DNA of 64,000 nucleotides from Opitutia bacterium (GTDB lineage: Bacteria > Verrucomicrobiota > Verrucomicrobiia > Opitutales > Opitutaceae). The stretch's first letter is position 1, and every line of letters begins with the position of its first letter. Both the position numbers and the translations under genes were made by a program. Below are positions 1 to 64,000 of this stretch, piece by piece. The stretch lies in contig JACRHT010000002.1 in assembly GCA_016217545.1 (NCBI GenBank), positions 496,001-560,000 on the forward strand. Direction: 5' to 3'. A model generated the notes under the pieces. It made no database searches, had not been told where the DNA came from, and worked only from the letters and a program-made list of their open reading frames with translations.

Positions 1-1927
1 CCCGATCGCCTTCCCCGAAGTCCGCATCTTCGGCGTCTCCGGCATCAACAACGCCGGCACCGCGATCAACAACGGCGTCCTCTTCTTCGGCACCGAGCAG
101 TTCCGCCACGGCAACATCATCCGCGTCGAGACCAAGAGCTACGCCGCGCACGCCGACTACTTCCTGAACAACCTCACGCTCTCCGCCGGCCTCGATCGCG
201 AGAACAGCGACTTCTACAATCTCTTCCGCGCCGGCTCCTACGGCCTCTTCGAATACGCCGACATCAACGCGTTCCTCGCCGACACGCCGAACGCCTTCCG
301 CCGCGAATACTACGTGCAAGGCACACCCGCCGCCGACGTCTCGCAGTTCGACATCACCGGCCTCTACGCCCAGGCGAAATGGGACGCGACCCCGCGCCTC
401 AACTTCACCTTCGGCGTCCGCGAAGACCTCGTCGGCTCCAGCATCCGCCCGATCCTCAACACCGCGTTCCAGACCGCGTTCGGCACGCGCAACGACGGCC
501 TGCCCGACGGCGTGACCGAATTCTCGCCGCGCGCCGGCTTCAACTGGTCGATCGACGACGCCCGCACCCTCCAGCTCCGCGGCGGCCTCGGCCGCTTCCT
601 CGGCCGCGCGCCGTGGGTGTTCTTTTCGAACTCCTTCTCCAACCCCGGCGTCGGCCGCTTCGGCATCACCAACACGCTCACCACCGCCACGCCGCCCCCG
701 AGCCTCGTCAGCTACATCAACAACCAGTTCGACCCGGCCAGCCCGATCGGCGTCGCCGCCACCGACGGCGATCCGAACGCCCGCCGCACGATCAACCTGC
801 TCCAGGACAAGATCCACCTCCCGGCTGTCATGCGCGGCAACCTCGCGCTCGACTGGAAGGCCAACGCCCTCGGCGGCAACTTCACCGTCGAATACGTCTA
901 CACCAAGCAGGACAACGCGCTGTTCTCCGACAACCTGAACATCAAACCGCTCGTCGTCACCGGCACCAGCGGTCCCGCGATCGGCCTCGACGGCCGCCAG
1001 CGCTTCAACTTTGTCGTCAACCCGAACGGCAGCATCTCCGCCGGCTCGAACAGCGCCGCCGCCTTCAACACCGCGTTCAACGAAGTCATCCGCGTCCGCA
1101 ACGTCTCCGAAGGCGCGAGCTCCTACGTCACACTCATGTGGGACCGCCCGATGAAGAGCCACTGGGCCGCCAACGTCGCGTTCACCAAGGGCCGCTCCAC
1201 CGAAGCCCAATCCACCGGCCAGACCGTCGCCGTCGACGGCTGGACCCGCAACGCCGTCTTCAACCAGAACGCCGTCGAGGTCTCCACCTCCGACTTCGAG
1301 GTCAAGGACCGCCTCCAGCTCACGCTCACCCGCGAGTTCGAGTTCCTCAAGAACTGGAAATCCTACGCCTCGCTCTACTACGAAGGCCGCACCGGCAACC
1401 CCTACTCGTTCGCCTACTCGAACGACCTCAACACCGACGGCGTCTCCGGCAACGACCTCGTCTACGTGCCCACCGGCCTCAGCGACTCGAAGATGGACTT
1501 CTCCGGCCTCACCGCCGCGCAAGCCCAGGCTTACGTGAACTACTTCGCGAACAGCGAGCTCAGCAAATACGCCGGCAGCTACGCCCCGCGCAACAAGTTC
1601 AACCTGCCCTGGCAGAACCGCCTCGACCTCCGCTTCAGCCAGAAGATCCCGCTCTACAAGCCCGCCGAGCTCGAGCTCTTCGCCGACTTCATCAACTTCG
1701 GCTACTGGCTCAGCCGCGAGACCTTCGGCTACGTCGAAGAACTCGGCAACAACAACGGCGTCTACGCCCGCCGCCTCGCCGGCAGCGCCGCCTACAACTC
1801 CACCGGCCAGATCAAGCCGAGCGGCGTCACCCTCGACGCCGGCGGCAACTACGTGCCGGCCGAAGCGACGGTCAACCCGCTCGCCTCCCGCTGGCGCATC
1901 CAAGTCGGCGCCCGCCTGCGCTTCTAA
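1..1927 (+). CDS. TonB-dependent receptor, C-terminal part (5' end outside the window)
   Basis: The frame is open from base 2, so the start, signal peptide and plug domain lie upstream of the window. About 640 residues are visible. They are rich in alternating aromatic and polar beta-strand segments with Asn/Gly-rich loops, and the protein ends in RWRIQVGARLRF. A terminal Phe after an alternating strand is the usual outer-membrane beta-barrel insertion signal. The family imports large substrates (siderophores, cobalamin, glycans) across the outer membrane using TonB energy. The substrate cannot be read from this fragment and no neighbour on this side helps. A strong terminator follows directly. 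Family assignment rests on barrel character and size. Confidence 0.85.
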   Translation, partial: PIAFPEVRIFGVSGINNAGTAINNGVLFFGTEQFRHGNIIRVETKSYAAHADYFLNNLTLSAGLDRENSDFYNLFRAGSYGLFEYADINAFLADTPNAFRREYYVQGTPAADVSQFDITGLYAQAKWDATPRLNFTFGVREDLVGSSIRPILNTAFQTAFGTRNDGLPDGVTEFSPRAGFNWSIDDARTLQLRGGLGRFLGRAPWVFFSNSFSNPGVGRFGITNTLTTATPPPSLVSYINNQFDPASPIGVAATDGDPNARRTINLLQDKIHLPAVMRGNLALDWKANALGGNFTVEYVYTKQDNALFSDNLNIKPLVVTGTSGPAIGLDGRQRFNFVVNPNGSISAGSNSAAAFNTAFNEVIRVRNVSEGASSYVTLMWDRPMKSHWAANVAFTKGRSTEAQSTGQTVAVDGWTRNAVFNQNAVEVSTSDFEVKDRLQLTLTREFEFLKNWKSYASLYYEGRTGNPYSFAYSNDLNTDGVSGNDLVYVPTGLSDSKMDFSGLTAAQAQAYVNYFANSELSKYAGSYAPRNKFNLPWQNRLDLRFSQKIPLYKPAELELFADFINFGYWLSRETFGYVEELGNNNGVYARRLAGSAAYNSTGQIKPSGVTLDAGGNYVPAEATVNPLASRWRIQVGARLRF

Positions 1928-1954
1928 GCGCGCGCTCAACTCGTTTAATCGCAA

Positions 1955-1984
1955 AGGCGGCTCCGATCCCGGAGCCGCCTTTTT
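1955..1984 (+). terminator. Rho-independent terminator of the TonB receptor gene
   Basis: A perfect 10-bp stem (AGGCGGCTCC / GGAGCCGCCT) closes a 6-nt loop (GATCCC) and is followed by a T run. It starts 27 bp after the receptor stop codon. Confidence 0.9.
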
Positions 1985-1989
1985 GTTGG

Positions 1990-2063
1990 TAGGGCGAGTC
2001 GTCCCGACGAGCCACGAACCACGCCCCATGCGCATGGCGGCTCGTCAGGGACGACTCGCCCTA
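1990..2063. repeat. Palindromic intergenic repeat (GGGCGAGTCGTCC type)
   Basis: The left arm 1990-2013 begins TAGGGCGAGTCGTCCC. It is the reverse complement of 2039-2063, apart from one extra A in the right arm. The arms flank about 25 nt. The element lies between the receptor terminator and the end of miaA, in an otherwise gene-free 229-bp gap. Its form is that of a REP/BIME-like element. No second copy of this exact family was found in the window. Confidence 0.8.
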
Positions 2064-2156
2064 CCCCACCGGTTGCCATCGCGAGCCCCGCAACGCGGGC
2101 CGTGACGATCCATCGGCAATCCTCAGCCCGCCGTCGGCCGCGCGCTCGCGCGCGCC

Positions 2157-3089
2157 TCACCCGAACAACTCTTCGACCCGCGCCGTCGCGGCCTCCACGC
2201 GCCGATGCTCCGGCAGCTGCGTCTTGAACCACGTGCGCTGCTTCTTCACCAGCGCCCGCGTGTTCTTCACGATCGCCGGCAGCAACTCCGCCTCGGCCAG
2301 CCGGCCCTCGATAAAATCGATCGTCTCGCGATACCCGATCGCCTTCGCCGCACTCGGATTCTCCTTCAATCCACGTCCGATCAACCCGCGCACTTCGTCC
2401 AAGAGCCCATCGCGCAACATCTGCCTCACACGCGCCTCGACGCGACCCTCCAGTTCCGTCGGCTCGCGGACCATTTCGCACAGCTTCACCTCGAAGTCCG
2501 CAAACGGCCCCGGCCGCGCCGCGAACTCCGCCTGCAACTCCGCGATCGTCCGCCCGCTCGCCCGACAGCGCTCCAGCGCCCGCGTCACGCGCCGCGGATT
2601 CTGCACATCGAGCGCGCCTAGTCCGCCCGGATTGAGCGCGCGCAACTCGGCGACGACCGCCGTCAGGCCGTCCCGCTCCAGCCGCATTCGGATTTCCTCC
2701 CGCAATTCCGCCGCGATCTCGACGTCATCCGCCACCGGCCCGAAAAACGCCGCGAGATAAAACCCGCTCCCGCCCGTCACCAAAACCCGCTTCCTCCGCG
2801 CTAACACTTCGTCCACCGCCACCCGCGCCTTCGTTACATAATGAGTAACATCCATCCGCTCGCGCACATCGCACACGTCGATCAAGTGATGCGGCACGCG
2901 CGCGAGTTCGGCCTTCGTCGGCTTCGCCGTGCCGATGTCCATGCCGCGGTAGAACAGCAGCGAATCGCACGACACGATCTCGGCACCGTTCGCTTCCGCC
3001 CAGCGCAGCGCCAACTCGGTCTTGCCGACCGCCGTGCAGCCCGTGAGCACCTGGATGACGCCGTTCACGCGGCCACAGAACGCCGTCAC
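2157..3089 (-). CDS. miaA: tRNA dimethylallyltransferase MiaA
   Basis: MiaA transfers a dimethylallyl group from DMAPP to the N6 of A37 in tRNAs reading codons that start with U. The P-loop GCTAVGKTE lies near residue 18 and is followed by the family segment CDSLLFYRGMDIGTAKPT and by GGSGFYLAAFF. The length of 310 aa is normal. The annotated start gives about ten residues before the first strand, so an internal start near residue 11 is possible. The gene is monocistronic and divergent from the lipid kinase at 3158, with 68 bp between the starts. Confidence 0.93.
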   Translation of the reverse strand: MTAFCGRVNGVIQVLTGCTAVGKTELALRWAEANGAEIVSCDSLLFYRGMDIGTAKPTKAELARVPHHLIDVCDVRERMDVTHYVTKARVAVDEVLARRKRVLVTGGSGFYLAAFFGPVADDVEIAAELREEIRMRLERDGLTAVVAELRALNPGGLGALDVQNPRRVTRALERCRASGRTIAELQAEFAARPGPFADFEVKLCEMVREPTELEGRVEARVRQMLRDGLLDEVRGLIGRGLKENPSAAKAIGYRETIDFIEGRLAEAELLPAIVKNTRALVKKQRTWFKTQLPEHRRVEAATARVEELFG

Positions 3090-3157
3090 GTGATTGTTGC
3101 CAAACTCCTTTTGCCTTCAACCGCCCGCCGCTTTCGGCTCTGCTCCCCGCACGCGCC

Positions 3158-4057
3158 TTGAAAGTCCGGTTCATCTTCAATCCCCACTCCGGTTCCAACC
3201 GCCGCAACCCGCACCTCCGCGACAAAGCGGCTGAGTTCATCGCCCATTGCGGTTGGGACGGTAAAGTCGTCTCCACCGAGCGCCCGCGCCACGCCACCGA
3301 CCTCGCGCGCGCCGCCGTCGACGAGGGCTGCGAACTCGTCGTCGCCATCGGTGGCGACGGCACGATGAACGAGGTCGCCAGCGCCCTCGTGAACACGCCC
3401 GCCGCGTTCGGCCTTATCCCCTGCGGCTCCGGCAACGGTCTCGGCCGCCACCTCGGCATCCCGCGCGCGGGCAAAGGCGCCTTCCGCGCGCTCGCCGAGG
3501 GCGCCGTGACGACCATCGACGCCGGCAAGGTCAACCAGCACCTCTTCTTCTGCGCCGCCGGCACCGGCTTCGAGGCTCTCATCGCCGAGCGCTTCGCCTT
3601 GCTCACGTCGCGCGGCTTCGCCGGCTACCTGAAGGAAAGCGCCAAGGCTTGGTGGAACTACCAGCCCGAGCGCTACACGGTGCACCACGCCGCGGGCAAG
3701 GACACCTTCGACGCCTTCACCCTCGCGATCGCCAACTCCTCCCAATACGGCAACAACGCCTACATCGCGCCCGACGCCTCCGTCAGCGACGGCATGCTGG
3801 ACGTCGTCGCCGTGCCGCACGTGAACGCCTTCCGCGCCGTGCCGCTCGCGATTCGCCTTTTCCACGGCTCGATCAATCGCGTGCCGGACGTCCGGCATTT
3901 CCAAGGCAGCAAATTCGTCATCGAACGCGCGAAGCCGGGTTGGATGCACACCGACGGCGAGCCGCGCGCCGAGACTTCACGCATCGAAGTCTCCGTGCTC
4001 CCCCGCAGCCTGCGCGTGATGGTGCCGCGCACGACGGCGCTGGAAACGCAGTCCTGA
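3158..4057 (+). CDS. Diacylglycerol kinase-like lipid kinase (YegS/DagK family)
   Basis: The product has 299 aa. A TTG start is chosen because MKVRFIFNPHSGS is the canonical family N-terminus. The DAGK catalytic motif GGDGTMNEV is near residue 66 and PCGSGNGLGRHLGI follows near residue 88. The C-terminal beta-rich domain carries the usual VSDGMLDVV segment and ends with a WMHTDGE motif. Members phosphorylate diacylglycerol, ceramide or related lipids, and the substrate cannot be decided here. If it acts on diacylglycerol it would recycle the product of the PlcP-like enzyme encoded 22 kb away, which is only an inference. Confidence 0.88.
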   Translation: MKVRFIFNPHSGSNRRNPHLRDKAAEFIAHCGWDGKVVSTERPRHATDLARAAVDEGCELVVAIGGDGTMNEVASALVNTPAAFGLIPCGSGNGLGRHLGIPRAGKGAFRALAEGAVTTIDAGKVNQHLFFCAAGTGFEALIAERFALLTSRGFAGYLKESAKAWWNYQPERYTVHHAAGKDTFDAFTLAIANSSQYGNNAYIAPDASVSDGMLDVVAVPHVNAFRAVPLAIRLFHGSINRVPDVRHFQGSKFVIERAKPGWMHTDGEPRAETSRIEVSVLPRSLRVMVPRTTALETQS

Positions 4058-4106
4058 TTCTGGATGGCGTTCGGCCGGCCATCGCCGCACGACGTAAGCG
4101 ATTCCT

Positions 4107-4185
4107 GGAGGGCGCGGCTACTGCCGCGCCGTTTCGCTCCGCAGCGGGGAAAGTGGTTCGCCGCGCGCCGGGAGGCGCGCCCTCC
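4107..4185. repeat. Inverted repeat with GGAGGGCGCG arms
   Basis: GGAGGGCGCG at 4107-4116 is complementary to CGCGCCCTCC at 4176-4185, enclosing smaller CG-rich dyads. It fills most of the 202-bp gap between two convergent genes and may act as a bidirectional terminator or a REP-like repeat. There is no poly-T tract. Confidence 0.55.
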
Positions 4186-4259
4186 AAATGCTTTGATCGG
4201 CAAACCTCACACGCCTCCCGCACCCGGAGGTCGCGGGCCACCGGAAAACCGCCGCCCGT

Positions 4260-5180
4260 TCAGTTTTTCAAACTATGCGCCGTCACCACGCGGTTGCGTC
4301 CCGCGTGCTTGGCCGCGTAGAGCGCTTTGTCGGCGGCCGCGATGAGCTGTTCGCATGTCGCCGAATCGTCGGGCATGATCGCGAGACCGGCGCTGAGCGT
4401 GACGTTCAACGTCAGCTCCGTGCCGGCAGGCTGACAAGGCGTCTCCGCCAGCAAAGCGAACAAACGTTGGATGCCTTCCACGGCCTGCTTGCGGTCGGTT
4501 TCGACCATGAGGATGGCGAACTCCTCGCCGCCGTAGCGCGCGATGCGATCGACGACGCGCAGCTGACCCGCGAGGAGGCTCGCGACGTGTTTCAGCACCT
4601 CGTCACCGACTTGGTGGCCGTGCGTGTCGTTGATTTTCTTGAAGAAATCGATGTCCGCCATCACGAGCGCGAAGGGATGCCCGAAGCGCGTCGCGCGCTG
4701 GCATTCCTCCGCGACCATGCGGTCGAACTCGCGGCGGTTGTGCAGGCCGGTGAGCGCGTCGCGCGTGGCCAACAACTTCAGCTGCCCCATCGTCTCGCCG
4801 AGCTTGCGCGCGTAGCGGATCGCGTGCTCGAGGATGCGCGCGTTGAGGTCGCCCTTCACCAGATAGTCCATGGCGCCCGCTTCCATCGCTGCGTCGTCGA
4901 TCTCGTCGCTCGCGTCGGCGGTCAGAAACACGACGGGCGTCCCGCCGTCGGCGGCACGTGCCTCGCGCAGCAGCTCGAGTCCGTCCCGCTCGCCCAAACG
5001 GTAGTCGAGCAGGCAGACGGAGTATTTGCCGGAAAGGAGTTTCTTCAACCCGGTGTCGTAATCGGCCGCCACCTCCAGCTCCCACGGTCCGCTGCGGAAC
5101 TTGGCCACGAAGCCCTGCACGAGATGATGCTGCAGACGATCGTCGTCGATCAGCAGAATCCTGCGCGCGCGCGTGACCAT
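4260..5180 (-). CDS. Response regulator with GGDEF diguanylate cyclase domain
   Basis: The product has 306 aa. The frame is open further upstream, but the start MVTRARRILLIDDD is chosen because it sits 5 bp after the trpA stop and begins the receiver fold. The N-terminal receiver domain has the acidic pair IDDD and the phosphoacceptor in CLLDYRLGERDG. The C-terminal GGDEF domain has an active-site RYGGEEF. An RVVD inhibitory-site motif lies exactly five residues before GGEEF, so c-di-GMP product inhibition should be intact. It makes c-di-GMP from GTP in the cytoplasm after phosphorylation. No partner kinase is adjacent. It is probably co-transcribed with trpA by position only. Confidence 0.9.
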   Translation of the reverse strand: MVTRARRILLIDDDRLQHHLVQGFVAKFRSGPWELEVAADYDTGLKKLLSGKYSVCLLDYRLGERDGLELLREARAADGGTPVVFLTADASDEIDDAAMEAGAMDYLVKGDLNARILEHAIRYARKLGETMGQLKLLATRDALTGLHNRREFDRMVAEECQRATRFGHPFALVMADIDFFKKINDTHGHQVGDEVLKHVASLLAGQLRVVDRIARYGGEEFAILMVETDRKQAVEGIQRLFALLAETPCQPAGTELTLNVTLSAGLAIMPDDSATCEQLIAAADKALYAAKHAGRNRVVTAHSLKN

Positions 5181-5185
5181 GGCGT

Positions 5186-5995
5186 TCAAGCGGCTCCGCG
5201 CACGCCGGCGACGAGGTCGGCGGCCTTCGCTTTGAGTTGCGGCGCGATCGCGTCGCGCGCAGCGAGGTTGGCCTTGATCACGTTGACCAGCGCCGAGCCG
5301 ACGACCACGCCGTCCGTCCGCGAAGCGGCGACGGCGCGAACCTGCTCGCGATTCGAAATACCGAAGCCGACGACGACCGGCAGCGCCGTGTGCGCCTTGA
5401 TGCGTGCGACCGCCTCGCCGATGCCCGCGGCCACTTCGCCGCGCTCGCCCGTCACGCCCTCGCGGGAAACGTAGTAGATGAAGCCGGTCGCCGCGCCGCA
5501 GATCTTTACAAGGCGCGCGTCGGGTGTCGTCGGCGCGACGATGAACACGCTCTTCATCCCGTGCGCCTGGCACGCGGCGCTGAAGTCTCCGGCTTCCTCC
5601 GGCGGCAGGTCGAGCACGAGCATGCCATCAGCGCCGGCTTCCTTCGCCGCGCGCACCGAGGCGTCGACGCCGTTCGCGAACACGAGGTTGTAGTAGGTGT
5701 AGAAGACCACCGGCACCGCGCTGAACTCGCGGATGCGCCGCACGAGTTCGAGCACGCGCGCGACCGTCATGCCGCTCTCGAGCGCGCGTTGGGCGGCGAG
5801 TTGATTGGTGAGTCCGTCCGCCAGCGGATCGGAGAACGGCACGCCGAGTTCCAGCACGTCGACGCCCGCCTCGATCACTGCGCGACAGGCGGCGAGCGAG
5901 GTGTCGAAGTCCGGATCGCCCGCGCACAAGTAGGCGACGAAGGCGGCGCGTTTTTCGGCGCGGGTGCGGGCAAAAGCGTCGGCGATGCGATCCAT
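5186..5995 (-). CDS. trpA: Tryptophan synthase alpha subunit
   Basis: TrpA cleaves indole-3-glycerol phosphate to indole and glyceraldehyde-3-phosphate and channels indole to TrpB. At 269 aa it has normal length. The catalytic Glu and Asp are present in VLELGVPFSDPLADG, and the phosphate-binding loops GFGIS and VVVGSALV are intact. The segment after PLADG reads LTNQ rather than the common PTIQ, a local variation next to the active site. The rest of the tryptophan operon is not in the window, so trpA stands apart from trpB here. Confidence 0.95.
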   Translation of the reverse strand: MDRIADAFARTRAEKRAAFVAYLCAGDPDFDTSLAACRAVIEAGVDVLELGVPFSDPLADGLTNQLAAQRALESGMTVARVLELVRRIREFSAVPVVFYTYYNLVFANGVDASVRAAKEAGADGMLVLDLPPEEAGDFSAACQAHGMKSVFIVAPTTPDARLVKICGAATGFIYYVSREGVTGERGEVAAGIGEAVARIKAHTALPVVVGFGISNREQVRAVAASRTDGVVVGSALVNVIKANLAARDAIAPQLKAKAADLVAGVRGAA

Positions 5996-6076
5996 GGGAG
6001 CGGCGAACAGAGCACACGCCGCAGGCGAGGCGCAACGCGGAATTGCGTCAGGCGCGGGGCGTAGAACGCAACCGGC

Positions 6077-6871
6077 TCAGAGACGGAACTCGACCAGCAC
6101 CGGCCGGTGATCCGACAGGTAGCTGCGCACCACTGTCACCTCGGGGTCGCAGCACTGGCTCGGCAGGTAGATGTAGTCCAGGGCCCGACTCGGGAAAAAG
6201 GACGGGAACGTGTGCAGCGCCCGCCCGGCGAGCCCCTTGGGCAGAAGCGTGTAGTTGTCGAACTCCTCGAAGTAACCGAGCAACATCGCCGTCGCGTCGG
6301 GCGTGTGGGAGGGGTTGTTCATGTCGCCGCACAGAATCGGCCGCGCACGCCAATGGGCTCCGCGATGCATCCGCTGGTGATCGATAAACTCGATGAGCCG
6401 CGCCGCCTGCTTGAGGCGTGAGGTGCGCGAGCGGTGGTGCATGTGGACGCTCATCACCGGCACGCGTCCGGCCGGCGTCTCGATCTCGGTGAAGAGCGCG
6501 CCTTTTTCGCCGATCACCCGCCGGCCAAACGGGACATTTTCGTGGTGGGCAATCGGGTAGCGCGACAGGACGGCATTGCCGTAGTTCAGGTGCAGATGTC
6601 CCCCGAAGCGTGCGAGGCGGTTGTTCACACCGTGGACGAAATGCGGCAGCCCGGTGTGCTCGGCGAGAAACGCGAGGTGGTCGAAGCTGCCGTTCCAGCG
6701 CGAGTTCTCGTCGATCTCCTGGAGCGCGACGATGTCGGCATCGAGGCGCTTGATGAGGTGCGCGATGTTGACGAGCTGGGCCCGAATCCGGGCGCGCGAC
6801 CGCAACGTTTGGTGGAGACTCAGCCCGCGGGCGTGGGCGATGTTGTAGGTCAACAGTCGGATCCGCGCCAT
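6077..6871 (-). CDS. Endonuclease/exonuclease/phosphatase (EEP) family hydrolase
   Basis: The product has 264 aa. The start MARIRLLTYNIAHARG is chosen because it opens the first beta strand. Upstream in-frame sequence overlaps the tRNA antisense and is not protein-like. EEP landmarks are present: TYNI, the metal-binding Glu in IVALQEIDENS, GDMNNP, LDYIYLPS and the C-terminal SDHRPVLVEF. The superfamily includes AP endonucleases, DNases and sphingomyelin or inositol phosphatases. The short size and SDHRPV ending fit a small phosphodiesterase. No signal peptide is visible and the substrate is unknown. Confidence 0.85.
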   Translation of the reverse strand: MARIRLLTYNIAHARGLSLHQTLRSRARIRAQLVNIAHLIKRLDADIVALQEIDENSRWNGSFDHLAFLAEHTGLPHFVHGVNNRLARFGGHLHLNYGNAVLSRYPIAHHENVPFGRRVIGEKGALFTEIETPAGRVPVMSVHMHHRSRTSRLKQAARLIEFIDHQRMHRGAHWRARPILCGDMNNPSHTPDATAMLLGYFEEFDNYTLLPKGLAGRALHTFPSFFPSRALDYIYLPSQCCDPEVTVVRSYLSDHRPVLVEFRL

Positions 6872-6928
6872 GTTGTGAAACCAAGCCTGCTTCGCCGCGG
6901 GCGCAACGGGGAAATGACGAGAGAAGGA

Positions 6929-6957
6929 TTGACAGCCAGCGGGCCGCTGGGGAACTT
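6929..6957 (+). promoter_or_regulatory. Possible promoter of tRNA-His
   Basis: A perfect TTGACA -35 element at 6929-6934 lies about 40 bp before the tRNA. The matching -10 position (GAACTT or AACTTC) is poor. This is a weak candidate supported mainly by location. Confidence 0.25.
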
Positions 6958-6975
6958 CACCGCTCGTTTTTTCAC

Positions 6976-7053
6976 GGCGGTCATAGCTCAGTTGGTTAGA
7001 GCACAAGATTGTGGATCTTGGGGTCGCGGGTTCGAGTCCCGTTGGCCGCCCCA
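6976..7053 (+). tRNA. tRNA-His (anticodon GTG)
   Basis: The cloverleaf is complete. The acceptor GCGGTCA pairs with TGGCCGC, the anticodon stem AAGAT/ATCTT holds loop TTGTGGA (anticodon GTG), and the T arm is GCGGG-TTCGAGT-CCCGT. The extra G at 6976 is G-1 and pairs with discriminator C73 at 7050, the identity element of tRNA-His. CCA is encoded at 7051-7053. Confidence 0.98.
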
Positions 7054-7153
7054 TTTTGCGAGGACAGGACCGACTCCCGCCCGGATGCTGTTAACGGGAA
7101 CGTAACGTCCGGTCCGTTGCCCGGGCCGATATTAGCAGGCAGCTAGCTTTGCC

Positions 7154-9190
7154 ATGTTGCCCGCCTCCTCCGTGAACCGCGAAATCCCCGGCCCCGAGCC
7201 GACGGAGGATGCCGCCGTATTCAAGGTGGACCTCGCGAATCTCGCCCACCACCGCCGGAGCGTGGAGGCCCAGACTCCGCTCGCGGAGGTGCAAAAACTG
7301 TTTCAGCAGATCTCGCAGGATTTCTTCGCCATCACTGAGGCGGGCAGAGTGACGGGACTCTGCTCGCGCGCGACGGTGGGATTCATGCTCGGCTCGCGCT
7401 ACGGCTTCGCGCTCTACGGCTCGACGCCGGTCGCGGCCGCCCGGGCGCCCCGGCCGCTCATCTACCGTCCGGACGTGCCGCTCCGCGAAGTGCTCGACGG
7501 CGCGCTTTCCCGGTGCGGGTCGGAATTCTTCGAGGATGTCGTGCTCGTCAACGACACGCAGGAGCTGCTGGGGTTGATTCCCGTGCCGCGCTTGGCGCGC
7601 CTGCAGCTGCAGCTCTTCGGTCACCAGCTGAAGCGGGCCATCGAGCAGGACGACGCCCTGCGGCAGCAGAATCTCGAGCTCTTCCAGATCAACCACCAGT
7701 TGCGCCAGTCGCAGGGGCGCTACAAGGCCCTGTTCGAAAACAACGCCCTGGGCGTGGCGCTGCTCGATCCTCACGGCGCCATCGTCGCTCACAACCGTCG
7801 CTTCGAACAGGTTCTGCAACTCGAGGCCCGCCCGAGCCCCGCGCGCTTCGAACTCGGCGAATGGCTGGCCCCATCCGAACGTGGGCGTCTGGGGCAACTG
7901 CTCGCGGCCCTCGAACGTCAGGGCCCGGCTTCGGCCCCCACCCTCGGTCAGTTCCTGTTCGAGTTTCCGGGCGGCGCCACCCGCATGATCGAGCTGCACT
8001 GCAGCTGGGTGGCGGAGACCGGACAGGTCTGCGCCTTTCTCGAAGACATCACTGACCAGAACGCGCTGGAACAGCAGCTCGCACGGCAGGAGAAACAGAA
8101 CATGCTCGATACGCTCGTCGCGGGCGTCGCGCACGAACTGAACAACAAGCTCACGCCGGTCCTCGGCTTCGCGGAGCTGCTCGAAGCCGTGGCGCCACCG
8201 GCGCTGCGCCCGCACACGCAGTGCATTCGACAAAGTTCGCGCGAGGCGGCGCAGATCATCAAGCAGCTGCTCAACATCGCCCGGCCCGCCGACACCGACT
8301 TCGCCCTCACCGATCTCGCCGCGCTCTGCCGCGAAGCCGTGCAGATGCTGCGCTACCAGCTGCAGGAGCATCGCTGCGAGCTGCACCTCCGAATCCCGTC
8401 CGATGCCGTGTGGGTCAAGGGCGACGCCGCCCAACTCAAACAGGTGCTGATCAATCTCATCCTGAACGCGCTCCACGCGATGGAACACGTTCCGCGCCCC
8501 GAGCTGACGCTCAGCGTCGAGACCGGCCCGGAAGGGGCGTGGCTGCGCGTGCGCGACGTCGGCACCGGCATCAAGCCCGAGCATCTCTCGCGGATCTTCG
8601 ATCCCTTCTTCACCACCAAGGGCCCGCGCGGCACCGGGCTTGGCCTCAGCATTTCGGCCAGCATCGCGCGCCAACACGGGGGCGCGATCACGGTCGAAAG
8701 CGTGGTGGGGGCAGGCTCGACGTTCTCCCTGCGGCTGCCGGTCCAGGCGTCGGAAACGCGTGCCCGCCCCGCAGAGGATCGGAGCGCCCGGCCGGCGCAC
8801 TACGACGCGTCACGGCGCAGCGTCCTGATCGTCGACGACGAGGAATTCGTGCGTCAGTTCATGCAGGAAGTGCTTCGCGTCTGCTTCTCCTGTCGCATCG
8901 AACTCGCCATCGACGGCCAGGACGCGGTGGAGAAACTTCAGCGCGCGAACTTCGATTTGGTCCTGACGGACATCCGCATGCCGCGACTCGACGGCTTGCA
9001 GCTGCGCAGCTGGATCGCCGAACATCGGCCCGAGTTGTCTGCACGCGTCGTGTTCGTCACGGGCAACGCCGGCACGCTCGACCTCGACTCCGGACTCGCC
9101 CACGTGCCGGGTGCAGCGGTGATCCGCAAGCCGTTCACCGTCGACGCCATCATCGGCGTCTGTCGTCCCTACCTCGTTTCGGCGGCCTGA
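7154..9190 (+). CDS. Hybrid sensor histidine kinase with C-terminal receiver domain
   Basis: The product has 678 aa and no clear membrane segment, so it is probably cytoplasmic. In order: residues ~25-150 resemble a CBS-type pair, a coiled linker covers ~150-190, a PAS-like domain ~190-300 ends in FLEDITDQ, and the HisKA domain has phospho-His at ~327 ([10 protein letters not shown]). The ATPase domain shows [26 protein letters not shown] and GTGLGLS. The receiver ~556-675 has acceptor Asp ~606 (LTDIRMP). The order suggests autophosphorylation and phosphorelay to its own receiver. The output partner is not encoded nearby. The gene ends inside the convergent chemoreceptor gene (22-bp overlap). 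Confidence 0.9.
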
Positions 9191-11031
9191 GGTTCCCGCG
9201 CGCCGCCGCGCACCTCGGCAACAACGGCGGCGTCCGCGATCGCGTGCTCCGTCACCGTGACTCCACCCGAGAAATCCCGCAGCCACGCCGCGTCTCCCGC
9301 CAGCTGGCTCGCGTATCCCTGCAGCTCCGTGGCGAACCGGGCCTGCCGTTGCGCCTGATCGGCGGACGCCGCGCCGCGACCGCTGAGCTGCCGCAGGGCG
9401 GCATGGATCGCCGCCGCGGCCTCGACCTGCCCAACCGACGCCGTTTCGGCGACCGTGAGCAAGTCCTCAAGCTCGGCCACCGCCGCGGCGATGGCCGCAA
9501 AGTTGGACGCCACCGCCGAGGCCACCGCGATGCCCCGGCGATTCGTCTGCTGCGACGCGTTGATCAAGGCCTCGGATTGCTGCGCCGCCTCGGCGCTGCG
9601 CAAGGCCAGGCGCCGCACCTCGTCCGCCACGACGGCAAAGCCGCGGCCGGCGTCTCCGGCGCGCGCGGCCTCGATGGCGGCATTGAGCGCCAGCAGGTTG
9701 GTCTGAAAAGCAATCTCCTCGATCGAGTCGATGACGCGCTGCACGCGGTCGCCCGAGGAGGCGATGTCCGTCATCGCCGCGCTGAGTTCGCCGACGCTCC
9801 GCCCGCCCTGCTCCGTCTCGCGCGAGGTGCGCAGAATGAGTCGACCCATCGCCTGCACTCGCTCGCGGGTCTCGCCCGCCGCCTCCGCCACGCGCGAGGC
9901 GTTGCCGGCCGTCTCCTGCAACGCCGCCGCTTCATCCTCCGCGGCGGTGGCGAGCTGCCCCGCTTGGGCGCCCGCCGCGACGGTTTCCTGCTGCAACCGA
10001 TCAGCTCCCGCACCCATGCGCGACGCGACCGCTTGGAGGCGGCCGCTGACGCGATTCGAAAAAGCGCGGGTCATCACCAGCCCGGCCACCGGCAGCAGCA
10101 ACGCCGCAGTGCCGACGATCCACACCGTGGAGTTCAGCTGTGCAGCGGATTGTCGCGCCGAAATCAGCGTCGTCTGCATCGTGCTTTCCAGAACCGGCTG
10201 GAGGCGGTCGGCGGTCTCCGCACCGAGTTCGGAAACCGCCTGGATCAAACGCACGCGCTCGAGGATGGAGATTTTCAAGTTGGCCAGCTCATCGCCGAAG
10301 TCGCGTAACCGGCCCTGCACTTCCTCAATGAAATCGCGGAGATCGGAGGGAGGCGTGGCCTGCACGATGCCGGCGATCTCCGGCATCAGCGCCGCTTGCT
10401 TCTGGCTGGCGCGGGCGGCGAATTCCGGATCGAGCAGCGAACTCGCGAACAACACGTTGTTCTGGACCTCGGCCAGCGCTCCCAAGCCGCGGGCAAACAC
10501 CTCGCGGTGTCGCGGCGCGCGAACGCCGGGGATCTGCGTGCCGTCATCGGTCGCCAATTGAAGGCACAACGTGGAGAGCAATGAAGCCTGGGCCGCGAGA
10601 CCGCGGACGGAGCGGTCGTTGCGGAGATTCGCCTCGGCGAGTTGCTCGAAGGCGGTCTGCCAGCGCTTCAGGCGCTCGGCGGTTGCGACGAGTTCCCGAG
10701 GTTCGGCACCGGCGGCGAGTTGGACCCGGATCACCGCCAGCGCGTGCCGTGCGCGCTGGAATTCCGCGATGGCCTGCCGCCGGTCCTCGTCCGCCCGCGT
10801 GCGATTGTATTGCGCGACACCCATCGCCACCGCATCGACCTGGCGCAACACCTCGGTCGACGGGATCGCCTCGCCGCCCACGGCCTGCGCGACCCCAGCC
10901 ACCTGACGATTGACCCGCCACATCAGTCCCAACGCCGCAGCGCACACCACGAGGGCGGCAACCCCCAGGCTCACAAAAAGCCAGCGCATCTGCGCGGGCA
11001 GGGAGACTCCGACTCGCTTCCTCGACGCCAT
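9169..11031 (-). CDS. Methyl-accepting chemotaxis protein
   Basis: The product has 620 aa. The start MASRKRVGV is preferred over one 11 codons upstream because GGGGAC lies just before the ATG. TM1 is near residues 17-37, followed by a ~260-residue helical periplasmic sensor and TM2 near 302-322. The signalling hairpin tip contains [19 protein letters not shown] near 439-460, the CheA/CheW contact region. It would sense a ligand or another stimulus and control CheA. No other che gene is in the window, so it is an orphan receptor. Its 3' end overlaps the convergent kinase gene. Confidence 0.93.
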
Positions 11032-11174
11032 AAGGTCCCCCACATCGGCCGGCGGCGGCGGCAATTAACGCGCGCGCCTCTATCGTAACACCGTCGCTCC
11101 CTTTCGCCTGAAACCGTAACCTTTGTAAATTAACCCTCGCCTGCCGGAATGCCGCGAGTATCGCTGGAGCACGT

Positions 11175-11810
11175 ATGATTTCGTTCAAGAAGCTGCTGGG
11201 CAAAGAGGAGAAGTTCTACGACCTGTTGGACGCGAGTGCGGAGGAAGCCAAGCTGGCCGCCGGCCTGCTGGCCAAGATCCTCGCCAACGAGAGTGCCGCA
11301 CAGGCCTCGAGCATCCACGACATCATCCAGACGCGCCGCAAGGACAAGCGCATCACCCAGCAGATCACCGAGGAACTCTGCAAAACCTTCGTGACCCCGC
11401 TCGAACGCGAGGATATCGAAGCGCTTTCGCTGGCCCTCTACCGCATTCCGAAGACGGTCGAGAAGATCGTCGAGCGCCTGACCATTTGCCCCGCCCGCGT
11501 CCCGCGCGAGAGCATGCAGCGCCAGGTCGTGCTGCTCGAGGAGGCGGTCGAGAGCGTGCACTTCATGGTCACGCAGTTGCGCAAGGGCACGAATATCGAG
11601 CGCATCCAGGACGCGCACGCCCGCCTGCAATTCGCCGAGGGAGAGGCCGACAAGGTGATGCTCTCCCTGGTCAAGGATCTCTACAACGGCCCCTACGAAG
11701 CCAAGGAAGTCGTCATCCTCATGGAACTCTACGACCTCGTCGAAATGGCCATCGACCGCGCGCGCGACGCCGGCCAGGTCGTGTTCCAGATCATGCTGAA
11801 ATACTCCTGA
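11175..11810 (+). CDS. DUF47 (PhoU-like) protein linked to phosphate transporter
   Basis: The 211-aa all-alpha protein begins MISFKKLLGKEEKFYDLL, the typical N-terminus of DUF47/TIGR00153 proteins. This family is distantly related to PhoU and is nearly always encoded beside a PiT transporter, as here (19 bp upstream of it). It probably modulates the transporter or binds metal-phosphate, and the mechanism is not established. The upstream gap has CGTAAC motifs but no convincing 11-bp-periodic Pho box. Confidence 0.9.
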   Translation: MISFKKLLGKEEKFYDLLDASAEEAKLAAGLLAKILANESAAQASSIHDIIQTRRKDKRITQQITEELCKTFVTPLEREDIEALSLALYRIPKTVEKIVERLTICPARVPRESMQRQVVLLEEAVESVHFMVTQLRKGTNIERIQDAHARLQFAEGEADKVMLSLVKDLYNGPYEAKEVVILMELYDLVEMAIDRARDAGQVVFQIMLKYS

Positions 11811-11829
11811 GCCTCCGCCGACGCAGGTC

Positions 11830-12900
<1,071 letters not shown>

Positions 12901-12926
12901 GCCGGGAGATCCACCCGCGTGGGCAA

Positions 12927-13625
12927 TTACTTCCCTGCGGGCGGAATCTGCTGCTGCACGACCTGTTTGATCTCCTCGGAGTGGCGAACGTCCTTGCCGC
13001 GCACGAGGTAGATCATCTCTTCCGCGATGTTTGTCGCGTGGTCGGCGATGCGCTCGATCGACTTGGAAACGAACATCAACTCGAGCGCCCACGCGATCGT
13101 CTCCGGCTTTTCGATCATGTAGCTCGTGAGGCGGCGATAGACGAGGCGGTTGAGGTTATCGACTTCGGGATCGCGGCGAATGACAGCGAGCGCCTTTTGC
13201 TCATCCTCGTGGACGAAACAGTCGAGCGCGTCGCGCAGCATTTCGAGCGCGATGTTGGCCATGCGCGGGATGTCGGCGTAAAGCTCGACCTTCGGCTCAA
13301 TGGCGAGCTTGCGGGCGCGGCGGGCGATGCTGGTCGCCTCGTCGCCCACGCGCTCGAGGTCGTGCGAGGCCTTCATGCCGACGATGACGAGCCGCAACTC
13401 GGAGGCGATGGGACCGCGGAGCGTCATGTAGCGGATGGCCTCCTCATCGATCTGCACCTCGAACTTGTCGATCTCGTCGTCGGCCGCGATGACCTTGTCG
13501 GCCAGCGCCAGGTCGCCCTCGGCGAGGGCGCGCACGGCGCGGCGGGTCTGGTCGATGGCCCGGTCGCCCATCTGGAGCAAATCGGTGCGGAGAGCTTCAA
13601 GCTCGGCGTCGAAAAAACGTTTCAT
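12927..13625 (-). CDS. phoU: Phosphate transport system regulator PhoU
   Basis: The 232-aa protein has two PhoU three-helix repeats. The metal-binding signatures appear as LERVGDEATSIARR and IERIADHATNIAEE. The start MKRFFDAELEALR is the usual one. PhoU couples Pst transport to PhoR signalling and limits phosphate uptake. It is the last gene of porin-pstSCAB-phoU, 29 bp after pstB. No phoB or phoR lies in the window. Confidence 0.95.
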   Translation of the reverse strand: MKRFFDAELEALRTDLLQMGDRAIDQTRRAVRALAEGDLALADKVIAADDEIDKFEVQIDEEAIRYMTLRGPIASELRLVIVGMKASHDLERVGDEATSIARRARKLAIEPKVELYADIPRMANIALEMLRDALDCFVHEDEQKALAVIRRDPEVDNLNRLVYRRLTSYMIEKPETIAWALELMFVSKSIERIADHATNIAEEMIYLVRGKDVRHSEEIKQVVQQQIPPAGK

Positions 13626-13654
13626 GTCGGTGCGGGCGGGTGTTGGGGAAACGA

Positions 13655-14509
13655 TCAACCGAAGCGGCCCGAGACGTAGGCCTCGGTCTGCGGGTTGGCG
13701 GGGTTCATGAAGATGGTGCGAGTCTCGGCGTATTCGACGAGGCGGCCAAGATAGAAGAAGGCCGTCCGGTCGGAGCAACGCGCGGCCTGCTGCATGTTGT
13801 GCGTCACGATGACGATCGTGAACTTCGACTTCAACTCGTGGATGAGTTCCTCGACCTTGGCCGTCGCGATCGGATCGAGCGCCGAACACGGCTCGTCCAT
13901 GAGGATGATCTCCGGTTCGACGGCGATGGCGCGCGCGATGCAGAGGCGCTGCTGCTGGCCGCCGGAGAGGCCGAGCGCGCTTTGGTGCAGGCGATCCTTC
14001 ACCTCGTCCCAGAGCGCGGCGCCGCGGAGGCTTTTTTCCACGACTTCGTCGAGGCGGGACTTGTTCTTCACGCCCTGGATGCGGAGGCCGTAGGTGATGT
14101 TTTCGTAGATCGATTTCGGGAAGGGATTCGACTTCTGGAACACCATGCCGACGCGTTTGCGCAGCTCGATGACGTCAACGCGCGGGTCGTGGATGTCGAC
14201 GCCGTCGATGCGGATCTGGCCGGTGGTGACGCGCGCGCCGTCGATGAGGTCGTTCATGCGGTTGAGGCAGCGGAGCAGCGTGCTCTTGCCGCAGCCGGAC
14301 GGGCCGATGAAGGCGGTGACCTCGCGTTCGCGGATGTTCAGCGTGATATCGTGCAGGGCCTGCGAAGGGCCGTAGCAGAAGTCGACGTCGTCGATCTCGA
14401 TCAACGCGCGCGGCGCCGGCGCGACGCCGTTCGCAGCCGCGCCGGAGGGCATCGGGCCCGTCACGCTGATCGATCGGAGCGAAGGGGACGGAGAAGCGGG
14501 TTCGGACAT
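13655..14509 (-). CDS. pstB: Phosphate ABC transporter ATP-binding protein
   Basis: PstB powers phosphate import through PstC/PstA. Visible motifs are Walker [20 protein letters not shown], the Q-loop [15 protein letters not shown], signature LSGGQQQR, Walker [14 protein letters not shown] and the switch VTHNMQQA. The chosen start [10 protein letters not shown] gives 284 aa, about 30 more than usual because of a Ser/Pro/Ala-rich N-terminal extension. A start six codons further upstream would abut pstA. It lies 11 bp after the pstA stop. Confidence 0.95.
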
Positions 14510-14520
14510 GAGAGTGGCTC

Positions 14521-15564
14521 TTACCATTTGTATTTTTTGCGGAGACGGACGCGGAGCACGACCGAGGTCGCGGCGATCGCGGCCACCGTGAAGAGGAAGA
14601 CGAACGCGGTGCCGTATTGGACGTCGCGCGTGTAGTCGTTCTGGGGGATCTTGGAGGCGACGACGTAGATGTGATACGGCAGCGCCATGACGCCCTGGAA
14701 CACGAAGTCGATCGCATGCTTCACCTGCCAGGGCATCTCGTCGCGCACGACGAACGCGGCAGTGAACATGATCGGGGCCGTCTCGCCGGCGACGCGGGCG
14801 ATCGACAGCACGGAAGACGTGAGAATGCCGGGGAGCGCGTAAGGCAGGACATTGGTGAAGATCGTCTGGAGCTTCGTGGCCCCGAGAGCGAGCGAGCCTT
14901 CGCGGTAGCCCTTCGGCACGGCGCGCAAAGCCTCCTCGGACGCCGTGATGATGATCGGCAGCACCATGAAAGCCAGCGTCAGCCAGCCGGCGAGGAGCGA
15001 CACGCCCATGTTCAGCCCGATGACGAACAGGCCAAAGCCGAACAAGCCGTAGACGATCGACGGCACGCCCGCGAGATTGACGATCGCGAGGCGCAGGAAG
15101 CGGATGAACGGACCGTCGGTCGCGTATTCGCTGAGATAGATCGCGCTGATCACGCCGAGCACGAGGGCGATGGTCATCGAGCCCACGACCAGCAGCACGG
15201 TGCCGACGATGTTCGGGAAGATGCCGCCGGCAGAGTAGACGTAGGTCTCGACGCGGACATCCTTCATTTCGTCGGCGTGCTCGGCCTTGAAGACGCGGAA
15301 GTCGCGATCGCCCATCTGGCGTTTCGCGCCGTTGAGCTCGAAAACGTTCAGCGTCTCCGGCGACTCGGTGAGGAAGGTCGTGTTGATGAACGGCGCCTTG
15401 GTCTGAAAGATCACCGCCCCACCCTTCACGCCGATATCGAGGAAGATCACGGCGGCGCACAGCAGCACGAAATACGTCGCGGCGCGCAGCAGCCAGAACA
15501 CGCCGGCCTCGGCGCGCTTGGCAAAGGTCGGCTGGGCAAAAAGTCGGTCGCTGGGCTTCGTCAT
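14521..15564 (-). CDS. pstA: Phosphate ABC transporter permease PstA
   Basis: The 347-aa inner-membrane permease has the EAA-type cytoplasmic loop [20 protein letters not shown] and a terminal RKKYKW tail. Between TM1 and TM2 lies a periplasmic segment of ~80 residues, longer than in E. coli PstA and reminiscent of the even larger insert in the neighbouring PstC. The start codon overlaps the pstC stop by 1 nt (TAATG), implying translational coupling. Confidence 0.95.
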
Positions 15565-17207
15565 TAGGCGGCGATGCGGTAACGGCGCACGATTTTCTGC
15601 GCGAGCCAGTTGATCAGGAGGGAAATCAGGAAGAGCACCACGCCGACCATGAAGAGCGCGCGGTAATGCAGGCTGCCGCGCACGACTTCGCCCATCTCCT
15701 GCGCGATGATGCCGGTCATCGTGTGCACCGGCTGGAACGCCGTGCCGAGCCCCGCGGTGAAGTCGGGGATCTGGATGCGGTTACCCGCGCAGAGCAGCAC
15801 CACCATCGTCTCGCCGATCACGCGGCCGAGGCCGAGGAGGATGGCGGCCATGATGCCCGACAGCGCGGACGGGATGATGATGTGCACGATCGTCTGCAGG
15901 CGCGTGGAGCCGAGCGCGAGCGAAGCCTCCTTGAAGGAGCGTGGCACGTTGTTGATGGCGTCCTCGGCGAGCGAAAAAATCGTCGGCACGGCCATGAGCG
16001 CGAGCAGGCAGGCGGCGGTCGTGGCGTTGAGGCGCTCGGAGAACGGGAATCCCGGCACCCAATCGAACGCGGGCAGCTGGGAGAGCTTGCGCAGCGATTC
16101 GCCGAGCACCGCGATGCCGAAGAAGCCGAGCACGACGCTGGGAATCGCCGAGACGAACTCGATCGTGGGCTTGATGAACTTCTGCTCGACCGGGCGCGCG
16201 ACTTGGTTGACGTAGATCGCGGCGGCGAGGCCGAGGGGAATCGCGATGAACAGCGCGATCGTCGAAATGAGCAGCGAGCCGAAGAGCAGCGGCAGGATGC
16301 CATACCAATCCTGCCAGAAACTCGCGGTGATCCACTCGCGGCCGAACGCGAAAGCCGTGAGCGACTCGGCGAACGAGACCGGCTTCAGCTGGTCCCAGGC
16401 TTCCATGCGCTTCGTGGCGGCATCGAGTTGCGCGGGAAAGAGGCGCAGCAACTCCGTGAAGCGCGTGAGGCGTGCGTCGAGCGCGGCGTCGCCGAGGCGC
16501 GGCGGGTGCGCGGCAAGTTCGGAAATCGCGGTGGCGAGCGCGACGTTGGCGGTTTTCAGCTCCGGGAGCTGGTCCTTCATTGCCTGCACTTCGGTGCGGA
16601 AATTGATTTTCTCCGGCACCATTTTCTCGATCTGGCGGCGCAGCTCGGCGGCGTGCTCGGGCGTCGCGGTCGGCAGCGCGTTCTCGAGGTCGGCGCGGGC
16701 GTGTTCGGTGTCCTGCGCGACCTTCTGGCGTTCCTTGAGGGACGTCGCGGTCTCGGTCAGCGTGCCGAGGACGGTCTCGTGCGCCGCGATCGCGTCTGCG
16801 ACGCGGTTGGCGTAGGCGTCGAAGTCGGCGAGTTGCGCCTGCGCGGTGGCGATGGGCAGGCCGGCGCGTTGGAGTTGGGTGAGGCGGTCGGAGCGGACGG
16901 CGCCGAGATAGCGGTTGAATGACGAGTAGTCCTCGACTTCGCGTCGCAGGTGATCGGTGAACTCCAAACCGGCGAGGCGGTAAATCTCGAGGTTGTGCCG
17001 GTTCATCGGCACGAAGCCGACGGCGTCGCGGAAGATCGTGAAGGTGATCAACGCCAGCACGAGGATCGAGATGGCGGCGTTGCCTTGGAAGACGACCTTC
17101 GCCACGCGGTCGCCGCTCAACCCGAAGAACCAGCCGCGCTTGCGGCGCAGGAGGGCCTCGCTCGTGGTGAGGCGTGTGGAGCGGACGGTGGTGGCAGTTT
17201 CGGCCAT
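15564..17207 (-). CDS. pstC: Phosphate ABC transporter permease PstC with large periplasmic insert
   Basis: At 547 aa it is far longer than a standard PstC of about 320. The start [11 protein letters not shown] follows a 132-bp gap. After TM1 (~residues 36-56) comes a ~220-residue, charged, heptad-rich region that should form a periplasmic coiled coil. The permease core follows, with the loop [20 protein letters not shown] and the conserved [10 protein letters not shown] segment. The substrate is phosphate, taken from PstS. The gap upstream holds a hairpin and a candidate Pho box. Confidence 0.93.
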
Positions 17208-17258
17208 GAAAGGTGGGGCGATCGTCGTTTCCCGGGCGCGATGCGCGCAACCGGGCCA

Positions 17259-17276
17259 GGTTACGGTTTTGTGACA
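17259..17276 (-). promoter_or_regulatory. Candidate Pho box upstream of pstC
   Basis: Read on the minus strand, TGTCACA-AAAC-CGTAACC places two 7-nt half sites exactly 11 bp apart, matching the pattern of the three-repeat box before the porin gene. It lies ~50 bp before the pstC start and just after a hairpin. No good -10 sequence was found at the expected distance, so a separate pstC promoter is uncertain. Confidence 0.5.
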
Positions 17277-17281
17277 AAGCA

Positions 17282-17312
17282 ACGCCCGCAGCCGGGTGAG
17301 GACTGCGGGCGT
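17282..17312 (-). terminator. Hairpin between pstS and pstC (attenuator-like)
   Basis: ACGCCCGCAG and CTGCGGGCGT form a perfect 10-bp stem around an 11-nt loop, 27 bp after the pstS stop. On the minus strand it is followed by TGCTTTGTC, not a full T run. It could be a leaky terminator or an mRNA-stabilising hairpin that keeps pstS above pstCAB, a known pattern for binding-protein genes. Confidence 0.6.
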
Positions 17313-17339
17313 GAAGTCAGCACAGACTTACGGGCAAAC

Positions 17340-18158
17340 TCAGTTGACCGTGCGGACCGGCACGAAGCCGACCTTACGGACGGTTTTTTGGCCTTCGTCG
17401 CTGAGGGTGAACTCGACGAACTTGGCCGCCTCGCCGCTCGGCTCGCCGTTCGTGTAGTAGAACGTCGGGCGGGCGTAGGGATACTTCTTGGCCTGCACGC
17501 TTTCCTCGGTCGGCAGCGCACCGTCGATCGCGACGGTCTTGATGCCGGGGTCGTGGAGATAGGCGAGGCCGACGTAGCCGATGCCGTTCGGGTTCTTGGC
17601 GACTTCGGCGGCGATCTGCTCGTTGCCGGCCATCTTCTGGGAGGAACCGGCGTAGTCGCGCTTCTTCATCGCGAGCTCCTTGAAGTCCGAATAGGTGCCG
17701 GACGAGGTGTTGCGCGTGTAGACGGAGATCTTGCCCGGCGTGCCGCCGACCTGCGACCAGTCGGTGATGTCGCCGGTGAAGATCTGCTCGACCTGGCGCT
17801 TGGTGAGCGCGGAGACGCCGTTGCCCTGGTTCACGATCACGCCGATGCCGTCGAAGGCGACGATCGTGGGCTTGAGCGTGACGCCCTTGGCGAGGGCGGC
17901 GGAGGACTCGGTCGGCTTGGCGCGACGGGACGACATGCCGATCTGGGCGGTGCTGTCGATGATGGCGGAGATGCCGGTGGTGGAGCCTTCGGCGGCGATC
18001 TCGAACGCGACGTCACCGTTGCGGGCCTTGTAGTCTTCGGCGAGCATCGGGACGAGCTTGGCGCCGAGCGTGTCGGAGCCCTTGATGACGATCTTCTCGG
18101 CGGCGATGGCGCTGGTGGCGACGATCGCGGCGAGGGAGAGGGAGAGGAATTGTTTCAT
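17340..18158 (-). CDS. pstS: Phosphate ABC transporter substrate-binding protein PstS
   Basis: The 272-aa periplasmic protein has a cleavable signal peptide (MKQFLSLSLAAIVATSAIAA). Phosphate-contact segments are KGSDTLG near the new N-terminus, SSRRAK, and TRNTSSGTYSDF, where Ser/Thr and Arg bind phosphate in this family. It delivers phosphate to PstCA. It is 25 bp downstream of the porin gene, so it is transcribed from the Pho-type promoter at 19556-19599. Confidence 0.95.
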   Translation of the reverse strand: MKQFLSLSLAAIVATSAIAAEKIVIKGSDTLGAKLVPMLAEDYKARNGDVAFEIAAEGSTTGISAIIDSTAQIGMSSRRAKPTESSAALAKGVTLKPTIVAFDGIGVIVNQGNGVSALTKRQVEQIFTGDITDWSQVGGTPGKISVYTRNTSSGTYSDFKELAMKKRDYAGSSQKMAGNEQIAAEVAKNPNGIGYVGLAYLHDPGIKTVAIDGALPTEESVQAKKYPYARPTFYYTNGEPSGEAAKFVEFTLSDEGQKTVRKVGFVPVRTVN

Positions 18159-18183
18159 GTGGGAGACGGGTGGATGGTTGCGC

Positions 18184-19503
18184 TTAGAACTTCACGACGA
18201 GGTCGAGCTGCAGGAGCTGCGAGTGGTCGAGGTTGGCGAGCGAGTAGGTCAGGTTTTCCTGCTTCGCGGTGGTGTGGAAGTAGGTGGCGTTCAGGCTGGC
18301 GAAGTCGGTGAGGTTGTAGCTCGCCTGGAACTTGAAGCCTTCCTGGTTGAGCTTGCCGAAGGCGAAGTCGGAGTCGTTCAGGTTGACGTCGACCGAGCCG
18401 AGGCCGATGGAGCGGTAGTCGAGCTTGAGGCTGTAGTCGCCCTGCGTCTTGCCGGTGCCGAAGCTGTAGCCGACGCCGAAGAGCCAGGAGAACGGGTCCT
18501 TGTCCCAGACGGTGGTGTTGAGGCCGTAGACCTTGGAGACGCGGCGGTTCGCCTCGAGATTGTAGGCCGAATCCCAATAGACCTTCATCGCGGTGCCAGC
18601 GCCGTTGACGTTGAGCCAGTTCACCTCGCCGGCGAAGGTCACGATGCTGAGGCCGCGCGTGGAGCCGAGAAACGGGGTCTCGTTCGTGGTGTTGTTCGCG
18701 ATGTTGGACTGGTTGTAGATCATGAAACCGGGCGCGAGGACGACGCTGTTCGGGACGTTGCCGATCGAGTCCTTGCCGAACCAGTGGGTGTAGACGGCCT
18801 GCTGGGCGAAGAGCCAGGCGTCGCGGCCGGTCGGGCCGGCGTTCTTCTCGTCGCGGTCATCCATGATGTCCTGGAGCGCGCGGATTTCGAAGGTGTCCTT
18901 GCCCGCGAGCTGCTTCTTGTAGATTTCCGCGACGCCTTGCGGGTTGATGTCGGCGTCCCAGACGAGGTCGGTCGTGTAGAGCGGGTTCTTCTGCTTGCCG
19001 AGAACGACACCGAAGTTCGGGTTCACCTGCCAGCCGATGTAGGCGCGGGCGAGGAAGATCGAGTAGTCGTCGTTGCCGCCCTGGAAGGTCTGGTTGCCGG
19101 AATCGGCGGCTTGGCCGGTCTCGAGCGCGAAGCCGGCGGTCCAGCCCTTTTGGAGCGTGACGTCGCCGTTGAAGCGGAAGCGGAAACGCTCGCGCGTGCG
19201 CTCGTTCGTGACGGTCGGGCCGGTCGCGGAGGCGGGCGCCTGCGTCTCGTATTGGTGACGCATGCGGAGGTCGCCGGAGAGTTTGAAGTCGGCGATGGAG
19301 CCGCTGAGGTTCAGCTTGCCGGCGGAGGTGTTGGCGGCGAAGTCCTTCGTCAATTCGGCGCGGAGCTCCTCGGCCTCCTGGTCGTTCAGCACGCCCTTCT
19401 TCACGAGCAGGTCGATGAGGGCGCCGCTGTCTTGCGCGAGCGCGACGCTGGCAGCGAAGAGCGCGGCGGCGGTCGCGAGCAGTTTGGATTTCAGGTTGAA
19501 CAT
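18184..19503 (-). CDS. Putative outer-membrane porin heading the pst operon
   Basis: The 439-aa protein starts with a signal peptide (MFNLKSKLLATAAALFAASVALAQ). A short helical region follows (LLVKKGVLNDQEAEELRAEL), then ~370 residues of alternating beta strands ending in LDLVVKF, a C-terminal Phe barrel signature. It resembles the family annotated as putative porin. As first gene of porin-pstSCAB-phoU behind a Pho-type promoter, it is best read as the phosphate-starvation outer-membrane channel, functionally parallel to OprP or PhoE but not clearly homologous. Anion selectivity is an inference. Confidence 0.8.
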   Translation of the reverse strand: MFNLKSKLLATAAALFAASVALAQDSGALIDLLVKKGVLNDQEAEELRAELTKDFAANTSAGKLNLSGSIADFKLSGDLRMRHQYETQAPASATGPTVTNERTRERFRFRFNGDVTLQKGWTAGFALETGQAADSGNQTFQGGNDDYSIFLARAYIGWQVNPNFGVVLGKQKNPLYTTDLVWDADINPQGVAEIYKKQLAGKDTFEIRALQDIMDDRDEKNAGPTGRDAWLFAQQAVYTHWFGKDSIGNVPNSVVLAPGFMIYNQSNIANNTTNETPFLGSTRGLSIVTFAGEVNWLNVNGAGTAMKVYWDSAYNLEANRRVSKVYGLNTTVWDKDPFSWLFGVGYSFGTGKTQGDYSLKLDYRSIGLGSVDVNLNDSDFAFGKLNQEGFKFQASYNLTDFASLNATYFHTTAKQENLTYSLANLDHSQLLQLDLVVKF

Positions 19504-19555
19504 GGTGTCAGTTTTCCGGGTTGGTGGCGTCGGATAATCGCCGACGCGCCCACGC

Positions 19556-19599
19556 AGAATAGAGGACGATTGTTACGGCTTCGTGACGGCCGTGTGACG
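19556..19599 (-). promoter_or_regulatory. Pho-box promoter of the porin-pst operon
   Basis: On the minus strand the order is CGTCACA, CGTCACG, CGTAACA, each separated by 4 nt, giving an exact 11-bp period (plus-strand starts 19593, 19582, 19571). Nine nt after the last repeat comes TATTCT (19561-19556), a good -10 box with no -35, as expected of a PhoB-activated promoter. The porin start codon is ~50 bp downstream. This is the clearest regulatory site in the window. Confidence 0.85.
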
Positions 19600-19703
19600 A
19601 ACGCGGAAAACAAAACAGCGCGCCGTGGCGCGGCAGGGCCGGTTGGAAACCGGCCCCAAAGCAGTCTCATTCGCACGCTTGAGTATCGCGCGACACGGAA
19701 AGG

Positions 19704-19796
19704 GGTGGTCGCAGCTGTCCCAGCGGCGACGAAACCACATTCGACGCCCGTGCCACGCACGCACCTTCTGGCGTCGCTGGGACAGCGACGCCCACC
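19704..19796. repeat. Palindromic repeat, GGTGGTCGC family, long copy
   Basis: The left arm 19704-19730 starts GGTGGTCGCAGCTGTCCCAG. The right arm 19773-19796 is its approximate reverse complement (GTCGCTGGGACAGCGACG, then CCCACC). A one-armed relative lies at 42451-42477 (24 of 27 bases match the left arm). It occupies most of the 301-bp gap between the porin promoter and the end of the SNF2 gene. No gene is seen in this gap. Confidence 0.75.
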
Positions 19797-19804
19797 TCAA
19801 GCCG

Positions 19805-22357
19805 CTACCCGCTCGTTTCCGCCGATTCCGCGGCGACCGCAGTGAGCTGGATGAGGTTGTTCAGCGACGAGAAGTGCTTCGTCCACTCGAAGTCGCCCGC
19901 GTGACCGCCGACGATCTGGTCGAAGAGCGCCTTCTTGTCGGCCTTGAGCGCCTGGATGCGCTCCTCGATCGTGCCGGCCGTGACCATGCGATACACGAAC
20001 ACGGTGTTCGTCTGGCCGATGCGGTGCACACGATCGATCGCCTGGTCCTCGACCGCCGGGTTCCACCACGGGTCGAGCAGGAAGACGTAATCGGCCGCGT
20101 GCAGCGTGATGCCGGTGCCGGCGGCCTTGAGCGAGACGAGCATCACCGCCGCGCCCTGCGCGGACTGGAAGTCCTTCACGGGCTTCTGCCGGTCGACCGT
20201 CATGCCGGTGATTTCGTAGCGCGGCAGGTCCGGGTAATGCGCGGCGAGTGCGCTGCGCACGCGATCGAGCAGCGTGACGAATTGCGAGAAGATGACGACC
20301 TTGTGGCCGGAGCCGACGACCTCGGTGAGTTTCTCGATCAGGAGCTGCAGCTTGCCCGAGTCGCTGAGCGGGGCGTTGAGCCACGGCAGCAAATCCGGAT
20401 CGCAGCACACCTGGCGCAGGCGCGTGAGCAGCGCGAGGAAGCCGAAGGACTTTTCGCGCAACGCCACCGTGATGTCCTCGCCGAGGCGTTGCAGTCCCTC
20501 GGAGCAGATGCGCGCGTATTCGGCGCGTTGGACTTCGGTGAGCGGGCAAAGCAGGTCCATCTCGACCTTCGGCGGCAACTCGGTGGCGACCTCGTTCTTC
20601 GTGCGGCGGAGCTTGAACGGCTCGATCTGCGCACGCAGGCGGTGGATGGTGGCGTCGCGGTCGACGGCGAGTGCGGATTCGAAGCCGGCGCGCGAGCCGA
20701 GCAGGCCCGGCAGCAGGTAACGGAAGATCGACCAGAGATCGAGCTGGCGGTTCTCCAGCGGCGTGCCGGTCAGGACGAGACGGTGTTGCGCCTTCAGCGC
20801 GAAGCACGCCTGCGTGACTTTCGCGTCGGGATTCTTGATGAACTGGCCTTCGTCGAGCACCGCGTAGCCGAACGGCGTGGCGTCGAGCAGCGACCGGTGC
20901 TTGCGCAGCTGCGTGTAGCTCGCGAGCCAGATGCAGGCGCCCTTCGTGTTCGCGAAGTCGTGGCCGGATTTCAGCGTCTCGACCTTCGCCTCCGGGAAAA
21001 AGCGCGCGATCTCCTCGCGCCACACGGGCACGACGCTCGCCGGGCACACGACGATGTGGCGATGCTCGGACATCGGCCGGGCCTTGAGCAGCGCGATGAC
21101 CTGCGCCGTCTTGCCAAGACCCATCTCGTCGGCGAGCAGGCCGTGGCAGCCGGTCTCGCAGAGGTGGTGCATCCACTCGACGCCGCGGCGCTGGTAGTTG
21201 CGCAAATACTCCGGCAACACCGGCGGCTGCACGGGCGGCGTGAGCACCTTCTGGCGCCACGCCTCCACCTCGGCTCCGAGTGTGACCTTGATGCGGCTGT
21301 CGTTGAAGAGGGAGAAAATCAGATACGGCGGCACCTCGCCGGCCGAATCGGCCTCCTCGAGGTTCTTTTGCCACTGATGGAGGCTGTCCCACTTTTCCTG
21401 GGCCATCGTGACGATGCCGAGATCGGGCACGAGGAACGGCGTGCGGCCGTGCTTCAGCAGCGCGAGGGCCTGCTCGTCGGTCAGCAGCTTTTCGCCAGCG
21501 CGGAAAATCCAGCGGAGATTCAGTCCGCCCGCCTCGTTCGCGCCCGCGCCGGCGCGGGCGGCTTTGCGCTCGGCGACGGCCTCGATCTCGATGGTGCGCG
21601 CGCCGAGCTTGAGCGAGTCGACCTTGGCGTCGACCTCGACACCGAAATGCTTTTTCCAGTGCGGCAGCACGTCCTTCAGGAAGCCGGGGATGTCCGCCAG
21701 CGACTCCATCGCGTAGGCGTGCGTGGCTTGGTTGTAGCGGAAGTGGGCCTTGCGCGCGTAGGTCGCGAGCGCGATCAGCTTCGCCCGCTCGGTGGCGGTC
21801 GGGTGGATCGCGGTGTTGCCGAGCGCGGGGATGCGATTCTTGCCCTGCTTCCAGTAGGCGAGAAACACCAACCCCTCGCCCGTCGCGGTGAAACTGAGCA
21901 GCAGGTCGCGGTCCTTGCCGTTGCCGTTCGTTTCCGGCTTAGCGCCGTTGCCGTTGGCTTCGCCGTTCGCGTGACCGTTCTTGGTCATCGGCATGGGCGG
22001 CGTGCTGCCGACGGCGAGCTTGCCCGACATCTCGTCGGCCACGAGTTCCTCGATTTCGTGCAGACCGGCGACCGCGATCGCGTGCGCGAGCGTGGCGTCG
22101 GTCGTCGAGGAGCGGACGCGCAATTGCTCTCCTTCCCACTCGATGACGGCGTATTCCTCCTTCTTGTCGACCTTGCGGTGGATGATCGCGTCCTTGGCGC
22201 CGAGCTCGATCTCGCGGATTTCGCTGTCGCGATACATCTGATGCCCCCGCTCCACCGGCCCCGACTCGAAGAACTGTTCCCAATCGGCCGCGAGCTTCTC
22301 GAACCAGAACTCCAGAGACTGGGGAGTGTAGACGCGCTTCGGCCCGTGGGAACTCAT
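19805..22357 (-). CDS. SNF2-family DNA-dependent ATPase/helicase
   Basis: The 850-aa protein has a RecA-like core in the C-terminal half: Walker A DEMGLGKTAQV near residue 408, DEGQFIKN in place of DEAH, TGTPLENRQLDLWSIF, VIFSQFVTLLDRVR, and motif VI DQAIDRVHRIGQ. The N-terminal ~380 residues resemble the accessory region of bacterial SWIM-type SNF2 proteins, but no CxCx-CxH zinc motif is visible. Such proteins remodel protein-DNA complexes or RNA polymerase, and a precise role is unknown. The start codon is preceded by a hairpin rather than a Shine-Dalgarno sequence. Confidence 0.92.
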   Translation of the reverse strand: MSSHGPKRVYTPQSLEFWFEKLAADWEQFFESGPVERGHQMYRDSEIREIELGAKDAIIHRKVDKKEEYAVIEWEGEQLRVRSSTTDATLAHAIAVAGLHEIEELVADEMSGKLAVGSTPPMPMTKNGHANGEANGNGAKPETNGNGKDRDLLLSFTATGEGLVFLAYWKQGKNRIPALGNTAIHPTATERAKLIALATYARKAHFRYNQATHAYAMESLADIPGFLKDVLPHWKKHFGVEVDAKVDSLKLGARTIEIEAVAERKAARAGAGANEAGGLNLRWIFRAGEKLLTDEQALALLKHGRTPFLVPDLGIVTMAQEKWDSLHQWQKNLEEADSAGEVPPYLIFSLFNDSRIKVTLGAEVEAWRQKVLTPPVQPPVLPEYLRNYQRRGVEWMHHLCETGCHGLLADEMGLGKTAQVIALLKARPMSEHRHIVVCPASVVPVWREEIARFFPEAKVETLKSGHDFANTKGACIWLASYTQLRKHRSLLDATPFGYAVLDEGQFIKNPDAKVTQACFALKAQHRLVLTGTPLENRQLDLWSIFRYLLPGLLGSRAGFESALAVDRDATIHRLRAQIEPFKLRRTKNEVATELPPKVEMDLLCPLTEVQRAEYARICSEGLQRLGEDITVALREKSFGFLALLTRLRQVCCDPDLLPWLNAPLSDSGKLQLLIEKLTEVVGSGHKVVIFSQFVTLLDRVRSALAAHYPDLPRYEITGMTVDRQKPVKDFQSAQGAAVMLVSLKAAGTGITLHAADYVFLLDPWWNPAVEDQAIDRVHRIGQTNTVFVYRMVTAGTIEERIQALKADKKALFDQIVGGHAGDFEWTKHFSSLNNLIQLTAVAAESAETSG

Positions 22358-22358
22358 G

Positions 22359-22375
22359 CGGATAAAAGCTATCCG
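22359..22375 (-). promoter_or_regulatory. Hairpin directly before the SNF2 start codon
   Basis: CGGATA and TATCCG form a perfect 6-bp stem with a 5-nt loop, ending one base before the ATG. It covers the normal ribosome-binding position, so it could hide it or be a small operator. No classical Shine-Dalgarno is visible. Confidence 0.4.
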
Positions 22376-22476
22376 TTAAAAAGCGCCACCGGCCACCGGC
22401 AACCCTTATTTTCCGGTTTTTCCGAGAGGCGGGAGATTTCCCGACTCCGAGCGAAACGGCGGCGGCGCCACATGCG

Positions 22477-23142
22477 CTAACCGTTCGTGTAATAACGCCG
22501 GCGCGCGCGCACCTGAACGAGCTTGAGCTCGGGCAAGATCACCGCGGTCAGCGCACCGCCGAGGACGCACCCGGTGTCGATGCCGAGCGTCCACTTGGTC
22601 TCGGCAACCTTGTCGCGCGGGGTGTGGCCGTAGACGACGAATGGCGGTCCCTTCCACAATTCCGACCAATGCGGCGCGCCGGGCGCCTCGGAGCGCTTGC
22701 GCGGCTCGCCGTCCTCGTCGACGACTTGGATGCGCGTCACGACGCGCGCGGGCTGCTTGCGCCAAGGGACGTCCGGCAAAAATCCGCCGTGCACCAACAC
22801 GATGTCGTGCTCCGCGTCCTCGAAGGTCAGCGGCATCGCCTCGAGGTAGTCCCACGCCTTGCCGTTGAGCTGCTCGAGCGTCGCGTAGTCGTATTTCTTG
22901 AGATGGCTCGGGTCGTCGGTCTTGCGGTAGTTGATCAGCCGCAGCTCGTGGTTGCCGAGCAGGGACGCGGTGGCGTGGCGGCGCGCGAGCTGGATGACGC
23001 GCGCGCTGTCCGGCCCGCGATTGATCAAATCGCCCAGGAGCACCACGCGGTCGTCGTCGCGCAGCGCCAGTTTTTCGAGCAACTCCTCGAGCTCGTCGGC
23101 GCAGCCGTGGATGTCGCCGATGGCGATCAGTCGTCCGCTCAT
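22477..23142 (-). CDS. PPP-family metallophosphatase (Ser/Thr phosphatase or ApaH-like)
   Basis: The 221-aa protein has all five PPP motifs: GDIHGC, GDLINRGPDS, GNHE, HGG and GHTP followed by GIDTGC. These bind two metal ions and hydrolyse phosphomonoesters of phosphoproteins or Ap4A. Its size suits bacterial PrpA/ApaH-like enzymes, and substrate cannot be decided from sequence. It lies 7 bp downstream of ppk and is surely co-transcribed, suggesting a role connected to phosphate or nucleotide metabolism. Confidence 0.88.
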   Translation of the reverse strand: MSGRLIAIGDIHGCADELEELLEKLALRDDDRVVLLGDLINRGPDSARVIQLARRHATASLLGNHELRLINYRKTDDPSHLKKYDYATLEQLNGKAWDYLEAMPLTFEDAEHDIVLVHGGFLPDVPWRKQPARVVTRIQVVDEDGEPRKRSEAPGAPHWSELWKGPPFVVYGHTPRDKVAETKWTLGIDTGCVLGGALTAVILPELKLVQVRARRRYYTNG

Positions 23143-23149
23143 TGATGGT

Positions 23150-25309
23150 TCAGAGCTGCGGGGCCACCTCGACGGCCGACTCGGCGCGCGCGGTGGCTTC
23201 CATCATGAAATAGGCCTGCGCCGAAAAGGCCATCTCGCCCTCGCCGCGCGGCACGGGAGCGTAGACCGCATCGGGCTGGAGGCGGCGCGCGTCGACGTTG
23301 TCGCGCAATTCGGCCGGCAGGATGTCGTCGACGATGCGGCGGCGCAGATCGGGATCGTAGATCGGGAACAGCGCCTCGACGCGGCGGAAGAAGTTGCGCG
23401 TCATCCAGTCGGCGCTGCCGGCGAAGACCAGGGGCGAGCCGCCGTTTTCGAAATAGTAGATGCGCGCGTGCTCGAGGTAGCGACCGACGATGTTGCGCAC
23501 GCGGATGTTGTCGCTCTGGCCCTTGATGCCGGGCGCGAGGCAACACGTCGCACGCACCACGAGGTCGATCTGCACGCCGGCCTGCGAGGCGGCGTAGAGG
23601 TTGTCGATCGTCACGGGGTCGACGAGTTTGTTCATCTTCGCGATGATGCGCGCGGGCCGGCCGGCGGCGGCGTGCGCGGCCTCGGCCCCGATGAGTTCCT
23701 GGATGCGCGCATGGAGGTTGAACGGCGCGACGAGCAAATGCTTGAACTCGGGCGTGCGGCCGAAGCCCGTGAGCGCGTTGAAGAGCTGCGCCACTTCCGC
23801 CGTGAGGTCGACGTTGGCGGTGAGCAGGCTCAGGTCGGTGTAGAGCCGGGCGGTCTTCGGGTTGTAGTTGCCCGTGCCGAGGTGCACGTAGCGGCGCAGG
23901 CCGTCGGCTTCCTGCCGGACGACGAGGCTGCATTTGCAATGCGTCTTGTGTCCCACGAGGCCGAACACCACGTGCACGCCCGCCTCCTCGAGTTCGCGGG
24001 CCCACTTGATGTTGTTCGCCTCATCGAAACGCGCCTTCAGCTCGACGAGCGCCGTGACCTGCTTGCCCCGGCGCGACGCCTCGATGAGCGAACGCACGAT
24101 GGGCGAATCGCCGCTGGTGCGGTAGAGCGTCTGCTTGATCGCGAGCACCTGCGGGTCCGTCGCGGACTGCTCAATGAAATCGACCACCGGCGTGAACGAC
24201 TCGTAGGGATGATGCAGCAACACGTCGCGCTCGCGGATCACGTCGAACAGCAGGGGCTTCGCGCGCAGGAAGGGCATCTCCGCGGGCACGAAGGGCGTGT
24301 ATTTCAGGTCGGGTCGGTCGGTGCGCTCCCAGAGGCTCATCAAACGCAGCAGGTTCAACGGCCCGCGCGTGCGGAAGACGTTTTCCTCGGGCAACGCGAG
24401 ATGACGGCAAAGCGTGGCGAACGTGTCGTCGTCCACGCCGTCCTCGATCTCGAGGCGCACGGCCGCGCCGCGCCGGAGGTTGCGGAGTTCTTCCTCGATC
24501 TTCTTGAGCAGGTTCTCGACTTCCTCCTCGTCGATGTAGAGGTCGCTGTTGCGCGTGACGCGGAAGGCGTGGGCGCTCCGGATCGTGTAGCCCGGGAACA
24601 GCGCGCCGGCACAAAGCTTGATGATGTCGCTGAGGAAGACGAAGCGCTGCACCTTCGCGTCGCCGTCGAGCAGGATGAGGCGCGGCAGGCTGCGCGGCAC
24701 CGGCAGGATCGCGAGGTGCGACTCGATCTCCGGCGTCTCCGGATTGTCGAGCGTGAGCAGCACGTTCATCGTCTTGTTGCCGAGCTGCGGGAACGGATGC
24801 GCCTGGTCGATCGCGAGCGGCGTGAGCACCGGCAGGACGTTCGTGGCGAAGTAGTTTTCCACCCACGCGCGCTGCTTCGCGTCGAGCTGCGCGGGGGTGA
24901 GGAACACGATGCCCTCCTTCGCGAGCGCGGGCAGCAGCAATTCGTGCCAACAGCGATACTGGTCGCGCACGAGCTTCTCCATCCCGGCGCGAATCTGCCG
25001 CAACTGCTCGCCCGGCGTCAGGCCGTCGATGCTCGGCTCGCCGCCAGGCGAATCCTGCTGCTGCTGCAGGCCGGCGACGCGGATCTCGAAGAACTCGTCG
25101 ATGTTCGAGCTCACGATCGCGAGGAACTTCACGCGCTCCAGCAACGGGTTGGCCGCGCTCTGCGCCTGCTCGAGCACCCGGCGGTTGAAGGCGAGGTAGC
25201 TCAGCTCACGGTTGAAATATTGCCGGCTGCGGCCGGCACTTCCCGCGAGGGCGCGACCGACGGCAGCGGTGATCTTGACGGAACGCTTCGGACGTTTGGC
25301 GGAACTCAT
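23150..25309 (-). CDS. ppk: Polyphosphate kinase 1
   Basis: The 719-aa protein polymerises the gamma-phosphate of ATP into polyphosphate. The N-terminal domain contains YFNRELSYLAFNRRVLEQA and SSNIDEFFEIRVAGL. The catalytic His that becomes phosphorylated lies in RRYVHLGTGNYNP, and the second conserved His is in RYLEHARIYYFENGG. NVDARRLQPDAVY near the C-terminus is also typical. It is divergent from the glycosyltransferase operon, and the shared intergenic region contains Pho-box-like repeats. Start MSSAKRPKRS gives a basic N-terminal tail before the conserved fold. Confidence 0.96.
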   Translation of the reverse strand: MSSAKRPKRSVKITAAVGRALAGSAGRSRQYFNRELSYLAFNRRVLEQAQSAANPLLERVKFLAIVSSNIDEFFEIRVAGLQQQQDSPGGEPSIDGLTPGEQLRQIRAGMEKLVRDQYRCWHELLLPALAKEGIVFLTPAQLDAKQRAWVENYFATNVLPVLTPLAIDQAHPFPQLGNKTMNVLLTLDNPETPEIESHLAILPVPRSLPRLILLDGDAKVQRFVFLSDIIKLCAGALFPGYTIRSAHAFRVTRNSDLYIDEEEVENLLKKIEEELRNLRRGAAVRLEIEDGVDDDTFATLCRHLALPEENVFRTRGPLNLLRLMSLWERTDRPDLKYTPFVPAEMPFLRAKPLLFDVIRERDVLLHHPYESFTPVVDFIEQSATDPQVLAIKQTLYRTSGDSPIVRSLIEASRRGKQVTALVELKARFDEANNIKWARELEEAGVHVVFGLVGHKTHCKCSLVVRQEADGLRRYVHLGTGNYNPKTARLYTDLSLLTANVDLTAEVAQLFNALTGFGRTPEFKHLLVAPFNLHARIQELIGAEAAHAAAGRPARIIAKMNKLVDPVTIDNLYAASQAGVQIDLVVRATCCLAPGIKGQSDNIRVRNIVGRYLEHARIYYFENGGSPLVFAGSADWMTRNFFRRVEALFPIYDPDLRRRIVDDILPAELRDNVDARRLQPDAVYAPVPRGEGEMAFSAQAYFMMEATARAESAVEVAPQL

Positions 25310-25365
25310 GGATTGGCCGTTTCTGGTAACGGTGCGCCGCGCCCACGGCCAGCGGCAACCCCTCG

Positions 25366-25383
25366 CGTCACCAGATTGTTACT
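25366..25383. promoter_or_regulatory. Pho-box-like repeat pair between ppk and the glycolipid operon
   Basis: On the plus strand CGTCACC-AGAT-TGTTACT places two 7-nt elements at an 11-bp period. The site is 57 bp upstream of the ppk start and 124 bp upstream of the glycosyltransferase start, so it could serve either gene. Each half matches the porin-promoter repeat imperfectly and no clear -10 follows. Confidence 0.45.
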
Positions 25384-25406
25384 TTAGTCCGTCCCGCAGC
25401 CGGTTT

Positions 25407-25446
25407 GTTCACGCATTCGTCACGGGTTCGCCGCGAAACAGTCACG
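25407..25446 (+). promoter_or_regulatory. Pho-box-like array upstream of the glycolipid operon
   Basis: GTTCACG (25407), CGTCACG (25418) and AGTCACG (25440) are all in one 11-bp phase, with a degenerate CGCCGCG at the intermediate position 25429. The array lies 61 bp before the proposed glycosyltransferase start. Orientation matches the porin-pst Pho box. A convincing -10 was not found. Confidence 0.55.
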
Positions 25447-25506
25447 CGCGCCCGCGATGCTCCGTCTGCTCGACGACCGGCCGCGCCGTCGCCCGGGCGC
25501 CTCTCT

Positions 25507-26712
25507 TTGCACCTCGTCCTCGTCACCGAAACCTACGCTCCCGAAATCAACGGCGTCGCCATGACGCTCGGCCGCCTCGTCGACGGCCTCGCCGCGCGCG
25601 GTCATCGCGTGACCGTCGTCCGCCCGCGCCAGCGCCACGAATCGCCGCGCTACACCACGACGCAGCGCCTCGCCTGCCGCCAAGTGCGCCTGCCGGGCTT
25701 CCCGCTGCCGGGCTATCCGCAATTGCGCGTGGGCTTCCCCGCCCGCCGCCGCCTGCGGCAACTCTGGACGCTCAACCCGCCCGACATCGTGCACGTCGCC
25801 ACCGAGGGCCCGCTCGGCTCGTCGGCCATCACGGCGGCGCTCGAACTCGGCCTGCCCGTCACTTCGAGCTTTCACACCAACTTCGACCAATACGCGCGCG
25901 ACTACCGCCTCGGCTGGCTCAAGCCGCTCGTCACCGCATGGCTCCGCCGCGTGCACAACCGCACGCGCCGCACCTTCGTCCCCACGCACGACCTGCGCGA
26001 CCGCCTCGCGGCCGAGGGCTACGCGAACCTCCGCCTGCTCTCGCGCGGCGTCGACACCCGGCTCTTCACACCCGAGCGCCGCGATCAGGACCTCCGCGCC
26101 TCCTGGGGCGCCGCGGCGGATGACCTCGTGATCGTCCACGTCGGCCGCATGGCCGCGGAAAAAAACTACCCGCTGCTCTTCCGCGCCTACGACGCCATCA
26201 AGGCCGCGCAACCCCGCGCCCGCCTCGTGCTCGTTGGCGACGGCCCGATGCTCGCGACCTACCAGCGGCAGCGGCCCGACGCCGTGTTCACCGGCTTCTA
26301 CACCGGCGTCAACCTCGCGCGCCACTACGCCAGCGGCGATCTCTATCTGCACGCGAGCTTCACGGAGACGTTCGGCAACGTCGTTACTGAAGCGCTCGCC
26401 AGCGGGCTCGCCGTCAGCGCCTTCGACTACGCCGCCGCGCACGAATTCATCCGCCACGAACAAAACGGCCTCGTCGCTCGTCCCGGTGACGAGGGCGCCT
26501 TCATCGCCCACGCCGTGCGCCTCGCCAACGACGCCGCGCTCCGCGCCCGCGTTGCCCGCGCCGGCCGCGCCACCACCGCCCGCCTCTCGTGGGACGCCGT
26601 GGTCGACGGCTTCGCCCACGACCTCGCCGAGGCGATCGACGAGCACCGCGGCACCCGCGCGCCGGTCCGTGTGCTCTCAACTCTCAACTCCCAGCTCTCA
26701 ACTTCGCCATGA
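25507..26712 (+). CDS. GT4-family glycosyltransferase, probably lipid-directed (Agt/MgtA-like)
   Basis: The product has 401 aa. A TTG start is proposed because HLVLVTETYAPEINGVAMTL is the typical GT4 N-terminus. The 34 upstream in-frame residues are Arg/Pro-rich and overlap the Pho-like array. Family features are SFHTNFDQYARDY, VGRMAAEKNYPLL, VGDGPM and the nucleotide-sugar motif ETFGNVVTEALASG. Close families glycosylate diacylglycerol or phosphatidylinositol-type acceptors. The next two genes encode a PlcP-like phospholipase C and an MGDG-synthase-like enzyme, so glycosylation of diacylglycerol is the favoured role. The C-terminal tail VLSTLNSQLSTSP is encoded by a 7-nt tandem repeat. The stop overlaps the next start (ATGA). 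Confidence 0.82.
   Translation: MHLVLVTETYAPEINGVAMTLGRLVDGLAARGHRVTVVRPRQRHESPRYTTTQRLACRQVRLPGFPLPGYPQLRVGFPARRRLRQLWTLNPPDIVHVATEGPLGSSAITAALELGLPVTSSFHTNFDQYARDYRLGWLKPLVTAWLRRVHNRTRRTFVPTHDLRDRLAAEGYANLRLLSRGVDTRLFTPERRDQDLRASWGAAADDLVIVHVGRMAAEKNYPLLFRAYDAIKAAQPRARLVLVGDGPMLATYQRQRPDAVFTGFYTGVNLARHYASGDLYLHASFTETFGNVVTEALASGLAVSAFDYAAAHEFIRHEQNGLVARPGDEGAFIAHAVRLANDAALRARVARAGRATTARLSWDAVVDGFAHDLAEAIDEHRGTRAPVRVLSTLNSQLSTSP
26674..26701. repeat. Heptanucleotide tandem repeat (CTCTCAA)x4
   Basis: Four units, CTCTCAA, CTCTCAA, CTCCCAG and CTCTCAA, lie in the last codons of the glycosyltransferase gene, 7 bp before the plcP-like start codon. Seven is not a multiple of three, so a unit gain or loss would change the tail frame. 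The same unit recurs at 50834-50864. Confidence 0.85.
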
Positions 26713-27551
26713 GCAAACCCGTCCTCCGCGTCCGCACCGCCATCCTCTCCGACGTGCACCTCGGCACGCCGCACTCGAAGGCCGACGAGGCCACGCACTT
26801 CCTCAAGCACGTCCGCTGCGACCGCCTCATCCTCAACGGCGACATCATCGACGGCTGGCGCCTCACCCGCGACGGCCGCTGGACAAAGGCTCACACGCGG
26901 TTCATGCGCCGCGTGCTCACGATGGTGCAGAAGAAGGACACCGACGTCGTCTACCTACGCGGAAACCACGACGACTTCCTCGCCCGGCTCCTCCCGATGC
27001 AATTCGAGCGCATCCAACTCGTCGAGGACTGCGTGCTCGAGACGCCGCGCGGCCGCTACCTCGTGCTCCACGGCGACGTCTTCGACGGCGTGATCAAGAA
27101 CATGGTCTTCCTCGCCCACCTCGGCGACATGGGCTACTCGCTCCTCCTGCGCCTCAACCGCGCCTACAACTGGTGGCGCAAGGTGCGCGGCAAGGAATAC
27201 TTCTCGCTCAGCCAGGCGATCAAGGCGCGCGTGAAGCAGGCGGTCTCCTTCGTCGGCAAATTCGAGGACCAAGTCGCCGCCCTCGCCCGCTCCCGCGGCT
27301 GCGTCGGCGTTATTTGCGGCCACATCCACACGCCCGCCGACAAGCAGATCGACGGCATCCACTACCTCAACTCCGGCGACTGGGTGGAAACCATGAGCGC
27401 CATCGTCGAACACGAGGACGGCCGCTTCGAGCTGATCTACTTCAAGGATTTCCTCGCGCAGTTCCCGATGCCGCAGGCCGAGACCGCGAGCGACGACGCC
27501 GACGCGACCGCGCTTCCGCCCACCCTCGCCCTCGCCGCCTTCGGCGCGTGA
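26709..27551 (+). CDS. PlcP-like metallophosphoesterase (UDP-2,3-diacylglucosamine hydrolase homologue)
   Basis: The 280-aa calcineurin-like phosphoesterase has metal ligands SDVHLG, GDIIDGW, RGNHDDF, LHGDVFD and CGHIHTP, then NSGDWVE. The pattern (SDVHLGT with a following AD, DIIDGW, GHIH, GDWVE) is that of the LpxH relatives characterised in Sinorhizobium as PlcP, a phospholipase C that releases diacylglycerol from phospholipids under phosphate starvation. The alternative, a lipid A biosynthetic LpxH/LpxI role, is less likely because the gene is coupled (4-bp ATGA overlap) between two glycosyltransferases. It acts at the inner membrane. Confidence 0.82.
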   Translation: MSKPVLRVRTAILSDVHLGTPHSKADEATHFLKHVRCDRLILNGDIIDGWRLTRDGRWTKAHTRFMRRVLTMVQKKDTDVVYLRGNHDDFLARLLPMQFERIQLVEDCVLETPRGRYLVLHGDVFDGVIKNMVFLAHLGDMGYSLLLRLNRAYNWWRKVRGKEYFSLSQAIKARVKQAVSFVGKFEDQVAALARSRGCVGVICGHIHTPADKQIDGIHYLNSGDWVETMSAIVEHEDGRFELIYFKDFLAQFPMPQAETASDDADATALPPTLALAAFGA

Positions 27552-27555
27552 TCCC

Positions 27556-28701
27556 ATGCGCCGCATCCTGATCCTCAGCGCCAGCTACGGCGAAGGCCAT
27601 AATAGCGCCGCCCGCGCGCTCCGCTCCGCCTTCGCCGAACATCCCGGCGTCGAGGTCGAGGTGTTTGACCTGTTCGCGCAGAAGGCCCCGCGCCTCGACA
27701 AGATTTCCCGCGGCGCCTACCTGCGCGTCATCAACCACGCGCCACTCCTCTGGAGCAGTTTCTACCAATGGCTCGACCGTTCGCCGCGCGCCCCGCTCCT
27801 CCTGCGCGCGCTCCACGGCCACGCCCAACTGCTCGCGCAAGTCCTCCGCGACCGCCGCCCCGACGCGATCCTGAGCACCTATCCGGTCTACGCCTGGCTG
27901 GTGCAGCAGCTCCGCGCCAGCGGCTACGCCGTTCCGCCGCTCTACACCGTCGTCACCGACGCGCTCACCATCAACTCGCTCTGGTATCGCGCGCCGTCGG
28001 AGGGATGGTTCGTCACCGACAGCACTTCCGCCACGTTCCTCCACAAAGCAAATGTGCCCGCGAGCAAGGTGCACGTTTCCGGATTCCCCGTCGCCGCGGC
28101 ATTTCCGGACCGGGATCCGACGCTCCTGCCGCCCGATCCCGCGCGCACGCGCCAGCGCCGCATTCTCTACATGATCAACTCCGGCCGCACCCGCGCGCTC
28201 GAGACTGCGCAGGCGCTCACGCTTTGGTCGAACTGGCAGGTCACCTTCACCGTGGGACGCGACGAGGTGTTGAAACGTCAGCTCGAGCACCTCGTGCGCA
28301 CCGCGCCCGCCCACTGCGAAGTCCTCGGCTGGACCGATCGCATCCCGGAACTGCTCATGACCCACCACGTCGTCATCAGCAAAGCCGGCGGCGCCACCAC
28401 GCAGGAGGCGATCAACGCACTTTGCCCGATGGTCGTGAATCAGGTCGTCCCCGGTCAGGAGGAAGGCAACTGGCAACTCCTGCGAGCGCACCACGCCGGC
28501 GCGCTCGCCCAGACGCCGCACGAGATCTCCCAAACGCTCCACGCCATCTTCGCCCACGACGGCGAGCGCTGGCGCGAAATGCGCGCCGGCCTGCGCCGCA
28601 TCGCCCGCCCCACCGCCGCACGCGACATCGCCACGCACGTGCTCGCGCGCGTCGGAGCCTCTCCGGCGCTCACTGCCGCGGCGCGAGTTCCGAACGGATG
28701 A
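27556..28701 (+). CDS. MGDG synthase-like (GT28) glycosyltransferase
   Basis: The 381-aa protein begins MRRILILSASYGEGHNSAARAL, the N-terminal motif of monogalactosyldiacylglycerol synthase and UgtP-type processive diacylglycerol glucosyltransferases. The C-terminal half holds the nucleotide-sugar loop SKAGGATTQEA and VVPGQEEGN. The enzyme should transfer a hexose to diacylglycerol or to a glycosyl-diacylglycerol. It starts 4 bp after the PlcP-like gene, completing a three-gene operon. The 3' end overlaps the convergent waaA gene by 32 bp. Confidence 0.85.
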   Translation: MRRILILSASYGEGHNSAARALRSAFAEHPGVEVEVFDLFAQKAPRLDKISRGAYLRVINHAPLLWSSFYQWLDRSPRAPLLLRALHGHAQLLAQVLRDRRPDAILSTYPVYAWLVQQLRASGYAVPPLYTVVTDALTINSLWYRAPSEGWFVTDSTSATFLHKANVPASKVHVSGFPVAAAFPDRDPTLLPPDPARTRQRRILYMINSGRTRALETAQALTLWSNWQVTFTVGRDEVLKRQLEHLVRTAPAHCEVLGWTDRIPELLMTHHVVISKAGGATTQEAINALCPMVVNQVVPGQEEGNWQLLRAHHAGALAQTPHEISQTLHAIFAHDGERWREMRAGLRRIARPTAARDIATHVLARVGASPALTAAARVPNG

Positions 28702-29953
28702 TCGCCAGCGTGCGCTCGGTGGCGCCGCGATTCGCTTCACTCCAAGCCCGCGCGGCCGCGGCCAGCTGCTCGCGCGCCGCGGCGTTCTCCAGCAACTCCA
28801 CGGCCGTCCGCACGAGCTCGGCGTGCGTCGCGACGCGGCGCACCGCATCGGCGTCGGTCAGCGAACGGACAATGTCGCGGAAGTTCGTCATCGCCGGGCC
28901 GTGCAACACGGGTTTGCCGAGGATCGCGGCCTCGACCGGCGTTTGACCGCCATCGTGCGGCGGCAGGCTTTTCCCGACGAACACGAGGTCGGCGAGCTGC
29001 GTGAGCTTGCGAAGTTCGCCCGTGGTGTCGCCGACCGCGACGTCGACGAAGGCAGGCGCGTTGCCCTCGGAGCGAAAGTGATAAGTCAGCCCGCTGCCAG
29101 AGAGCATCGTGCGGAGCGCGTCGCGGCGCTCGGCATGGCGCGGCACGAGCAGAAGCGACACGCGATGGCCGTGCGCGCGCGCGGTCTTCAACGCCTCGAC
29201 GAGCGCCTCCTCCTCGCCGGGCCATGTGGACGAGCCGAGGAGCACGAGTCCCTCGGCGGGCAGGCCGACGTCGCGGCGTAGCGCGGCGCGCGCGGCGTCG
29301 TCGAGCAACGGGATCGAAACGTCGAGCTTGAGATTGCCAGTGGTCGCCAGGCGATCGGCGGGGAAGCCGAGGGCGCGGAAGCGTTGTTCGTCGCGCTTGG
29401 CGGAGGCGAGCACCCGCGTGATGCCGCGCGCGAGCGAGCGGACGGCCCATTTGAATCGGGCCGAGCGACGAAAGCTGCGATCCGACAAGCGAGCGTTCAC
29501 GCACACGACGGGCACCCCTCGCCTACGCGCCGCGCGCACGTGCTCGGGCCAGCGCTCGCCTTCCATGAGGATGCACAAGTCGGGTTGCACTTGCCGCCAC
29601 GCCCGCGCGTTGAAGGTCCAGAAATCCAGCGGGAAATAGCCGATGCCGATCGTGAGCAGGGAGTATTTTTCCTTCGCGAGCGCGTAGCCGGTGCTCGTCG
29701 TCGTCGTGAGGTAGGTCTCGCAGCCGTCGCGCTTCAAGCCCTCGAGGAGCGGACCGATGGCGAGCATCTCGCCCACGCTGACGGCTTGGAGCCACACGCG
29801 TTTCCGCGTTCCTCGCGGCGGCAATTCCGGCACCGCGCCGAAGCGCCCCGAGAAGCCGTCTGCGTAGCCGCCGCGCTTCCGCATCCGCCAGAGATAATAC
29901 GGCGAGGCGAGGAGGAGGGCGGGCAGGAACAACAATCGGTAAACGTAGATCAC
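28670..29953 (-). CDS. waaA: 3-deoxy-D-manno-octulosonic acid transferase
   Basis: The 427-aa GT30 enzyme adds Kdo to lipid A on the cytoplasmic face of the inner membrane. Landmarks are a short N-terminal anchor (YRLLFLPALLLASPYYLWRM), WLQAVSVGEMLAIGPLL, TTTTSTGY, GNLKLD, LLGSSTWPGEEEAL, FVGKSLPPHDGGQTPVEAA and HGPAMTNF. Start is GTG, overlapping the stop of the four-helix gene upstream (GTGA). The coupling looks secondary, since that gene seems to be an insertion. Confidence 0.93.
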   Translation of the reverse strand: MIYVYRLLFLPALLLASPYYLWRMRKRGGYADGFSGRFGAVPELPPRGTRKRVWLQAVSVGEMLAIGPLLEGLKRDGCETYLTTTTSTGYALAKEKYSLLTIGIGYFPLDFWTFNARAWRQVQPDLCILMEGERWPEHVRAARRRGVPVVCVNARLSDRSFRRSARFKWAVRSLARGITRVLASAKRDEQRFRALGFPADRLATTGNLKLDVSIPLLDDAARAALRRDVGLPAEGLVLLGSSTWPGEEEALVEALKTARAHGHRVSLLLVPRHAERRDALRTMLSGSGLTYHFRSEGNAPAFVDVAVGDTTGELRKLTQLADLVFVGKSLPPHDGGQTPVEAAILGKPVLHGPAMTNFRDIVRSLTDADAVRRVATHAELVRTAVELLENAAAREQLAAAARAWSEANRGATERTLAIIRSELAPRQ

Positions 29954-30381
29954 AAAACCGCCCTCCTCTGCGGAGAGCGGAGCGCAGAGCGCGGAGCGCC
30001 AGAAACACCTGTGCCGGTCAACCGTCGGTAGAGACCGGACGCTTTGGATGCGACCGTCTCGATCTGAGCGAGGAGCTGTTCTTGTTCGACGCCGGTGATG
30101 TAGCCCTCGTCCAAAGCGAGAAATGAATCCGACGCGACTTCCATCGCCGAGCCGTAGGCAATCTCCACGAACTGCGCGAAGTCAGCGTCCGAGTTCCGTC
30201 CGCTGCCCTCGGCAATGTTGGCGCTCACCGAGCGAGCGGCGCGGCGCATCTGAGAGGTCAGCCCAAACGTCTCCTCCCGCGGAAACTTCTTCAGCAACCG
30301 CGCCACCATGCGATAAAGCACGCGGCTCTCTTGCCAAACATCCAGTCGTTGAAACCGGAACCTCGTGGTCGCTTCTGGCAT
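29950..30381 (-). CDS. Four-helix bundle protein (S23/IVS-type)
   Basis: The 143-aa protein belongs to the four-helix bundle family also encoded in 23S rRNA intervening sequences. Typical residues are RFQRLDVWQESRVL, FGLTSQMRRAARSVSANIAEG, GSAMEVASDSFLAL and ETVASKASGLYRRL. Function is unknown, and some relatives accompany diversity-generating elements. The last ~20 residues (GVSGAPRSALRSPQRRAVL) are encoded by a 7-nt-periodic repeat forming the left half of an inverted repeat that brackets the gene. It is probably a recent acquisition in front of waaA. Confidence 0.88.
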   Translation of the reverse strand: MPEATTRFRFQRLDVWQESRVLYRMVARLLKKFPREETFGLTSQMRRAARSVSANIAEGSGRNSDADFAQFVEIAYGSAMEVASDSFLALDEGYITGVEQEQLLAQIETVASKASGLYRRLTGTGVSGAPRSALRSPQRRAVL

Positions 30382-30428
30382 GTTTGGCAGTTTCTGGCGC
30401 TCAGCACTTCGCGTTCCGCACTCCGCAG
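29968..30428. mobile_element. Possible small mobile cassette: four-helix gene between 39-nt inverted repeats
   Basis: The minus strand 30006-29968 and the plus strand 30390-30428 both begin GTTTCTGGCGCTC and end CTCCGCAG. They match at 33 of 39 positions without gaps and read outward from the gene on both sides. The arms themselves have a ~7-nt period (GCGCTCC-like units). No transposase is encoded, and target-site duplications were not found. It could be a non-autonomous element or two oppositely oriented copies of a dispersed repeat. Confidence 0.55.
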
Positions 30429-30439
30429 CAAGGGTCTCC

Positions 30440-31489
30440 TCAACGACCGAGCACCCAGCTGAAGATCAGCGGCGCGACGATCGTGGCGTCGGACTCGACG
30501 ATGAACTTCGGCGTTTTCTCGCCGAGTTTGCCCCACGTGATCTTCTCGTTCGGCACGGCGCCGGAGTAGCTGCCGTAGCTCGTGGTCGAGTCGCTGATCT
30601 GCGCGAAGTAGCCCCAGAGCGGCACGCCGGTGCGGCCGAGGTCCTGGTGCAGCATCGGCACGACGCAAATCGGGAAGTCGCCCGCGATGCCGCCGCCGAT
30701 CTGGAAGAAGCCGATCGAGCCCTCACCGTTGCGGAGGAGCTTCGCCGTCTTCGTATACCACTCGGCGAGCCACACCATGTATTCGATGCCGGTGCGGACG
30801 GTGTGCACGTTCTTGATTTCGCCGGTGACGCAGCGGCCGGCATACATGTTGCCGAGCGTGGCGTCTTCCCAACCCGGGACGATGATCGGGAGGTTCTTCT
30901 CGCAGGCGGCGAGCATCCACGAATTCTTCGGGTCGATCTGGTAAGACTTCTTCAGCTTACCCGACCGGAGAATTTTATACATGAACTCATGCGGGAAAAA
31001 CCGCTGCCCGCTCTGGTCGGCCGCGACCCACTCCTCGGCCACGGCGGCCTCGATGCGGCGCATCGCCTCGCCCTCGGGAATACAGGTGTCGGTGACGCGG
31101 TTCATGTGCCGGTCGAGCAGCGCCTGCTCGTCGGCGGCGGTGAGATGGCGGTAATGCGGCACGCGCTCGTAGTAGTCGTGCGCCACGAGGTTGAAGATGT
31201 CCTCCTCGAGGTTGGCGCCGGTGCAGACGATGGCGTGGACCTTGTCCTGGCGGATCATTTCGGCGAGCGTGATGCCGAGTTCGGCGGTGGACATGGCGCC
31301 GGCAATGGTGACGAGCATCTTGCCGCCGGCGGTGAGGTGCGCCTCGTAGCCCTTCGCGGCATCGAGCAGCGCCGCCGCGTTGAAGTGACGGTAGTTGTGC
31401 GCGATGAACTGGGAGACCGGTCCCTTCTTCTTCGCGAGGGCCGCGTTGATGTCCTCGGGACGTTTCGTCAGGCGTTTGGCTTTGCTCAT
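30440..31489 (-). CDS. Deoxyhypusine synthase family protein
   Basis: The product has 349 aa. Start MSKAKRLTKRPEDINAA is chosen as the beginning of conserved sequence. NAD-binding segments such as TIAGAMSTAELG and CTGANLEEDIFNL, and the C-terminal SGAVPNEKITWGKL, match the deoxyhypusine synthase fold. The Lys in WGKL corresponds to the catalytic lysine of the eukaryotic enzyme. Bacteria lack eIF5A, so the protein should not make hypusine. Related bacterial proteins are thought to be homospermidine-synthase-like, transferring the aminobutyl group of spermidine to another amine. The real substrate is unknown. Confidence 0.88.
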   Translation of the reverse strand: MSKAKRLTKRPEDINAALAKKKGPVSQFIAHNYRHFNAAALLDAAKGYEAHLTAGGKMLVTIAGAMSTAELGITLAEMIRQDKVHAIVCTGANLEEDIFNLVAHDYYERVPHYRHLTAADEQALLDRHMNRVTDTCIPEGEAMRRIEAAVAEEWVAADQSGQRFFPHEFMYKILRSGKLKKSYQIDPKNSWMLAACEKNLPIIVPGWEDATLGNMYAGRCVTGEIKNVHTVRTGIEYMVWLAEWYTKTAKLLRNGEGSIGFFQIGGGIAGDFPICVVPMLHQDLGRTGVPLWGYFAQISDSTTSYGSYSGAVPNEKITWGKLGEKTPKFIVESDATIVAPLIFSWVLGR

Positions 31490-31640
31490 TTTGCCGAGTA
31501 GAAAGCCCGTGCGCGATGGGGTCACTAAAATTCTCGCCCGCACAGCCGATGCAGCGGTGCCACGCCAGTCGGAGATCTCACCCGAATTGCCTATGGCCGC
31601 GCACTTGCCACGACGGGCCAGCTCGTAGATGGTTCCGGCC

Positions 31641-34463
31641 ATGTTGTCCCGCATCGCGCTCCTCCTGTGCCTCGCGATCGCCCCGCTCACCGCGGCTCCG
31701 ATCACCACGCAACTTCCCCACGAGACGTCCGACCTGCCCGTCGATTCGACGGTGAAATGGGGCCGCCTCGACAACGGCATCCGCTACGCGATCATGCCGA
31801 ATCACGAGCCGAAAGGCCGCGCCAGCCTCCGCTTCGTCGTCCGCGCCGGCTCGCTCAACGAGACCGACGAGCAGCGCGGCCTCGCGCACTTCCTCGAGCA
31901 CATGGCGTTCAACGGCTCCACGCACTACGCACCCGGCACGCTCGTGGAGTTCTTCCAGCGCCTCGGCATGAGCTTCGGCGGCGACACCAACGCCTTCACC
32001 AGCTTCGACCGCACCGTCTACATGCTCGAGCTGCCCGACACCCACGCCGAGACCGTCGACAAGGCGCTCACGCTCTTCGCTGACTACGCCGGCGGCCTGC
32101 TCCTCCTCGAGGACGAGATCAACAAGGAACGCGGCATCATCCTCAGCGAGAAACGCGCGCGCGACTCCATCGAGTTCCGCCAGTTCATCGGCGAGTTCGA
32201 GTTCCTGTTGCCCGACGCGCGCTTCATCCAGCGCATTCCCATCGGCAGCGAGGAAGTCATCGCGAAGGCGCCCCGCGAACGCTTCGTCAATTTCTACAAC
32301 ACCTGGTATCGCCCGGACCTCATCAGCATCGTCGCCGTCGGCGACTTCGACCCGGCCGCGATCGAGGCCGTCTTGAAGGAAAAACTCGCGCCCCTCGCCC
32401 CGCGCGCCCCCGCCGCCCTCCAGCCCTCTCTCGGCCAAGTCAGCGCGGCCAACGGTGTCGTCGCCAAGCTCCTCTCCGAGCCCGAAGCCGGCGCCGTGCA
32501 GGTATCGATCCAGAGCATCACGCCCTACAGCTACGAGCCCGACAACGCGGCCAATCGCCTCAAATACCTCCCGCGCCAGCTCGCCCTCCGCATGCTCAAC
32601 CGCCGCCTCTCCATCCTCTCCAAGCAGGAAGGCGCGCCGTTCCTCAGCGGCCAGGTCGGCGCGACGGAGCAATTCGACTTCTTCCGCAACGCCTCCGTCG
32701 AGCTCACCTGCAAGCCCGAGCAATGGCGCGCCGCCCTCGGCGTCGGCGAACAGGAACTGCGCCGCGCGCTCGAATTCGGCTTCCAGGCTCCCGAGTTGAA
32801 GGAAGCCGTCGCCGCCACCCGCAACGCCCTCGAGCAAGCCGTCCGCACCGCGCCGACCCGCCGCTCCGAGGGACTCTCGATGCAGCTCGTCGACTCACTG
32901 GTCGACCAAAACGTCTTCACCCACCCCAAAGCCGAACTCGAACTCTTCGTCCCCGCGCTGGACAAGATCACCGTCGACGACTGCCTCGCCGCCCTGCGCA
33001 CGACGTTTGACGCAAAGACCGGCCGCCGCCTCTGGGTCACCGGCAACCTCACGCTCGACCAAGCCGAGACGCAGATCGTCGCCGCCTACGAGGCGAGCCG
33101 CGCCATCGCCGTGAAGCCGCCTGCCAAAATCGAGGAGCTGTCTTTCGCCTACACCAGCTTCGGCGCCCCCGGCGCCGTGAAGCACGAACAGAAAGTCGAC
33201 GACCTCGGCGCCACGCTCATCGAGTTCGCCAACGGCGTCCGCCTCAACCTCAAGTCCACCGACTTCGAAGCCGGACGCATCCGCGTCAGCGTCCGCATCG
33301 GCGGCGGCCGCCTCACCGAGCCGGCCGACAAGCCCGGCCTCGCGTTCCTCTCGAGCAACACGTTCCTGCTCGGCGGCCTCGGCAAGCACGGCATCGACGA
33401 CCTCCAGCGCATCCTCGCCGGCAAGACCGTTGGCCAGAGCTTCGCCATCGGCGGCGACGCGTTCGTCTTCAACGCCTCCACCAACAAGAACGACCTCGCA
33501 CTCCAGCTGCAGCTGCTCGCCGCGTATCTCACCGACGCCGGCTTCCGCCCCGAGTCGATGCGCGTGTTCGCCAAACGCTTGGACGAATTCTACACCCGCC
33601 TCGGCAACACCGTCGAAGGCCCGCTCCAAACCGACGTCCCGCGCATCCTCGCCAACGGCGACAAACGCTTCGGCGTCCCGCCCAAGGAAGCCGCCATGGC
33701 CCGCACGCTCGCCGAGTCGAAAGCCTGGCTCACGTCCCAGTTCGCTCGCGGCGCGATCGAAATCGCCATCGTCGGCGAATTCGACGCCAAGGCCGCCACC
33801 GACGCCGTCGCCGCCACCTTCGGCGCCCTGCCCCCGCGCGAAGCCAAGCCCGCCTACGACGCCGAGCGCAAAGCCGCTTTCGGCAAGCCGGCCGCGCAAC
33901 AGTTCTTCGTCGTGACCGAAATCCCGAAGGGCATCGTGCAGATCTTCTGGCCGGCCACCGACGGCCGTGAAGCGCACCTGTCGCGCCGCCTCGGCATGCT
34001 CGCCTCCGTGCTCAACGACCGCCTCCGCGTGAAAATCCGCGAGGAGATGGGCGACACCTACTCGCCCGACGCCGGCGCCAACCTCAGCGACACCTACAAG
34101 GGCTACGGTCACATCATCGCTCAGGCTACCGTCGCTCCCGACAAGGCCCGCGCCGTCGCCGACGCCATGAAGGCCGCCGCCGCGAGCCTGTTCGAGAAAG
34201 GCGTGACCGAGGAGGAACTCGTCCGCGCCAAGCAACCCATCCTAACCAACGTCCGCCAGTCGCTCCGCACCAATCCCTACTGGCTCGGCAACGTGCTCGC
34301 CTCGGCGCAGGAAACTCCCGAACGCCTCGGGTGGGCGCGCGATCGCCTCGCCGACACCGAGTCGATCACCGCCGCCGAGCTCACGAAGCTCGCTCATCTC
34401 TACCTCGATCCGAAGAACTCCAGCGAGTTCATCTCCCTCCCCGAGCCGAAGAAGGCGAACTGA
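31641..34463 (+). CDS. M16-family zinc metallopeptidase (PqqL-like), first of a pair
   Basis: The product is about 940 aa with a signal peptide (MLSRIALLLCLAIAPLTAAP), so periplasmic. A start four codons upstream is also open. The inverted zinc motif HFLEHMAFNGS is near residue 75, with the distal Glu in EEINKERGIILSE-like sequence ~75 residues later (seen as EDEINKERGIILSEK). A second, inactive M16 half follows, typical of this two-domain family, which degrades unfolded peptides inside a chamber. It is divergent from the deoxyhypusine synthase gene (151 bp) and followed by a terminator and then a paralogue. Confidence 0.93.
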   Translation: MLSRIALLLCLAIAPLTAAPITTQLPHETSDLPVDSTVKWGRLDNGIRYAIMPNHEPKGRASLRFVVRAGSLNETDEQRGLAHFLEHMAFNGSTHYAPGTLVEFFQRLGMSFGGDTNAFTSFDRTVYMLELPDTHAETVDKALTLFADYAGGLLLLEDEINKERGIILSEKRARDSIEFRQFIGEFEFLLPDARFIQRIPIGSEEVIAKAPRERFVNFYNTWYRPDLISIVAVGDFDPAAIEAVLKEKLAPLAPRAPAALQPSLGQVSAANGVVAKLLSEPEAGAVQVSIQSITPYSYEPDNAANRLKYLPRQLALRMLNRRLSILSKQEGAPFLSGQVGATEQFDFFRNASVELTCKPEQWRAALGVGEQELRRALEFGFQAPELKEAVAATRNALEQAVRTAPTRRSEGLSMQLVDSLVDQNVFTHPKAELELFVPALDKITVDDCLAALRTTFDAKTGRRLWVTGNLTLDQAETQIVAAYEASRAIAVKPPAKIEELSFAYTSFGAPGAVKHEQKVDDLGATLIEFANGVRLNLKSTDFEAGRIRVSVRIGGGRLTEPADKPGLAFLSSNTFLLGGLGKHGIDDLQRILAGKTVGQSFAIGGDAFVFNASTNKNDLALQLQLLAAYLTDAGFRPESMRVFAKRLDEFYTRLGNTVEGPLQTDVPRILANGDKRFGVPPKEAAMARTLAESKAWLTSQFARGAIEIAIVGEFDAKAATDAVAATFGALPPREAKPAYDAERKAAFGKPAAQQFFVVTEIPKGIVQIFWPATDGREAHLSRRLGMLASVLNDRLRVKIREEMGDTYSPDAGANLSDTYKGYGHIIAQATVAPDKARAVADAMKAAAASLFEKGVTEEELVRAKQPILTNVRQSLRTNPYWLGNVLASAQETPERLGWARDRLADTESITAAELTKLAHLYLDPKNSSEFISLPEPKKAN

Positions 34464-34492
34464 GCGCACGCCGCTTCGCATCGATCGAATTC

Positions 34493-34526
34493 AAATCCGC
34501 GGCCCGCAACGGCCGCGGATTTTTTC
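34493..34526 (+). terminator. Rho-independent terminator after the first M16 gene
   Basis: A perfect 12-bp stem (AAATCCGCGGCC / GGCCGCGGATTT) closes a CGCAAC loop and runs into TTTCTG. It separates the two peptidase genes into different transcripts. Confidence 0.9.
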
Positions 34527-34623
34527 TGTTCACGCCCATGCTCGCCACGTTGAATGCGGGTTGCCAAACGGCCGCGATCCTCCGGCCTCTTGGCTCACGG
34601 GCCATTCTCAACTCCTGTTCGTG

Positions 34624-37452
34624 ATGCACTCCGCCTCGGAGCGCCGCGCCGCGCTCCCCTTTGCCCACCTGTCCTTCGCTCCCATCGTCGTCGCATTGTT
34701 TCTCGCCGCGACCGCCGCCCTGCGCGCCGCCGCTTGGCCGATCGAGACGCCCGACCTCCACCCCGATCCCGCGTGGCGTTGGGGCACGCTCGCCAACGGC
34801 CTCCGCTACGTCGTGCGCCAGAACGCCGTCCCCGCCGGACGCGTCAGCTACCGCCTCATCGTGGAAGTCGGCGCAATGCACGAGCGGCCCGACGAGCGCG
34901 GCTTCTCGCACTTCGTCGAGCACATGGCCTTCAACGGCACGCGCCACTTCCCCGGCGAGTCGATCCGCGCCGAGATGGAACGCCGCGGCATCGGCTTCGG
35001 CCCCGAATCGAGCGCCTTCACTTTCGTCACGCACACGATCTACCAGTTCGACGCTCCGGGCAACGGGCCCGCTGAAATCGACTGGGTGCTCGGTGTCCTC
35101 CGCGACTTCGCCGACGGCGTGCAATTCGAATCGCGCGAGGTGAAACGCGAGCGCGGCGTGATTGCCTCCGAGAGCCGCGATCGCCGGTCCGTCGCGCAGC
35201 GCTTCGAGCTCCGGCGCCGCCGCGAGCTGTATCCGCTCAGCCCGCTCAGCAACAACGTCGAAGGCGACCCCGAGAAGGCCACACCGGAAAAGCTCCGCGC
35301 CTTCTACCGCAAATGGTATCGCCCCGAGCGGATGATCCTCGCCGTCGTCGGCGACGCCGCGCCCGAGACGCTGGCCGCGGCGGTCGAACGCCAATTCTCG
35401 TCTCTGGCCGCCCCGGCCGATCCCGCGCCCGTCGTCGACGTCGGGTTCCTGGAAAATCCGGCCGAGGCCACCGCCAGCATCGTGCACGATGCCGAAGCCG
35501 GCGGCCTCTATCTCGAAGTCGCCTCGGTCACGCTCCGCCGTGAAGACGGGCTCGCCGAGCGACGCCGCGCCATGGCCGCAGGGATCGCCTCGCAGGTCCT
35601 CACGGAGCGATTACAAAAAATCACCCGCGAAACCGGCGGCGTTTTCTCCAGCGCCGGCGCGCGCTTCCTCGCCGCCACGCCTCACGCGACCGAGGCCAGC
35701 GTCTACATTCAATCCACCTCGGACGCCTGGAACACCTCCGCCACCACTCTTGCCCGCGAGTTGCGCCGCACCCTCGAGATGACCGTCTACCAGGCGGAAG
35801 CCGACGCCGCCAAGTCCCGCGTGCTCCGCAGCAACGAGCTCGCTCTGGCCTCCGCCTCCACGGCCGACTCCAGCGAACTCGCCGCTTGGGTCGCGCAGGA
35901 AGCCCTGTGGCGGGTCGTCTCCACCAGCCCCGTCGAGAATCTCCGCATCGCCCGCGAGCTGCTCCCCGCCATCACCGTTTTCGAGGTCGCCGAAGCCTGG
36001 CGCTCCCTCTGGCAGCAACGCCGCGCGCGCCTGTTCGGCTACGGCTATTTCCCCGTGCGCGACAGCGCAGCCATGGTCGACGCCGCCTTCACCGCCGAGA
36101 ACCGGCGCCCCCTCGAAGCTCCCGCCCGGCCGAACGTCGTCGAGTTCCCCTACCGCGAATTCGGCCCCGCCGGCGAGATTCGGTCCCGCCGCCACGACGA
36201 GGCCACCGACATCCATCTCATCGAGTTCGCGAACGGCGTGCGCGTCGCCCTCAAGCGCACCGCCTTCGAGGCGAATCAGGTGCAGTTCGCCCTCACCCTC
36301 GGCCACGGCCTCCTCACCGCCCCGCCCTACAAAGCCGCCCTCGCCCCGCTCGCCAGCGCGTCGCTCCTCGACGGCGGACTCAATCGCATCCCGGTGGCCG
36401 AACTGCACCACCTCCTCTCCGTCGAGCCGATCACGATGCAGTTCTCGGTCAACGAAGGCTCCTTCAACTTCTCGGGCACCATGCCGCCCGAGAAAGCCGA
36501 TCTCACGCTGCGCTTGCTCTGCGCCTACCTGACCGACGCACGCTGGGATGAGAAAGCCATCGCCGCCGCGAAGACCAACTTGATCAGCCGACACGCGGAA
36601 TCGCTTCGCACCACCGAAGGCGTGCTCGGACTGCACTCCTTCCACGAAGCAACCCATCACGATGCGCGCTACCGTGCGCCCGCGCCCGAAGACATCGCCA
36701 AGATCGAACGCGCCGATCTCCGCACCTGGCTCGAAGTCCCGCTTCGCGAGGCTCCCTTGGATTTCGCCCTCGTCGGCGACTTCGATCCCGAGACGGTCGT
36801 GCCCATCCTCGCCCGCACGCTCGGCGCCCTCCCGGAACGCGCCGAGCCGCGCGCGGAGGAATTCCCCGTGCACTTCGTGAAGAAAGGCGGCGAGTTCCCG
36901 GTGTCCGGCCCCGTCACCTCCGAGCGCGCCGCAATCCAGTTCCTGTGGCCCGCCGACCAAGGCCGCGATTTCCACGCCTCGCGGCGGCTCGAAGTCCTCT
37001 CGGCCGTGCTCGGCGAACGCATTCTCCAACGCGTGCGCGAGGATCTCGGCGCCGCCTATTCTCCGAGTGCTGACTACTGGCGATCGGATATCGGCACGGA
37101 GGAAGGCTACCTGCTCGCGTTCGTCACCACCGCCCCGAAGATGGCCGCGAAAGTCCGCAAACTCATTCTACAGGAAGCCGACGATCTCGCCCGCCACGGC
37201 GCCACCGCCGCCGAGCTCGCCACCGCCGTTACGCCCATCATCGCGCGCACCCGCGTGCAATTGAAGGGCAACGCCTACTGGCTCTGGCACATCGCACTGA
37301 AGGCCCATCGCAAACCCGAAGCCCTCACCTGGCCCGCGACGCGCACCACGGACTTCGAGCGCATTACGCTCGCGGACATCAACCACCTCGCCCGCGAAAT
37401 CCTGCCGCGCGACCGCGCCCTGCAGTTCACCGTCCTGCCGGCCAAACGCTAG
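34624..37452 (+). CDS. M16-family zinc metallopeptidase (PqqL-like), second of a pair
   Basis: The product has 942 aa. Start MHSASERRAALPF is chosen because it leads directly into a hydrophobic export signal (APIVVALFLAATAALRAAA). Zinc motif is HFVEHMAFNGT with the downstream Glu in VKRERGVIASESRD. The architecture equals the previous gene, so this is an ancient tandem paralogue. Both are probably periplasmic peptidases with different peptide preferences. It ends 3 bp before the convergent exosortase gene, with no room for a dedicated terminator. Confidence 0.93.
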   Translation: MHSASERRAALPFAHLSFAPIVVALFLAATAALRAAAWPIETPDLHPDPAWRWGTLANGLRYVVRQNAVPAGRVSYRLIVEVGAMHERPDERGFSHFVEHMAFNGTRHFPGESIRAEMERRGIGFGPESSAFTFVTHTIYQFDAPGNGPAEIDWVLGVLRDFADGVQFESREVKRERGVIASESRDRRSVAQRFELRRRRELYPLSPLSNNVEGDPEKATPEKLRAFYRKWYRPERMILAVVGDAAPETLAAAVERQFSSLAAPADPAPVVDVGFLENPAEATASIVHDAEAGGLYLEVASVTLRREDGLAERRRAMAAGIASQVLTERLQKITRETGGVFSSAGARFLAATPHATEASVYIQSTSDAWNTSATTLARELRRTLEMTVYQAEADAAKSRVLRSNELALASASTADSSELAAWVAQEALWRVVSTSPVENLRIARELLPAITVFEVAEAWRSLWQQRRARLFGYGYFPVRDSAAMVDAAFTAENRRPLEAPARPNVVEFPYREFGPAGEIRSRRHDEATDIHLIEFANGVRVALKRTAFEANQVQFALTLGHGLLTAPPYKAALAPLASASLLDGGLNRIPVAELHHLLSVEPITMQFSVNEGSFNFSGTMPPEKADLTLRLLCAYLTDARWDEKAIAAAKTNLISRHAESLRTTEGVLGLHSFHEATHHDARYRAPAPEDIAKIERADLRTWLEVPLREAPLDFALVGDFDPETVVPILARTLGALPERAEPRAEEFPVHFVKKGGEFPVSGPVTSERAAIQFLWPADQGRDFHASRRLEVLSAVLGERILQRVREDLGAAYSPSADYWRSDIGTEEGYLLAFVTTAPKMAAKVRKLILQEADDLARHGATAAELATAVTPIIARTRVQLKGNAYWLWHIALKAHRKPEALTWPATRTTDFERITLADINHLAREILPRDRALQFTVLPAKR

Positions 37453-37455
37453 GCG

Positions 37456-38520
37456 TCAGTCCGCGGTCTCGTCCGTCGTCGCCGGCGCGATGTATTTTTC
37501 GAGCTTCAGATTCAGCAACGGCACGAGCGCCAGCAACCCGAGGCAAGTCAGCCCAAGCACCGCATACCCCGCCGTGTCGTGCACCGTGCCGTTGATCGCC
37601 TCCGGCCCATAGGCGTAGGCCCAGCCGGTGAGGAACAGGCTGCGCGCGAGATTCATCACGAACGCGAACCCCATTGCCGCGACCACGAGAAAAACCTTCT
37701 TCCACAACCGGTCGAAAAACATCGCCCCGAGAAACGATCCCGCGAACAGGCACGCCGTCAGCGACCGGATGCCCGAGCACGCCTCCGCGACGCCCACCGG
37801 CCCCTTCGGCAGCATCAGCACGTTGCCCTGCTGCTCCACCGGATACCCGAGCACGTCGAAGACGAACGCCACCACCGTCACGACCTTGCGGAGAAGGAAC
37901 AAACTCACCTGCGCCTCCACCGCCGACACCAGCGGCGCCGAAATCAACCAAACGCACACCGGAAAAACAAACAGCGCCGCCACGCGAAACCGCGGTTCCC
38001 CAAACAGCTCCCGCATCGCCCGGTAGGGGCGGTTGCCCCCAACCGCCCTTCCGTCAGCCCCGCTCGCCGCAGCCACCGTCGCCACCGGCACATTGAAAAA
38101 CAACAGCGACAGCACCACCGCCACCATGCCGCTCGTCAGCGCAAATGTCCCCGGCTGCGACGTCCCCGCGCCCGCGCGATAAAACGCGCCGAGCAGGAAG
38201 AACAGCGCCCCGCTCACCAGCCCGAGCGTCGCCGCCGCGTTCAACGTCCAACGCACCCACCCCGCCGCCGGTCCCACGCGCTCCGCTTCCGCGATTCGCG
38301 CCGCGATCTGCGGCCAACGATCATAGACGGCGTAGACCGTGAACAACGGCACAAGCCAGCCGAACGAATAATCCTCCTTCACCCGCCACCAGTGCGACTG
38401 ATCCCACGCCACGAACGCCACGAATCCGCCCGCCAATCCCAACGCCGCGAGAAATTGCGCCGGCACGCGCGCGGGCGCGGCGACCTGGGTTGGATTAGCG
38501 GGATTCGGGACGGCTTCCAT
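37456..38520 (-). CDS. Exosortase/archaeosortase family transpeptidase
   Basis: The 354-aa polytopic membrane protein has the exosortase triad: Cys in GVAEACSGIRSL, Arg in NLARSLFLT and His in HDTAGY. Exosortases cleave PEP-CTERM-like C-terminal signals and hand proteins to surface polymers. A palindromic DNA repeat (38022-38050) is inserted in frame and encodes DGRAVGGNRP in a predicted loop. The start overlaps the upstream DUF2238 gene by 26 bp. No target protein with a PEP-CTERM-like tail lies in the window. Confidence 0.88.
   Translation of the reverse strand: MEAVPNPANPTQVAAPARVPAQFLAALGLAGGFVAFVAWDQSHWWRVKEDYSFGWLVPLFTVYAVYDRWPQIAARIAEAERVGPAAGWVRWTLNAAATLGLVSGALFFLLGAFYRAGAGTSQPGTFALTSGMVAVVLSLLFFNVPVATVAAASGADGRAVGGNRPYRAMRELFGEPRFRVAALFVFPVCVWLISAPLVSAVEAQVSLFLLRKVVTVVAFVFDVLGYPVEQQGNVLMLPKGPVGVAEACSGIRSLTACLFAGSFLGAMFFDRLWKKVFLVVAAMGFAFVMNLARSLFLTGWAYAYGPEAINGTVHDTAGYAVLGLTCLGLLALVPLLNLKLEKYIAPATTDETAD
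38022..38050. repeat. Palindromic repeat (GTAGGGGCGGTTG) inside the exosortase gene
   Basis: AGGGGCGGTTG and CAACCGCCCTT form an 11-bp stem with one mismatch around a CCCC loop. It adds codons without breaking the frame. Its form is that of REP-like repeats usually found between genes. Confidence 0.75.
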
Positions 38521-39139
38521 GCGTGACGCGCGCCATCGAACGGTCGTGCGCGCCGCTGAGCAATGTCAAAGCTGCCAGCGCGCCGATCAACGCCCACGCC
38601 ATGTCCGACTGCGTGTCCCACGCGTAACCTTGCGTGCCCAGAAAATCATCCGCCGCCGCGCCGCTCGCCACCGCGGTCCACCACTCCATCAGCTCGTAGA
38701 ACGCGCTGAACCCGAGACAAACCGCCACGACAAGAAATCCCGTCCACCGACTCGGCCGCCCGTCGCCGCGATTCCCCAGCGGCGACGTCCGCAACAAAAT
38801 CTCCCGCGCCAGCACCGCCGGCACGAACCCCTGCGCAAAATGCCCGAGCTTGTCGTAATTGTTCCGCGTCCAGCCGAACCACTGCATCCACCACTCGCCC
38901 ATCGGCACCCGCGCGTAGGTGTAATGCCCGCCGACGATCAGCACCACTGAATGCAGCCACACGAGCACGAGCAGCAAGGTCGACAGCGGAAAACGCCGCC
39001 GCACCGCCACGATGAGCGGCACACCGATCAACACCGGCACGACTTCGAGGAACCACGTGAAGAAATCATGCGGCCGCACCGCCGACCAGCCGAGCACCGG
39101 CAGCAGTAGGACGAGAAAGACCGTCAGTCTCCGCTCCAT
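38495..39139 (-). CDS. DUF2238 (YjdF-like) membrane protein
   Basis: The product has 214 aa. Start MERRLTVFLVLLL is chosen because it opens the first membrane helix. Five or six hydrophobic segments are visible, with the family core YDKLGHFAQGFVPA and AFYELMEWW and TQGYAWDTQSDM. Function is unknown. The conserved His, Glu and Asp in membrane helices recall VanZ-like proteins. Its 26-bp overlap with the exosortase gene suggests co-expression and perhaps a shared envelope role. Confidence 0.85.
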   Translation of the reverse strand: MERRLTVFLVLLLPVLGWSAVRPHDFFTWFLEVVPVLIGVPLIVAVRRRFPLSTLLLVLVWLHSVVLIVGGHYTYARVPMGEWWMQWFGWTRNNYDKLGHFAQGFVPAVLAREILLRTSPLGNRGDGRPSRWTGFLVVAVCLGFSAFYELMEWWTAVASGAAADDFLGTQGYAWDTQSDMAWALIGALAALTLLSGAHDRSMARVTHGSRPESR

Positions 39140-39262
39140 CGATTTTTCCTCCGCTTGGATTGTGCGCGCACGCCGCCAGCTTGCGCACCCACGCCTGGCC
39201 TTCAAGCCGGCAGGTGGCACGCCAGCCGATCGCCCGCGCCATCCCCGCCCATCTCGCCCTCT

Positions 39263-40111
39263 TCACCGCAACGCCGCGATAAACTCCACCGCCTGCCGCA
39301 CGATTTCCGGCGTCGCCAAAATCCGATAGTGCCCCCGGCCGGGCACCGCGACCATCCGCGCCCCGCGCCACATGCCCACGAACTCCTCCGCCGCCGCGAA
39401 ACTCGCATCCTCGTCCGCCGGATCGTGGAAAACCAACAACGCGCACGGTGCCTGCCGCGCCACGACCCGCATGTCCACGTCCGCACACCGCGACCGCGTC
39501 CGCCGCTCCACCGCCGCGAAGAACTTCTCGCGCAGCCCGTCCGCGAGCTGCATCCGCGCCGCCACGCGCGTCAACCGCTCCAGCTGGCTCTGCGGCGGCG
39601 CCAGCAGCACCAACCCGCGCGGCGCCGCGCCGAGCGTCGCGCTCATCGCCGCACCCGCCGCGCCCATCGAGTGGCCGATCAGCGCAAAAAACTTCCCCAC
39701 CTCGCGCTCCACCTCCACCAGCGTCCGCGCCACCAACGGCACATGCGCCTCGTCGCCGGGCGAGTCCCCGTGCCCCGGCAGATCGAGCGTCAGCACGCGA
39801 AAACCCGCCGCCGCCAGCGGCGCGGCGAACGCCCCGAGCTGTGCGCCGTGCCCTTCCCAACCGTGCACCAGCCCGACCAGCGGCGCCTCCGCCGCGCCCC
39901 ATTCCCACGCCGCCAGCTCGCCGTAACTCGTGTGCAGCGTCCGCGGCCGCGCGTTTTCAAGATAGCCGAGTTCGCGCGGCATCCGCCGCGCCCCGCGCAT
40001 CGGCCGCACGAAAATCGCCGCCGCCAATTCCCCCAGCGCCGCCTCGTCGAGCGAGCCGGGCGGTATGGTCACGCCGCGTTTCGCCGCGGCCTTGAGCAGG
40101 ATTTCGGACAT
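39263..40111 (-). CDS. Alpha/beta hydrolase
   Basis: The product has 282 aa. Start MSEILLKAAAKRG is chosen, as upstream in-frame residues are not protein-like. Nucleophile elbow is GHSMGAAG (Ser), the oxyanion region is VHGWEGHG, the acid is likely the Asp in HDPADEDASF, and the catalytic His is in PGRGHYRIL. It is a general esterase/lipase-like fold with no signal peptide. Substrate is unknown. The neighbours give no pathway. Confidence 0.87.
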   Translation of the reverse strand: MSEILLKAAAKRGVTIPPGSLDEAALGELAAAIFVRPMRGARRMPRELGYLENARPRTLHTSYGELAAWEWGAAEAPLVGLVHGWEGHGAQLGAFAAPLAAAGFRVLTLDLPGHGDSPGDEAHVPLVARTLVEVEREVGKFFALIGHSMGAAGAAMSATLGAAPRGLVLLAPPQSQLERLTRVAARMQLADGLREKFFAAVERRTRSRCADVDMRVVARQAPCALLVFHDPADEDASFAAAEEFVGMWRGARMVAVPGRGHYRILATPEIVRQAVEFIAALR

Positions 40112-40218
40112 GCCGCCAAGACACCGCGCGCCGCCCGATTGTCGAGCGCGCAAGCCCGGGCCGCCCGGCCAATCGGCGCTTTGACAACCCTTCCCGCCTG
40201 TCCCACCGTCCCGACTCA

Positions 40219-40716
40219 ATGCAACACCTGCACGCCTACTGGCGCATGGAGTATATCGAGACGCCGCGGCTGCCCGACACCGGCGACATCTTCACGGCGT
40301 TGCCCGCACTCGGCGACGACGCGCAGGCACTCATCGTCCATCGCAGCGCACTGAGTTACCTCGTGCTGAACCGCTTTCCCTACAACGCCGGCCACCTGCT
40401 CGCCGTCCCGTTCCGCGCCGCCACCGATCTCACCGAGCTCACCGCCGCCGAGCGCACTGACCTGATGGACGAAATCGTTTTCGCCAAGGAACTCCTCCAG
40501 GCCGCGCTCAATCCGCAGGCGTTCAACATCGGCTTCAATCTCGGTTCCGCCTCCGGCGGCAGCATCCCGCACCTCCACGCGCACATCGTGCCGCGCTGGT
40601 CCGGCGACACGAACTTCATGCCCGTGATCGGCGAGACGCGCGTCCTCCCGCAATCCCTCGAAGCCATGTATCGCCGCCTCACCGACACGCTCCCGAAAAT
40701 CCCCGCCCGCGTGTAG
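40219..40716 (+). CDS. HIT-domain protein (AP4A phosphorylase/hydrolase-like)
   Basis: The 165-aa protein has the histidine triad HLHAHIVPRW near residue 118 and the upstream segments NRFPYNAGHLLAVP and NIGFNLGSASGG. Members transfer or hydrolyse nucleotide alpha-phosphates, and this long form resembles bacterial Ap4A-acting enzymes. It lies 62 bp upstream of phoH, with a heptanucleotide repeat tract between them. Confidence 0.92.
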   Translation: MQHLHAYWRMEYIETPRLPDTGDIFTALPALGDDAQALIVHRSALSYLVLNRFPYNAGHLLAVPFRAATDLTELTAAERTDLMDEIVFAKELLQAALNPQAFNIGFNLGSASGGSIPHLHAHIVPRWSGDTNFMPVIGETRVLPQSLEAMYRRLTDTLPKIPARV

Positions 40717-40731
40717 CTCCGCCACTCCCCT

Positions 40732-40774
40732 TCTTCCGTCCTCAGTCCTCAGTCCTCCGTCTTCCGCTCTTCCG
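40732..40774. repeat. Heptanucleotide repeat tract upstream of phoH
   Basis: Units TCTTCCG, TCCTCAG, TCCTCAG, TCCTCCG and TCTTCCG follow at exactly 7-nt steps, then one 8-nt unit. The tract ends 4 bp before the proposed GTG start and so occupies the ribosome-binding region of phoH. Confidence 0.85.
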
Positions 40775-40778
40775 TCCA

Positions 40779-41777
40779 GTGCCCGCCTCGAAAACCGTCC
40801 AGTTCCCCAACGCCCGCCACCTCGCGCAGCTCTACTGCAACGACGAGAAGAACCTCACGCTGGCCGAACAGAAACTCAGTGTCCGCTTCGTCACCCGCGA
40901 CGACTGGCTGAAAATCGACGGCCCCGAAGCCGCCGTCGCGCGCGCCGACGAGTTCTTCGCCCGCCTCAACGAAGGCCGCACCCAAGGCATGGCGATGCGC
41001 TCCGCCGATTTTCGCCGCCTGCTCGAGACCTTCGTCGCCGACGGCGGCCCCGAGCGCCTGCGCGCCCTCTTCTCCGAGCCGCTCCAAATCGGCACCGCGA
41101 AGAAAACCATCGTTCCGAAAACGATCGGTCAAAAACTCTACCTCCAGGCCATCCAGAAAAACCCCGTCGTCTTCGGCATCGGCCCCGCCGGCACCGGCAA
41201 GACCTACCTCGCCATGGCCGCCGCGATCACCGCCCTGATGAAGAACCAGGTGCAACGCGTCGTCCTCACCCGCCCCGCCGTCGAGGCCGGCGAGACCCTC
41301 GGCTTCCTCCCCGGCGACCTCCGCGAAAAAATCCTCCCTTACCTGCGCCCGCTCTACGACGCGATGCACGACCTCCTCTCGCCCGAGGACGCCACGACGC
41401 TCGCCGAAAAGGGCATCATCGAAATCGCCCCGCTCGCCTACATGCGCGGCCGCACGCTCGCGAACTCCTTCATCATCCTCGACGAGGCGCAGAACACCAC
41501 ACCCGAGCAGATGATGATGTTCCTCACCCGCCTCGGCGACGAATCGCGCATGGTCATCACCGGCGACGTCACCCAAATCGACCTCCCGCGCACGAAGCCC
41601 TCCGGCCTCCTTCAGGCCCCGCGCATCCTCCGCAACATCCCCGGCATCGAGGTCCACCACTTCACCGCCACCGACGTCGTGCGCCACCCGCTCGTGCAGA
41701 AAATCATCGACGCCTACGAGCACGCCAAGACCTCCGGCGAGGACGCCCAACGCCCCGGCCACCCGACCGGACCGTAG
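40779..41777 (+). CDS. ybeZ: PhoH-like ATPase (YbeZ)
   Basis: The product has 332 aa with a GTG start. An N-terminal KH-like region is followed by the ATPase core: Walker A GIGPAGTGKTYLAMA, Walker B IILDEAQNTTPEQMMMFLTR, and RMVITGDVTQIDLP. YbeZ is an RNA-associated ATPase/helicase that partners with the RNase YbeY, encoded next. No ordinary Shine-Dalgarno is visible since the upstream bases are repeat sequence. Confidence 0.94.
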   Translation: MPASKTVQFPNARHLAQLYCNDEKNLTLAEQKLSVRFVTRDDWLKIDGPEAAVARADEFFARLNEGRTQGMAMRSADFRRLLETFVADGGPERLRALFSEPLQIGTAKKTIVPKTIGQKLYLQAIQKNPVVFGIGPAGTGKTYLAMAAAITALMKNQVQRVVLTRPAVEAGETLGFLPGDLREKILPYLRPLYDAMHDLLSPEDATTLAEKGIIEIAPLAYMRGRTLANSFIILDEAQNTTPEQMMMFLTRLGDESRMVITGDVTQIDLPRTKPSGLLQAPRILRNIPGIEVHHFTATDVVRHPLVQKIIDAYEHAKTSGEDAQRPGHPTGP

Positions 41778-41792
41778 TTTCTGCTCCGCCTT

Positions 41793-41825
41793 GTCATTGC
41801 GAGGTGCGCAGCGACGAAGCAATCC
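41793..41825. repeat. Dispersed repeat GTCATTGCGAGG...GAAGCAATCC
   Basis: ATTGC at the left and GCAAT at the right form short inverted ends around GAGGTGCGCAGCGACGAA. This motif type is widespread as an intergenic repeat in many unrelated bacteria. It lies in the 60-bp gap between phoH and ybeY. Only one copy is in the window. Confidence 0.6.
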
Positions 41826-41837
41826 ATCCGACCCTCC

Positions 41838-42440
41838 GTGCCTCCGCGTCCGATCGAAATCCAAAACCGCCATCCGCGACTCCGCGCCCCCGCCGCGCAA
41901 GTCCGCCGCGTGATCGCGTTGCTCGACGAACATTTCCGCGTCGTCCCCGCCGACCTGCCGACCTTCGCCCGCGCGCACCGCGCCAGGTTCTCCCGGGCCG
42001 CCCTCCGTTCTCGGTCCTCCGTCAACCGTCGTCAGCTCTCCGTCCCCTGTCCTCCGTCTTCAGTCCTCCGTCCACCATCCTCCGCCCTTCCGCCCGGCGA
42101 GCTCTCCCTCGTCTTCCTTACCGACCCCGCGCTGGCGCAACTCCACGAGGACTTCATGGACGACCCGACGACGACCGACGTGATCACCTTCGAAGGCGAC
42201 GCGGCGGCCGGACTCGCCGGCGAGATCTGCGTCTCCGCCGACACTGCCCGCGCCTACGCCCGCGAGCACGGCCACGACTTCGCCACGGAACTCACGCTCT
42301 ACCTCGTGCACGGCTGGCTGCACCTCGTCGGCTTCGACGACCTCCAGCCCGCGAAAAAGCGCCGCATGCGCGCCGCCGAGGCCCGCGCGCTGAAGCTGCT
42401 CATCGCCCACCGCGCCATCCCCGCCTTCCGCCTGCGCTGA
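41838..42440 (+). CDS. ybeY: Endoribonuclease YbeY with repeat-encoded insertion
   Basis: The product has 200 aa, about 45 more than usual, GTG start (PIEIQNRH is the family N-terminus). YbeY is a zinc RNase for 16S rRNA 3' maturation and ribosome quality control. The core has LSLVFLTDPALAQLHEDF, TTDVITFEGD and the metal motif HGWLHLVGFDD, where the usual third His is Asp. The extra segment (about residues 52-88, Ser/Pro/Arg-rich) is encoded by a degenerate 7-nt tandem repeat at 42001-42084 and lies before the first core strand. Confidence 0.9.
   Translation: MPPRPIEIQNRHPRLRAPAAQVRRVIALLDEHFRVVPADLPTFARAHRARFSRAALRSRSSVNRRQLSVPCPPSSVLRPPSSALPPGELSLVFLTDPALAQLHEDFMDDPTTTDVITFEGDAAAGLAGEICVSADTARAYAREHGHDFATELTLYLVHGWLHLVGFDDLQPAKKRRMRAAEARALKLLIAHRAIPAFRLR
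42001..42084. repeat. Degenerate heptanucleotide tandem repeat within ybeY
   Basis: Twelve consecutive 7-nt units end in G (one in A) at 42007, 42014, 42021 and so on to 42084. Many are TCCTCCG, others TCTTCAG or TCAACCG. The total of 84 nt is both 12 x 7 and 28 codons, so the frame of ybeY is kept. Confidence 0.9.
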
Positions 42441-42450
42441 AGCCGCCCAA

Positions 42451-42477
42451 GGTGGTCGCCGCCGTCCCGGCGGCGAC
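42451..42477. repeat. GGTGGTCGC-family repeat, short copy
   Basis: This 27-nt element begins 10 bp after the ybeY stop. It has an internal dyad (GTCGCCGCCG / CGGCGGCGAC) and matches the left arm of the palindrome at 19704-19730 in 24 of 27 bases. Confidence 0.7.
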
Positions 42478-42602
42478 ATCCCACGCCTCCGTTCTGCGAT
42501 CTTCGCACGTCGCCGACATCGTCCCGGGTCACCGCGCGCTCCAGACCACGCTGATTTGCCTTTGCGTCCGGGGCGCATTGCGTGCCCAAATCCGCGCCGT
42601 CC

Positions 42603-43277
42603 ATGGCAGAAACCCGCCTCACCTCGCTTCGCAACGCCTTCCTCACCGGCCTCGTGCTGGTGGCGCCGTTCGTCGTGACGATCTGGGCGTTGCGCCTGAT
42701 CATTAGTTTCGTCGGCGGCTCGATCACCCCGCTGTTCCAGCCCTACCTGCCCGACGCGCTGAGCCACCTGCCCGCGATCGTCTGGGACATCGCGACGACT
42801 GTCATCGTCCTCTCCCTCATCGCCGCGCTCGGCTACCTCTCACGCCTCCTGCTCGGTCAATGGGTCGGCGCGATGACTGAGCGATTCATCCAAGGCATCC
42901 CGGGCGTCGGCAGCTTCTACAACAGCGTTAAACAATTCATCGACACCTTCGGCACCAAGGACCGTGCGCAATTCAACAAGGTGGTCCTGGTGCAATTCCC
43001 GCGCCCCGGCGCGTGGACCATCGGCTTCGTCACCAACACCGCCCGTGGCGAACCGCATCAGCATCTCGCCGGCGACCACTGGGCCGTCTTCGTGCCCACC
43101 TGCCCGAGCCCGGTGAACGGCTTCTTCATGTTTCTCCCCTCGGCCGAAGTCGTCGAACTCGAGATGAGCGTCTCCGACGCCATGAAGACCGTCATCTCCT
43201 GCGGCGCCGTGCTCCCGCACTGGAACGACCCCGCTGCCGCCAAGGCCGCCCTCAAAACCTGGGCCGCCGGCACCTGA
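42603..43277 (+). CDS. DUF502 family membrane protein
   Basis: The product has 224 aa. Start MAETRLTSLRNAF is preferred over a GTG seven codons upstream. Two N-terminal membrane helices (TGLVLVAPFVVTIWALRLII and IATTVIVLSLIAALGYL) precede a soluble domain with GIPGVGSFYNSVKQ, TIGFVTN and VFVPTCPSPVNGFFMFLP. DUF502 proteins are of unknown function, widespread in Gram-negative bacteria and plants. It stands 45 bp upstream of recO. Confidence 0.9.
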   Translation: MAETRLTSLRNAFLTGLVLVAPFVVTIWALRLIISFVGGSITPLFQPYLPDALSHLPAIVWDIATTVIVLSLIAALGYLSRLLLGQWVGAMTERFIQGIPGVGSFYNSVKQFIDTFGTKDRAQFNKVVLVQFPRPGAWTIGFVTNTARGEPHQHLAGDHWAVFVPTCPSPVNGFFMFLPSAEVVELEMSVSDAMKTVISCGAVLPHWNDPAAAKAALKTWAAGT

Positions 43278-43322
43278 GTCCGGAACCCGCGTCAGCCTTC
43301 GCCGGCGCCGTCCTCCGTCCCC

Positions 43323-43943
43323 ATGCCCGGCCAACAGCTCACGAGCGTCGCCTTCATCCTCGGTCGCCAGGCGTCCGGCTCCGACACTTTCGAGCAACTC
43401 ACCGCCTTCAGCGAAGAACACGGCATGCTGCTCTGCCTGCGCCGCGTCTCCACGAAAGCCGCCACGAGCACGCCGCCCCTCGATCTTTTCGACGAAGCCG
43501 AACTCGCCCTCGACTCATCCTCGCAAGGCCGCACCTGGTTCATCAAGGAACACCGCCATCTCCGCCGCTTTCCGGGCATCGGCCGTAGCTACGACGCCCT
43601 CCGCGCCGCCGCCGCCCTCGCCACGCTGATCACCCGCAACCCCGTCGCGGACGAGTCCCGCGCGCCGATCGTCGCGTTGCTCCGCCAAAGCCTCAGCTCG
43701 CTCGAAACCGGCGCGCGCCCCGATTTGGTCTGGCTGAAATCGCTCTTCGTCTTCCTCCGCGACGAAGGCTACCCGGTGAAACAACAGTGGTGGCAACAAC
43801 TCGGCTCCGTCGAGCGCGAGGCCGCCGCCCAGATTCTCAACCAGCCCATCGCCGGCCAGAATCCCGAGGCCGCCACCGTCGCGCAACTCACCCAGCGCCT
43901 CGAAGCCTGGGTCGCCGGCGACACCGAGATTCGCCTGCGCTGA
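43323..43943 (+). CDS. recO: Probable DNA repair protein RecO
   Basis: The 206-aa protein is modest in conservation. The N-terminus SVAFILGRQASGSDTFEQLT... EEHGMLLCLRR matches the OB-fold pattern of RecO, followed by a helical C-terminal region, but no zinc-binding Cys cluster is seen. RecO helps RecA load on SSB-coated DNA. The assignment depends on the OB-like start and size and could be wrong. Confidence 0.6.
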   Translation: MPGQQLTSVAFILGRQASGSDTFEQLTAFSEEHGMLLCLRRVSTKAATSTPPLDLFDEAELALDSSSQGRTWFIKEHRHLRRFPGIGRSYDALRAAAALATLITRNPVADESRAPIVALLRQSLSSLETGARPDLVWLKSLFVFLRDEGYPVKQQWWQQLGSVEREAAAQILNQPIAGQNPEAATVAQLTQRLEAWVAGDTEIRLR

Positions 43944-43995
43944 ACGGCGCGACGCCGGTGTTGACGCTTTGTCAGAGTCGTTGCACGGTGCGCCC

Positions 43996-44667
43996 ATGAA
44001 AAAACGGACCAACTCCACGCGGCGTCCGTCGCCTGATCGCGAAAAACGCCGGCAGGAAATCCTCCGCGCGGCCACCCAGCTGTTCGCCGAGCGCGGCATG
44101 GAAAACGTCACCTTCGGCGACATCGCCCGCTCCGCGCGGTTGAGCCGGCCGCTCGTGTATTTCTATTTTCCGGACCTCGAGACGCTCTTCCTCGAAGCGG
44201 TCGTCGTCGCCACCAGCAAGCTCCAGCAGCGCTTCCTCCACTCCCTCCGGCCGAGCCTAAACGGCCTCGACCAGCTCATGGCGCTCGGCGCCGCCTACGT
44301 GCAATTCGCGCGCGACGAGCCGGCGCTCTTCCAGCTCCTGGCGCACCGCGAAACCAAATCCAATTCCGCGGAAAAATCCGCGCATCCGCTCGAGACCGAG
44401 TGCCACACGCGCTTCAGCGGCATCATGGACGTCCTCGGCGCCACCTTGCGCCAGGGCATCGCCGACCGCTCGATCCGCCCCGACGTCGGCGACCCGGCGC
44501 AGGTCGCCGTGTGCCTGTGGGGCCTGACGCACGGCCTGATTCAAATCAGCACCACGCAGCTGCCCACCATCGAGAGCAAGCTCGGCGCCGCCGCCGCAGC
44601 CGGCCTGCCCGACTTCGGCATGGACCTTCTCCGCCGCAGCCTCGCGGCGCGCACACGCCGTTCTTGA
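43996..44667 (+). CDS. TetR/AcrR-family regulator of the adjacent efflux operon
   Basis: The product has 223 aa. Start MKKRTNSTRRPSPDREKRRQ is chosen for its ATG and position. The HTH is RQEILRAATQLFAERGMENVTFGDIARSARLSRPLVYFYFPD-like near residues 15-60, and the ligand-binding C-terminal domain is helical. It lies 33 bp upstream of a TolC-MFP-RND operon on the same strand, with TGTCAG/CTGACA dyads in both the upstream and the downstream gap. It probably represses itself and the pump until a substrate binds. Confidence 0.92.
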   Translation: MKKRTNSTRRPSPDREKRRQEILRAATQLFAERGMENVTFGDIARSARLSRPLVYFYFPDLETLFLEAVVVATSKLQQRFLHSLRPSLNGLDQLMALGAAYVQFARDEPALFQLLAHRETKSNSAEKSAHPLETECHTRFSGIMDVLGATLRQGIADRSIRPDVGDPAQVAVCLWGLTHGLIQISTTQLPTIESKLGAAAAAGLPDFGMDLLRRSLAARTRRS

Positions 44668-44697
44668 CAACCTGTCAGCGCTGACAAACTGTCAGCG
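44664..44697 (+). promoter_or_regulatory. Probable TetR operator and promoter before the efflux operon
   Basis: The perfect 14-bp palindrome TGTCAGCGCTGACA (44673-44686) is followed by a further half site CTGTCAGCG (44689-44697). A TTGACA hexamer overlaps the tetR stop (44664-44669). A related TTGACG...TGTCAG arrangement lies before tetR at 43961-43975. The dyad sits directly upstream of the tolC-like start at 44701, as a roadblock or operator would. Confidence 0.7.
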
Positions 44698-44700
44698 CCC

Positions 44701-46101
44701 ATGTTTCGGCCGCCTGCTTCCTTCGCTCTGCTTCTGCTCGCTCCGCTCGCCTTTGGCGCAAGCGAGACCCCGCCCTGGCCCGCGCCGCCACCCGCCGTCG
44801 ACGCGCTCGTCGCCGAGGCGTTTCACTCCAATCTCGCTCTTGTCGGCGAGTCGCTCGAGGTCGAGCGCGCGGCCGCCCGCCTCGCGGAGGCCCGCAGCCA
44901 GTTTCTCCCACGCGTCGATCTGCTCGCCCGCTACAGCGCCGCCGACGGCGGCCGGACCATCGACTTCCCCGTCGGCGATCTGCTCAACGGCGCCTACGGC
45001 ACGCTCAACCAGTTCCTCGCCACGCAGGGCCAGCCCGCGCGCTTTCCGACGGTCTCCAACCAGTCCATCCCGCTCCTCCGTAGCCGCGAGCAGGAAACCA
45101 AGCTGCGCCTCACCCAGCCGCTCTACGCGCCGGAAATCACGCGCAGCAATGCCGCCGCCCGCGCCGGACTCGCCGCCCGGGAAGCCCAGCTCGCCGCCTA
45201 TCGCCGTCACCTTCGCGCCGCGGTCATCGAAGCCTTCTTCCGCCACGAGCAGGCCGCCGCCGCCGTCGCCACCTACCGCTCCGCGCTCGAGCTCGTCACC
45301 GAGTCGCTGCGCGTCAACCGCGTCCTCGTCGCCAACGACAAAACCACCGACGATGCCGTCCTCCGCGCCACTGCCGAACTGGCGACGGTGCAACAGCAGC
45401 TGGCCGACGCGGAGAAAGACTGCGCCCTCGCCCGCAGCTATGTGAATTTCCTCCTCAACCGCCCGCTCCCCACCCTCATCGCGCCGCTCGACGAAGCCGA
45501 AGCCGAGCGCTACACCGCCGAGCTCGCACGCGCCGCGGTGCCGGCCCTCGACGCGCAATCCCGCGAGGAGATCGCCGCGCTCTCCTCCGCCCGCACCGCC
45601 GCGCGCGCCACGACCGAGGCCGCCCAATCCCGCCAGCGCCCCTCGCTCGGCCTCGCGGTCGAAACCGGCATCCAAGGCGAGTCCTACCGCACCGGCGCCG
45701 GCAGCAACTACACCATCGGCTCGGTCGTGCTCGAGTGGAACCTGTTCGACGGCTCCGAACGCCGCCATCGCGTCGCGCAGGCGCGCATCGACGAGCGTCA
45801 GGCCGACCGCGCCCTGCGGGAAACCCGCCAGCAGCTCGACCTCCAGCTCCAGCAGGCGCGGGACGAGTTTTCGACCGCCCGCCTCGCGCTCGCATCCGCC
45901 GTCGCGCGTCGCGATGCCGCCCGCGCCACCTACCACCTCGTGGCTCGCCGCGAGGCCGAAGGCATCGCCAACCAACTCACCGTGCTCGACGCCCGCCACA
46001 CACTGACGGCCGCCGAACTCAATTTCTCCATCACCCGCGCCCGCCTCGCCATCGCCGCCGCGCAACTCGACCGCGCCTCGGCGCTCACTCCCCTCCCCTG
46101 A
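44701..46101 (+). CDS. TolC-family outer membrane efflux protein
   Basis: The 466-aa protein has a signal peptide (MFRPPASFALLLLAPLAFGA) and two repeats of long alpha-helical hairpins, with the typical ARLAEARSQFLPRVDLLARY and GSVVLEWNLFDG strands. It forms the outer-membrane channel of a tripartite pump. It is the first gene of tolC-mfp-rnd, 13 bp before the adaptor gene. Confidence 0.92.
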   Translation: MFRPPASFALLLLAPLAFGASETPPWPAPPPAVDALVAEAFHSNLALVGESLEVERAAARLAEARSQFLPRVDLLARYSAADGGRTIDFPVGDLLNGAYGTLNQFLATQGQPARFPTVSNQSIPLLRSREQETKLRLTQPLYAPEITRSNAAARAGLAAREAQLAAYRRHLRAAVIEAFFRHEQAAAAVATYRSALELVTESLRVNRVLVANDKTTDDAVLRATAELATVQQQLADAEKDCALARSYVNFLLNRPLPTLIAPLDEAEAERYTAELARAAVPALDAQSREEIAALSSARTAARATTEAAQSRQRPSLGLAVETGIQGESYRTGAGSNYTIGSVVLEWNLFDGSERRHRVAQARIDERQADRALRETRQQLDLQLQQARDEFSTARLALASAVARRDAARATYHLVARREAEGIANQLTVLDARHTLTAAELNFSITRARLAIAAAQLDRASALTPLP

Positions 46102-46114
46102 TCCCGCAACTCTC

Positions 46115-47167
46115 ATGTCGCCGCGTCCCTCCCTCCTCCTCGCCCTCGCCTCCCTCGCCAGCCTCGTCGGCTGCGATCGCGCGCCCGCCCCGACTTCCAC
46201 CGCGTTGCCTCCTCTCGTCATCGAGGCCGCGCCCGCGCAACTCACCACCGACGCGATTCCCGTCGAAGGCACCGCGCTCGTCAGTCGTCGCGCGGAGTCC
46301 ACGCTCTCGTTCAAGACCGGTGGACTCATCGCCACGATCCCCGTCCGCGCCGGCGACACCGTGCGCGCGGGCCAGACGCTCGCCACGCTCCGCCTCGATG
46401 AGATCGACGCGCTCGTCGCCCAAGCCCGCACCGCCGAGGAGAAATCCCGCCGCGACCTCACCCGCGTCCAGGCCCTGCAAGCCGAACGCGTCGCGACCCT
46501 CGAGAACCTCCAGGACGCCCGCAGCGCGCTCGACGCCGCGTCCGCCGCGTTGCGCGCCGCCGAGTTCAACCGCGCGCACTCCGTCATCGTCGCTCCGACC
46601 GACGGTCGCATCCTTCGCCGTCTCTCCGAGCCGGACGAACTCGCCGCGCCGGGCCGCCCGATTCTCGTCTTCGCGGGCGACACCGCTGGATGGATCGCGC
46701 GCCTCGGTGTGACGGAGCGCGAAATCGTGCGCCTCCACCTCGGCGATCGCGCCGAGATTTCCTGGCAAGGCGCCGCGCCCGTGCCGGCGACCGTCGCGCA
46801 AATCGCCGAGTCCACCGATCCCGCCACGCGCACGGTCGAGGTCGAGCTGGCGCTCGACGCCGCCGCGCCCGTCGGCGCGCGCAGCGGTTTCATCGTCGAC
46901 GCGCGCATCTTTCCGCAACCGCTGCCCGCGCCGCGCACGACTGTGCCGCTCGCCGCGCTGGTCGAGGGAAGCGAGCACCGCGCGCACGTCTTCGTCGTCG
47001 CGGCCGACCAGAAGACTGTCCATCGCGTGCCAGTCGAGGTTGAGGCGTTGCGCGGCGACCGCGCTTACCTCCGGACCGCGCTCCCCGCCGGCAGCCGGGT
47101 GGCGACCACCGGCGCCGAGTTTCTCTCCGACGGACGCGCCGTGACCCTGGCCGGCGCCAAGCCCTAA
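46115..47167 (+). CDS. RND efflux periplasmic adaptor (membrane fusion) lipoprotein
   Basis: The product has 350 aa. The N-terminal lipobox LASLVGC predicts a lipid-anchored Cys near residue 20. HlyD-type barrel-sandwich segments appear around GGLIATIPVRAGDTVRAGQTLATL, split by a helical hairpin (residues ~105-150), then a beta-barrel region (GWIARLGVTEREIVRLHLGDRAEISW). It bridges the RND transporter and the TolC channel. Confidence 0.92.
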   Translation: MSPRPSLLLALASLASLVGCDRAPAPTSTALPPLVIEAAPAQLTTDAIPVEGTALVSRRAESTLSFKTGGLIATIPVRAGDTVRAGQTLATLRLDEIDALVAQARTAEEKSRRDLTRVQALQAERVATLENLQDARSALDAASAALRAAEFNRAHSVIVAPTDGRILRRLSEPDELAAPGRPILVFAGDTAGWIARLGVTEREIVRLHLGDRAEISWQGAAPVPATVAQIAESTDPATRTVEVELALDAAAPVGARSGFIVDARIFPQPLPAPRTTVPLAALVEGSEHRAHVFVVAADQKTVHRVPVEVEALRGDRAYLRTALPAGSRVATTGAEFLSDGRAVTLAGAKP

Positions 47168-47187
47168 CCCCGCCGCCACACCGCGCC

Positions 47188-50100
47188 ATGAAACTGACGG
47201 ACTTTTCCGTTCGGAACTACCAGTTCACGATCATCGTGTTTCTGCTCCTCGTCGCCATCGGCGGCGTCGCGCTCCAGACCATTCCGCGCACCGAGGACCC
47301 GCAACTCTCGTTCCCGGGCTATCACCTCGTGATCGTGAGCCCGGGTGCCAATCCCACAGACCTCGAGCGGCTCGTCGCCCGCCCGCTGGAGGACGCGATC
47401 AAGGAACTCGACGACCTCACTAAACTCCAAAGCACCGTCCGCGACAGCGTCGTCTACATCGAGGTGGAGTTCAAATACGGCATCGATATCGATCGTAAAT
47501 ACGACGACCTGCTCCGGCAGGTTAACCAGGTGCGCCCGACGCTGCCGGCGGGCATCACCGATTTCGAAGTGAAGAAGGAGCAGACGAACCACGTCGCGAT
47601 CCTGCAAGTCGCGCTCGTCTCCTCCGAAGCCAGCTACGCACGCCTCCAGGATCTCGCCGAGACGCTCCGCAAGCGCCTCGAGCTCTCGCCCGGCGTCGGC
47701 AAGGTCGAGAAGTGGGCCTATCCGGAGAAGCAAATCCGCGTCTCGCTCGACCTCGAAAAGATCGCGCAGCTGCAGCTCTCCATCTCGCGCATCACCGAGG
47801 CGATTGGCGCCGCCAACGTGAACATCCCGGGCGGCACCGTCGAGACCGGCGGCCGCCGTTTCACCGTGAAAACCAGCGGCAGCTACGCCTCGCTCGAGGA
47901 CATCGGCGACACACCGGTCGCCGGCAGCGGCACCGCCGTCGTGCGCCTCCGCGACATCGCCGCGATCAGCTGGGACTACGAAGACCACGAGCACATCGGC
48001 CGCTTCAAGGGCGAGCGCGCCGTCTTCATCACCGTGCAGGCGCAAAAGGGACAGAACACCTTCGACGTCACCGCCGGCATGAAGCCCGTCCTCGCCGCGT
48101 TCCGCGCCACTCTGCCCGGCGACGTGCGCCTCGAGGAGGGCTTCGAGCAGGCCCAGAACATCGAGCGGCGCCTCGGCCGCCTGCGGACGGACCTGCTGGT
48201 GGCGATCGGACTGGTCGCGCTCACCGTCGCGCCGCTCGGTTTCCGGGCCGCGCTGATCGTGATGATCTCGATTCCATTGTCGCTCGCGATGGGCGTCGCC
48301 GCGCTGCAATGGTTCGGCCACACGCTCAACCAGCTCTCGATCGTCGGCTTCGTCATCGCGCTCGGCCTGCTCGTCGACGACTCGATCGTCGTCGTCGAGA
48401 ACATCGCGCGCTTCCGCCGCGCCGGCTACGCGCCGCAGGAAGCCGCCATCCAAGCCACCAACCAGATCGCCGTCGCCGTCCTCGGCACCACCGCGACGTT
48501 GTTGTTCGCGTTCCTGCCGTTGCTTCTGCTCCCGGGCGGACCGGGGCTGTTTATCCGCGCGCTGCCGCTCGCCGTCGAAGTCACCGTGCTCGCCTCGCTC
48601 GGCGTCGCGCTGACCATCGTGCCGTTCCTCGCCAGCCGTTTCCTCGCCGCCCATGAAGAGGCGGAAGGCAACTGGCTGCTGCGCGCTCTGCAACGCGTCA
48701 TCCACGTCACCTACCGGCCGGTGCTGCACTGGGCGATGCAACATCGCATGGCCACGCTCGCCGGCGTCGCCGTGCTCTTCGCGGCCTCGCTCGCGCTGGT
48801 GCCCGTAATCGGCTTCAGCCTCTTCCCGAAATCCGGCACGCCGCAGTTCATCATCAATCTCGAGGCCCCCGAGGGCGCCGGCCTCGCCGCGACCGACCGC
48901 ATCGCGCATCAGGTCGAGGACGCCCTGCGCGCCACGCCGGAGATCGACTGGTGGTTCACCAACGTCGGACACGGCAACCCGTTCATCTACTACAACTCTT
49001 CCCCCGCACAGCAGAAGGCCAACCTCGGCGAAGTCTACGCGCAGGTGAAACCCGAGTTCGCCAGCGACCAGCGCACGCCCGCCATCCTCGCCGGCTTGCG
49101 CCGGAAACTCGCGGGCATCGCCGGCGCGCAGATCCTCGTGCGCGAATTCGAACAAGGGCCGCCGATCGAGGCGCCGATCGCCGTGCGCATCTTCGGCGAC
49201 GATCTCGACCGCCTCGCCACGCTCGCCGGCGACGTCGAAACCGTCCTGCGCCGCACGCCGGGCACCGAGAACATCGGCAATCCAGTGCGCACGCGCCGCA
49301 CGGATCTTCACGTGCGCATCGACCGCTCGGCCGCCGCACTCCTCGGCGTGCCCGACGCCGAGATCGACCGCGCGGTTCGTCTCGCGCTGGCCGGACTCGA
49401 CGTCGCCCGCTTCCGCGACGACGACGGCGACGAATACAACATCCAGCTCGCCCTCCCGCGCGGCGAGCACGCCGATCTCTCGCGCTGGCCCAAGATCCAA
49501 GTGCAGACCGCCAGCGGCGCATTCGTGCCGCTCGCGCAGGTTGCCACGCTCGAATTCGACTCCGCGCCCGCCGTCATTCTCCGTTACCTGCGCGAGCGCT
49601 GCGTCATCGTCACCGCCTACGTGCGCGACGGCTACAACGTCGGCAAAACCACCGAACTCGTCGCCGCCGAACTGGCGAAGCGCGACTGGCCGGCCGGTTA
49701 TCGCTTCGAGTTCGGCGGCGAAGTCGCAAGCCGCAAGGAGAGCTTCGGCGGCCTTGGCTCCGCGATCCTCATCGCGGTTTTTGGCATCCTCGCGATCCTC
49801 GTCCTCGAATTCCGCAGCTTCCGCGGCACCTTCATCGTCGCGTCGATCATTCCCCTCGGGGTCATCGGCGGCATCGTCGCGCTGTGGCTCACGGGATATT
49901 CGCTCTCGTTCACCGCCACCGTCGGCTTCGTCGCGCTCATCGGCATCGAGATCAAGAACTCGATCCTCCTCGTCGACTTCACCAACCAGCTCCGCGCCCA
50001 AGGCGTGCCGCTCCGCGAGGCCATCGAGCAAGCCGGCGAAGTGCGCTTCCTTCCCGTCGTGCTGACCACGCTCACCGCCCTCGGCGCGCTCGTGCCGCTC

Positions 50101-50274
50101 GCCGTCCAAGGCGCCGGCCTCTACTCGCCTCTCGCCATCGTCATCATCGGCGGACTCCTGAGCTCGCTCCTCCTCTCGCGCGTCGTCACGCCCGTGCTCT
50201 ACAGCCTCATGCCCCCGCCCGGACCGGAAACAGAAACCGTTCCCGCGACGCCGTCCCCGAAACCTGCGCTGTAA
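47188..50274 (+). CDS. RND-family efflux permease (AcrB-like)
   Basis: The 1028-aa inner-membrane proton antiporter has two large periplasmic loops. TM4 contains the proton-relay Asp pair in LGLLVDDSIVVVENI. The N-terminus MKLTDFSVRNYQFTIIVF and second-half TM segments (GIEIKNSILLVDFTNQLR) are typical of the heavy-metal/multidrug ACR_tran group close to the MdtB/NolG type. Specificity cannot be read. It ends the efflux operon controlled by the TetR gene. Confidence 0.94.
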   Translation: MKLTDFSVRNYQFTIIVFLLLVAIGGVALQTIPRTEDPQLSFPGYHLVIVSPGANPTDLERLVARPLEDAIKELDDLTKLQSTVRDSVVYIEVEFKYGIDIDRKYDDLLRQVNQVRPTLPAGITDFEVKKEQTNHVAILQVALVSSEASYARLQDLAETLRKRLELSPGVGKVEKWAYPEKQIRVSLDLEKIAQLQLSISRITEAIGAANVNIPGGTVETGGRRFTVKTSGSYASLEDIGDTPVAGSGTAVVRLRDIAAISWDYEDHEHIGRFKGERAVFITVQAQKGQNTFDVTAGMKPVLAAFRATLPGDVRLEEGFEQAQNIERRLGRLRTDLLVAIGLVALTVAPLGFRAALIVMISIPLSLAMGVAALQWFGHTLNQLSIVGFVIALGLLVDDSIVVVENIARFRRAGYAPQEAAIQATNQIAVAVLGTTATLLFAFLPLLLLPGGPGLFIRALPLAVEVTVLASLGVALTIVPFLASRFLAAHEEAEGNWLLRALQRVIHVTYRPVLHWAMQHRMATLAGVAVLFAASLALVPVIGFSLFPKSGTPQFIINLEAPEGAGLAATDRIAHQVEDALRATPEIDWWFTNVGHGNPFIYYNSSPAQQKANLGEVYAQVKPEFASDQRTPAILAGLRRKLAGIAGAQILVREFEQGPPIEAPIAVRIFGDDLDRLATLAGDVETVLRRTPGTENIGNPVRTRRTDLHVRIDRSAAALLGVPDAEIDRAVRLALAGLDVARFRDDDGDEYNIQLALPRGEHADLSRWPKIQVQTASGAFVPLAQVATLEFDSAPAVILRYLRERCVIVTAYVRDGYNVGKTTELVAAELAKRDWPAGYRFEFGGEVASRKESFGGLGSAILIAVFGILAILVLEFRSFRGTFIVASIIPLGVIGGIVALWLTGYSLSFTATVGFVALIGIEIKNSILLVDFTNQLRAQGVPLREAIEQAGEVRFLPVVLTTLTALGALVPLAVQGAGLYSPLAIVIIGGLLSSLLLSRVVTPVLYSLMPPPGPETETVPATPSPKPAL

Positions 50275-50319
50275 CCCACGCCCAAAGCGCGTCGGTCTCG
50301 CCGCGCTCGCCGCAAGGTA

Positions 50320-50342
50320 GCCCGCGCTCTCCAAGCGCGGGC
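50320..50342. repeat. Palindrome in the gap between efflux operon and helicase
   Basis: GCCCGCGCT and AGCGCGGGC form a 9-bp stem around CTCCA. It may terminate or punctuate the RND transcript (no T run). Its GTAGC-prefix resembles the element at 63628-63649. Confidence 0.5.
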
Positions 50343-50427
50343 CAGCGCGGTCGCCGAGCGCCCCGCCGCCCGCCCGCACTCCTCGCTTGCGCCCTGCGGT
50401 GAAGCGGAGAATTCATCTCGGTTCCCG

Positions 50428-52866
50428 ATGCAATTCTCCCTCGCCACCCGGACCGCCAGCCTGAGCGTGGGCGAATTCTCGGACTTCGCCCTCGGCCCGC
50501 GCGAAGCCGGCAGCGGTGGCTCCGCCGGCCTCTGGCGCGCGCAACTCGGCCAGCACTGGCACAACGAGCTCCGCGTCCAAACGGAACGCGCCCACACCCG
50601 CGATGGCGCGCTCGCGCCCGATGTCGCGTTCGAGGTTTCCATCGAAGGCCGCCTCGCCCACCGCGGCTGGACGCTCACGCTCGGCGGCCGCATCGACCAG
50701 CTCGTCGGCTCGACACTGCGCGAGATCAAGACCGTCACGCGTCCGCTCCCCGCCGACGAAGCCGAGCTGCGCGCCGACTACGGCCCCTATTTTCTCCAGC
50801 TCGCCACCTACGTCGTCCTCGCGCGGACCAAGGCTCTCAACTCTCAGCTCTCAACTCTCAACTCCTCGGCCCTCCGCGCCGAACTCATCTTCGTCGAAGC
50901 CGGCTCCGGCCTCTCGCAAACGCTCACGCTCACCGCCTTCGACGAGGCGCTCGTCACGCACCAGCTCGATGCCGTGGTCGAGTTTCTCGAGCTGCAAAGC
51001 CGCGCCGCCGAGCGCCGCCACCGGCTGAACTTCCGTTCGCCGTTCCCCTCGCTCCGCCCCGGGCAGGAAACGATCCACGCCGACCTCGCCGCCGGCTTCG
51101 CCCGCGCACCCGTCGTCCTGCTCGAAGCCCCCACCGGCTACGGCAAGACCGGCTGCGCGCTCGAGTTCGCCCTCGGCGAGCTCCGCGCCGCGCGCTACGA
51201 CCGCCTGATCTGGCTCACCGGCAAATCCACCGGCCAGCTCCAAGTCGTCGAAACCCTCCGCCGGATGACCGCCCCGCCGCCGAGTAACCTAATAGGTTAC
51301 TCCGCTGGAGAGTCGCACGCCAACTCGGGTAACCCAATAGGTTACCCGGCACGCGAGCCGCTCGCCTTCTGGCAGGTGCGGAACAAGGGCGAGCATTGCG
51401 TGAACGTCGAGTTCCACTGCGTGCGCGACAACTGCGGCTACCTCGCCGGCGCCGAGGAGCGCTGGCCGGCGAGCGGCCTCTCCCGCTTCTACCGCGACCC
51501 GATGCAAGCGCGCGATCTCGACACTCTGCGCGCCGCCGGACGCGAGGCGTTGATCTGCCCCTACGAGATCACGCGCACCGCGCTCGCGTTCAACGACGTC
51601 TGGATCGGCGACTACAACTACGTCTTCGCGCCCGACAACCGCGGCCTCTTCTTCGAGCAGCCGGGCTTCGATGCCGCGCGCACGTTGCTCATCGTCGACG
51701 AAGCGCACAACCTGCCCTCGCGCGTCGCCGACGCCTACTCGCATGCCGCCCACGACGGCGACGTGCGCGCGCTCCTCGCCGAACTCGATCACCAACGCGC
51801 GCCGACTCCGCTCATCCTCGCCGTCGAAACCTGGGCCCGCACACTCGCCAGCGTTTCGCCCTGCGAAATCCTCGACGGCGCGCTCGAGGCCGATGTGCGC
51901 GACGCGCTCGACCGCCTCGCCGAACTCGTCACCACGCTCCCGCTCGACTACGCCGCGCTTGGCCCGCACCACAGCGAGACGCTCTGGCAATTCGCCAAGC
52001 TGAACGACTTCCTGCACGACACCCGCCTGCGCCGCCTGCTCTGGTCCCGCCGCGAGGGCGAGCTGGAGTTCACGTGCGTCGACGCCACCGAGGCCATCGG
52101 CGAATCGCTCGCGGCTTTCGGCGGCGCGCTCCTGATGTCGGCGACGCTCGCGCCGTTCGATCAATTCGCCGCATCGTGCGGTGTTCCCGCCTTCGCCACG
52201 CTGCGGGCGCCCGCGCCGTGGCGCCACGGTGCCTACGACGTCGCGGTCGACCTGCGAGTGTCCACGACGCTGCGCGAGCGCACCGCGAACTACCCAGCCA
52301 CCGCTGCCACGATCGAGCAGCTCTTCGGCACCGCCGGCCGCGCGGTGGTGGTGTTTTTCCCGTCCTACGCCTACGCCGAGGCCATCCAACGCACACTCGC
52401 GCAAATCGGCTCCGTCGTGCGCGTGTCCCTGCAACCCAAGCTCCCCGACCTCGCCGCGCAAGCCGCCTGGGTGGAGGAAAACCTCGCGCTCTCCGACGCG
52501 CTGTTCCTCGTGCTCGGCAGCAGTTTTGCGGAGAGCATCGACCTGCTCGGAGGGCGCGTGTCGCACGCCATGGTCGTCGGTCCGGCGTTGCCCGAGGTAA
52601 ACGCTGTGCAACGCGCGCGCCTCGACGCCTTCAGCGCGCTCGGCCGCGACGCCGCGTTCCGCCGCGTCTACCAGATTCCCGGCCTGCAAAAAGTAAACCA
52701 GGCCCTCGGCCGCCTCGTGCGCGGTCCCGGCCATCACGCGAAAATTCTCCTGCACTGTCGCCGCTTCGCCGAACCGAGCTACGCCGGCCTGCTCGACCCC
52801 GAGTGCCAGCAGTATCGCGAGGTCGTGACGACGGCCGATCTCGGTGCCTGGCTGGACGGAACCTGA
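50428..52866 (+). CDS. XPD/DinG-like helicase with N-terminal PD-(D/E)XK nuclease-like domain
   Basis: The product has 812 aa. Residues ~60-190 resemble a Cas4/RecB-type nuclease: GGRIDQLVG supplies Asp and LREIKTVTR supplies the E-x-K pair. The helicase begins with LEAPTGYGKTG (Walker A ~235) and has DEAH as IVDEAHNLPSR (~424). Four Cys at ~323, 331, 336 and 377 (HCVNVEFHCVRDNC and LICPYE) match the Fe-S cluster arrangement of XPD/DinG helicases. Motif VI is seen around VNQALGRLVRGPGHHAK. It should unwind 5'-tailed DNA. Two repeat insertions are in frame: a CTCTCAR tract near residues 136-146 and two GTAACC dyads near 285-307. Confidence 0.88.
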   Translation: MQFSLATRTASLSVGEFSDFALGPREAGSGGSAGLWRAQLGQHWHNELRVQTERAHTRDGALAPDVAFEVSIEGRLAHRGWTLTLGGRIDQLVGSTLREIKTVTRPLPADEAELRADYGPYFLQLATYVVLARTKALNSQLSTLNSSALRAELIFVEAGSGLSQTLTLTAFDEALVTHQLDAVVEFLELQSRAAERRHRLNFRSPFPSLRPGQETIHADLAAGFARAPVVLLEAPTGYGKTGCALEFALGELRAARYDRLIWLTGKSTGQLQVVETLRRMTAPPPSNLIGYSAGESHANSGNPIGYPAREPLAFWQVRNKGEHCVNVEFHCVRDNCGYLAGAEERWPASGLSRFYRDPMQARDLDTLRAAGREALICPYEITRTALAFNDVWIGDYNYVFAPDNRGLFFEQPGFDAARTLLIVDEAHNLPSRVADAYSHAAHDGDVRALLAELDHQRAPTPLILAVETWARTLASVSPCEILDGALEADVRDALDRLAELVTTLPLDYAALGPHHSETLWQFAKLNDFLHDTRLRRLLWSRREGELEFTCVDATEAIGESLAAFGGALLMSATLAPFDQFAASCGVPAFATLRAPAPWRHGAYDVAVDLRVSTTLRERTANYPATAATIEQLFGTAGRAVVVFFPSYAYAEAIQRTLAQIGSVVRVSLQPKLPDLAAQAAWVEENLALSDALFLVLGSSFAESIDLLGGRVSHAMVVGPALPEVNAVQRARLDAFSALGRDAAFRRVYQIPGLQKVNQALGRLVRGPGHHAKILLHCRRFAEPSYAGLLDPECQQYREVVTTADLGAWLDGT
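50834..50864. repeat. Heptanucleotide tandem repeat (CTCTCAR)x4 in the helicase gene
   Basis: Units CTCTCAA, CTCTCAG, CTCTCAA, CTCTCAA then CTC, in frame, coding LNSQLSTLNS. The same unit occurs at 26674-26701. It sits at the end of the nuclease-like domain. Confidence 0.85.
51282..51347. repeat. Two GTAACC-type dyads 45 bp apart inside the helicase gene
   Basis: 51282-51302 is a perfect palindrome (core GTAACCTAATAGGTTAC). 51327-51347 has arms GGGTAACC and GGTTACCC around CAATA. Starts are exactly 45 bp (15 codons) apart, coding NLIGYSAG and NPIGYPAR. They lie between the ATPase motifs and the first Fe-S cysteine. Confidence 0.85.
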
Positions 52867-52868
52867 AA

Positions 52869-54530
52869 TCACTGGCCGGGCATCGGAAGCGTCAGCCCGC
52901 ACTGGCGTTGCGCACGAATCGTTCGAGCATAATACGCGACGGCAAGCGTCGGAGTCTCGTCTGCACCCGGCGCGAGTTCCCACGCGTCACCGCGTCGCAC
53001 CCGGGGCCGGTCGAATAAAACGTTCTCCCACGAAAACGGCGCAAGCACGACAAACCACAGGCCGCGCGCGGTTCTTGGATTGTTTTGAACCGACACCACG
53101 CCTGTCGAGCGTTGGAACACCGCATTGAGCCAGCTCTCGTTGAACGCGTCGTAGCGCACGATCGAATATACGTCCCGGGTCGTTTGCGTTTTCTCTTTTC
53201 GATCCCTGGCATCCGAGACCACCCGAACTCGTGCGCCACCGCCGACCGCTTCTGCTCCGGCGACGAGCGGCGCTTGCAACTGCGGCACCGGACGACGGAA
53301 ATCCAACCGCACGTCCGCTTTGCATTCGGGCCTTTGCCAGGAGAAGCGGTCCGCCAGCTCCACCGGCACAAACAAATCTCCGGTCAACTCGACGATATCC
53401 CCGCGGTCGACCTGCGGCATGTTCCGATCTTTCGCGCGCGCCGCCTTGGCGTCGGCAATCTTCTTTTCCCGAAACGCCTTCGTTTCCTCGTCCGTCAAAC
53501 GAATGTCGGGCCCGACGCCGAGCATACTGCGCGCAACCCACACGCTTTCGGCCGCGCGGAGTCCGGGATTTTGGATCACCTTTCGACCATCCGGCCAAAT
53601 CAGCGAAATTCTTGCGCGCCCACCGGCGAGGCGCAGCCACTCCGGAACATTGCGCACCTCGAGCCTCAACTGAAATCGCGCGTAGCCGGGAGCCAACTGG
53701 AATTTGTCCGCCGTCGTGGAGCGAGTCAGCGAAACCCACCGCACCTCGACCGCCTCGACTCCCGCGTCGCTCATAGTCTCTCCCCGCCAACTCTGCGTGA
53801 ACGCCCATGGCCAGGCCCGACCGGCCCAGATGCCGAGGACAATTCCCGCCGCCGCCAGAGTGGTGCTCAACACCGTTCGCCGCGCCCGGTATTGGCACCA
53901 AACCGCACCGAGCACGCCTGCGGCGATCAAGACTGCCGCCGCGATTTCGCGCGCCAGTGAAACATCGCTGTCCACCACTGGAGCGGCGAGATATCGACCG
54001 GCCGAAAACAAACCCGCCACGAGCAACAGCAGCAGAGCCGTCAGCAGCAGAAGCAGCAAGCGACTCGATTTGCCGGTAAGTGCCGCCGTGAACAGCGCGG
54101 CCAGCGCAGCGAGGCCATACAAGAACACAACCGACATCGCGCCCGCCCACAGCGCCCATCCTCCACCTCCGCAAGACAACCACCACGGCATCCACACCAG
54201 CACCGGAACCACCACGAAGAACAGCCCGAGACCGATTCCCTTTGCGGCCAGCAGCCGCAACCCGGAGATCGGGCGCGTCGCCCAGAACATGCGCGCCCCC
54301 ACCAACTCATCTTCGAGCGCGAAACTAGCCGCCAACAGAAATCCGGCCACCGCGGCAATCGCGGTGGTGAGTCCGTAGGCGAGTTGCAACTGCTCGACGC
54401 GCTCGGCCTCACTCGAGGCGAGTGCTTGGATGCAGATCACGATCTTTGCCACCAACAATCCCACCCACAGCAGATACGGTATCCAGTGCCGGCGGATATC
54501 TTTGCCGACGATGTGCCAGACGAGTTTCAT
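52869..54530 (-). CDS. ABC transporter permease-like membrane protein (large)
   Basis: The 553-aa protein has about six N-terminal membrane segments, a soluble region of roughly 280 residues (contains IRLTDEETKAF), and ends without a recognisable domain. The start is 15 bp after the smaller permease and it shares the phrase ARMFWATRPISGLRLLAAKG with it (compare NVFWRTRPVSPGRLLTVK), a motif of ABC-2-type permeases in YtrA-controlled operons. It is the last gene of the operon and lies 2 bp from the convergent helicase stop. Confidence 0.75.
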   Translation of the reverse strand: MKLVWHIVGKDIRRHWIPYLLWVGLLVAKIVICIQALASSEAERVEQLQLAYGLTTAIAAVAGFLLAASFALEDELVGARMFWATRPISGLRLLAAKGIGLGLFFVVVPVLVWMPWWLSCGGGGWALWAGAMSVVFLYGLAALAALFTAALTGKSSRLLLLLLTALLLLLVAGLFSAGRYLAAPVVDSDVSLAREIAAAVLIAAGVLGAVWCQYRARRTVLSTTLAAAGIVLGIWAGRAWPWAFTQSWRGETMSDAGVEAVEVRWVSLTRSTTADKFQLAPGYARFQLRLEVRNVPEWLRLAGGRARISLIWPDGRKVIQNPGLRAAESVWVARSMLGVGPDIRLTDEETKAFREKKIADAKAARAKDRNMPQVDRGDIVELTGDLFVPVELADRFSWQRPECKADVRLDFRRPVPQLQAPLVAGAEAVGGGARVRVVSDARDRKEKTQTTRDVYSIVRYDAFNESWLNAVFQRSTGVVSVQNNPRTARGLWFVVLAPFSWENVLFDRPRVRRGDAWELAPGADETPTLAVAYYARTIRAQRQCGLTLPMPGQ

Positions 54531-54545
54531 GGGCGGAACGGGGCG

Positions 54546-55256
54546 TCAGCTCGATTGCCAGTTGGCGATCAACGCGGCGCCGGCGACGCCGACACCGAGG
54601 AGCACGCGCGACAGTCGCTCCTGTCGCCGGAAGTATTGGTTCGCGATCACCAGCGCGGCCAGGGCCACGCAAAACACATCCGAAGCCACGCCGCGCGCGG
54701 GCTTGAAGTTCATCCCGAGCTGCGTGTTTCCGCCGCCGCTGAAGAAGCTCACGCCGTTCTTCAGGATCACATACGCAAAGAGGCACGCGATGGCCACGAT
54801 CACGAAGCGCCCCTGGTCCTTCGTGCACGCGCCGATGGCGGCGCTCATCGCGGCGATCGTCAGCCACAGGAAGAGAGTCGAGTTGACCGTCTCGAAATTC
54901 ATCGGCGCCGCGCCGCGAAACAGGAAGAGCGACACCGCCGCCGGCACGAGCACGAACGTGAACCCGATGAGCGAGAGCTTCACCGTGAGCAGCCGCCCCG
55001 GGCTCACCGGCCGGGTGCGCCAGAAGACGTTGGATTCGGTCGGGTGATCCTGCTGCATCGCCTTCGCGGCGAGCACGCCCGAGAGGAGAATCACGAGGAG
55101 CGAGCCGACCGCGTAGACGAAGAGAGCCCCGACTCCTTGGTCCCTCGGCGAGGGACGCCCGGCGAAAATCAGGCAACCACCCGCGAAGGCCCAAACAACC
55201 AGCCCCCAGCCGAGTTGGCGCACTTCGTGGCGAATTTGATGGAGGAAAAGGTTCAT
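54546..55256 (-). CDS. ABC transporter permease protein (small)
   Basis: The 236-aa protein has six hydrophobic segments (including GWGLVVWAFAGGCLIF, ALFVYAVGSLLVILL, LFLWLTIAAMSAAIGA). It overlaps the ATPase stop by 4 bp and so is co-translated. With the larger permease it likely forms a heterodimeric ABC-2-like exporter or sensor. Substrate is unknown. Confidence 0.8.
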   Translation of the reverse strand: MNLFLHQIRHEVRQLGWGLVVWAFAGGCLIFAGRPSPRDQGVGALFVYAVGSLLVILLSGVLAAKAMQQDHPTESNVFWRTRPVSPGRLLTVKLSLIGFTFVLVPAAVSLFLFRGAAPMNFETVNSTLFLWLTIAAMSAAIGACTKDQGRFVIVAIACLFAYVILKNGVSFFSGGGNTQLGMNFKPARGVASDVFCVALAALVIANQYFRRQERLSRVLLGVGVAGAALIANWQSS

Positions 55257-56167
55257 GCTGCCGCTCCTTTCCCGGCGCGCCGGCCGTGGCGCGCGAGGGC
55301 AATGAAGATTTCCTTCAACGTCATCGGGTGCGCCGTGACGCTGCCCGTCGGGAAGCGTTCACGGCAGGCGCGCTCGGTCGCGGCGGCTTCGAACGCGCTG
55401 TCCACGAATTGGACGCGCGGCCCGCGCTGCTCGAAATCCCACCACGAGGGCAAGGGAGCCGCGCCGGACGGAGTCGCGCCGTCGAGGGTCACCTCCACGC
55501 GGCGGAATCGCTGCGCGAGCGCTTCAGTGGACTCCTGCAAAATCAACCGGCCGCCGTCGATCACCGCCGTGCGATCGACGAGTCGCTCCACGTCGTCGAT
55601 GTCATGCGAGGAGACGAGGACCGTCCATTCGCCGAGGCGCGCCGCCTCGATGAGACCGGTGACGAAGTCGTGCCGCGCCAGCGGATCGAGGCCGGTGAAC
55701 GGCTCATCGAGCACCAGCAGCCGCGGCCGATACGCCAGCGACGAGAGCAGCACGGCCTTCATCAGCATGCCGCGCGAGAGGTGCGCGAGCTTGCGGTCCG
55801 GCGGCAGATCGAAGTCCGCGAGCAACTGCTTTTCGAGCGTCGCGTCCCACGTCGGATAAAACGGCCGGCAGTAGTCGAGCAACTGGCGCACCGTCATCCA
55901 CAGCGGCTGCTGCTGGTTTTCCGAGACGTAGCCGATCTGCTGGAACTCGCGTTCGCCGAGCTGGCGCGAGTCGACCCCGAGCACGCGCGCGCTGCCCGAC
56001 GTGGGTGCCAGCAGGTTCATGAGCATCTTCAGCGTCGTGGTCTTGCCCGCGCCGTTCGGGCCGAGGAGCGCGCACACGCTGCCCTCGGGCACGGCCAACG
56101 AAATTTCGTGGACGGCCTCGGTGCGCCAGTAGCGGCGCGTCAGTCGGTCGGTTTCGATCAGGTTCAT
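55253..56167 (-). CDS. ABC transporter ATP-binding protein
   Basis: The 304-aa protein has Walker A GPNGAGKTTTLKMLMNLLAP, Q-loop YVSENQQQPLW, a signature degenerated to LSRGM, Walker B LLVLDEPFTGLDPLARHD and SSHDIDDVERL. The ~80-residue C-terminal extension is typical of ABC-2 (drug or polysaccharide) exporters. It starts 7 bp after the GntR gene stop. Confidence 0.93.
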   Translation of the reverse strand: MNLIETDRLTRRYWRTEAVHEISLAVPEGSVCALLGPNGAGKTTTLKMLMNLLAPTSGSARVLGVDSRQLGEREFQQIGYVSENQQQPLWMTVRQLLDYCRPFYPTWDATLEKQLLADFDLPPDRKLAHLSRGMLMKAVLLSSLAYRPRLLVLDEPFTGLDPLARHDFVTGLIEAARLGEWTVLVSSHDIDDVERLVDRTAVIDGGRLILQESTEALAQRFRRVEVTLDGATPSGAAPLPSWWDFEQRGPRVQFVDSAFEAAATERACRERFPTGSVTAHPMTLKEIFIALARHGRRAGKGAAA

Positions 56168-56174
56168 AGGGAGA

Positions 56175-56558
56175 TCATCTGCGGCCCAATTTCTTCCAGT
56201 GCGCGGCGAGGCCGCCCTGCACTTCGTCGAGCGTCAGGCCGAGTTTCTTCGCCTCCACGACGACGCGCTCGAGTTCGTCGCCGAGCAGCTCCGCCTTCGC
56301 CACGCGATCCGTCGCGCCGCGCTCGGCCACGACGCTGCCAACGGCCGGCGTCGTCACCAGCACGCCCTCGGTCACGAGCGTCGCGATGATCTTGTGCGCG
56401 GTGTTCGGGTTGATGCGCAATTCCGTGCTCAGCACGCGCACCGACGGAAACGGCTCACCGGGCTTCAGCTGGCCGGCGACGACCGCCTTCTTCACGGCGA
56501 ACAGCACCTGCTCCGTGATGGGCAGGCCAGGCTTCAGTTCGACCGGGAAGGACAGCAT
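56175..56558 (-). CDS. GntR-family (YtrA-type) transcriptional regulator
   Basis: The product has 127 aa. ATG (MLSFPVELKPGLPITEQV) is preferred over a TTG two codons upstream because AAGG lies 7 nt before it. The winged HTH contains QLKPGEPFPSVRVLSTELRINPNT-like sequence near residues 30-55 and HKIIATLVTEGVLV, followed by a short C-terminal dimerisation helix, as in YtrA regulators that control neighbouring ABC operons. It probably binds the dyad at 56703-56736. Confidence 0.9.
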   Translation of the reverse strand: MLSFPVELKPGLPITEQVLFAVKKAVVAGQLKPGEPFPSVRVLSTELRINPNTAHKIIATLVTEGVLVTTPAVGSVVAERGATDRVAKAELLGDELERVVVEAKKLGLTLDEVQGGLAAHWKKLGRR

Positions 56559-56570
56559 GGGCAACCTTGG

Positions 56571-56702
56571 TCAGTTCCGCTCTTCCAGCATCTTTCGGAT
56601 CGCCCGCAACTCGTCGTGGCACTTCTTCGCCCACGCTTGGGCGGAGTAGGCGCAGATCAGGAGGCCCAGCAGGGCGACTGAAGCGAAGGTGGTCGTTGCC
56701 AT
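56571..56702 (-). CDS. Small membrane protein heading the YtrA-type operon (43 aa)
   Basis: Encodes MATTTFASVALLGLLICAYS plus a cationic/acidic helix ending KMLEERN. The first ~24 residues form one membrane span or uncleaved signal, then a charged helix with one Cys. AGGA precedes the ATG by 4 nt and a dyad repeat starts immediately upstream. The stop lies 12 bp before the GntR start. No homologue can be named. Confidence 0.65.
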   Translation of the reverse strand: MATTTFASVALLGLLICAYSAQAWAKKCHDELRAIRKMLEERN

Positions 56703-56736
56703 GCCGTCCTAGTTGCGCTAGGACAGATAGGACGGC
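56703..56736 (-). promoter_or_regulatory. Probable GntR/YtrA operator before the small-ORF/ABC operon
   Basis: GCCGTCCTA (56703-56711) is the reverse complement of TAGGACGGC (56728-56736), and an inner TAGGAC at 56719-56724 also pairs with GTCCTA. The dyad covers the leader and ribosome-binding site of the 43-aa gene. Bound regulator would block the whole operon. Confidence 0.65.
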
Positions 56737-56779
56737 AAGCAGAATTTAAATACCGCTCTTTTGCCGCACTGCGGCGCGT

Positions 56780-57793
56780 TCAACCGGCCTCGGCTTCGCC
56801 CAGCAGGTTGGCGAAGATCATCTTGCCGCCGCTGGTCGGCAGCACGCCGGTGATCTCGGCCGTGACGCGCTTGCCGAGGTAGGCGCGTCCATTGTTCACG
56901 ACGATCATCGAGCCGTCGCTCAGGTAACCGACCGCCTGGCCCTCGTCCTTGCCGGCCTTGCTGAGTTCGACCTCGACGCTTTCGCCGATGACGATTTCCG
57001 GGCGCAGCGCCTTGTCGAGCGCGTGGAGGTTCAGCCACGGCACGCCGTGGAACTGCGCCATCTTCGCGAGATTGTAGTCCGTCGTGAGCAGTTTCGCGCG
57101 CATCGACTGCGCGAGGAACACCAGCTTGGCCTCCAAATCCTGCCGGCGCGTGACTTCGCTCTGGTGGATGCGGATGTCGAGGTGCTTGATGCGGCGCAGC
57201 TCGTTGAGGACCTCGAGGCCGCGTCGACCGCGGGCCTGTTTCACGGGATCGGGCGAGTCCGCGACGTGTTGCAGCTCCGTGAGCACGAACGACGGGATCA
57301 CGAGCGCCGCGCCGAGGAACTGCGTCTCGCAAATCCGCGCGATGCGCCCGTCGATCAACGCGCTCGTGTCCACCACGACCAGCGGCACATCGACCTCGTG
57401 CGGCACGAAGCGCACGTAGGGAATCACGAGATTGAACTCATCCTTGCCGCGCAGCGCGACGACGGCGCCGAGGTAGCTGCAGATCACGAAGAGGGCGAGC
57501 TGGCTCAGGTAGATCATCTGCTCGTCCGCCCGCTTCAGCAGCGGCGAAGTGCCGAGCAGCCACGCAATCACGGCGCCGATCGCCAGTCCGAACGTGATCG
57601 CCGACAACCCGCGCAGGGAAAATCCCTTCAGCAGCACGTCGACGAGCACGACGAGCACGCCGATCAAGCCGCCGACGGTCACCGCCAGACCGCGATAACG
57701 GTCCCACTCGGGGATCGTGTAGCACAACAGCCACGACCCGAGCACGCACAGCACGAGAAAGCAGATCCGGATCGTGAACAGCGTCTTTTTCAT
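56780..57793 (-). CDS. PIN/TRAM-domain membrane-anchored protein (YacL-like)
   Basis: The 337-aa protein has four N-terminal membrane helices (residues ~8-108), then a PIN nuclease-like domain with acidic residues VVVDTSALIDGR, LTELQHVAD and LTTDYNLAKM, then a C-terminal TRAM domain (GQAVGYLSDGSMIVVNNGRAYLG). PIN domains of this kind are metal-dependent RNases, and the TRAM part binds RNA. The role of the YacL family is unknown. A 43-aa membrane protein is encoded 3 bp upstream. Confidence 0.92.
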   Translation of the reverse strand: MKKTLFTIRICFLVLCVLGSWLLCYTIPEWDRYRGLAVTVGGLIGVLVVLVDVLLKGFSLRGLSAITFGLAIGAVIAWLLGTSPLLKRADEQMIYLSQLALFVICSYLGAVVALRGKDEFNLVIPYVRFVPHEVDVPLVVVDTSALIDGRIARICETQFLGAALVIPSFVLTELQHVADSPDPVKQARGRRGLEVLNELRRIKHLDIRIHQSEVTRRQDLEAKLVFLAQSMRAKLLTTDYNLAKMAQFHGVPWLNLHALDKALRPEIVIGESVEVELSKAGKDEGQAVGYLSDGSMIVVNNGRAYLGKRVTAEITGVLPTSGGKMIFANLLGEAEAG

Positions 57794-57796
57794 CGC

Positions 57797-57928
57797 TCAA
57801 TGCGCCGCCGACCGCCGGAGAAACCACAGCACGACGAACGGGATCACGAGGAACAAGATCATCACCCCGTAAAGGATCCATTGCGCCCGCTCGGCCTTTT
57901 TCTTCAACTCGGGGTCTTGCTCCTCCAT
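57797..57928 (-). CDS. Small membrane protein upstream of the PIN-TRAM gene (43 aa)
   Basis: Encodes MEEQDPELKKKAERAQWILY then GVMILFLVIPFVVLWFLRR and a short tail. The acidic/basic N-terminus precedes one transmembrane helix with a flanking Arg pair. The stop lies 3 bp before the start of the PIN-TRAM gene, so the two are surely co-translated. The ribosome-binding site is weak. No homologue can be named. Confidence 0.6.
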   Translation of the reverse strand: MEEQDPELKKKAERAQWILYGVMILFLVIPFVVLWFLRRSAAH

Positions 57929-57956
57929 GGCCGCAAGAAACCCCGCTCCTCCACGC

Positions 57957-58379
57957 ATGACAACGCAATACTGGCTCGTGAAACAGGAACCCGAGGACTA
58001 CTCGTGGGCCGACTTCGTCCGCGACGGCGCGACCGCCTGGACCGGCGTGCGCAACTACGCCGCTCGCAACCACCTCAAAGCCATGCGCGCCGGCGACGAG
58101 GTATTCTATTACCACAGCGGCGACGACAAATGCATCGTCGCCCTCGCGAAGGTGAAGCGCGCCGCGTTCCCCGATCCGACCGCAGATTCGCCCGACGAGG
58201 GCTGGGTCGCCGTCGAACTCGTCCCGGTTAAGCCGCTCCCCTCTCCCGTGACGCTCGCGCAGGTCAAAGCCGAGCCCTCGCTCAAGGACATCGCGCTTGT
58301 CCGCATCAGCCGCCTCTCCGTGCAACCGGTCAAACTCGCCGAGTTCGCCCGCATCCTGAAACTCGCCGGCGCCAAATAG
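57957..58379 (+). CDS. EVE-domain protein
   Basis: The product has 140 aa. ATG (MTTQYWLVKQEPEDYSW) is the family N-terminus. The PUA-like EVE fold is seen as TAWTGVRNYAARNHLKAM, GDEVFYYHSG and PDEGWVAVELVPVKPL. EVE domains bind modified bases or RNA and often pair with nucleic-acid-modification systems. No such partner is adjacent here. It is divergent from the small membrane gene by 28 bp. Confidence 0.92.
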   Translation: MTTQYWLVKQEPEDYSWADFVRDGATAWTGVRNYAARNHLKAMRAGDEVFYYHSGDDKCIVALAKVKRAAFPDPTADSPDEGWVAVELVPVKPLPSPVTLAQVKAEPSLKDIALVRISRLSVQPVKLAEFARILKLAGAK

Positions 58380-58442
58380 CGCGACGCCAGCGCGAGAACT
58401 TCGCCCGCCCCGCGAAGCGCCCGACCGACGAACAATCACCCG

Positions 58443-58465
58443 TAGGCAGCGAGCTTGCTCGCGCC
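58443..58465. repeat. AGCGAGCTTGCTCGCGCC repeat, single arm
   Basis: A 23-nt element containing the dyad GCGAGCTTGCTCGC. It is identical to the left arm at 63700-63722. It lies in the 106-bp gap between the EVE gene and the SUMF1-like gene end. Confidence 0.8.
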
Positions 58466-58485
58466 ACAGCACCACGCCGCGCGAC

Positions 58486-60123
58486 TTACTCGACCGCGTC
58501 GAGTCGCGCCAAGTCCACTTCGACCACCACGCGGAATCCCCGCGTGCGCGAGCGCTCCGCGCGCGCCGCCGAGGCGACGCCCTCCGCACCGCGCCACACG
58601 TTCGCCTCCGGCGTTTCGCGTCCGCCCGTCGAAGCGAGCCACTCCTCCAGCCCGCCGTTCACGTTCTGCGCGTCACTCCCGGCGTCACGCAACTCGTCCG
58701 CACTCGGCAACCGCACGCGCCAGCCGAGCAACCAGCCCAGCCGCCGGCAAAACTCCTCGGCCTCGACATACGTCACCGAATCCACCGGCAACGCGCGCCC
58801 CGGATTGCGGCTCGGATTGCTGCTCATCACCTTGGCAAAATCCGCCTGGAGCACTTCGGTCTTCAGCAGCGCACGCGCGCCGGTGAGCGGCACGAGCTGA
58901 TCGAAAACGCGATCCTGCAGGAGCGCGATGTCCGCCGAGCGAACGTTCAGGTAAGCCAGGGTTGTCCGCACGGAATCGTCGGCCTGTCGCAGTTTCGGAA
59001 AACGCTTCGCGACGCCCTCGCTGATCTCCAATCCCTCGCGCACGCTCTGCTGCGCTTGGAAGACCTGCCGCTTGCGCAGGAACCGGCGGGCCGAGGCCTC
59101 AGCCGCCGCCGCCGCGCGCAACGGTTCGGTCGCCAACATGGTCTGGCGTGCGACCTCGATTTGTTCGAGCCGCTCCATCGAGAGAAACCGGCTTTTCGCA
59201 AACCGCTCGTTCAGCTGGCGCTGCGCGTCGGCCGCCGCGACGAGCTCCTTCACGGCGCGGTCGACGTCGCCCGCCGCACGAAACTCGTCGGCCCGGCGCA
59301 TGGCCGCGCGCACCTCCGCGTCGAGACCGCTCGCCGTCAGCGCCGCAATTTCCGCGTCGAGACGCCCGATGGCCTGCAGATCGGAGAAACGGGTGCGCGG
59401 AAAATCGCGGTTCAATTGATCCTGCGTGTCGCGGGCCTCGCGGAACGCCGCCAGCGCGCGCTCCCATTCAGCCGCGCCCAGCGCCGCCTGCGCCTCCGCC
59501 GTCTTCGCGGCGACGGTCTTCACCAACGGCTCGGCCACCCGCTCCTCCAGTTCCCGCTGCAGCCGCAGTTCGCGATCGAAATTCGTGCCCTTGTCCACCG
59601 TCGACACCTTGCGTTGCAGCTTCAACGCCTCGTGGAGCAGCGCGACACCGCCTTCGCTGTCGCCTTGCGCGAGGAGCGCCCGCGCAGCCGCTTCCTTTTC
59701 CTCCGACGCCTTCTGCGTCAGGTCGGCGTGCATCGTCTCGATCTGCCGTTCGGTCCGGCGCAGTTCCTCGACTTCCGAGGCAAAACGCTCCGGACGCATC
59801 GCGGCGCGCCGGCGCTGCCAGCCCGCCAGCTTTTCCCAGCGACGCACCGCTTCCTCCGGCGAGAGTCCCGCTTCCTGCGTGGCACTCCGGGCTGAGGCGA
59901 GCTGTGCATCCACCGCCGCGATCGCGGCGAGTTCCTGCTCTTTCAGCCGAGCGGCTTCGTGCTGCTCGTTCCACAACCAGACGCCGCCGGCCGCGACCGA
60001 CGCCGCCAAAGTCAGGCCAATCAGCCACGCGCGCCGCCGCCACCGCTGCGCCGCTGTCTCCTCCACGAACTCGGCCTCTTTTTCAAACCGCACGGAGCCA
60101 GCGCAGCGGGCTTTTCGCGTCAT
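58486..60123 (-). CDS. Membrane-anchored coiled-coil protein with C-terminal SUMF1/FGE-like domain
   Basis: The product has about 545 aa. Start MTRKARCAGS is chosen by position. A single membrane helix (AWLIGLTLAASVAAGGVWLW) near residue 40 is followed by ~340 residues of charged, Ala-rich helices, probably coiled coil or TPR-like. The C-terminal ~130 residues resemble an FGE-sulfatase domain (PVDSVTYVEAEEFCRRLG, VRLPSADELRDAG, GLEEWLAS, RGFRVV). Only one Cys is visible there, so catalytic formylglycine formation or EgtB chemistry is doubtful. It is more likely a structural or ligand-binding version. Function is unknown. Confidence 0.75.
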   Translation of the reverse strand: MTRKARCAGSVRFEKEAEFVEETAAQRWRRRAWLIGLTLAASVAAGGVWLWNEQHEAARLKEQELAAIAAVDAQLASARSATQEAGLSPEEAVRRWEKLAGWQRRRAAMRPERFASEVEELRRTERQIETMHADLTQKASEEKEAAARALLAQGDSEGGVALLHEALKLQRKVSTVDKGTNFDRELRLQRELEERVAEPLVKTVAAKTAEAQAALGAAEWERALAAFREARDTQDQLNRDFPRTRFSDLQAIGRLDAEIAALTASGLDAEVRAAMRRADEFRAAGDVDRAVKELVAAADAQRQLNERFAKSRFLSMERLEQIEVARQTMLATEPLRAAAAAEASARRFLRKRQVFQAQQSVREGLEISEGVAKRFPKLRQADDSVRTTLAYLNVRSADIALLQDRVFDQLVPLTGARALLKTEVLQADFAKVMSSNPSRNPGRALPVDSVTYVEAEEFCRRLGWLLGWRVRLPSADELRDAGSDAQNVNGGLEEWLASTGGRETPEANVWRGAEGVASAARAERSRTRGFRVVVEVDLARLDAVE

Positions 60124-60185
60124 GGCAACGCCATTGGTCGGCGCGGGGCTCGACAAGCGTGTGTCACCTCGGTTTCGTGCCCGGG

Positions 60186-61040
60186 ATGTTCACCCGGCTC
60201 GCGATTCTCGCTCCCGGCCTGCTTGGCGGCTCCGTCGCGCAGGCAGCGAAACATTTCGGCGCGGCCGCGCAGGTGACAATTTGGTCACGGCGACCCGAAA
60301 CGCGCCTCGCCCTGCGCGGCCAGCCGTGGTGCGACGCCGTCGCCGACACGCCGGCCGACGCCGCCCGCGGCGCCGATCTCGTCGTCATCTGCTCGCCCGT
60401 CGACCAAATCGTTCCTCTCGCCCGCCAGATCGCCGACAGCCTCACGCCGCACGCGCTCATCACCGACGTCGGCAGCGTGAAGGGCGAGATTTGCCGCCAC
60501 GCCACCGCCGCGCTCGCTGGGCGTGCAACGTTCGTCGGCTCGCATCCGATGGCGGGCTCGGAGAAGACCGGTTGGGAACACGCCCGCACCGACCTGTTCA
60601 AGGGACGCATCGTGTTCGTCACGCCGCTCCCGGAAACCGCGCCCGCCGCCGCCGATCGCATCGCGGCATTCTGGCAGGCGCTCGACGCGCAGGTCGCCAC
60701 CGTCGCGCCCGACGCGCACGACGAGATCGTCGCGCACATCAGCCACCTGCCCCAAGTGCTCGCCTCCACGCTCTGCGCCTCGCTCGCGAAACGCGATCAC
60801 GCCTGGCGCAATTTTTCCGGCGGCGGCCTGCGCGACACCACGCGCATCGCCGGCAGCGACCCGAAGCTCTGGAAAACCATTCTCGAGCAGAACCGCGACG
60901 AAGTCCTCCGCGCCCTGCGCGCCTACCAGGACGAGTTGCACGGCATGGAACGCGCGCTCGCCAACCGCGATTGGTTCGAGGTGCAGGCCATCCTCGAGCG
61001 TGGACGCGCCTACCGCGACCAGTTCCGCCCGATCCCATGA
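60186..61040 (+). CDS. tyrA: Prephenate/arogenate dehydrogenase (TyrA)
   Basis: The product has 284 aa. ATG (MFTRLAILAPGLLGGSVAQA) opens the NAD(P)-binding fold. The first glycine of the usual GxGxxG is replaced (LAPGLLGGS). Other family segments are VVICSPVDQI, DVGSVKGEIC, SHPMAGSEKTGWEHA and SGGGLRDTTRIAGSDP. It oxidatively decarboxylates prephenate or arogenate in tyrosine synthesis. It is coupled to aroA by an ATGA overlap and starts 62 bp from the divergent SUMF1-like gene. Confidence 0.92.
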   Translation: MFTRLAILAPGLLGGSVAQAAKHFGAAAQVTIWSRRPETRLALRGQPWCDAVADTPADAARGADLVVICSPVDQIVPLARQIADSLTPHALITDVGSVKGEICRHATAALAGRATFVGSHPMAGSEKTGWEHARTDLFKGRIVFVTPLPETAPAAADRIAAFWQALDAQVATVAPDAHDEIVAHISHLPQVLASTLCASLAKRDHAWRNFSGGGLRDTTRIAGSDPKLWKTILEQNRDEVLRALRAYQDELHGMERALANRDWFEVQAILERGRAYRDQFRPIP

Positions 61041-62296
61041 GCGCGCTGCCGCCGGAGTTGCCGATCCGTCCCTTCACGCGCCCGGTGCGCGGCAGCGCCA
61101 CGCTGCCCGGCTCGAAGAGCATCACGAACCGCGCGCTGATTCTCGCCGCCCTTTCCCGTCGCACGGTCACGCTGCGCGGCGCGCTCTTCAGCCGCGACAC
61201 GCGCATCATGATCGCCGCGCTCCGCGCGCTCGGCTTCGCGGTGGAATTCGACGAGGCGGCGCTGACGATCACGATCACCGGCCACGGCGGCCAGATCCCG
61301 AATCGCGAGGCGCGCATCGACGTCGGCAACGCCGGCACCGCCGCGCGTTTCCTCACCGCGTTCGTCTGCCTGCGCCCTGACGGCGTCTATCATTTCGACG
61401 GCGACGAAGCCATGCGCCGCCGGCCCATCGGCGCGCTCCTCGACGCGCTCGCGATGCAAGGCGCGCAAGCCGACTCGCGCGCGTTCCCCTTCACGCTGCG
61501 CACCGCCGGCCTGCCCGGCGGCACGGTCGAACTCGACGCCTCCGAAAGCAGCCAGATGCTCTCCGCGCTGTTGATGGTCGCGCCGCACGCGCGCACGCCG
61601 CTCCGGGTGCAACTGACCAGCGAGGCCGGCTCGAAGCCGTTCGTCGTGATGACCGAGGCGATGGTGAAACAGTTTTCGCCCGCGCCCGCCGTCTACGACA
61701 TCGAGGGCGATGCGTCCGCCGCGAGCTACTTCCTCGCGCTCCCGCTCGTCACCGGCGGTGAACTCGCACTGCCCAACTACCACGGCTCGCTGCAGGGCGA
61801 TTTCAAGTTCCGCGAAGTCCTCGCGTCCGTCGGCCTGCTTTCCGGCGCGGAGGCTGGTGCATTCACCTGCTCGGCCGCGCGCGGCGCACGCCACCTCGGG
61901 GTGACGCGCAACTTCCGCGAGTTTTCCGACACCTTCCTCACCCTCGCCGCCATCGCCCCGCTGCTCGACGGCCCGACGCTCATCAGCGGCATCGCCCACA
62001 CGCGCAAACAGGAAACCGACCGCGTCGCCGGCATGGCGCGCGAGCTGCGCAAGCTCGGCCAGCACGTGATCGAGCAGGAAGATTCGCTCGAAATCCACCC
62101 GCGCCCGCTCGTGTCCGGCGTGCCGATCGAGACCTATCACGATCACCGTTTCGCGATGAGCTTCGGCATCCTCGGCTGCCACGACCTGCACGGCGACGGG
62201 CGCCCCTGGCTCACGATCAAGGACCCGGCCTGCTGCGCGAAGACCTTTCCCGCATTCTTTGACTTGCTGGCCCGCCTTCACGCTGGCTCACATTGA
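61037..62296 (+). CDS. aroA: 3-phosphoshikimate 1-carboxyvinyltransferase (EPSP synthase)
   Basis: The 419-aa enzyme joins phosphoenolpyruvate to shikimate-3-phosphate. Landmarks are LPGSKSITNRALILAALS, the PEP loop NAGTAARFLTA, MRRRPIGALLDAL, SSQMLSALLMVAP, EGDASAASYFLALPLV, ETDRVAGMARELRKLG and YHDHRFAMSF. The replacement of MRP by ARF after NAGTA is seen in some glyphosate-tolerant forms as well as in ordinary enzymes, so tolerance cannot be inferred. It is the second gene of tyrA-aroA-cmk-plsC. Confidence 0.95.
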   Translation: MSALPPELPIRPFTRPVRGSATLPGSKSITNRALILAALSRRTVTLRGALFSRDTRIMIAALRALGFAVEFDEAALTITITGHGGQIPNREARIDVGNAGTAARFLTAFVCLRPDGVYHFDGDEAMRRRPIGALLDALAMQGAQADSRAFPFTLRTAGLPGGTVELDASESSQMLSALLMVAPHARTPLRVQLTSEAGSKPFVVMTEAMVKQFSPAPAVYDIEGDASAASYFLALPLVTGGELALPNYHGSLQGDFKFREVLASVGLLSGAEAGAFTCSAARGARHLGVTRNFREFSDTFLTLAAIAPLLDGPTLISGIAHTRKQETDRVAGMARELRKLGQHVIEQEDSLEIHPRPLVSGVPIETYHDHRFAMSFGILGCHDLHGDGRPWLTIKDPACCAKTFPAFFDLLARLHAGSH

Positions 62297-62303
62297 GGCG
62301 CGC

Positions 62304-62960
62304 ATGGGCCTCCCGTTCATCATCGTCGCCATCGACGGCGGCGCCGCTTCCGGCAAATCCAGTTCGTCCCGCATCCTCGCGGAGCGTTTCAACCTGCTCC
62401 ACGTCGACACCGGTTCGTTCTATCGCCACCTCACCAGCGAACTGCTCCGCCGCCGCGTGCCGCACACCGATCTGCCCGCGCTGCGCGCCGTGCTGCCCGA
62501 GCTGAAATTCGACACGCGCCTCGAAGGCCGCTCGGCCCGCATGCTCATCGGCGGGCAGCCCGCCGGCGACGAGATCCGCAGCGCCGCGGTGAACGAACAC
62601 GTCGCTCAATACTCCGCCGTGCCCGAGGTGCGCGAAGTCCTCATCGGTTACCAGCGCGGCCAGGCCGACGTCGCGAAACAACACGGTTTCCGTGGTCTCG
62701 TGATGGAGGGCCGCGACATCGGCTCGAAGATTTTCCCCGCCGCGGATTGCCGCTTCTTCCTCTTCGCCGATCCGGCTGAGCGCGCGAAACGCCGCGCCGC
62801 CGAGGGTCGCCAGGATGTCATCGGCAAGCGCGACACGATCGACAGCGTGCGTCTCAACCAGAGCGCGCAGGGCGCGATCGCGATCGACAGCACGTTCCTC
62901 ACCCTCGAGCAGGTCGTCGACTCGATGGCCAAGCTCATCGCCGAAAAAATGGGAGCCTGA
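62304..62960 (+). CDS. cmk: Cytidylate kinase
   Basis: The product has 218 aa. Start MGLPFIIVAIDGGAASGKSS carries the P-loop. NMP-binding residues lie in HVDTGSFYRHLTSEL and the core region, and GLVMEGRDIGSKIFPAA and DSVRLNQSAQGAIAIDST are typical of bacterial Cmk. It phosphorylates CMP and dCMP. It starts 7 bp after aroA. The link with aromatic amino acid genes is positional, as in other bacteria where aroA and cmk adjoin. Confidence 0.95.
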   Translation: MGLPFIIVAIDGGAASGKSSSSRILAERFNLLHVDTGSFYRHLTSELLRRRVPHTDLPALRAVLPELKFDTRLEGRSARMLIGGQPAGDEIRSAAVNEHVAQYSAVPEVREVLIGYQRGQADVAKQHGFRGLVMEGRDIGSKIFPAADCRFFLFADPAERAKRRAAEGRQDVIGKRDTIDSVRLNQSAQGAIAIDSTFLTLEQVVDSMAKLIAEKMGA

Positions 62961-62966
62961 TCCGCC

Positions 62967-63626
62967 ATGCCGCGCACGACCGACCACCTGACGATGCGGC
63001 CGTTCTACTCGTTCTTCCACTATTGGGTGGCGCAGTGGCACTCGATGTGGTTCCGCGGCGAGGTCGCCGGCACGCACCACATTCCCGCGACCGGCCCGTT
63101 CCTCATCGCCGGCAACCACGCCAGCCTGCTCGATCCGCCGTTCGTCGGCTGCCAGGTGCCGCGCCAGATGCGCCCCTTCGCGCGCAAGACACTCTGGAGC
63201 GGCAAGGTGTTCAGCTGGTGGCTCGACCAAGTGGAATGCATCCCCGTCGATCGCGACAGCGGCGACGTCGGTGCCATTCGCAAGGTCCTCCAAGCGCTGC
63301 ACGACAACCGCGGCATCATTCTTTTTCCGGAAGGCACGCGCTCGCCCGATGGCCAATTGCAAAAGCCCAAGGCCGGCGTCGGCCTGATGGCGTGCAAGAC
63401 CGGCGCGCCCGTCGTGCCCGCGCGCATCTACGGCTCGTTCGAAGCGTTTGGCCGCGGCGCATCCGTGCCGCGCTTCGGCACGCGCGTCGATGTTGTGTTC
63501 GGCCCGCCGATCACCGCCGCGGAATACGACGATCCGTCCGCCGGCAAGGAGCGCTACCAACTCGCCTCCGAGCGCATCTTCGCCCGCATCGCCGCCCTGC
63601 CGCGCCCGCACTACGCGGTGATTTGA
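62967..63626 (+). CDS. plsC: 1-acyl-sn-glycerol-3-phosphate acyltransferase
   Basis: The 219-aa PlsC-like protein has the catalytic NHASLLDPP (H-x4-D), the binding block CIPVDRD and the acceptor motif FPEGTRSPDG. It makes phosphatidic acid in the membrane from lysophosphatidate and acyl-ACP/CoA. It begins 6 bp after cmk and closes the operon. Palindromic repeats follow directly. Confidence 0.93.
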   Translation: MPRTTDHLTMRPFYSFFHYWVAQWHSMWFRGEVAGTHHIPATGPFLIAGNHASLLDPPFVGCQVPRQMRPFARKTLWSGKVFSWWLDQVECIPVDRDSGDVGAIRKVLQALHDNRGIILFPEGTRSPDGQLQKPKAGVGLMACKTGAPVVPARIYGSFEAFGRGASVPRFGTRVDVVFGPPITAAEYDDPSAGKERYQLASERIFARIAALPRPHYAVI

Positions 63627-63627
63627 A

Positions 63628-63649
63628 GTAGCGCAGGCTTCCAGCCTGC
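63628..63649. repeat. CAGGCTTCCAGCCTG hairpin after plsC
   Basis: GCAGGCT and AGCCTGC form a 7-bp stem around TCC, one base after the plsC stop. It could terminate the operon (no T run) or be a REP-type repeat. Confidence 0.6.
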
Positions 63650-63699
63650 TCCGAAAGAGGCTGGGCGCCGATCTTCTCACCTGCCGAGCGACAGCGTAA

Positions 63700-63755
63700 T
63701 AGGCAGCGAGCTTGCTCGCGCCTCGAGCGATTGGCGCGAGCAAGCTCGCGGCCTA
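63700..63755. repeat. AGCGAGCTTGCTCGCGCC repeat, complete palindrome
   Basis: The left arm 63700-63722 pairs with 63733-63755 (right arm has CGG for the left arm's CTG). The left arm is identical to 58443-58465. It separates plsC from the convergent dehydrogenase. The 130-bp gap 63627-63756 holds only repeats. Confidence 0.85.
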
Positions 63756-63756
63756 C

Positions 63757-64000
63757 CTATCCGCGCACCACGCACTCGCGCGTGATCTCGCCCACGCTCC
63801 GACACCCCGCGAGGCCCATCGTCAGGTCGAACTCCGCGAGGACATTCGCGAGCACTTCGCGCACGCCGTCCTCGCCCGCGAGCGCTAGTCCATAGACGTA
63901 GGGCCGCCCGAGACACACCGCACGCGCCCCGAGCGCCAGCGCCTTGAACACGTCCGCGCCGCCGCGCACGCCGCTGTCGAAGAGCACGGGGATTTTCCCG
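63757..64000 (-). CDS. FMN-dependent alpha-hydroxy-acid dehydrogenase, C-terminal part (5' end outside the window)
   Basis: The frame is open past the window edge; about 80 C-terminal residues are visible. [19 protein letters not shown] and [12 protein letters not shown], then [11 protein letters not shown], match the lactate dehydrogenase/glycolate oxidase family, where the Arg of SGVRGG and the GRPYVYGL loop contact FMN phosphate. It oxidises a 2-hydroxy acid; which one cannot be told. Confidence 0.88.

Follow-up and report, generated by a model that had tools for sequence, protein, structure and literature searches.

Known routes from phospholipids to glycolipids

In the PlcP-Agt pathway of Proteobacteria, described for S. 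meliloti, Phaeobacter MED193, P. aeruginosa (PA3219/PA3218) and Methylosinus OB3b, the manganese-dependent enzyme PlcP is encoded adjacent to a GT4 glycosyltransferase, Agt, behind a Pho-box-like promoter. Sebastian et al. (PMC4796936) describe, as types 3 and 5, arrangements in which plcP lies beside glycosyltransferases, one of which was confirmed to give di- and triglycosyl-diacylglycerol (DAG); PMC8231724 assigns the processive Pgt enzymes to GT21. The introduction of PMC4796936 lists Verrucomicrobia among the clades, and the words "fusion" and "kinase" are absent from its main text. A further group of relevant enzymes, the processive diacylglycerol beta-glucosyltransferase UgtP and plant MGD1, is marked by the domain PF06925.

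The locus considered here lies in a 64,000-nt stretch of DNA (the window) of Opitutia bacterium (GCA_016217545.1, contig JACRHT010000002.1, positions 496,001-560,000, forward strand). It shares the PlcP gene, the adjacent GT4 gene and the Pho-box-like promoter with the proteobacterial pathway and differs as follows: the gene order is reversed, with GT4 first and PlcP second; the GT4, apparently of a sister clade, has Glu where Agt has Asp; and a GT28 gene is added, while relatives carry an additional DAG-kinase-family gene or a GT4-PlcP fusion. The original prediction had presented the combination of GT4 and GT28 members as an interesting variant: both are indeed present, but the dual-glycosyltransferase idea has a precedent in types 3 and 5, from which the locus differs in having an MGDG-synthase/UgtP-type GT28 rather than a GT21 Pgt. 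Judged from the sequence, the three genes very probably form a Pho-regulated operon for PlcP-type remodelling of phospholipids into glycolipids.

The operon and its phosphate island

As originally predicted, three tightly coupled genes on the plus strand encode a GT4 glycosyltransferase (25507..26712; PF13439/PF13692/PF00534), a PlcP-type metallophosphoesterase (26709..27551; PF00149) and a GT28 glycosyltransferase of the MGDG-synthase/UgtP type (27556..28701; PF06925, MGDG_synth), as assigned by domain search. The spacing is operon-like: the PlcP ATG at 26709 overlaps the GT4 stop (26712) as ATGA, and the GT28 start follows the PlcP stop by 4 nt. For the GT4, TTG at 25507 is the most plausible start, the residue at which 30 of 31 tblastn rows (window included) begin.

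The predicted divergent arrangement with ppk also holds, ppk1 (23150..25309; TIGR03705, 922 bits) lying on the minus strand, and it recurs in the relatives' loci L031-L035 and L038. Downstream of ppk, likewise on the minus strand, is an ApaH/PrpE-like metallophosphoesterase (22477..23142), below the NCBIfam cut-offs. The 14 kb before the operon hold pit, phoU, pst and ppk genes. The pst block, on the minus strand, begins with a porin (18184..19503; PF16930), followed by PstS (17340..18158; TIGR02136 over cut-off at 228 bits; PF12849), a PstC-like permease (15564..17282; PF00528), whose true start is probably downstream of 17260, a PstA-like permease (14521..15564; PF00528), a PstB-like ATPase recognized by eye in the frame 13655..15460 between PstA and PhoU, and PhoU itself (12927..13622; PF01895, 150.9 bits). 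On the plus strand, a DUF47 protein and a Pit-type phosphate transporter (PF01865, PF01384) occupy 11175..12900. The only PF00781 match of the genome, a YegS-type member of the DAG-kinase family, is at 3158..4057 (plus strand). The best PhoB candidate is found elsewhere in the genome (245 bits, cut-off 296), and a sensor-kinase-like frame, seen by eye, follows it.

Pho-box-like repeats

Direct repeats of the PhoB-box type (CTGTCATNNNNCTGTCAT) precede the first gene of the operon and constitute putative PhoB sites. Scoring relied on a fixed half-site matrix that agrees with this published box. The original prediction had noted 7-nt elements at 25407, 25418 and 25440; the elements are real, but each position is one base off, the half-sites being TGTTCAC at 25406, TCGTCAC at 25417 and, in phase, CAGTCAC at 25439 (25406..25445, plus strand), with a degenerate copy where a repeat would be expected between the last two. 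This site (25406) ranks fifth of ~128,000 positions on both strands. A second pair, GCGTCAC-N4-TTGTTAC (25365..25382, plus strand), had been overlooked; it ranks seventh of ~128,000, and both sites are present in several relatives.

Only seven sites in the window score at least as high as that at 25365. One such site occurs in 0.9% of ~200-bp stretches and two in 0.1%, the latter share stemming from the operon's own pair alone. The best triple repeat of the window on either strand (19572..19600, minus strand) lies upstream of porin-pstS, and the best double (17260..17277, minus strand) comes after pstS and ahead of where pstC probably starts. Of the seven best two-repeat sites, three (42799, 60290 and 60161) are away from recognized phosphate genes; site 60290 is inside a long ORF, and a minus-strand ORF starts at 60156, close to site 60161. 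A weak site (score 8.1) upstream of the DAG-kinase-family gene is not claimed.

Against shuffled sequence, all nine loci with the window's gene order, eight from the window's genus and L036 from another (L039 is not among them), gave p <= 0.03, and chance occurrence of the boxes is rejected for this gene order only. None of six control loci with GT4 after plcP showed the signal (p 0.40-0.97), and the signal was patchy in the remaining 46 upstream regions, outside the window's group, of which 10 gave p <= 0.05.

The phosphoesterase

With five proteobacterial members the window PlcP shares 41-45% identity, with the Thioclava one 32%. In bit score it is far closer to the S. meliloti homologue (197 bits) than to E. 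coli LpxH (20 bits). The S. meliloti gene used for this comparison adjoins AHL-synthase and LuxR genes. The calcineurin-type metal motifs DxH, GD, GNHD, HGD and GHxH are invariant in all 18 aligned sequences, including that of S. meliloti. In the tree, a clade of Verrucomicrobiota and Bacteroidota (SH-aLRT 99) stands beside the proteobacterial rows that include validated homologues; since LpxH is represented by a single row on a very long branch, the tree shows just that LpxH is far.

This placement bears on the possibility that the cell uses this phosphoesterase as its UDP-2,3-diacylglucosamine hydrolase, i.e. for the function of LpxH, and that the operon serves lipid A and lipopolysaccharide, as does the neighbouring waaA/kdtA (28670-29953), which lies tail-to-tail with it and recurs in 12 of 38 relatives' stretches. 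The 24 best PDB matches of the predicted fold are all LpxH (TM about 0.5), so that the fold cannot tell PlcP and LpxH apart, and the weak family matches include models of LpxH. These scores are far under cut-off, though (TIGR01854, 25.7 against 190 bits; PRK05340, 40 bits), the protein's GNHD corresponds to GNRD in E. coli LpxH, and 26 of the 38 stretches, some of which end early, yielded no waaA; the pst linkage and Pho-box-like repeats argue in the same direction. The genome already possesses LpxI (146 bits, elsewhere), and a profile search found no LpxH over its cut-off. A firm grouping with LpxH, which would have spoken against the original prediction, is not what is seen, and on the strength of LpxI, the scores and the gene context we set the lipid A reading aside as the least probable of the alternatives considered here. 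The finding also suggests that databases are wrong to label this family "UDP-2,3-diacylglucosamine diphosphatase", the name given to 24 of 31 plasmid matches (the other seven have no listed feature).

The two glycosyltransferases

A quick GT4 tree that included no further named GT4 family resolves 29 verrucomicrobial rows and 11 Agt-position rows into two groups (SH-aLRT 96 and 88). Both are distinct from five of six own-genome paralogues; the sixth (L174), on a long branch, falls on their side. Of the catalytic His-Asp dyad (His104-Asp256 of GTcp) the window GT4 keeps the His, while its Asp is replaced by Glu, as it is in 57 of 58 verrucomicrobial rows, a set that includes three extra copies of the window gene. 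The Asp is present in 11/11 Agt-position rows. Strict Agt membership is ruled out by its absence, which makes the GT4 an Agt-like sister and not Agt itself. The Agt-type parallel originally drawn therefore stands for the pairing of PlcP with an adjacent GT4, but the enzyme is of the Glu type. It probably works like Agt. In Pelagibacter GTcp, the D256E exchange abolishes >90% of the activity (PMC8231724), so the donor or mechanism of the window GT4 may differ.

A different acceptor has to be considered for these enzymes: the GT4, and the GT28 as well, could glycosylate phosphatidylglycerol or another phospholipid, the operon then yielding amino- or glyco-phospholipids. The best model match of the GT4 is in fact NF053787 (N-acetylglucosaminyl-phosphatidylglycerol synthase; 152 bits), ahead of the alpha-MGlcDAG synthase model (96 bits), but both matches are under their cut-offs (480 and 400), and the gene adjoins, or is fused with, one for an enzyme with validated relatives that provide diacylglycerol, in a phosphate-starvation context. 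We regard a phospholipid acceptor as improbable.

The GT28 shares PF06925 with UgtP and MGD1 (71 bits, gathering cut-off 25). It aligns with plant MGD1 (4wyi) over near full length (residues 2-366 of 381, E 5e-23), including the GEGH and GQEEGN segments, and with UgtP (9wde, E 3e-19); the C-terminal domain PF04101 is unreported at E 0.001, although the C-terminal half aligns with both proteins. Unlike these two, it belongs to an uncharacterized bacterial subfamily encoded in a block with PlcP, and it stays below the NCBIfam cut-offs for diglucosyl-DAG synthases (PRK13609, 170/500 bits; PRK13608, 87/557 bits).

Conservation in relatives

The synteny check suggested with the original prediction gave a positive outcome: the block recurs in relatives, linked to pst genes, and in Opitutaceae the recurrent orders are GT4-PlcP-GT28 and GT4-GT28-DAG-kinase-PlcP. 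In 17 of the 18 family genomes with this GT28, its gene is found no more than 4 kb from plcP, and the same holds for all three of family f19, which belongs to the same taxonomic order. Eighteen of 30 PlcP-bearing family members have this GT28 and 12 lack it, compared with 0/6 sampled members without PlcP (hypergeometric p 0.0095). Outside the families f1 and f19, GT28 adjoins plcP in 2 of 72 GT28-bearing genomes, and 26 are without a PlcP match. Within the window's genus, PlcP was not found in 4 of 13 genomes, one of them 98% complete. Another member (L039) has plcP, but its GT28 and kdtA frames are broken and the model recognizes no GT4.

In 6 of 80 named loci, and in both further loci fetched as a test, GT4 and PlcP form one polypeptide. 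The carriers are more distant Verrucomicrobiota (Rubritalea, Persicirhabdus and Akkermansia-labelled MAGs), and the catalytic residues of both halves are intact in the six fusions aligned. Joining in a single polypeptide is strong evidence that the two enzymes catalyse consecutive steps. A predicted model of the fusion (pLDDT 70, pTM 0.51, six sequences) is too poor for placing the two domains. No publication on Akkermansia with PlcP and a glycosyltransferase was found in the open-access literature, and none of the open-access matches listed refers to such a fusion by title or abstract start.

In many Opitutaceae relatives a DAG-kinase-family gene is inside the operon; of 38 relatives' loci, 12 have it immediately ahead of plcP, as do 9 of 80 named loci. 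Such a kinase could convert the diacylglycerol released by PlcP to phosphatidic acid, in a cycle of lipid turnover with no net replacement and glycolipids as minor products, and the window genome retains its sole PF00781 match. In loci with the window's gene order, however, the kinase is outside the operon, and 11 of the 12 loci in which it does precede plcP also carry one or two glycosyltransferases (the exception being L057); a turnover cycle appears slightly less probable than a phospholipid acceptor.

A model for lipid remodelling

The preferred reading, replacement of phospholipids by glycolipids, could operate in the following manner, in which we infer the substrates, the products, the order of sugar transfer and the induction by phosphate limitation. 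At low phosphate, PhoB, presumably of the candidate PhoB-PhoR pair elsewhere in the genome, would switch on the operon along with pst and, perhaps, ppk. Acting as an intracellular phospholipase C, as proposed, the PlcP-type enzyme would hydrolyse phospholipids at the cytoplasmic face, yielding diacylglycerol and the phosphorylated head group. In the next step the retaining GT4 would transfer the first sugar to diacylglycerol, candidate donors being UDP-glucose, galactose or glucuronate. The inverting GT28, as a relative of UgtP and MGD1, may then add a second, beta-linked sugar or, alternatively, make its own beta-monoglycosyl-DAG. The outcome would be phosphate-free membrane lipids.

A more tentative extension, to which we assign somewhat less than an even chance, is that Verrucomicrobiota have a branch of this pathway of their own: a Glu-type GT4 would make alpha-monoglycosyl-DAG, the GT28 would turn this into a diglycosyl-DAG of mixed alpha/beta linkage, and one lineage would have a bifunctional phospholipase-transferase that passes diacylglycerol directly between its active sites.

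On the preferred reading, PlcP-type remodelling, so far represented by a handful of mostly proteobacterial models, would extend to Verrucomicrobiota, with an enzyme set that differs in its Glu-type GT4, its GT28 and the associated DAG-kinase-family gene. The natural GT4-PlcP fusion offers a directly testable candidate for a one-polypeptide route from phospholipid to glycolipid.

Operon structure and phosphate context

On contig C2 of this 5.09-Mb genome (completeness 99.9%), the three genes described as tightly coupled in the original prediction are indeed so: the GT4 glycosyltransferase gene (25507-26712, plus strand) comes first, its end shares an ATGA overlap with the gene of the PlcP-type phosphoesterase (26709-27551, plus), and the GT28 gene (27556-28701, plus) begins 4 nt past the PlcP stop. 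The convergent waaA (28670-29953, minus) overlaps the GT28 end with its own. The phosphate context, originally read from the divergent ppk, was borne out and is extended by pstS (17340-18158; TIGR02136 above cut-off), a porin gene upstream of it (18184-19503), two pst permeases, PhoU and a DUF47-Pit pair; the surroundings of the operon are a phosphate island. In 7 of 38 relatives (L031, L033, L035, L037, L040, L058, L067), pstS lies inside the fetched stretch, in differing arrangements. The plcP-ppk link recurs beyond Verrucomicrobiota (L085, L121-L123): on a Mitsuaria plasmid, ppk comes after plcP, and in Bacteroides/Phocaeicola contigs plcP precedes ppk by 1.3-2.1 kb. Elsewhere in the window (30443-31780, minus), a Deoxyhypusine-synthase-family protein (PF01916) is encoded, here in a bacterium; its score against each of the seven listed NCBIfam models is below cut-off.

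The 11-bp-phased repeats claimed before the operon also held up: the site at 25406 ranks 5 among the two-repeat Pho-box-like sites of the window, and a further one at 25365 ranks 7. The top two-repeat site of the 64 kb (17277, minus) is found between pstS and where pstC probably starts, the top three-repeat site (19600, minus) upstream of porin-pstS; three of the seven best two-repeat sites (42799, 60290, 60161) fall at no recognised phosphate gene. The porin upstream regions of relatives reach scores of 12.3-14.3 in four of six cases, the other two having 9.9 and 6.8. When 61 GT4 upstream regions were each compared with 200 dinucleotide shuffles, 19 had p <= 0.05 and 11 had p <= 0.01. The less strict threshold (p <= 0.05) was reached in 9/9 loci with the window's gene order (L031-L038 and the window itself; L036 is from another genus), in 10/46 other regions, and in 0/6 controls, in which GT4 stands behind plcP and hence not at a promoter (p 0.40-0.97). 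Across the GT4 upstream regions, the mean forward score is 9.4 at 11-bp spacing versus 6.1-7.4 at 9, 10, 12 and 13 bp, and versus 6.6 on the reverse strand.

PlcP, GT4 and their fusion

The phosphoesterase, the sole match of its kind in its genome, was predicted to be PlcP-like, the rival assignment being LpxH. In favour of LpxH, a PDB sequence search returned LpxH, weakly, and the 24 best fold matches of the predicted model (pLDDT 82) are all LpxH (TM about 0.5, identity 19-23%), indicating an LpxH-like fold. By sequence, however, the phosphoesterase belongs apart from LpxH despite its fold: it aligns with 197 bits to an S. meliloti protein versus 20 bits to E. coli LpxH. LpxI is present in the genome, covering lipid A synthesis. 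The gene of the S. meliloti protein lies near acyl-homoserine-lactone synthase and LuxR regulator genes, which we take to be the place of SMc00171. In the tree, the window's PlcP falls within a Verrucomicrobiota/Bacteroidota clade (SH-aLRT 99) beside proteobacterial rows, among them that of the S. meliloti protein and one from P. aeruginosa, whose gene directly precedes GT4 and cyclase genes. Many inner forks of the tree are weak, and the branch to the one LpxH row measures about 10 changes per site. The neighbourhood of the P. aeruginosa row is the context of PA3219-PA3218, the cyclase gene behind them presumably being PA3217. A plcP-agt1-like neighbourhood occurs on a P. aeruginosa plasmid (L187, NZ_CP137508.1), matching, judged by its context, the chromosomal PA3219-PA3218 region. 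The PA3219-PA3218 proteins were validated in PMC8528852.

The GT4 is Agt-like rather than Agt proper. The window's GT4 aligns with 122 bits to the PA3218-context protein and 118-162 bits to the other ten plcP-following GT4 (nine of the eleven carry proteobacterial titles; L163 and L167 are unclassified bacteria), versus at most 61 bits to 12 loci of other GT4 in its own genome. In the GT4 tree, 29 verrucomicrobial and the 11 plcP-following rows form two neighbouring groups (SH-aLRT 96 and 88), near both of which one long-branched paralogue from the same genome attaches. The catalytic acid differs: it is Asp, as in proteobacterial Agt, in 11/11 plcP-following rows, whereas 57/58 verrucomicrobial rows, three of them extra copies of the window gene, carry Glu (exception L111). 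Since the Asp is essential in Pelagibacter GTcp, where D256E costs over 90% of activity according to PMC8231724, the verrucomicrobial enzymes seem to form a Glu-type subfamily of their own.

ORFs of the fetched loci were scanned for frames with two of the domains, which revealed single-frame GT4-PlcP in 6 of 80 named loci (L106, L107, L109, L113, L115, L128), among them Rubritalea marina DSM 17716 (L113) and Persicirhabdus sediminis KCTC 22039 (L128). Two loci of family f23 fetched for their long open frames (L196, L197) are fusions too, and the shared frame spans about 650-700 codons in all eight. In the phylum sample, the open frame with PlcP is 640 codons or longer in 27/28 PlcP-bearing genomes of this family, two of the 27 having been read. 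Pfam found both domains in 3/3 fusions submitted, and the catalytic residues of both are intact in 6/6 aligned fusions. Assembly error is an unlikely source, because at least two fusions come from culture-collection strains; two loci labelled Akkermansia muciniphila are MAGs. No other sequence evidence argues as strongly as the fusion for PlcP and GT4 catalysing consecutive steps.

GT28, kinase and gene order

Residues 2-366 of the 381 of the window's GT28 align with plant MGD1 (4wyi), a likeness near full length, and much of UgtP (9wde) is also aligned; the GEGH and GQEEGN segments line up. Among 387 sampled genomes of the phylum (E <= 1e-30 for both), 117 have PlcP and 93 GT28. GT28 and plcP are no more than 4 kb apart in 17/18 GT28-bearing genomes of the window's family (the sole miss, G189, is a 29% match) and in 3/3 of family f19; in the former, GT28 occurs in 18/30 members with PlcP versus 0/6 sampled members without (p 0.0095). 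Outside both families, GT28 is near plcP in only 2/72 GT28-bearing genomes, 26 of the 72 being without PlcP match. The GT28-PlcP link is thus a trait of these two families. In three genomes of the window's class without PlcP match at E <= 1e-30, the frame of a GT28 of this family continues into a PHP-like phosphoesterase domain (L188:3198-5165, L189:3478-5442, L190:3333-6314). Pfam identifies the domain as PF02811 in L188; in L189 and L190 it was recognised by eye. It might take the place of PlcP without being homologous to it.

PlcP was found in 39 of 57 genomes searched, including the window's own; within its genus, 4/13 genomes gave no PlcP match, one of them 98% complete. Larger stretches fetched for the other 38 with PlcP show the synteny that was to be checked: GT4-PlcP-GT28 recurs in eight loci (L031-L038). 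Variant orders are GT4-GT28-kinase-PlcP in eight (L042, L044, L046, L049, L050, L052, L054, L058), GT4-GT28-PlcP in three (L040, L043, L051), GT4-kinase-PlcP in three (L045, L047, L053), kinase-PlcP in L057, PlcP-GT28 in L066 and L039 (the latter with broken frames and no recognisable GT4), GT4-PlcP in seven (L059-L062, L064, L065, L067) and PlcP followed 2.5 kb later by GT4 in L063; five (L041, L048, L055, L056, L068) have PlcP with no GT4, GT28 or kinase.

The kinase, of the DAG-kinase family, carries PF00781 and PF19279 in the one protein tested and precedes plcP in 12 loci of L042-L058. Further genes of this family lie downstream of plcP in L126, L146 and L166 and divergent in L129, L167, L169 and L171; because such plcP-near genes are found also in Bacteroidota, Proteobacteria and one unclassified bacterium, there are hints of a wider PlcP-kinase link. 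The genome's single PF00781 match (3158-4057 of the window) is separated from the operon by about 21-22 kb; upstream of it stands a weak Pho-box-like repeat, CCGTCAC-N4-TTGTTGC.

Probable role in lipid remodelling

These genes could act in the following manner: PlcP would produce diacylglycerol (DAG), which the partner transferases would use up. As a retaining enzyme, GT4 would form an alpha link, and GT28, as an inverting one, a beta link, so that the pair could yield either one diglycosyl-DAG of mixed linkage or two monoglycosyl-DAGs made in parallel. Any donor sugar, linkage or product size assigned to the pathway is one that we infer. Confidence in remodelling draws for the most part on PlcP, on GT4 and on their fusion, and is therefore unmoved by the results against a GT28-PlcP link outside the two families.

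PlcP remodelling itself is already known. The introduction of PMC4796936 names Verrucomicrobia, and that paper describes plcP adjoining further transferases, as in the window's block; according to PMC9239053, PlcP remodelling is absent from verrucomicrobial methanotrophs. Among the papers that a literature search listed, none treats a GT4-PlcP fusion, a Glu-type GT4 or GT28/kinase forms, and, judged by that search, these three are what appears to be new relative to known PlcP remodelling.
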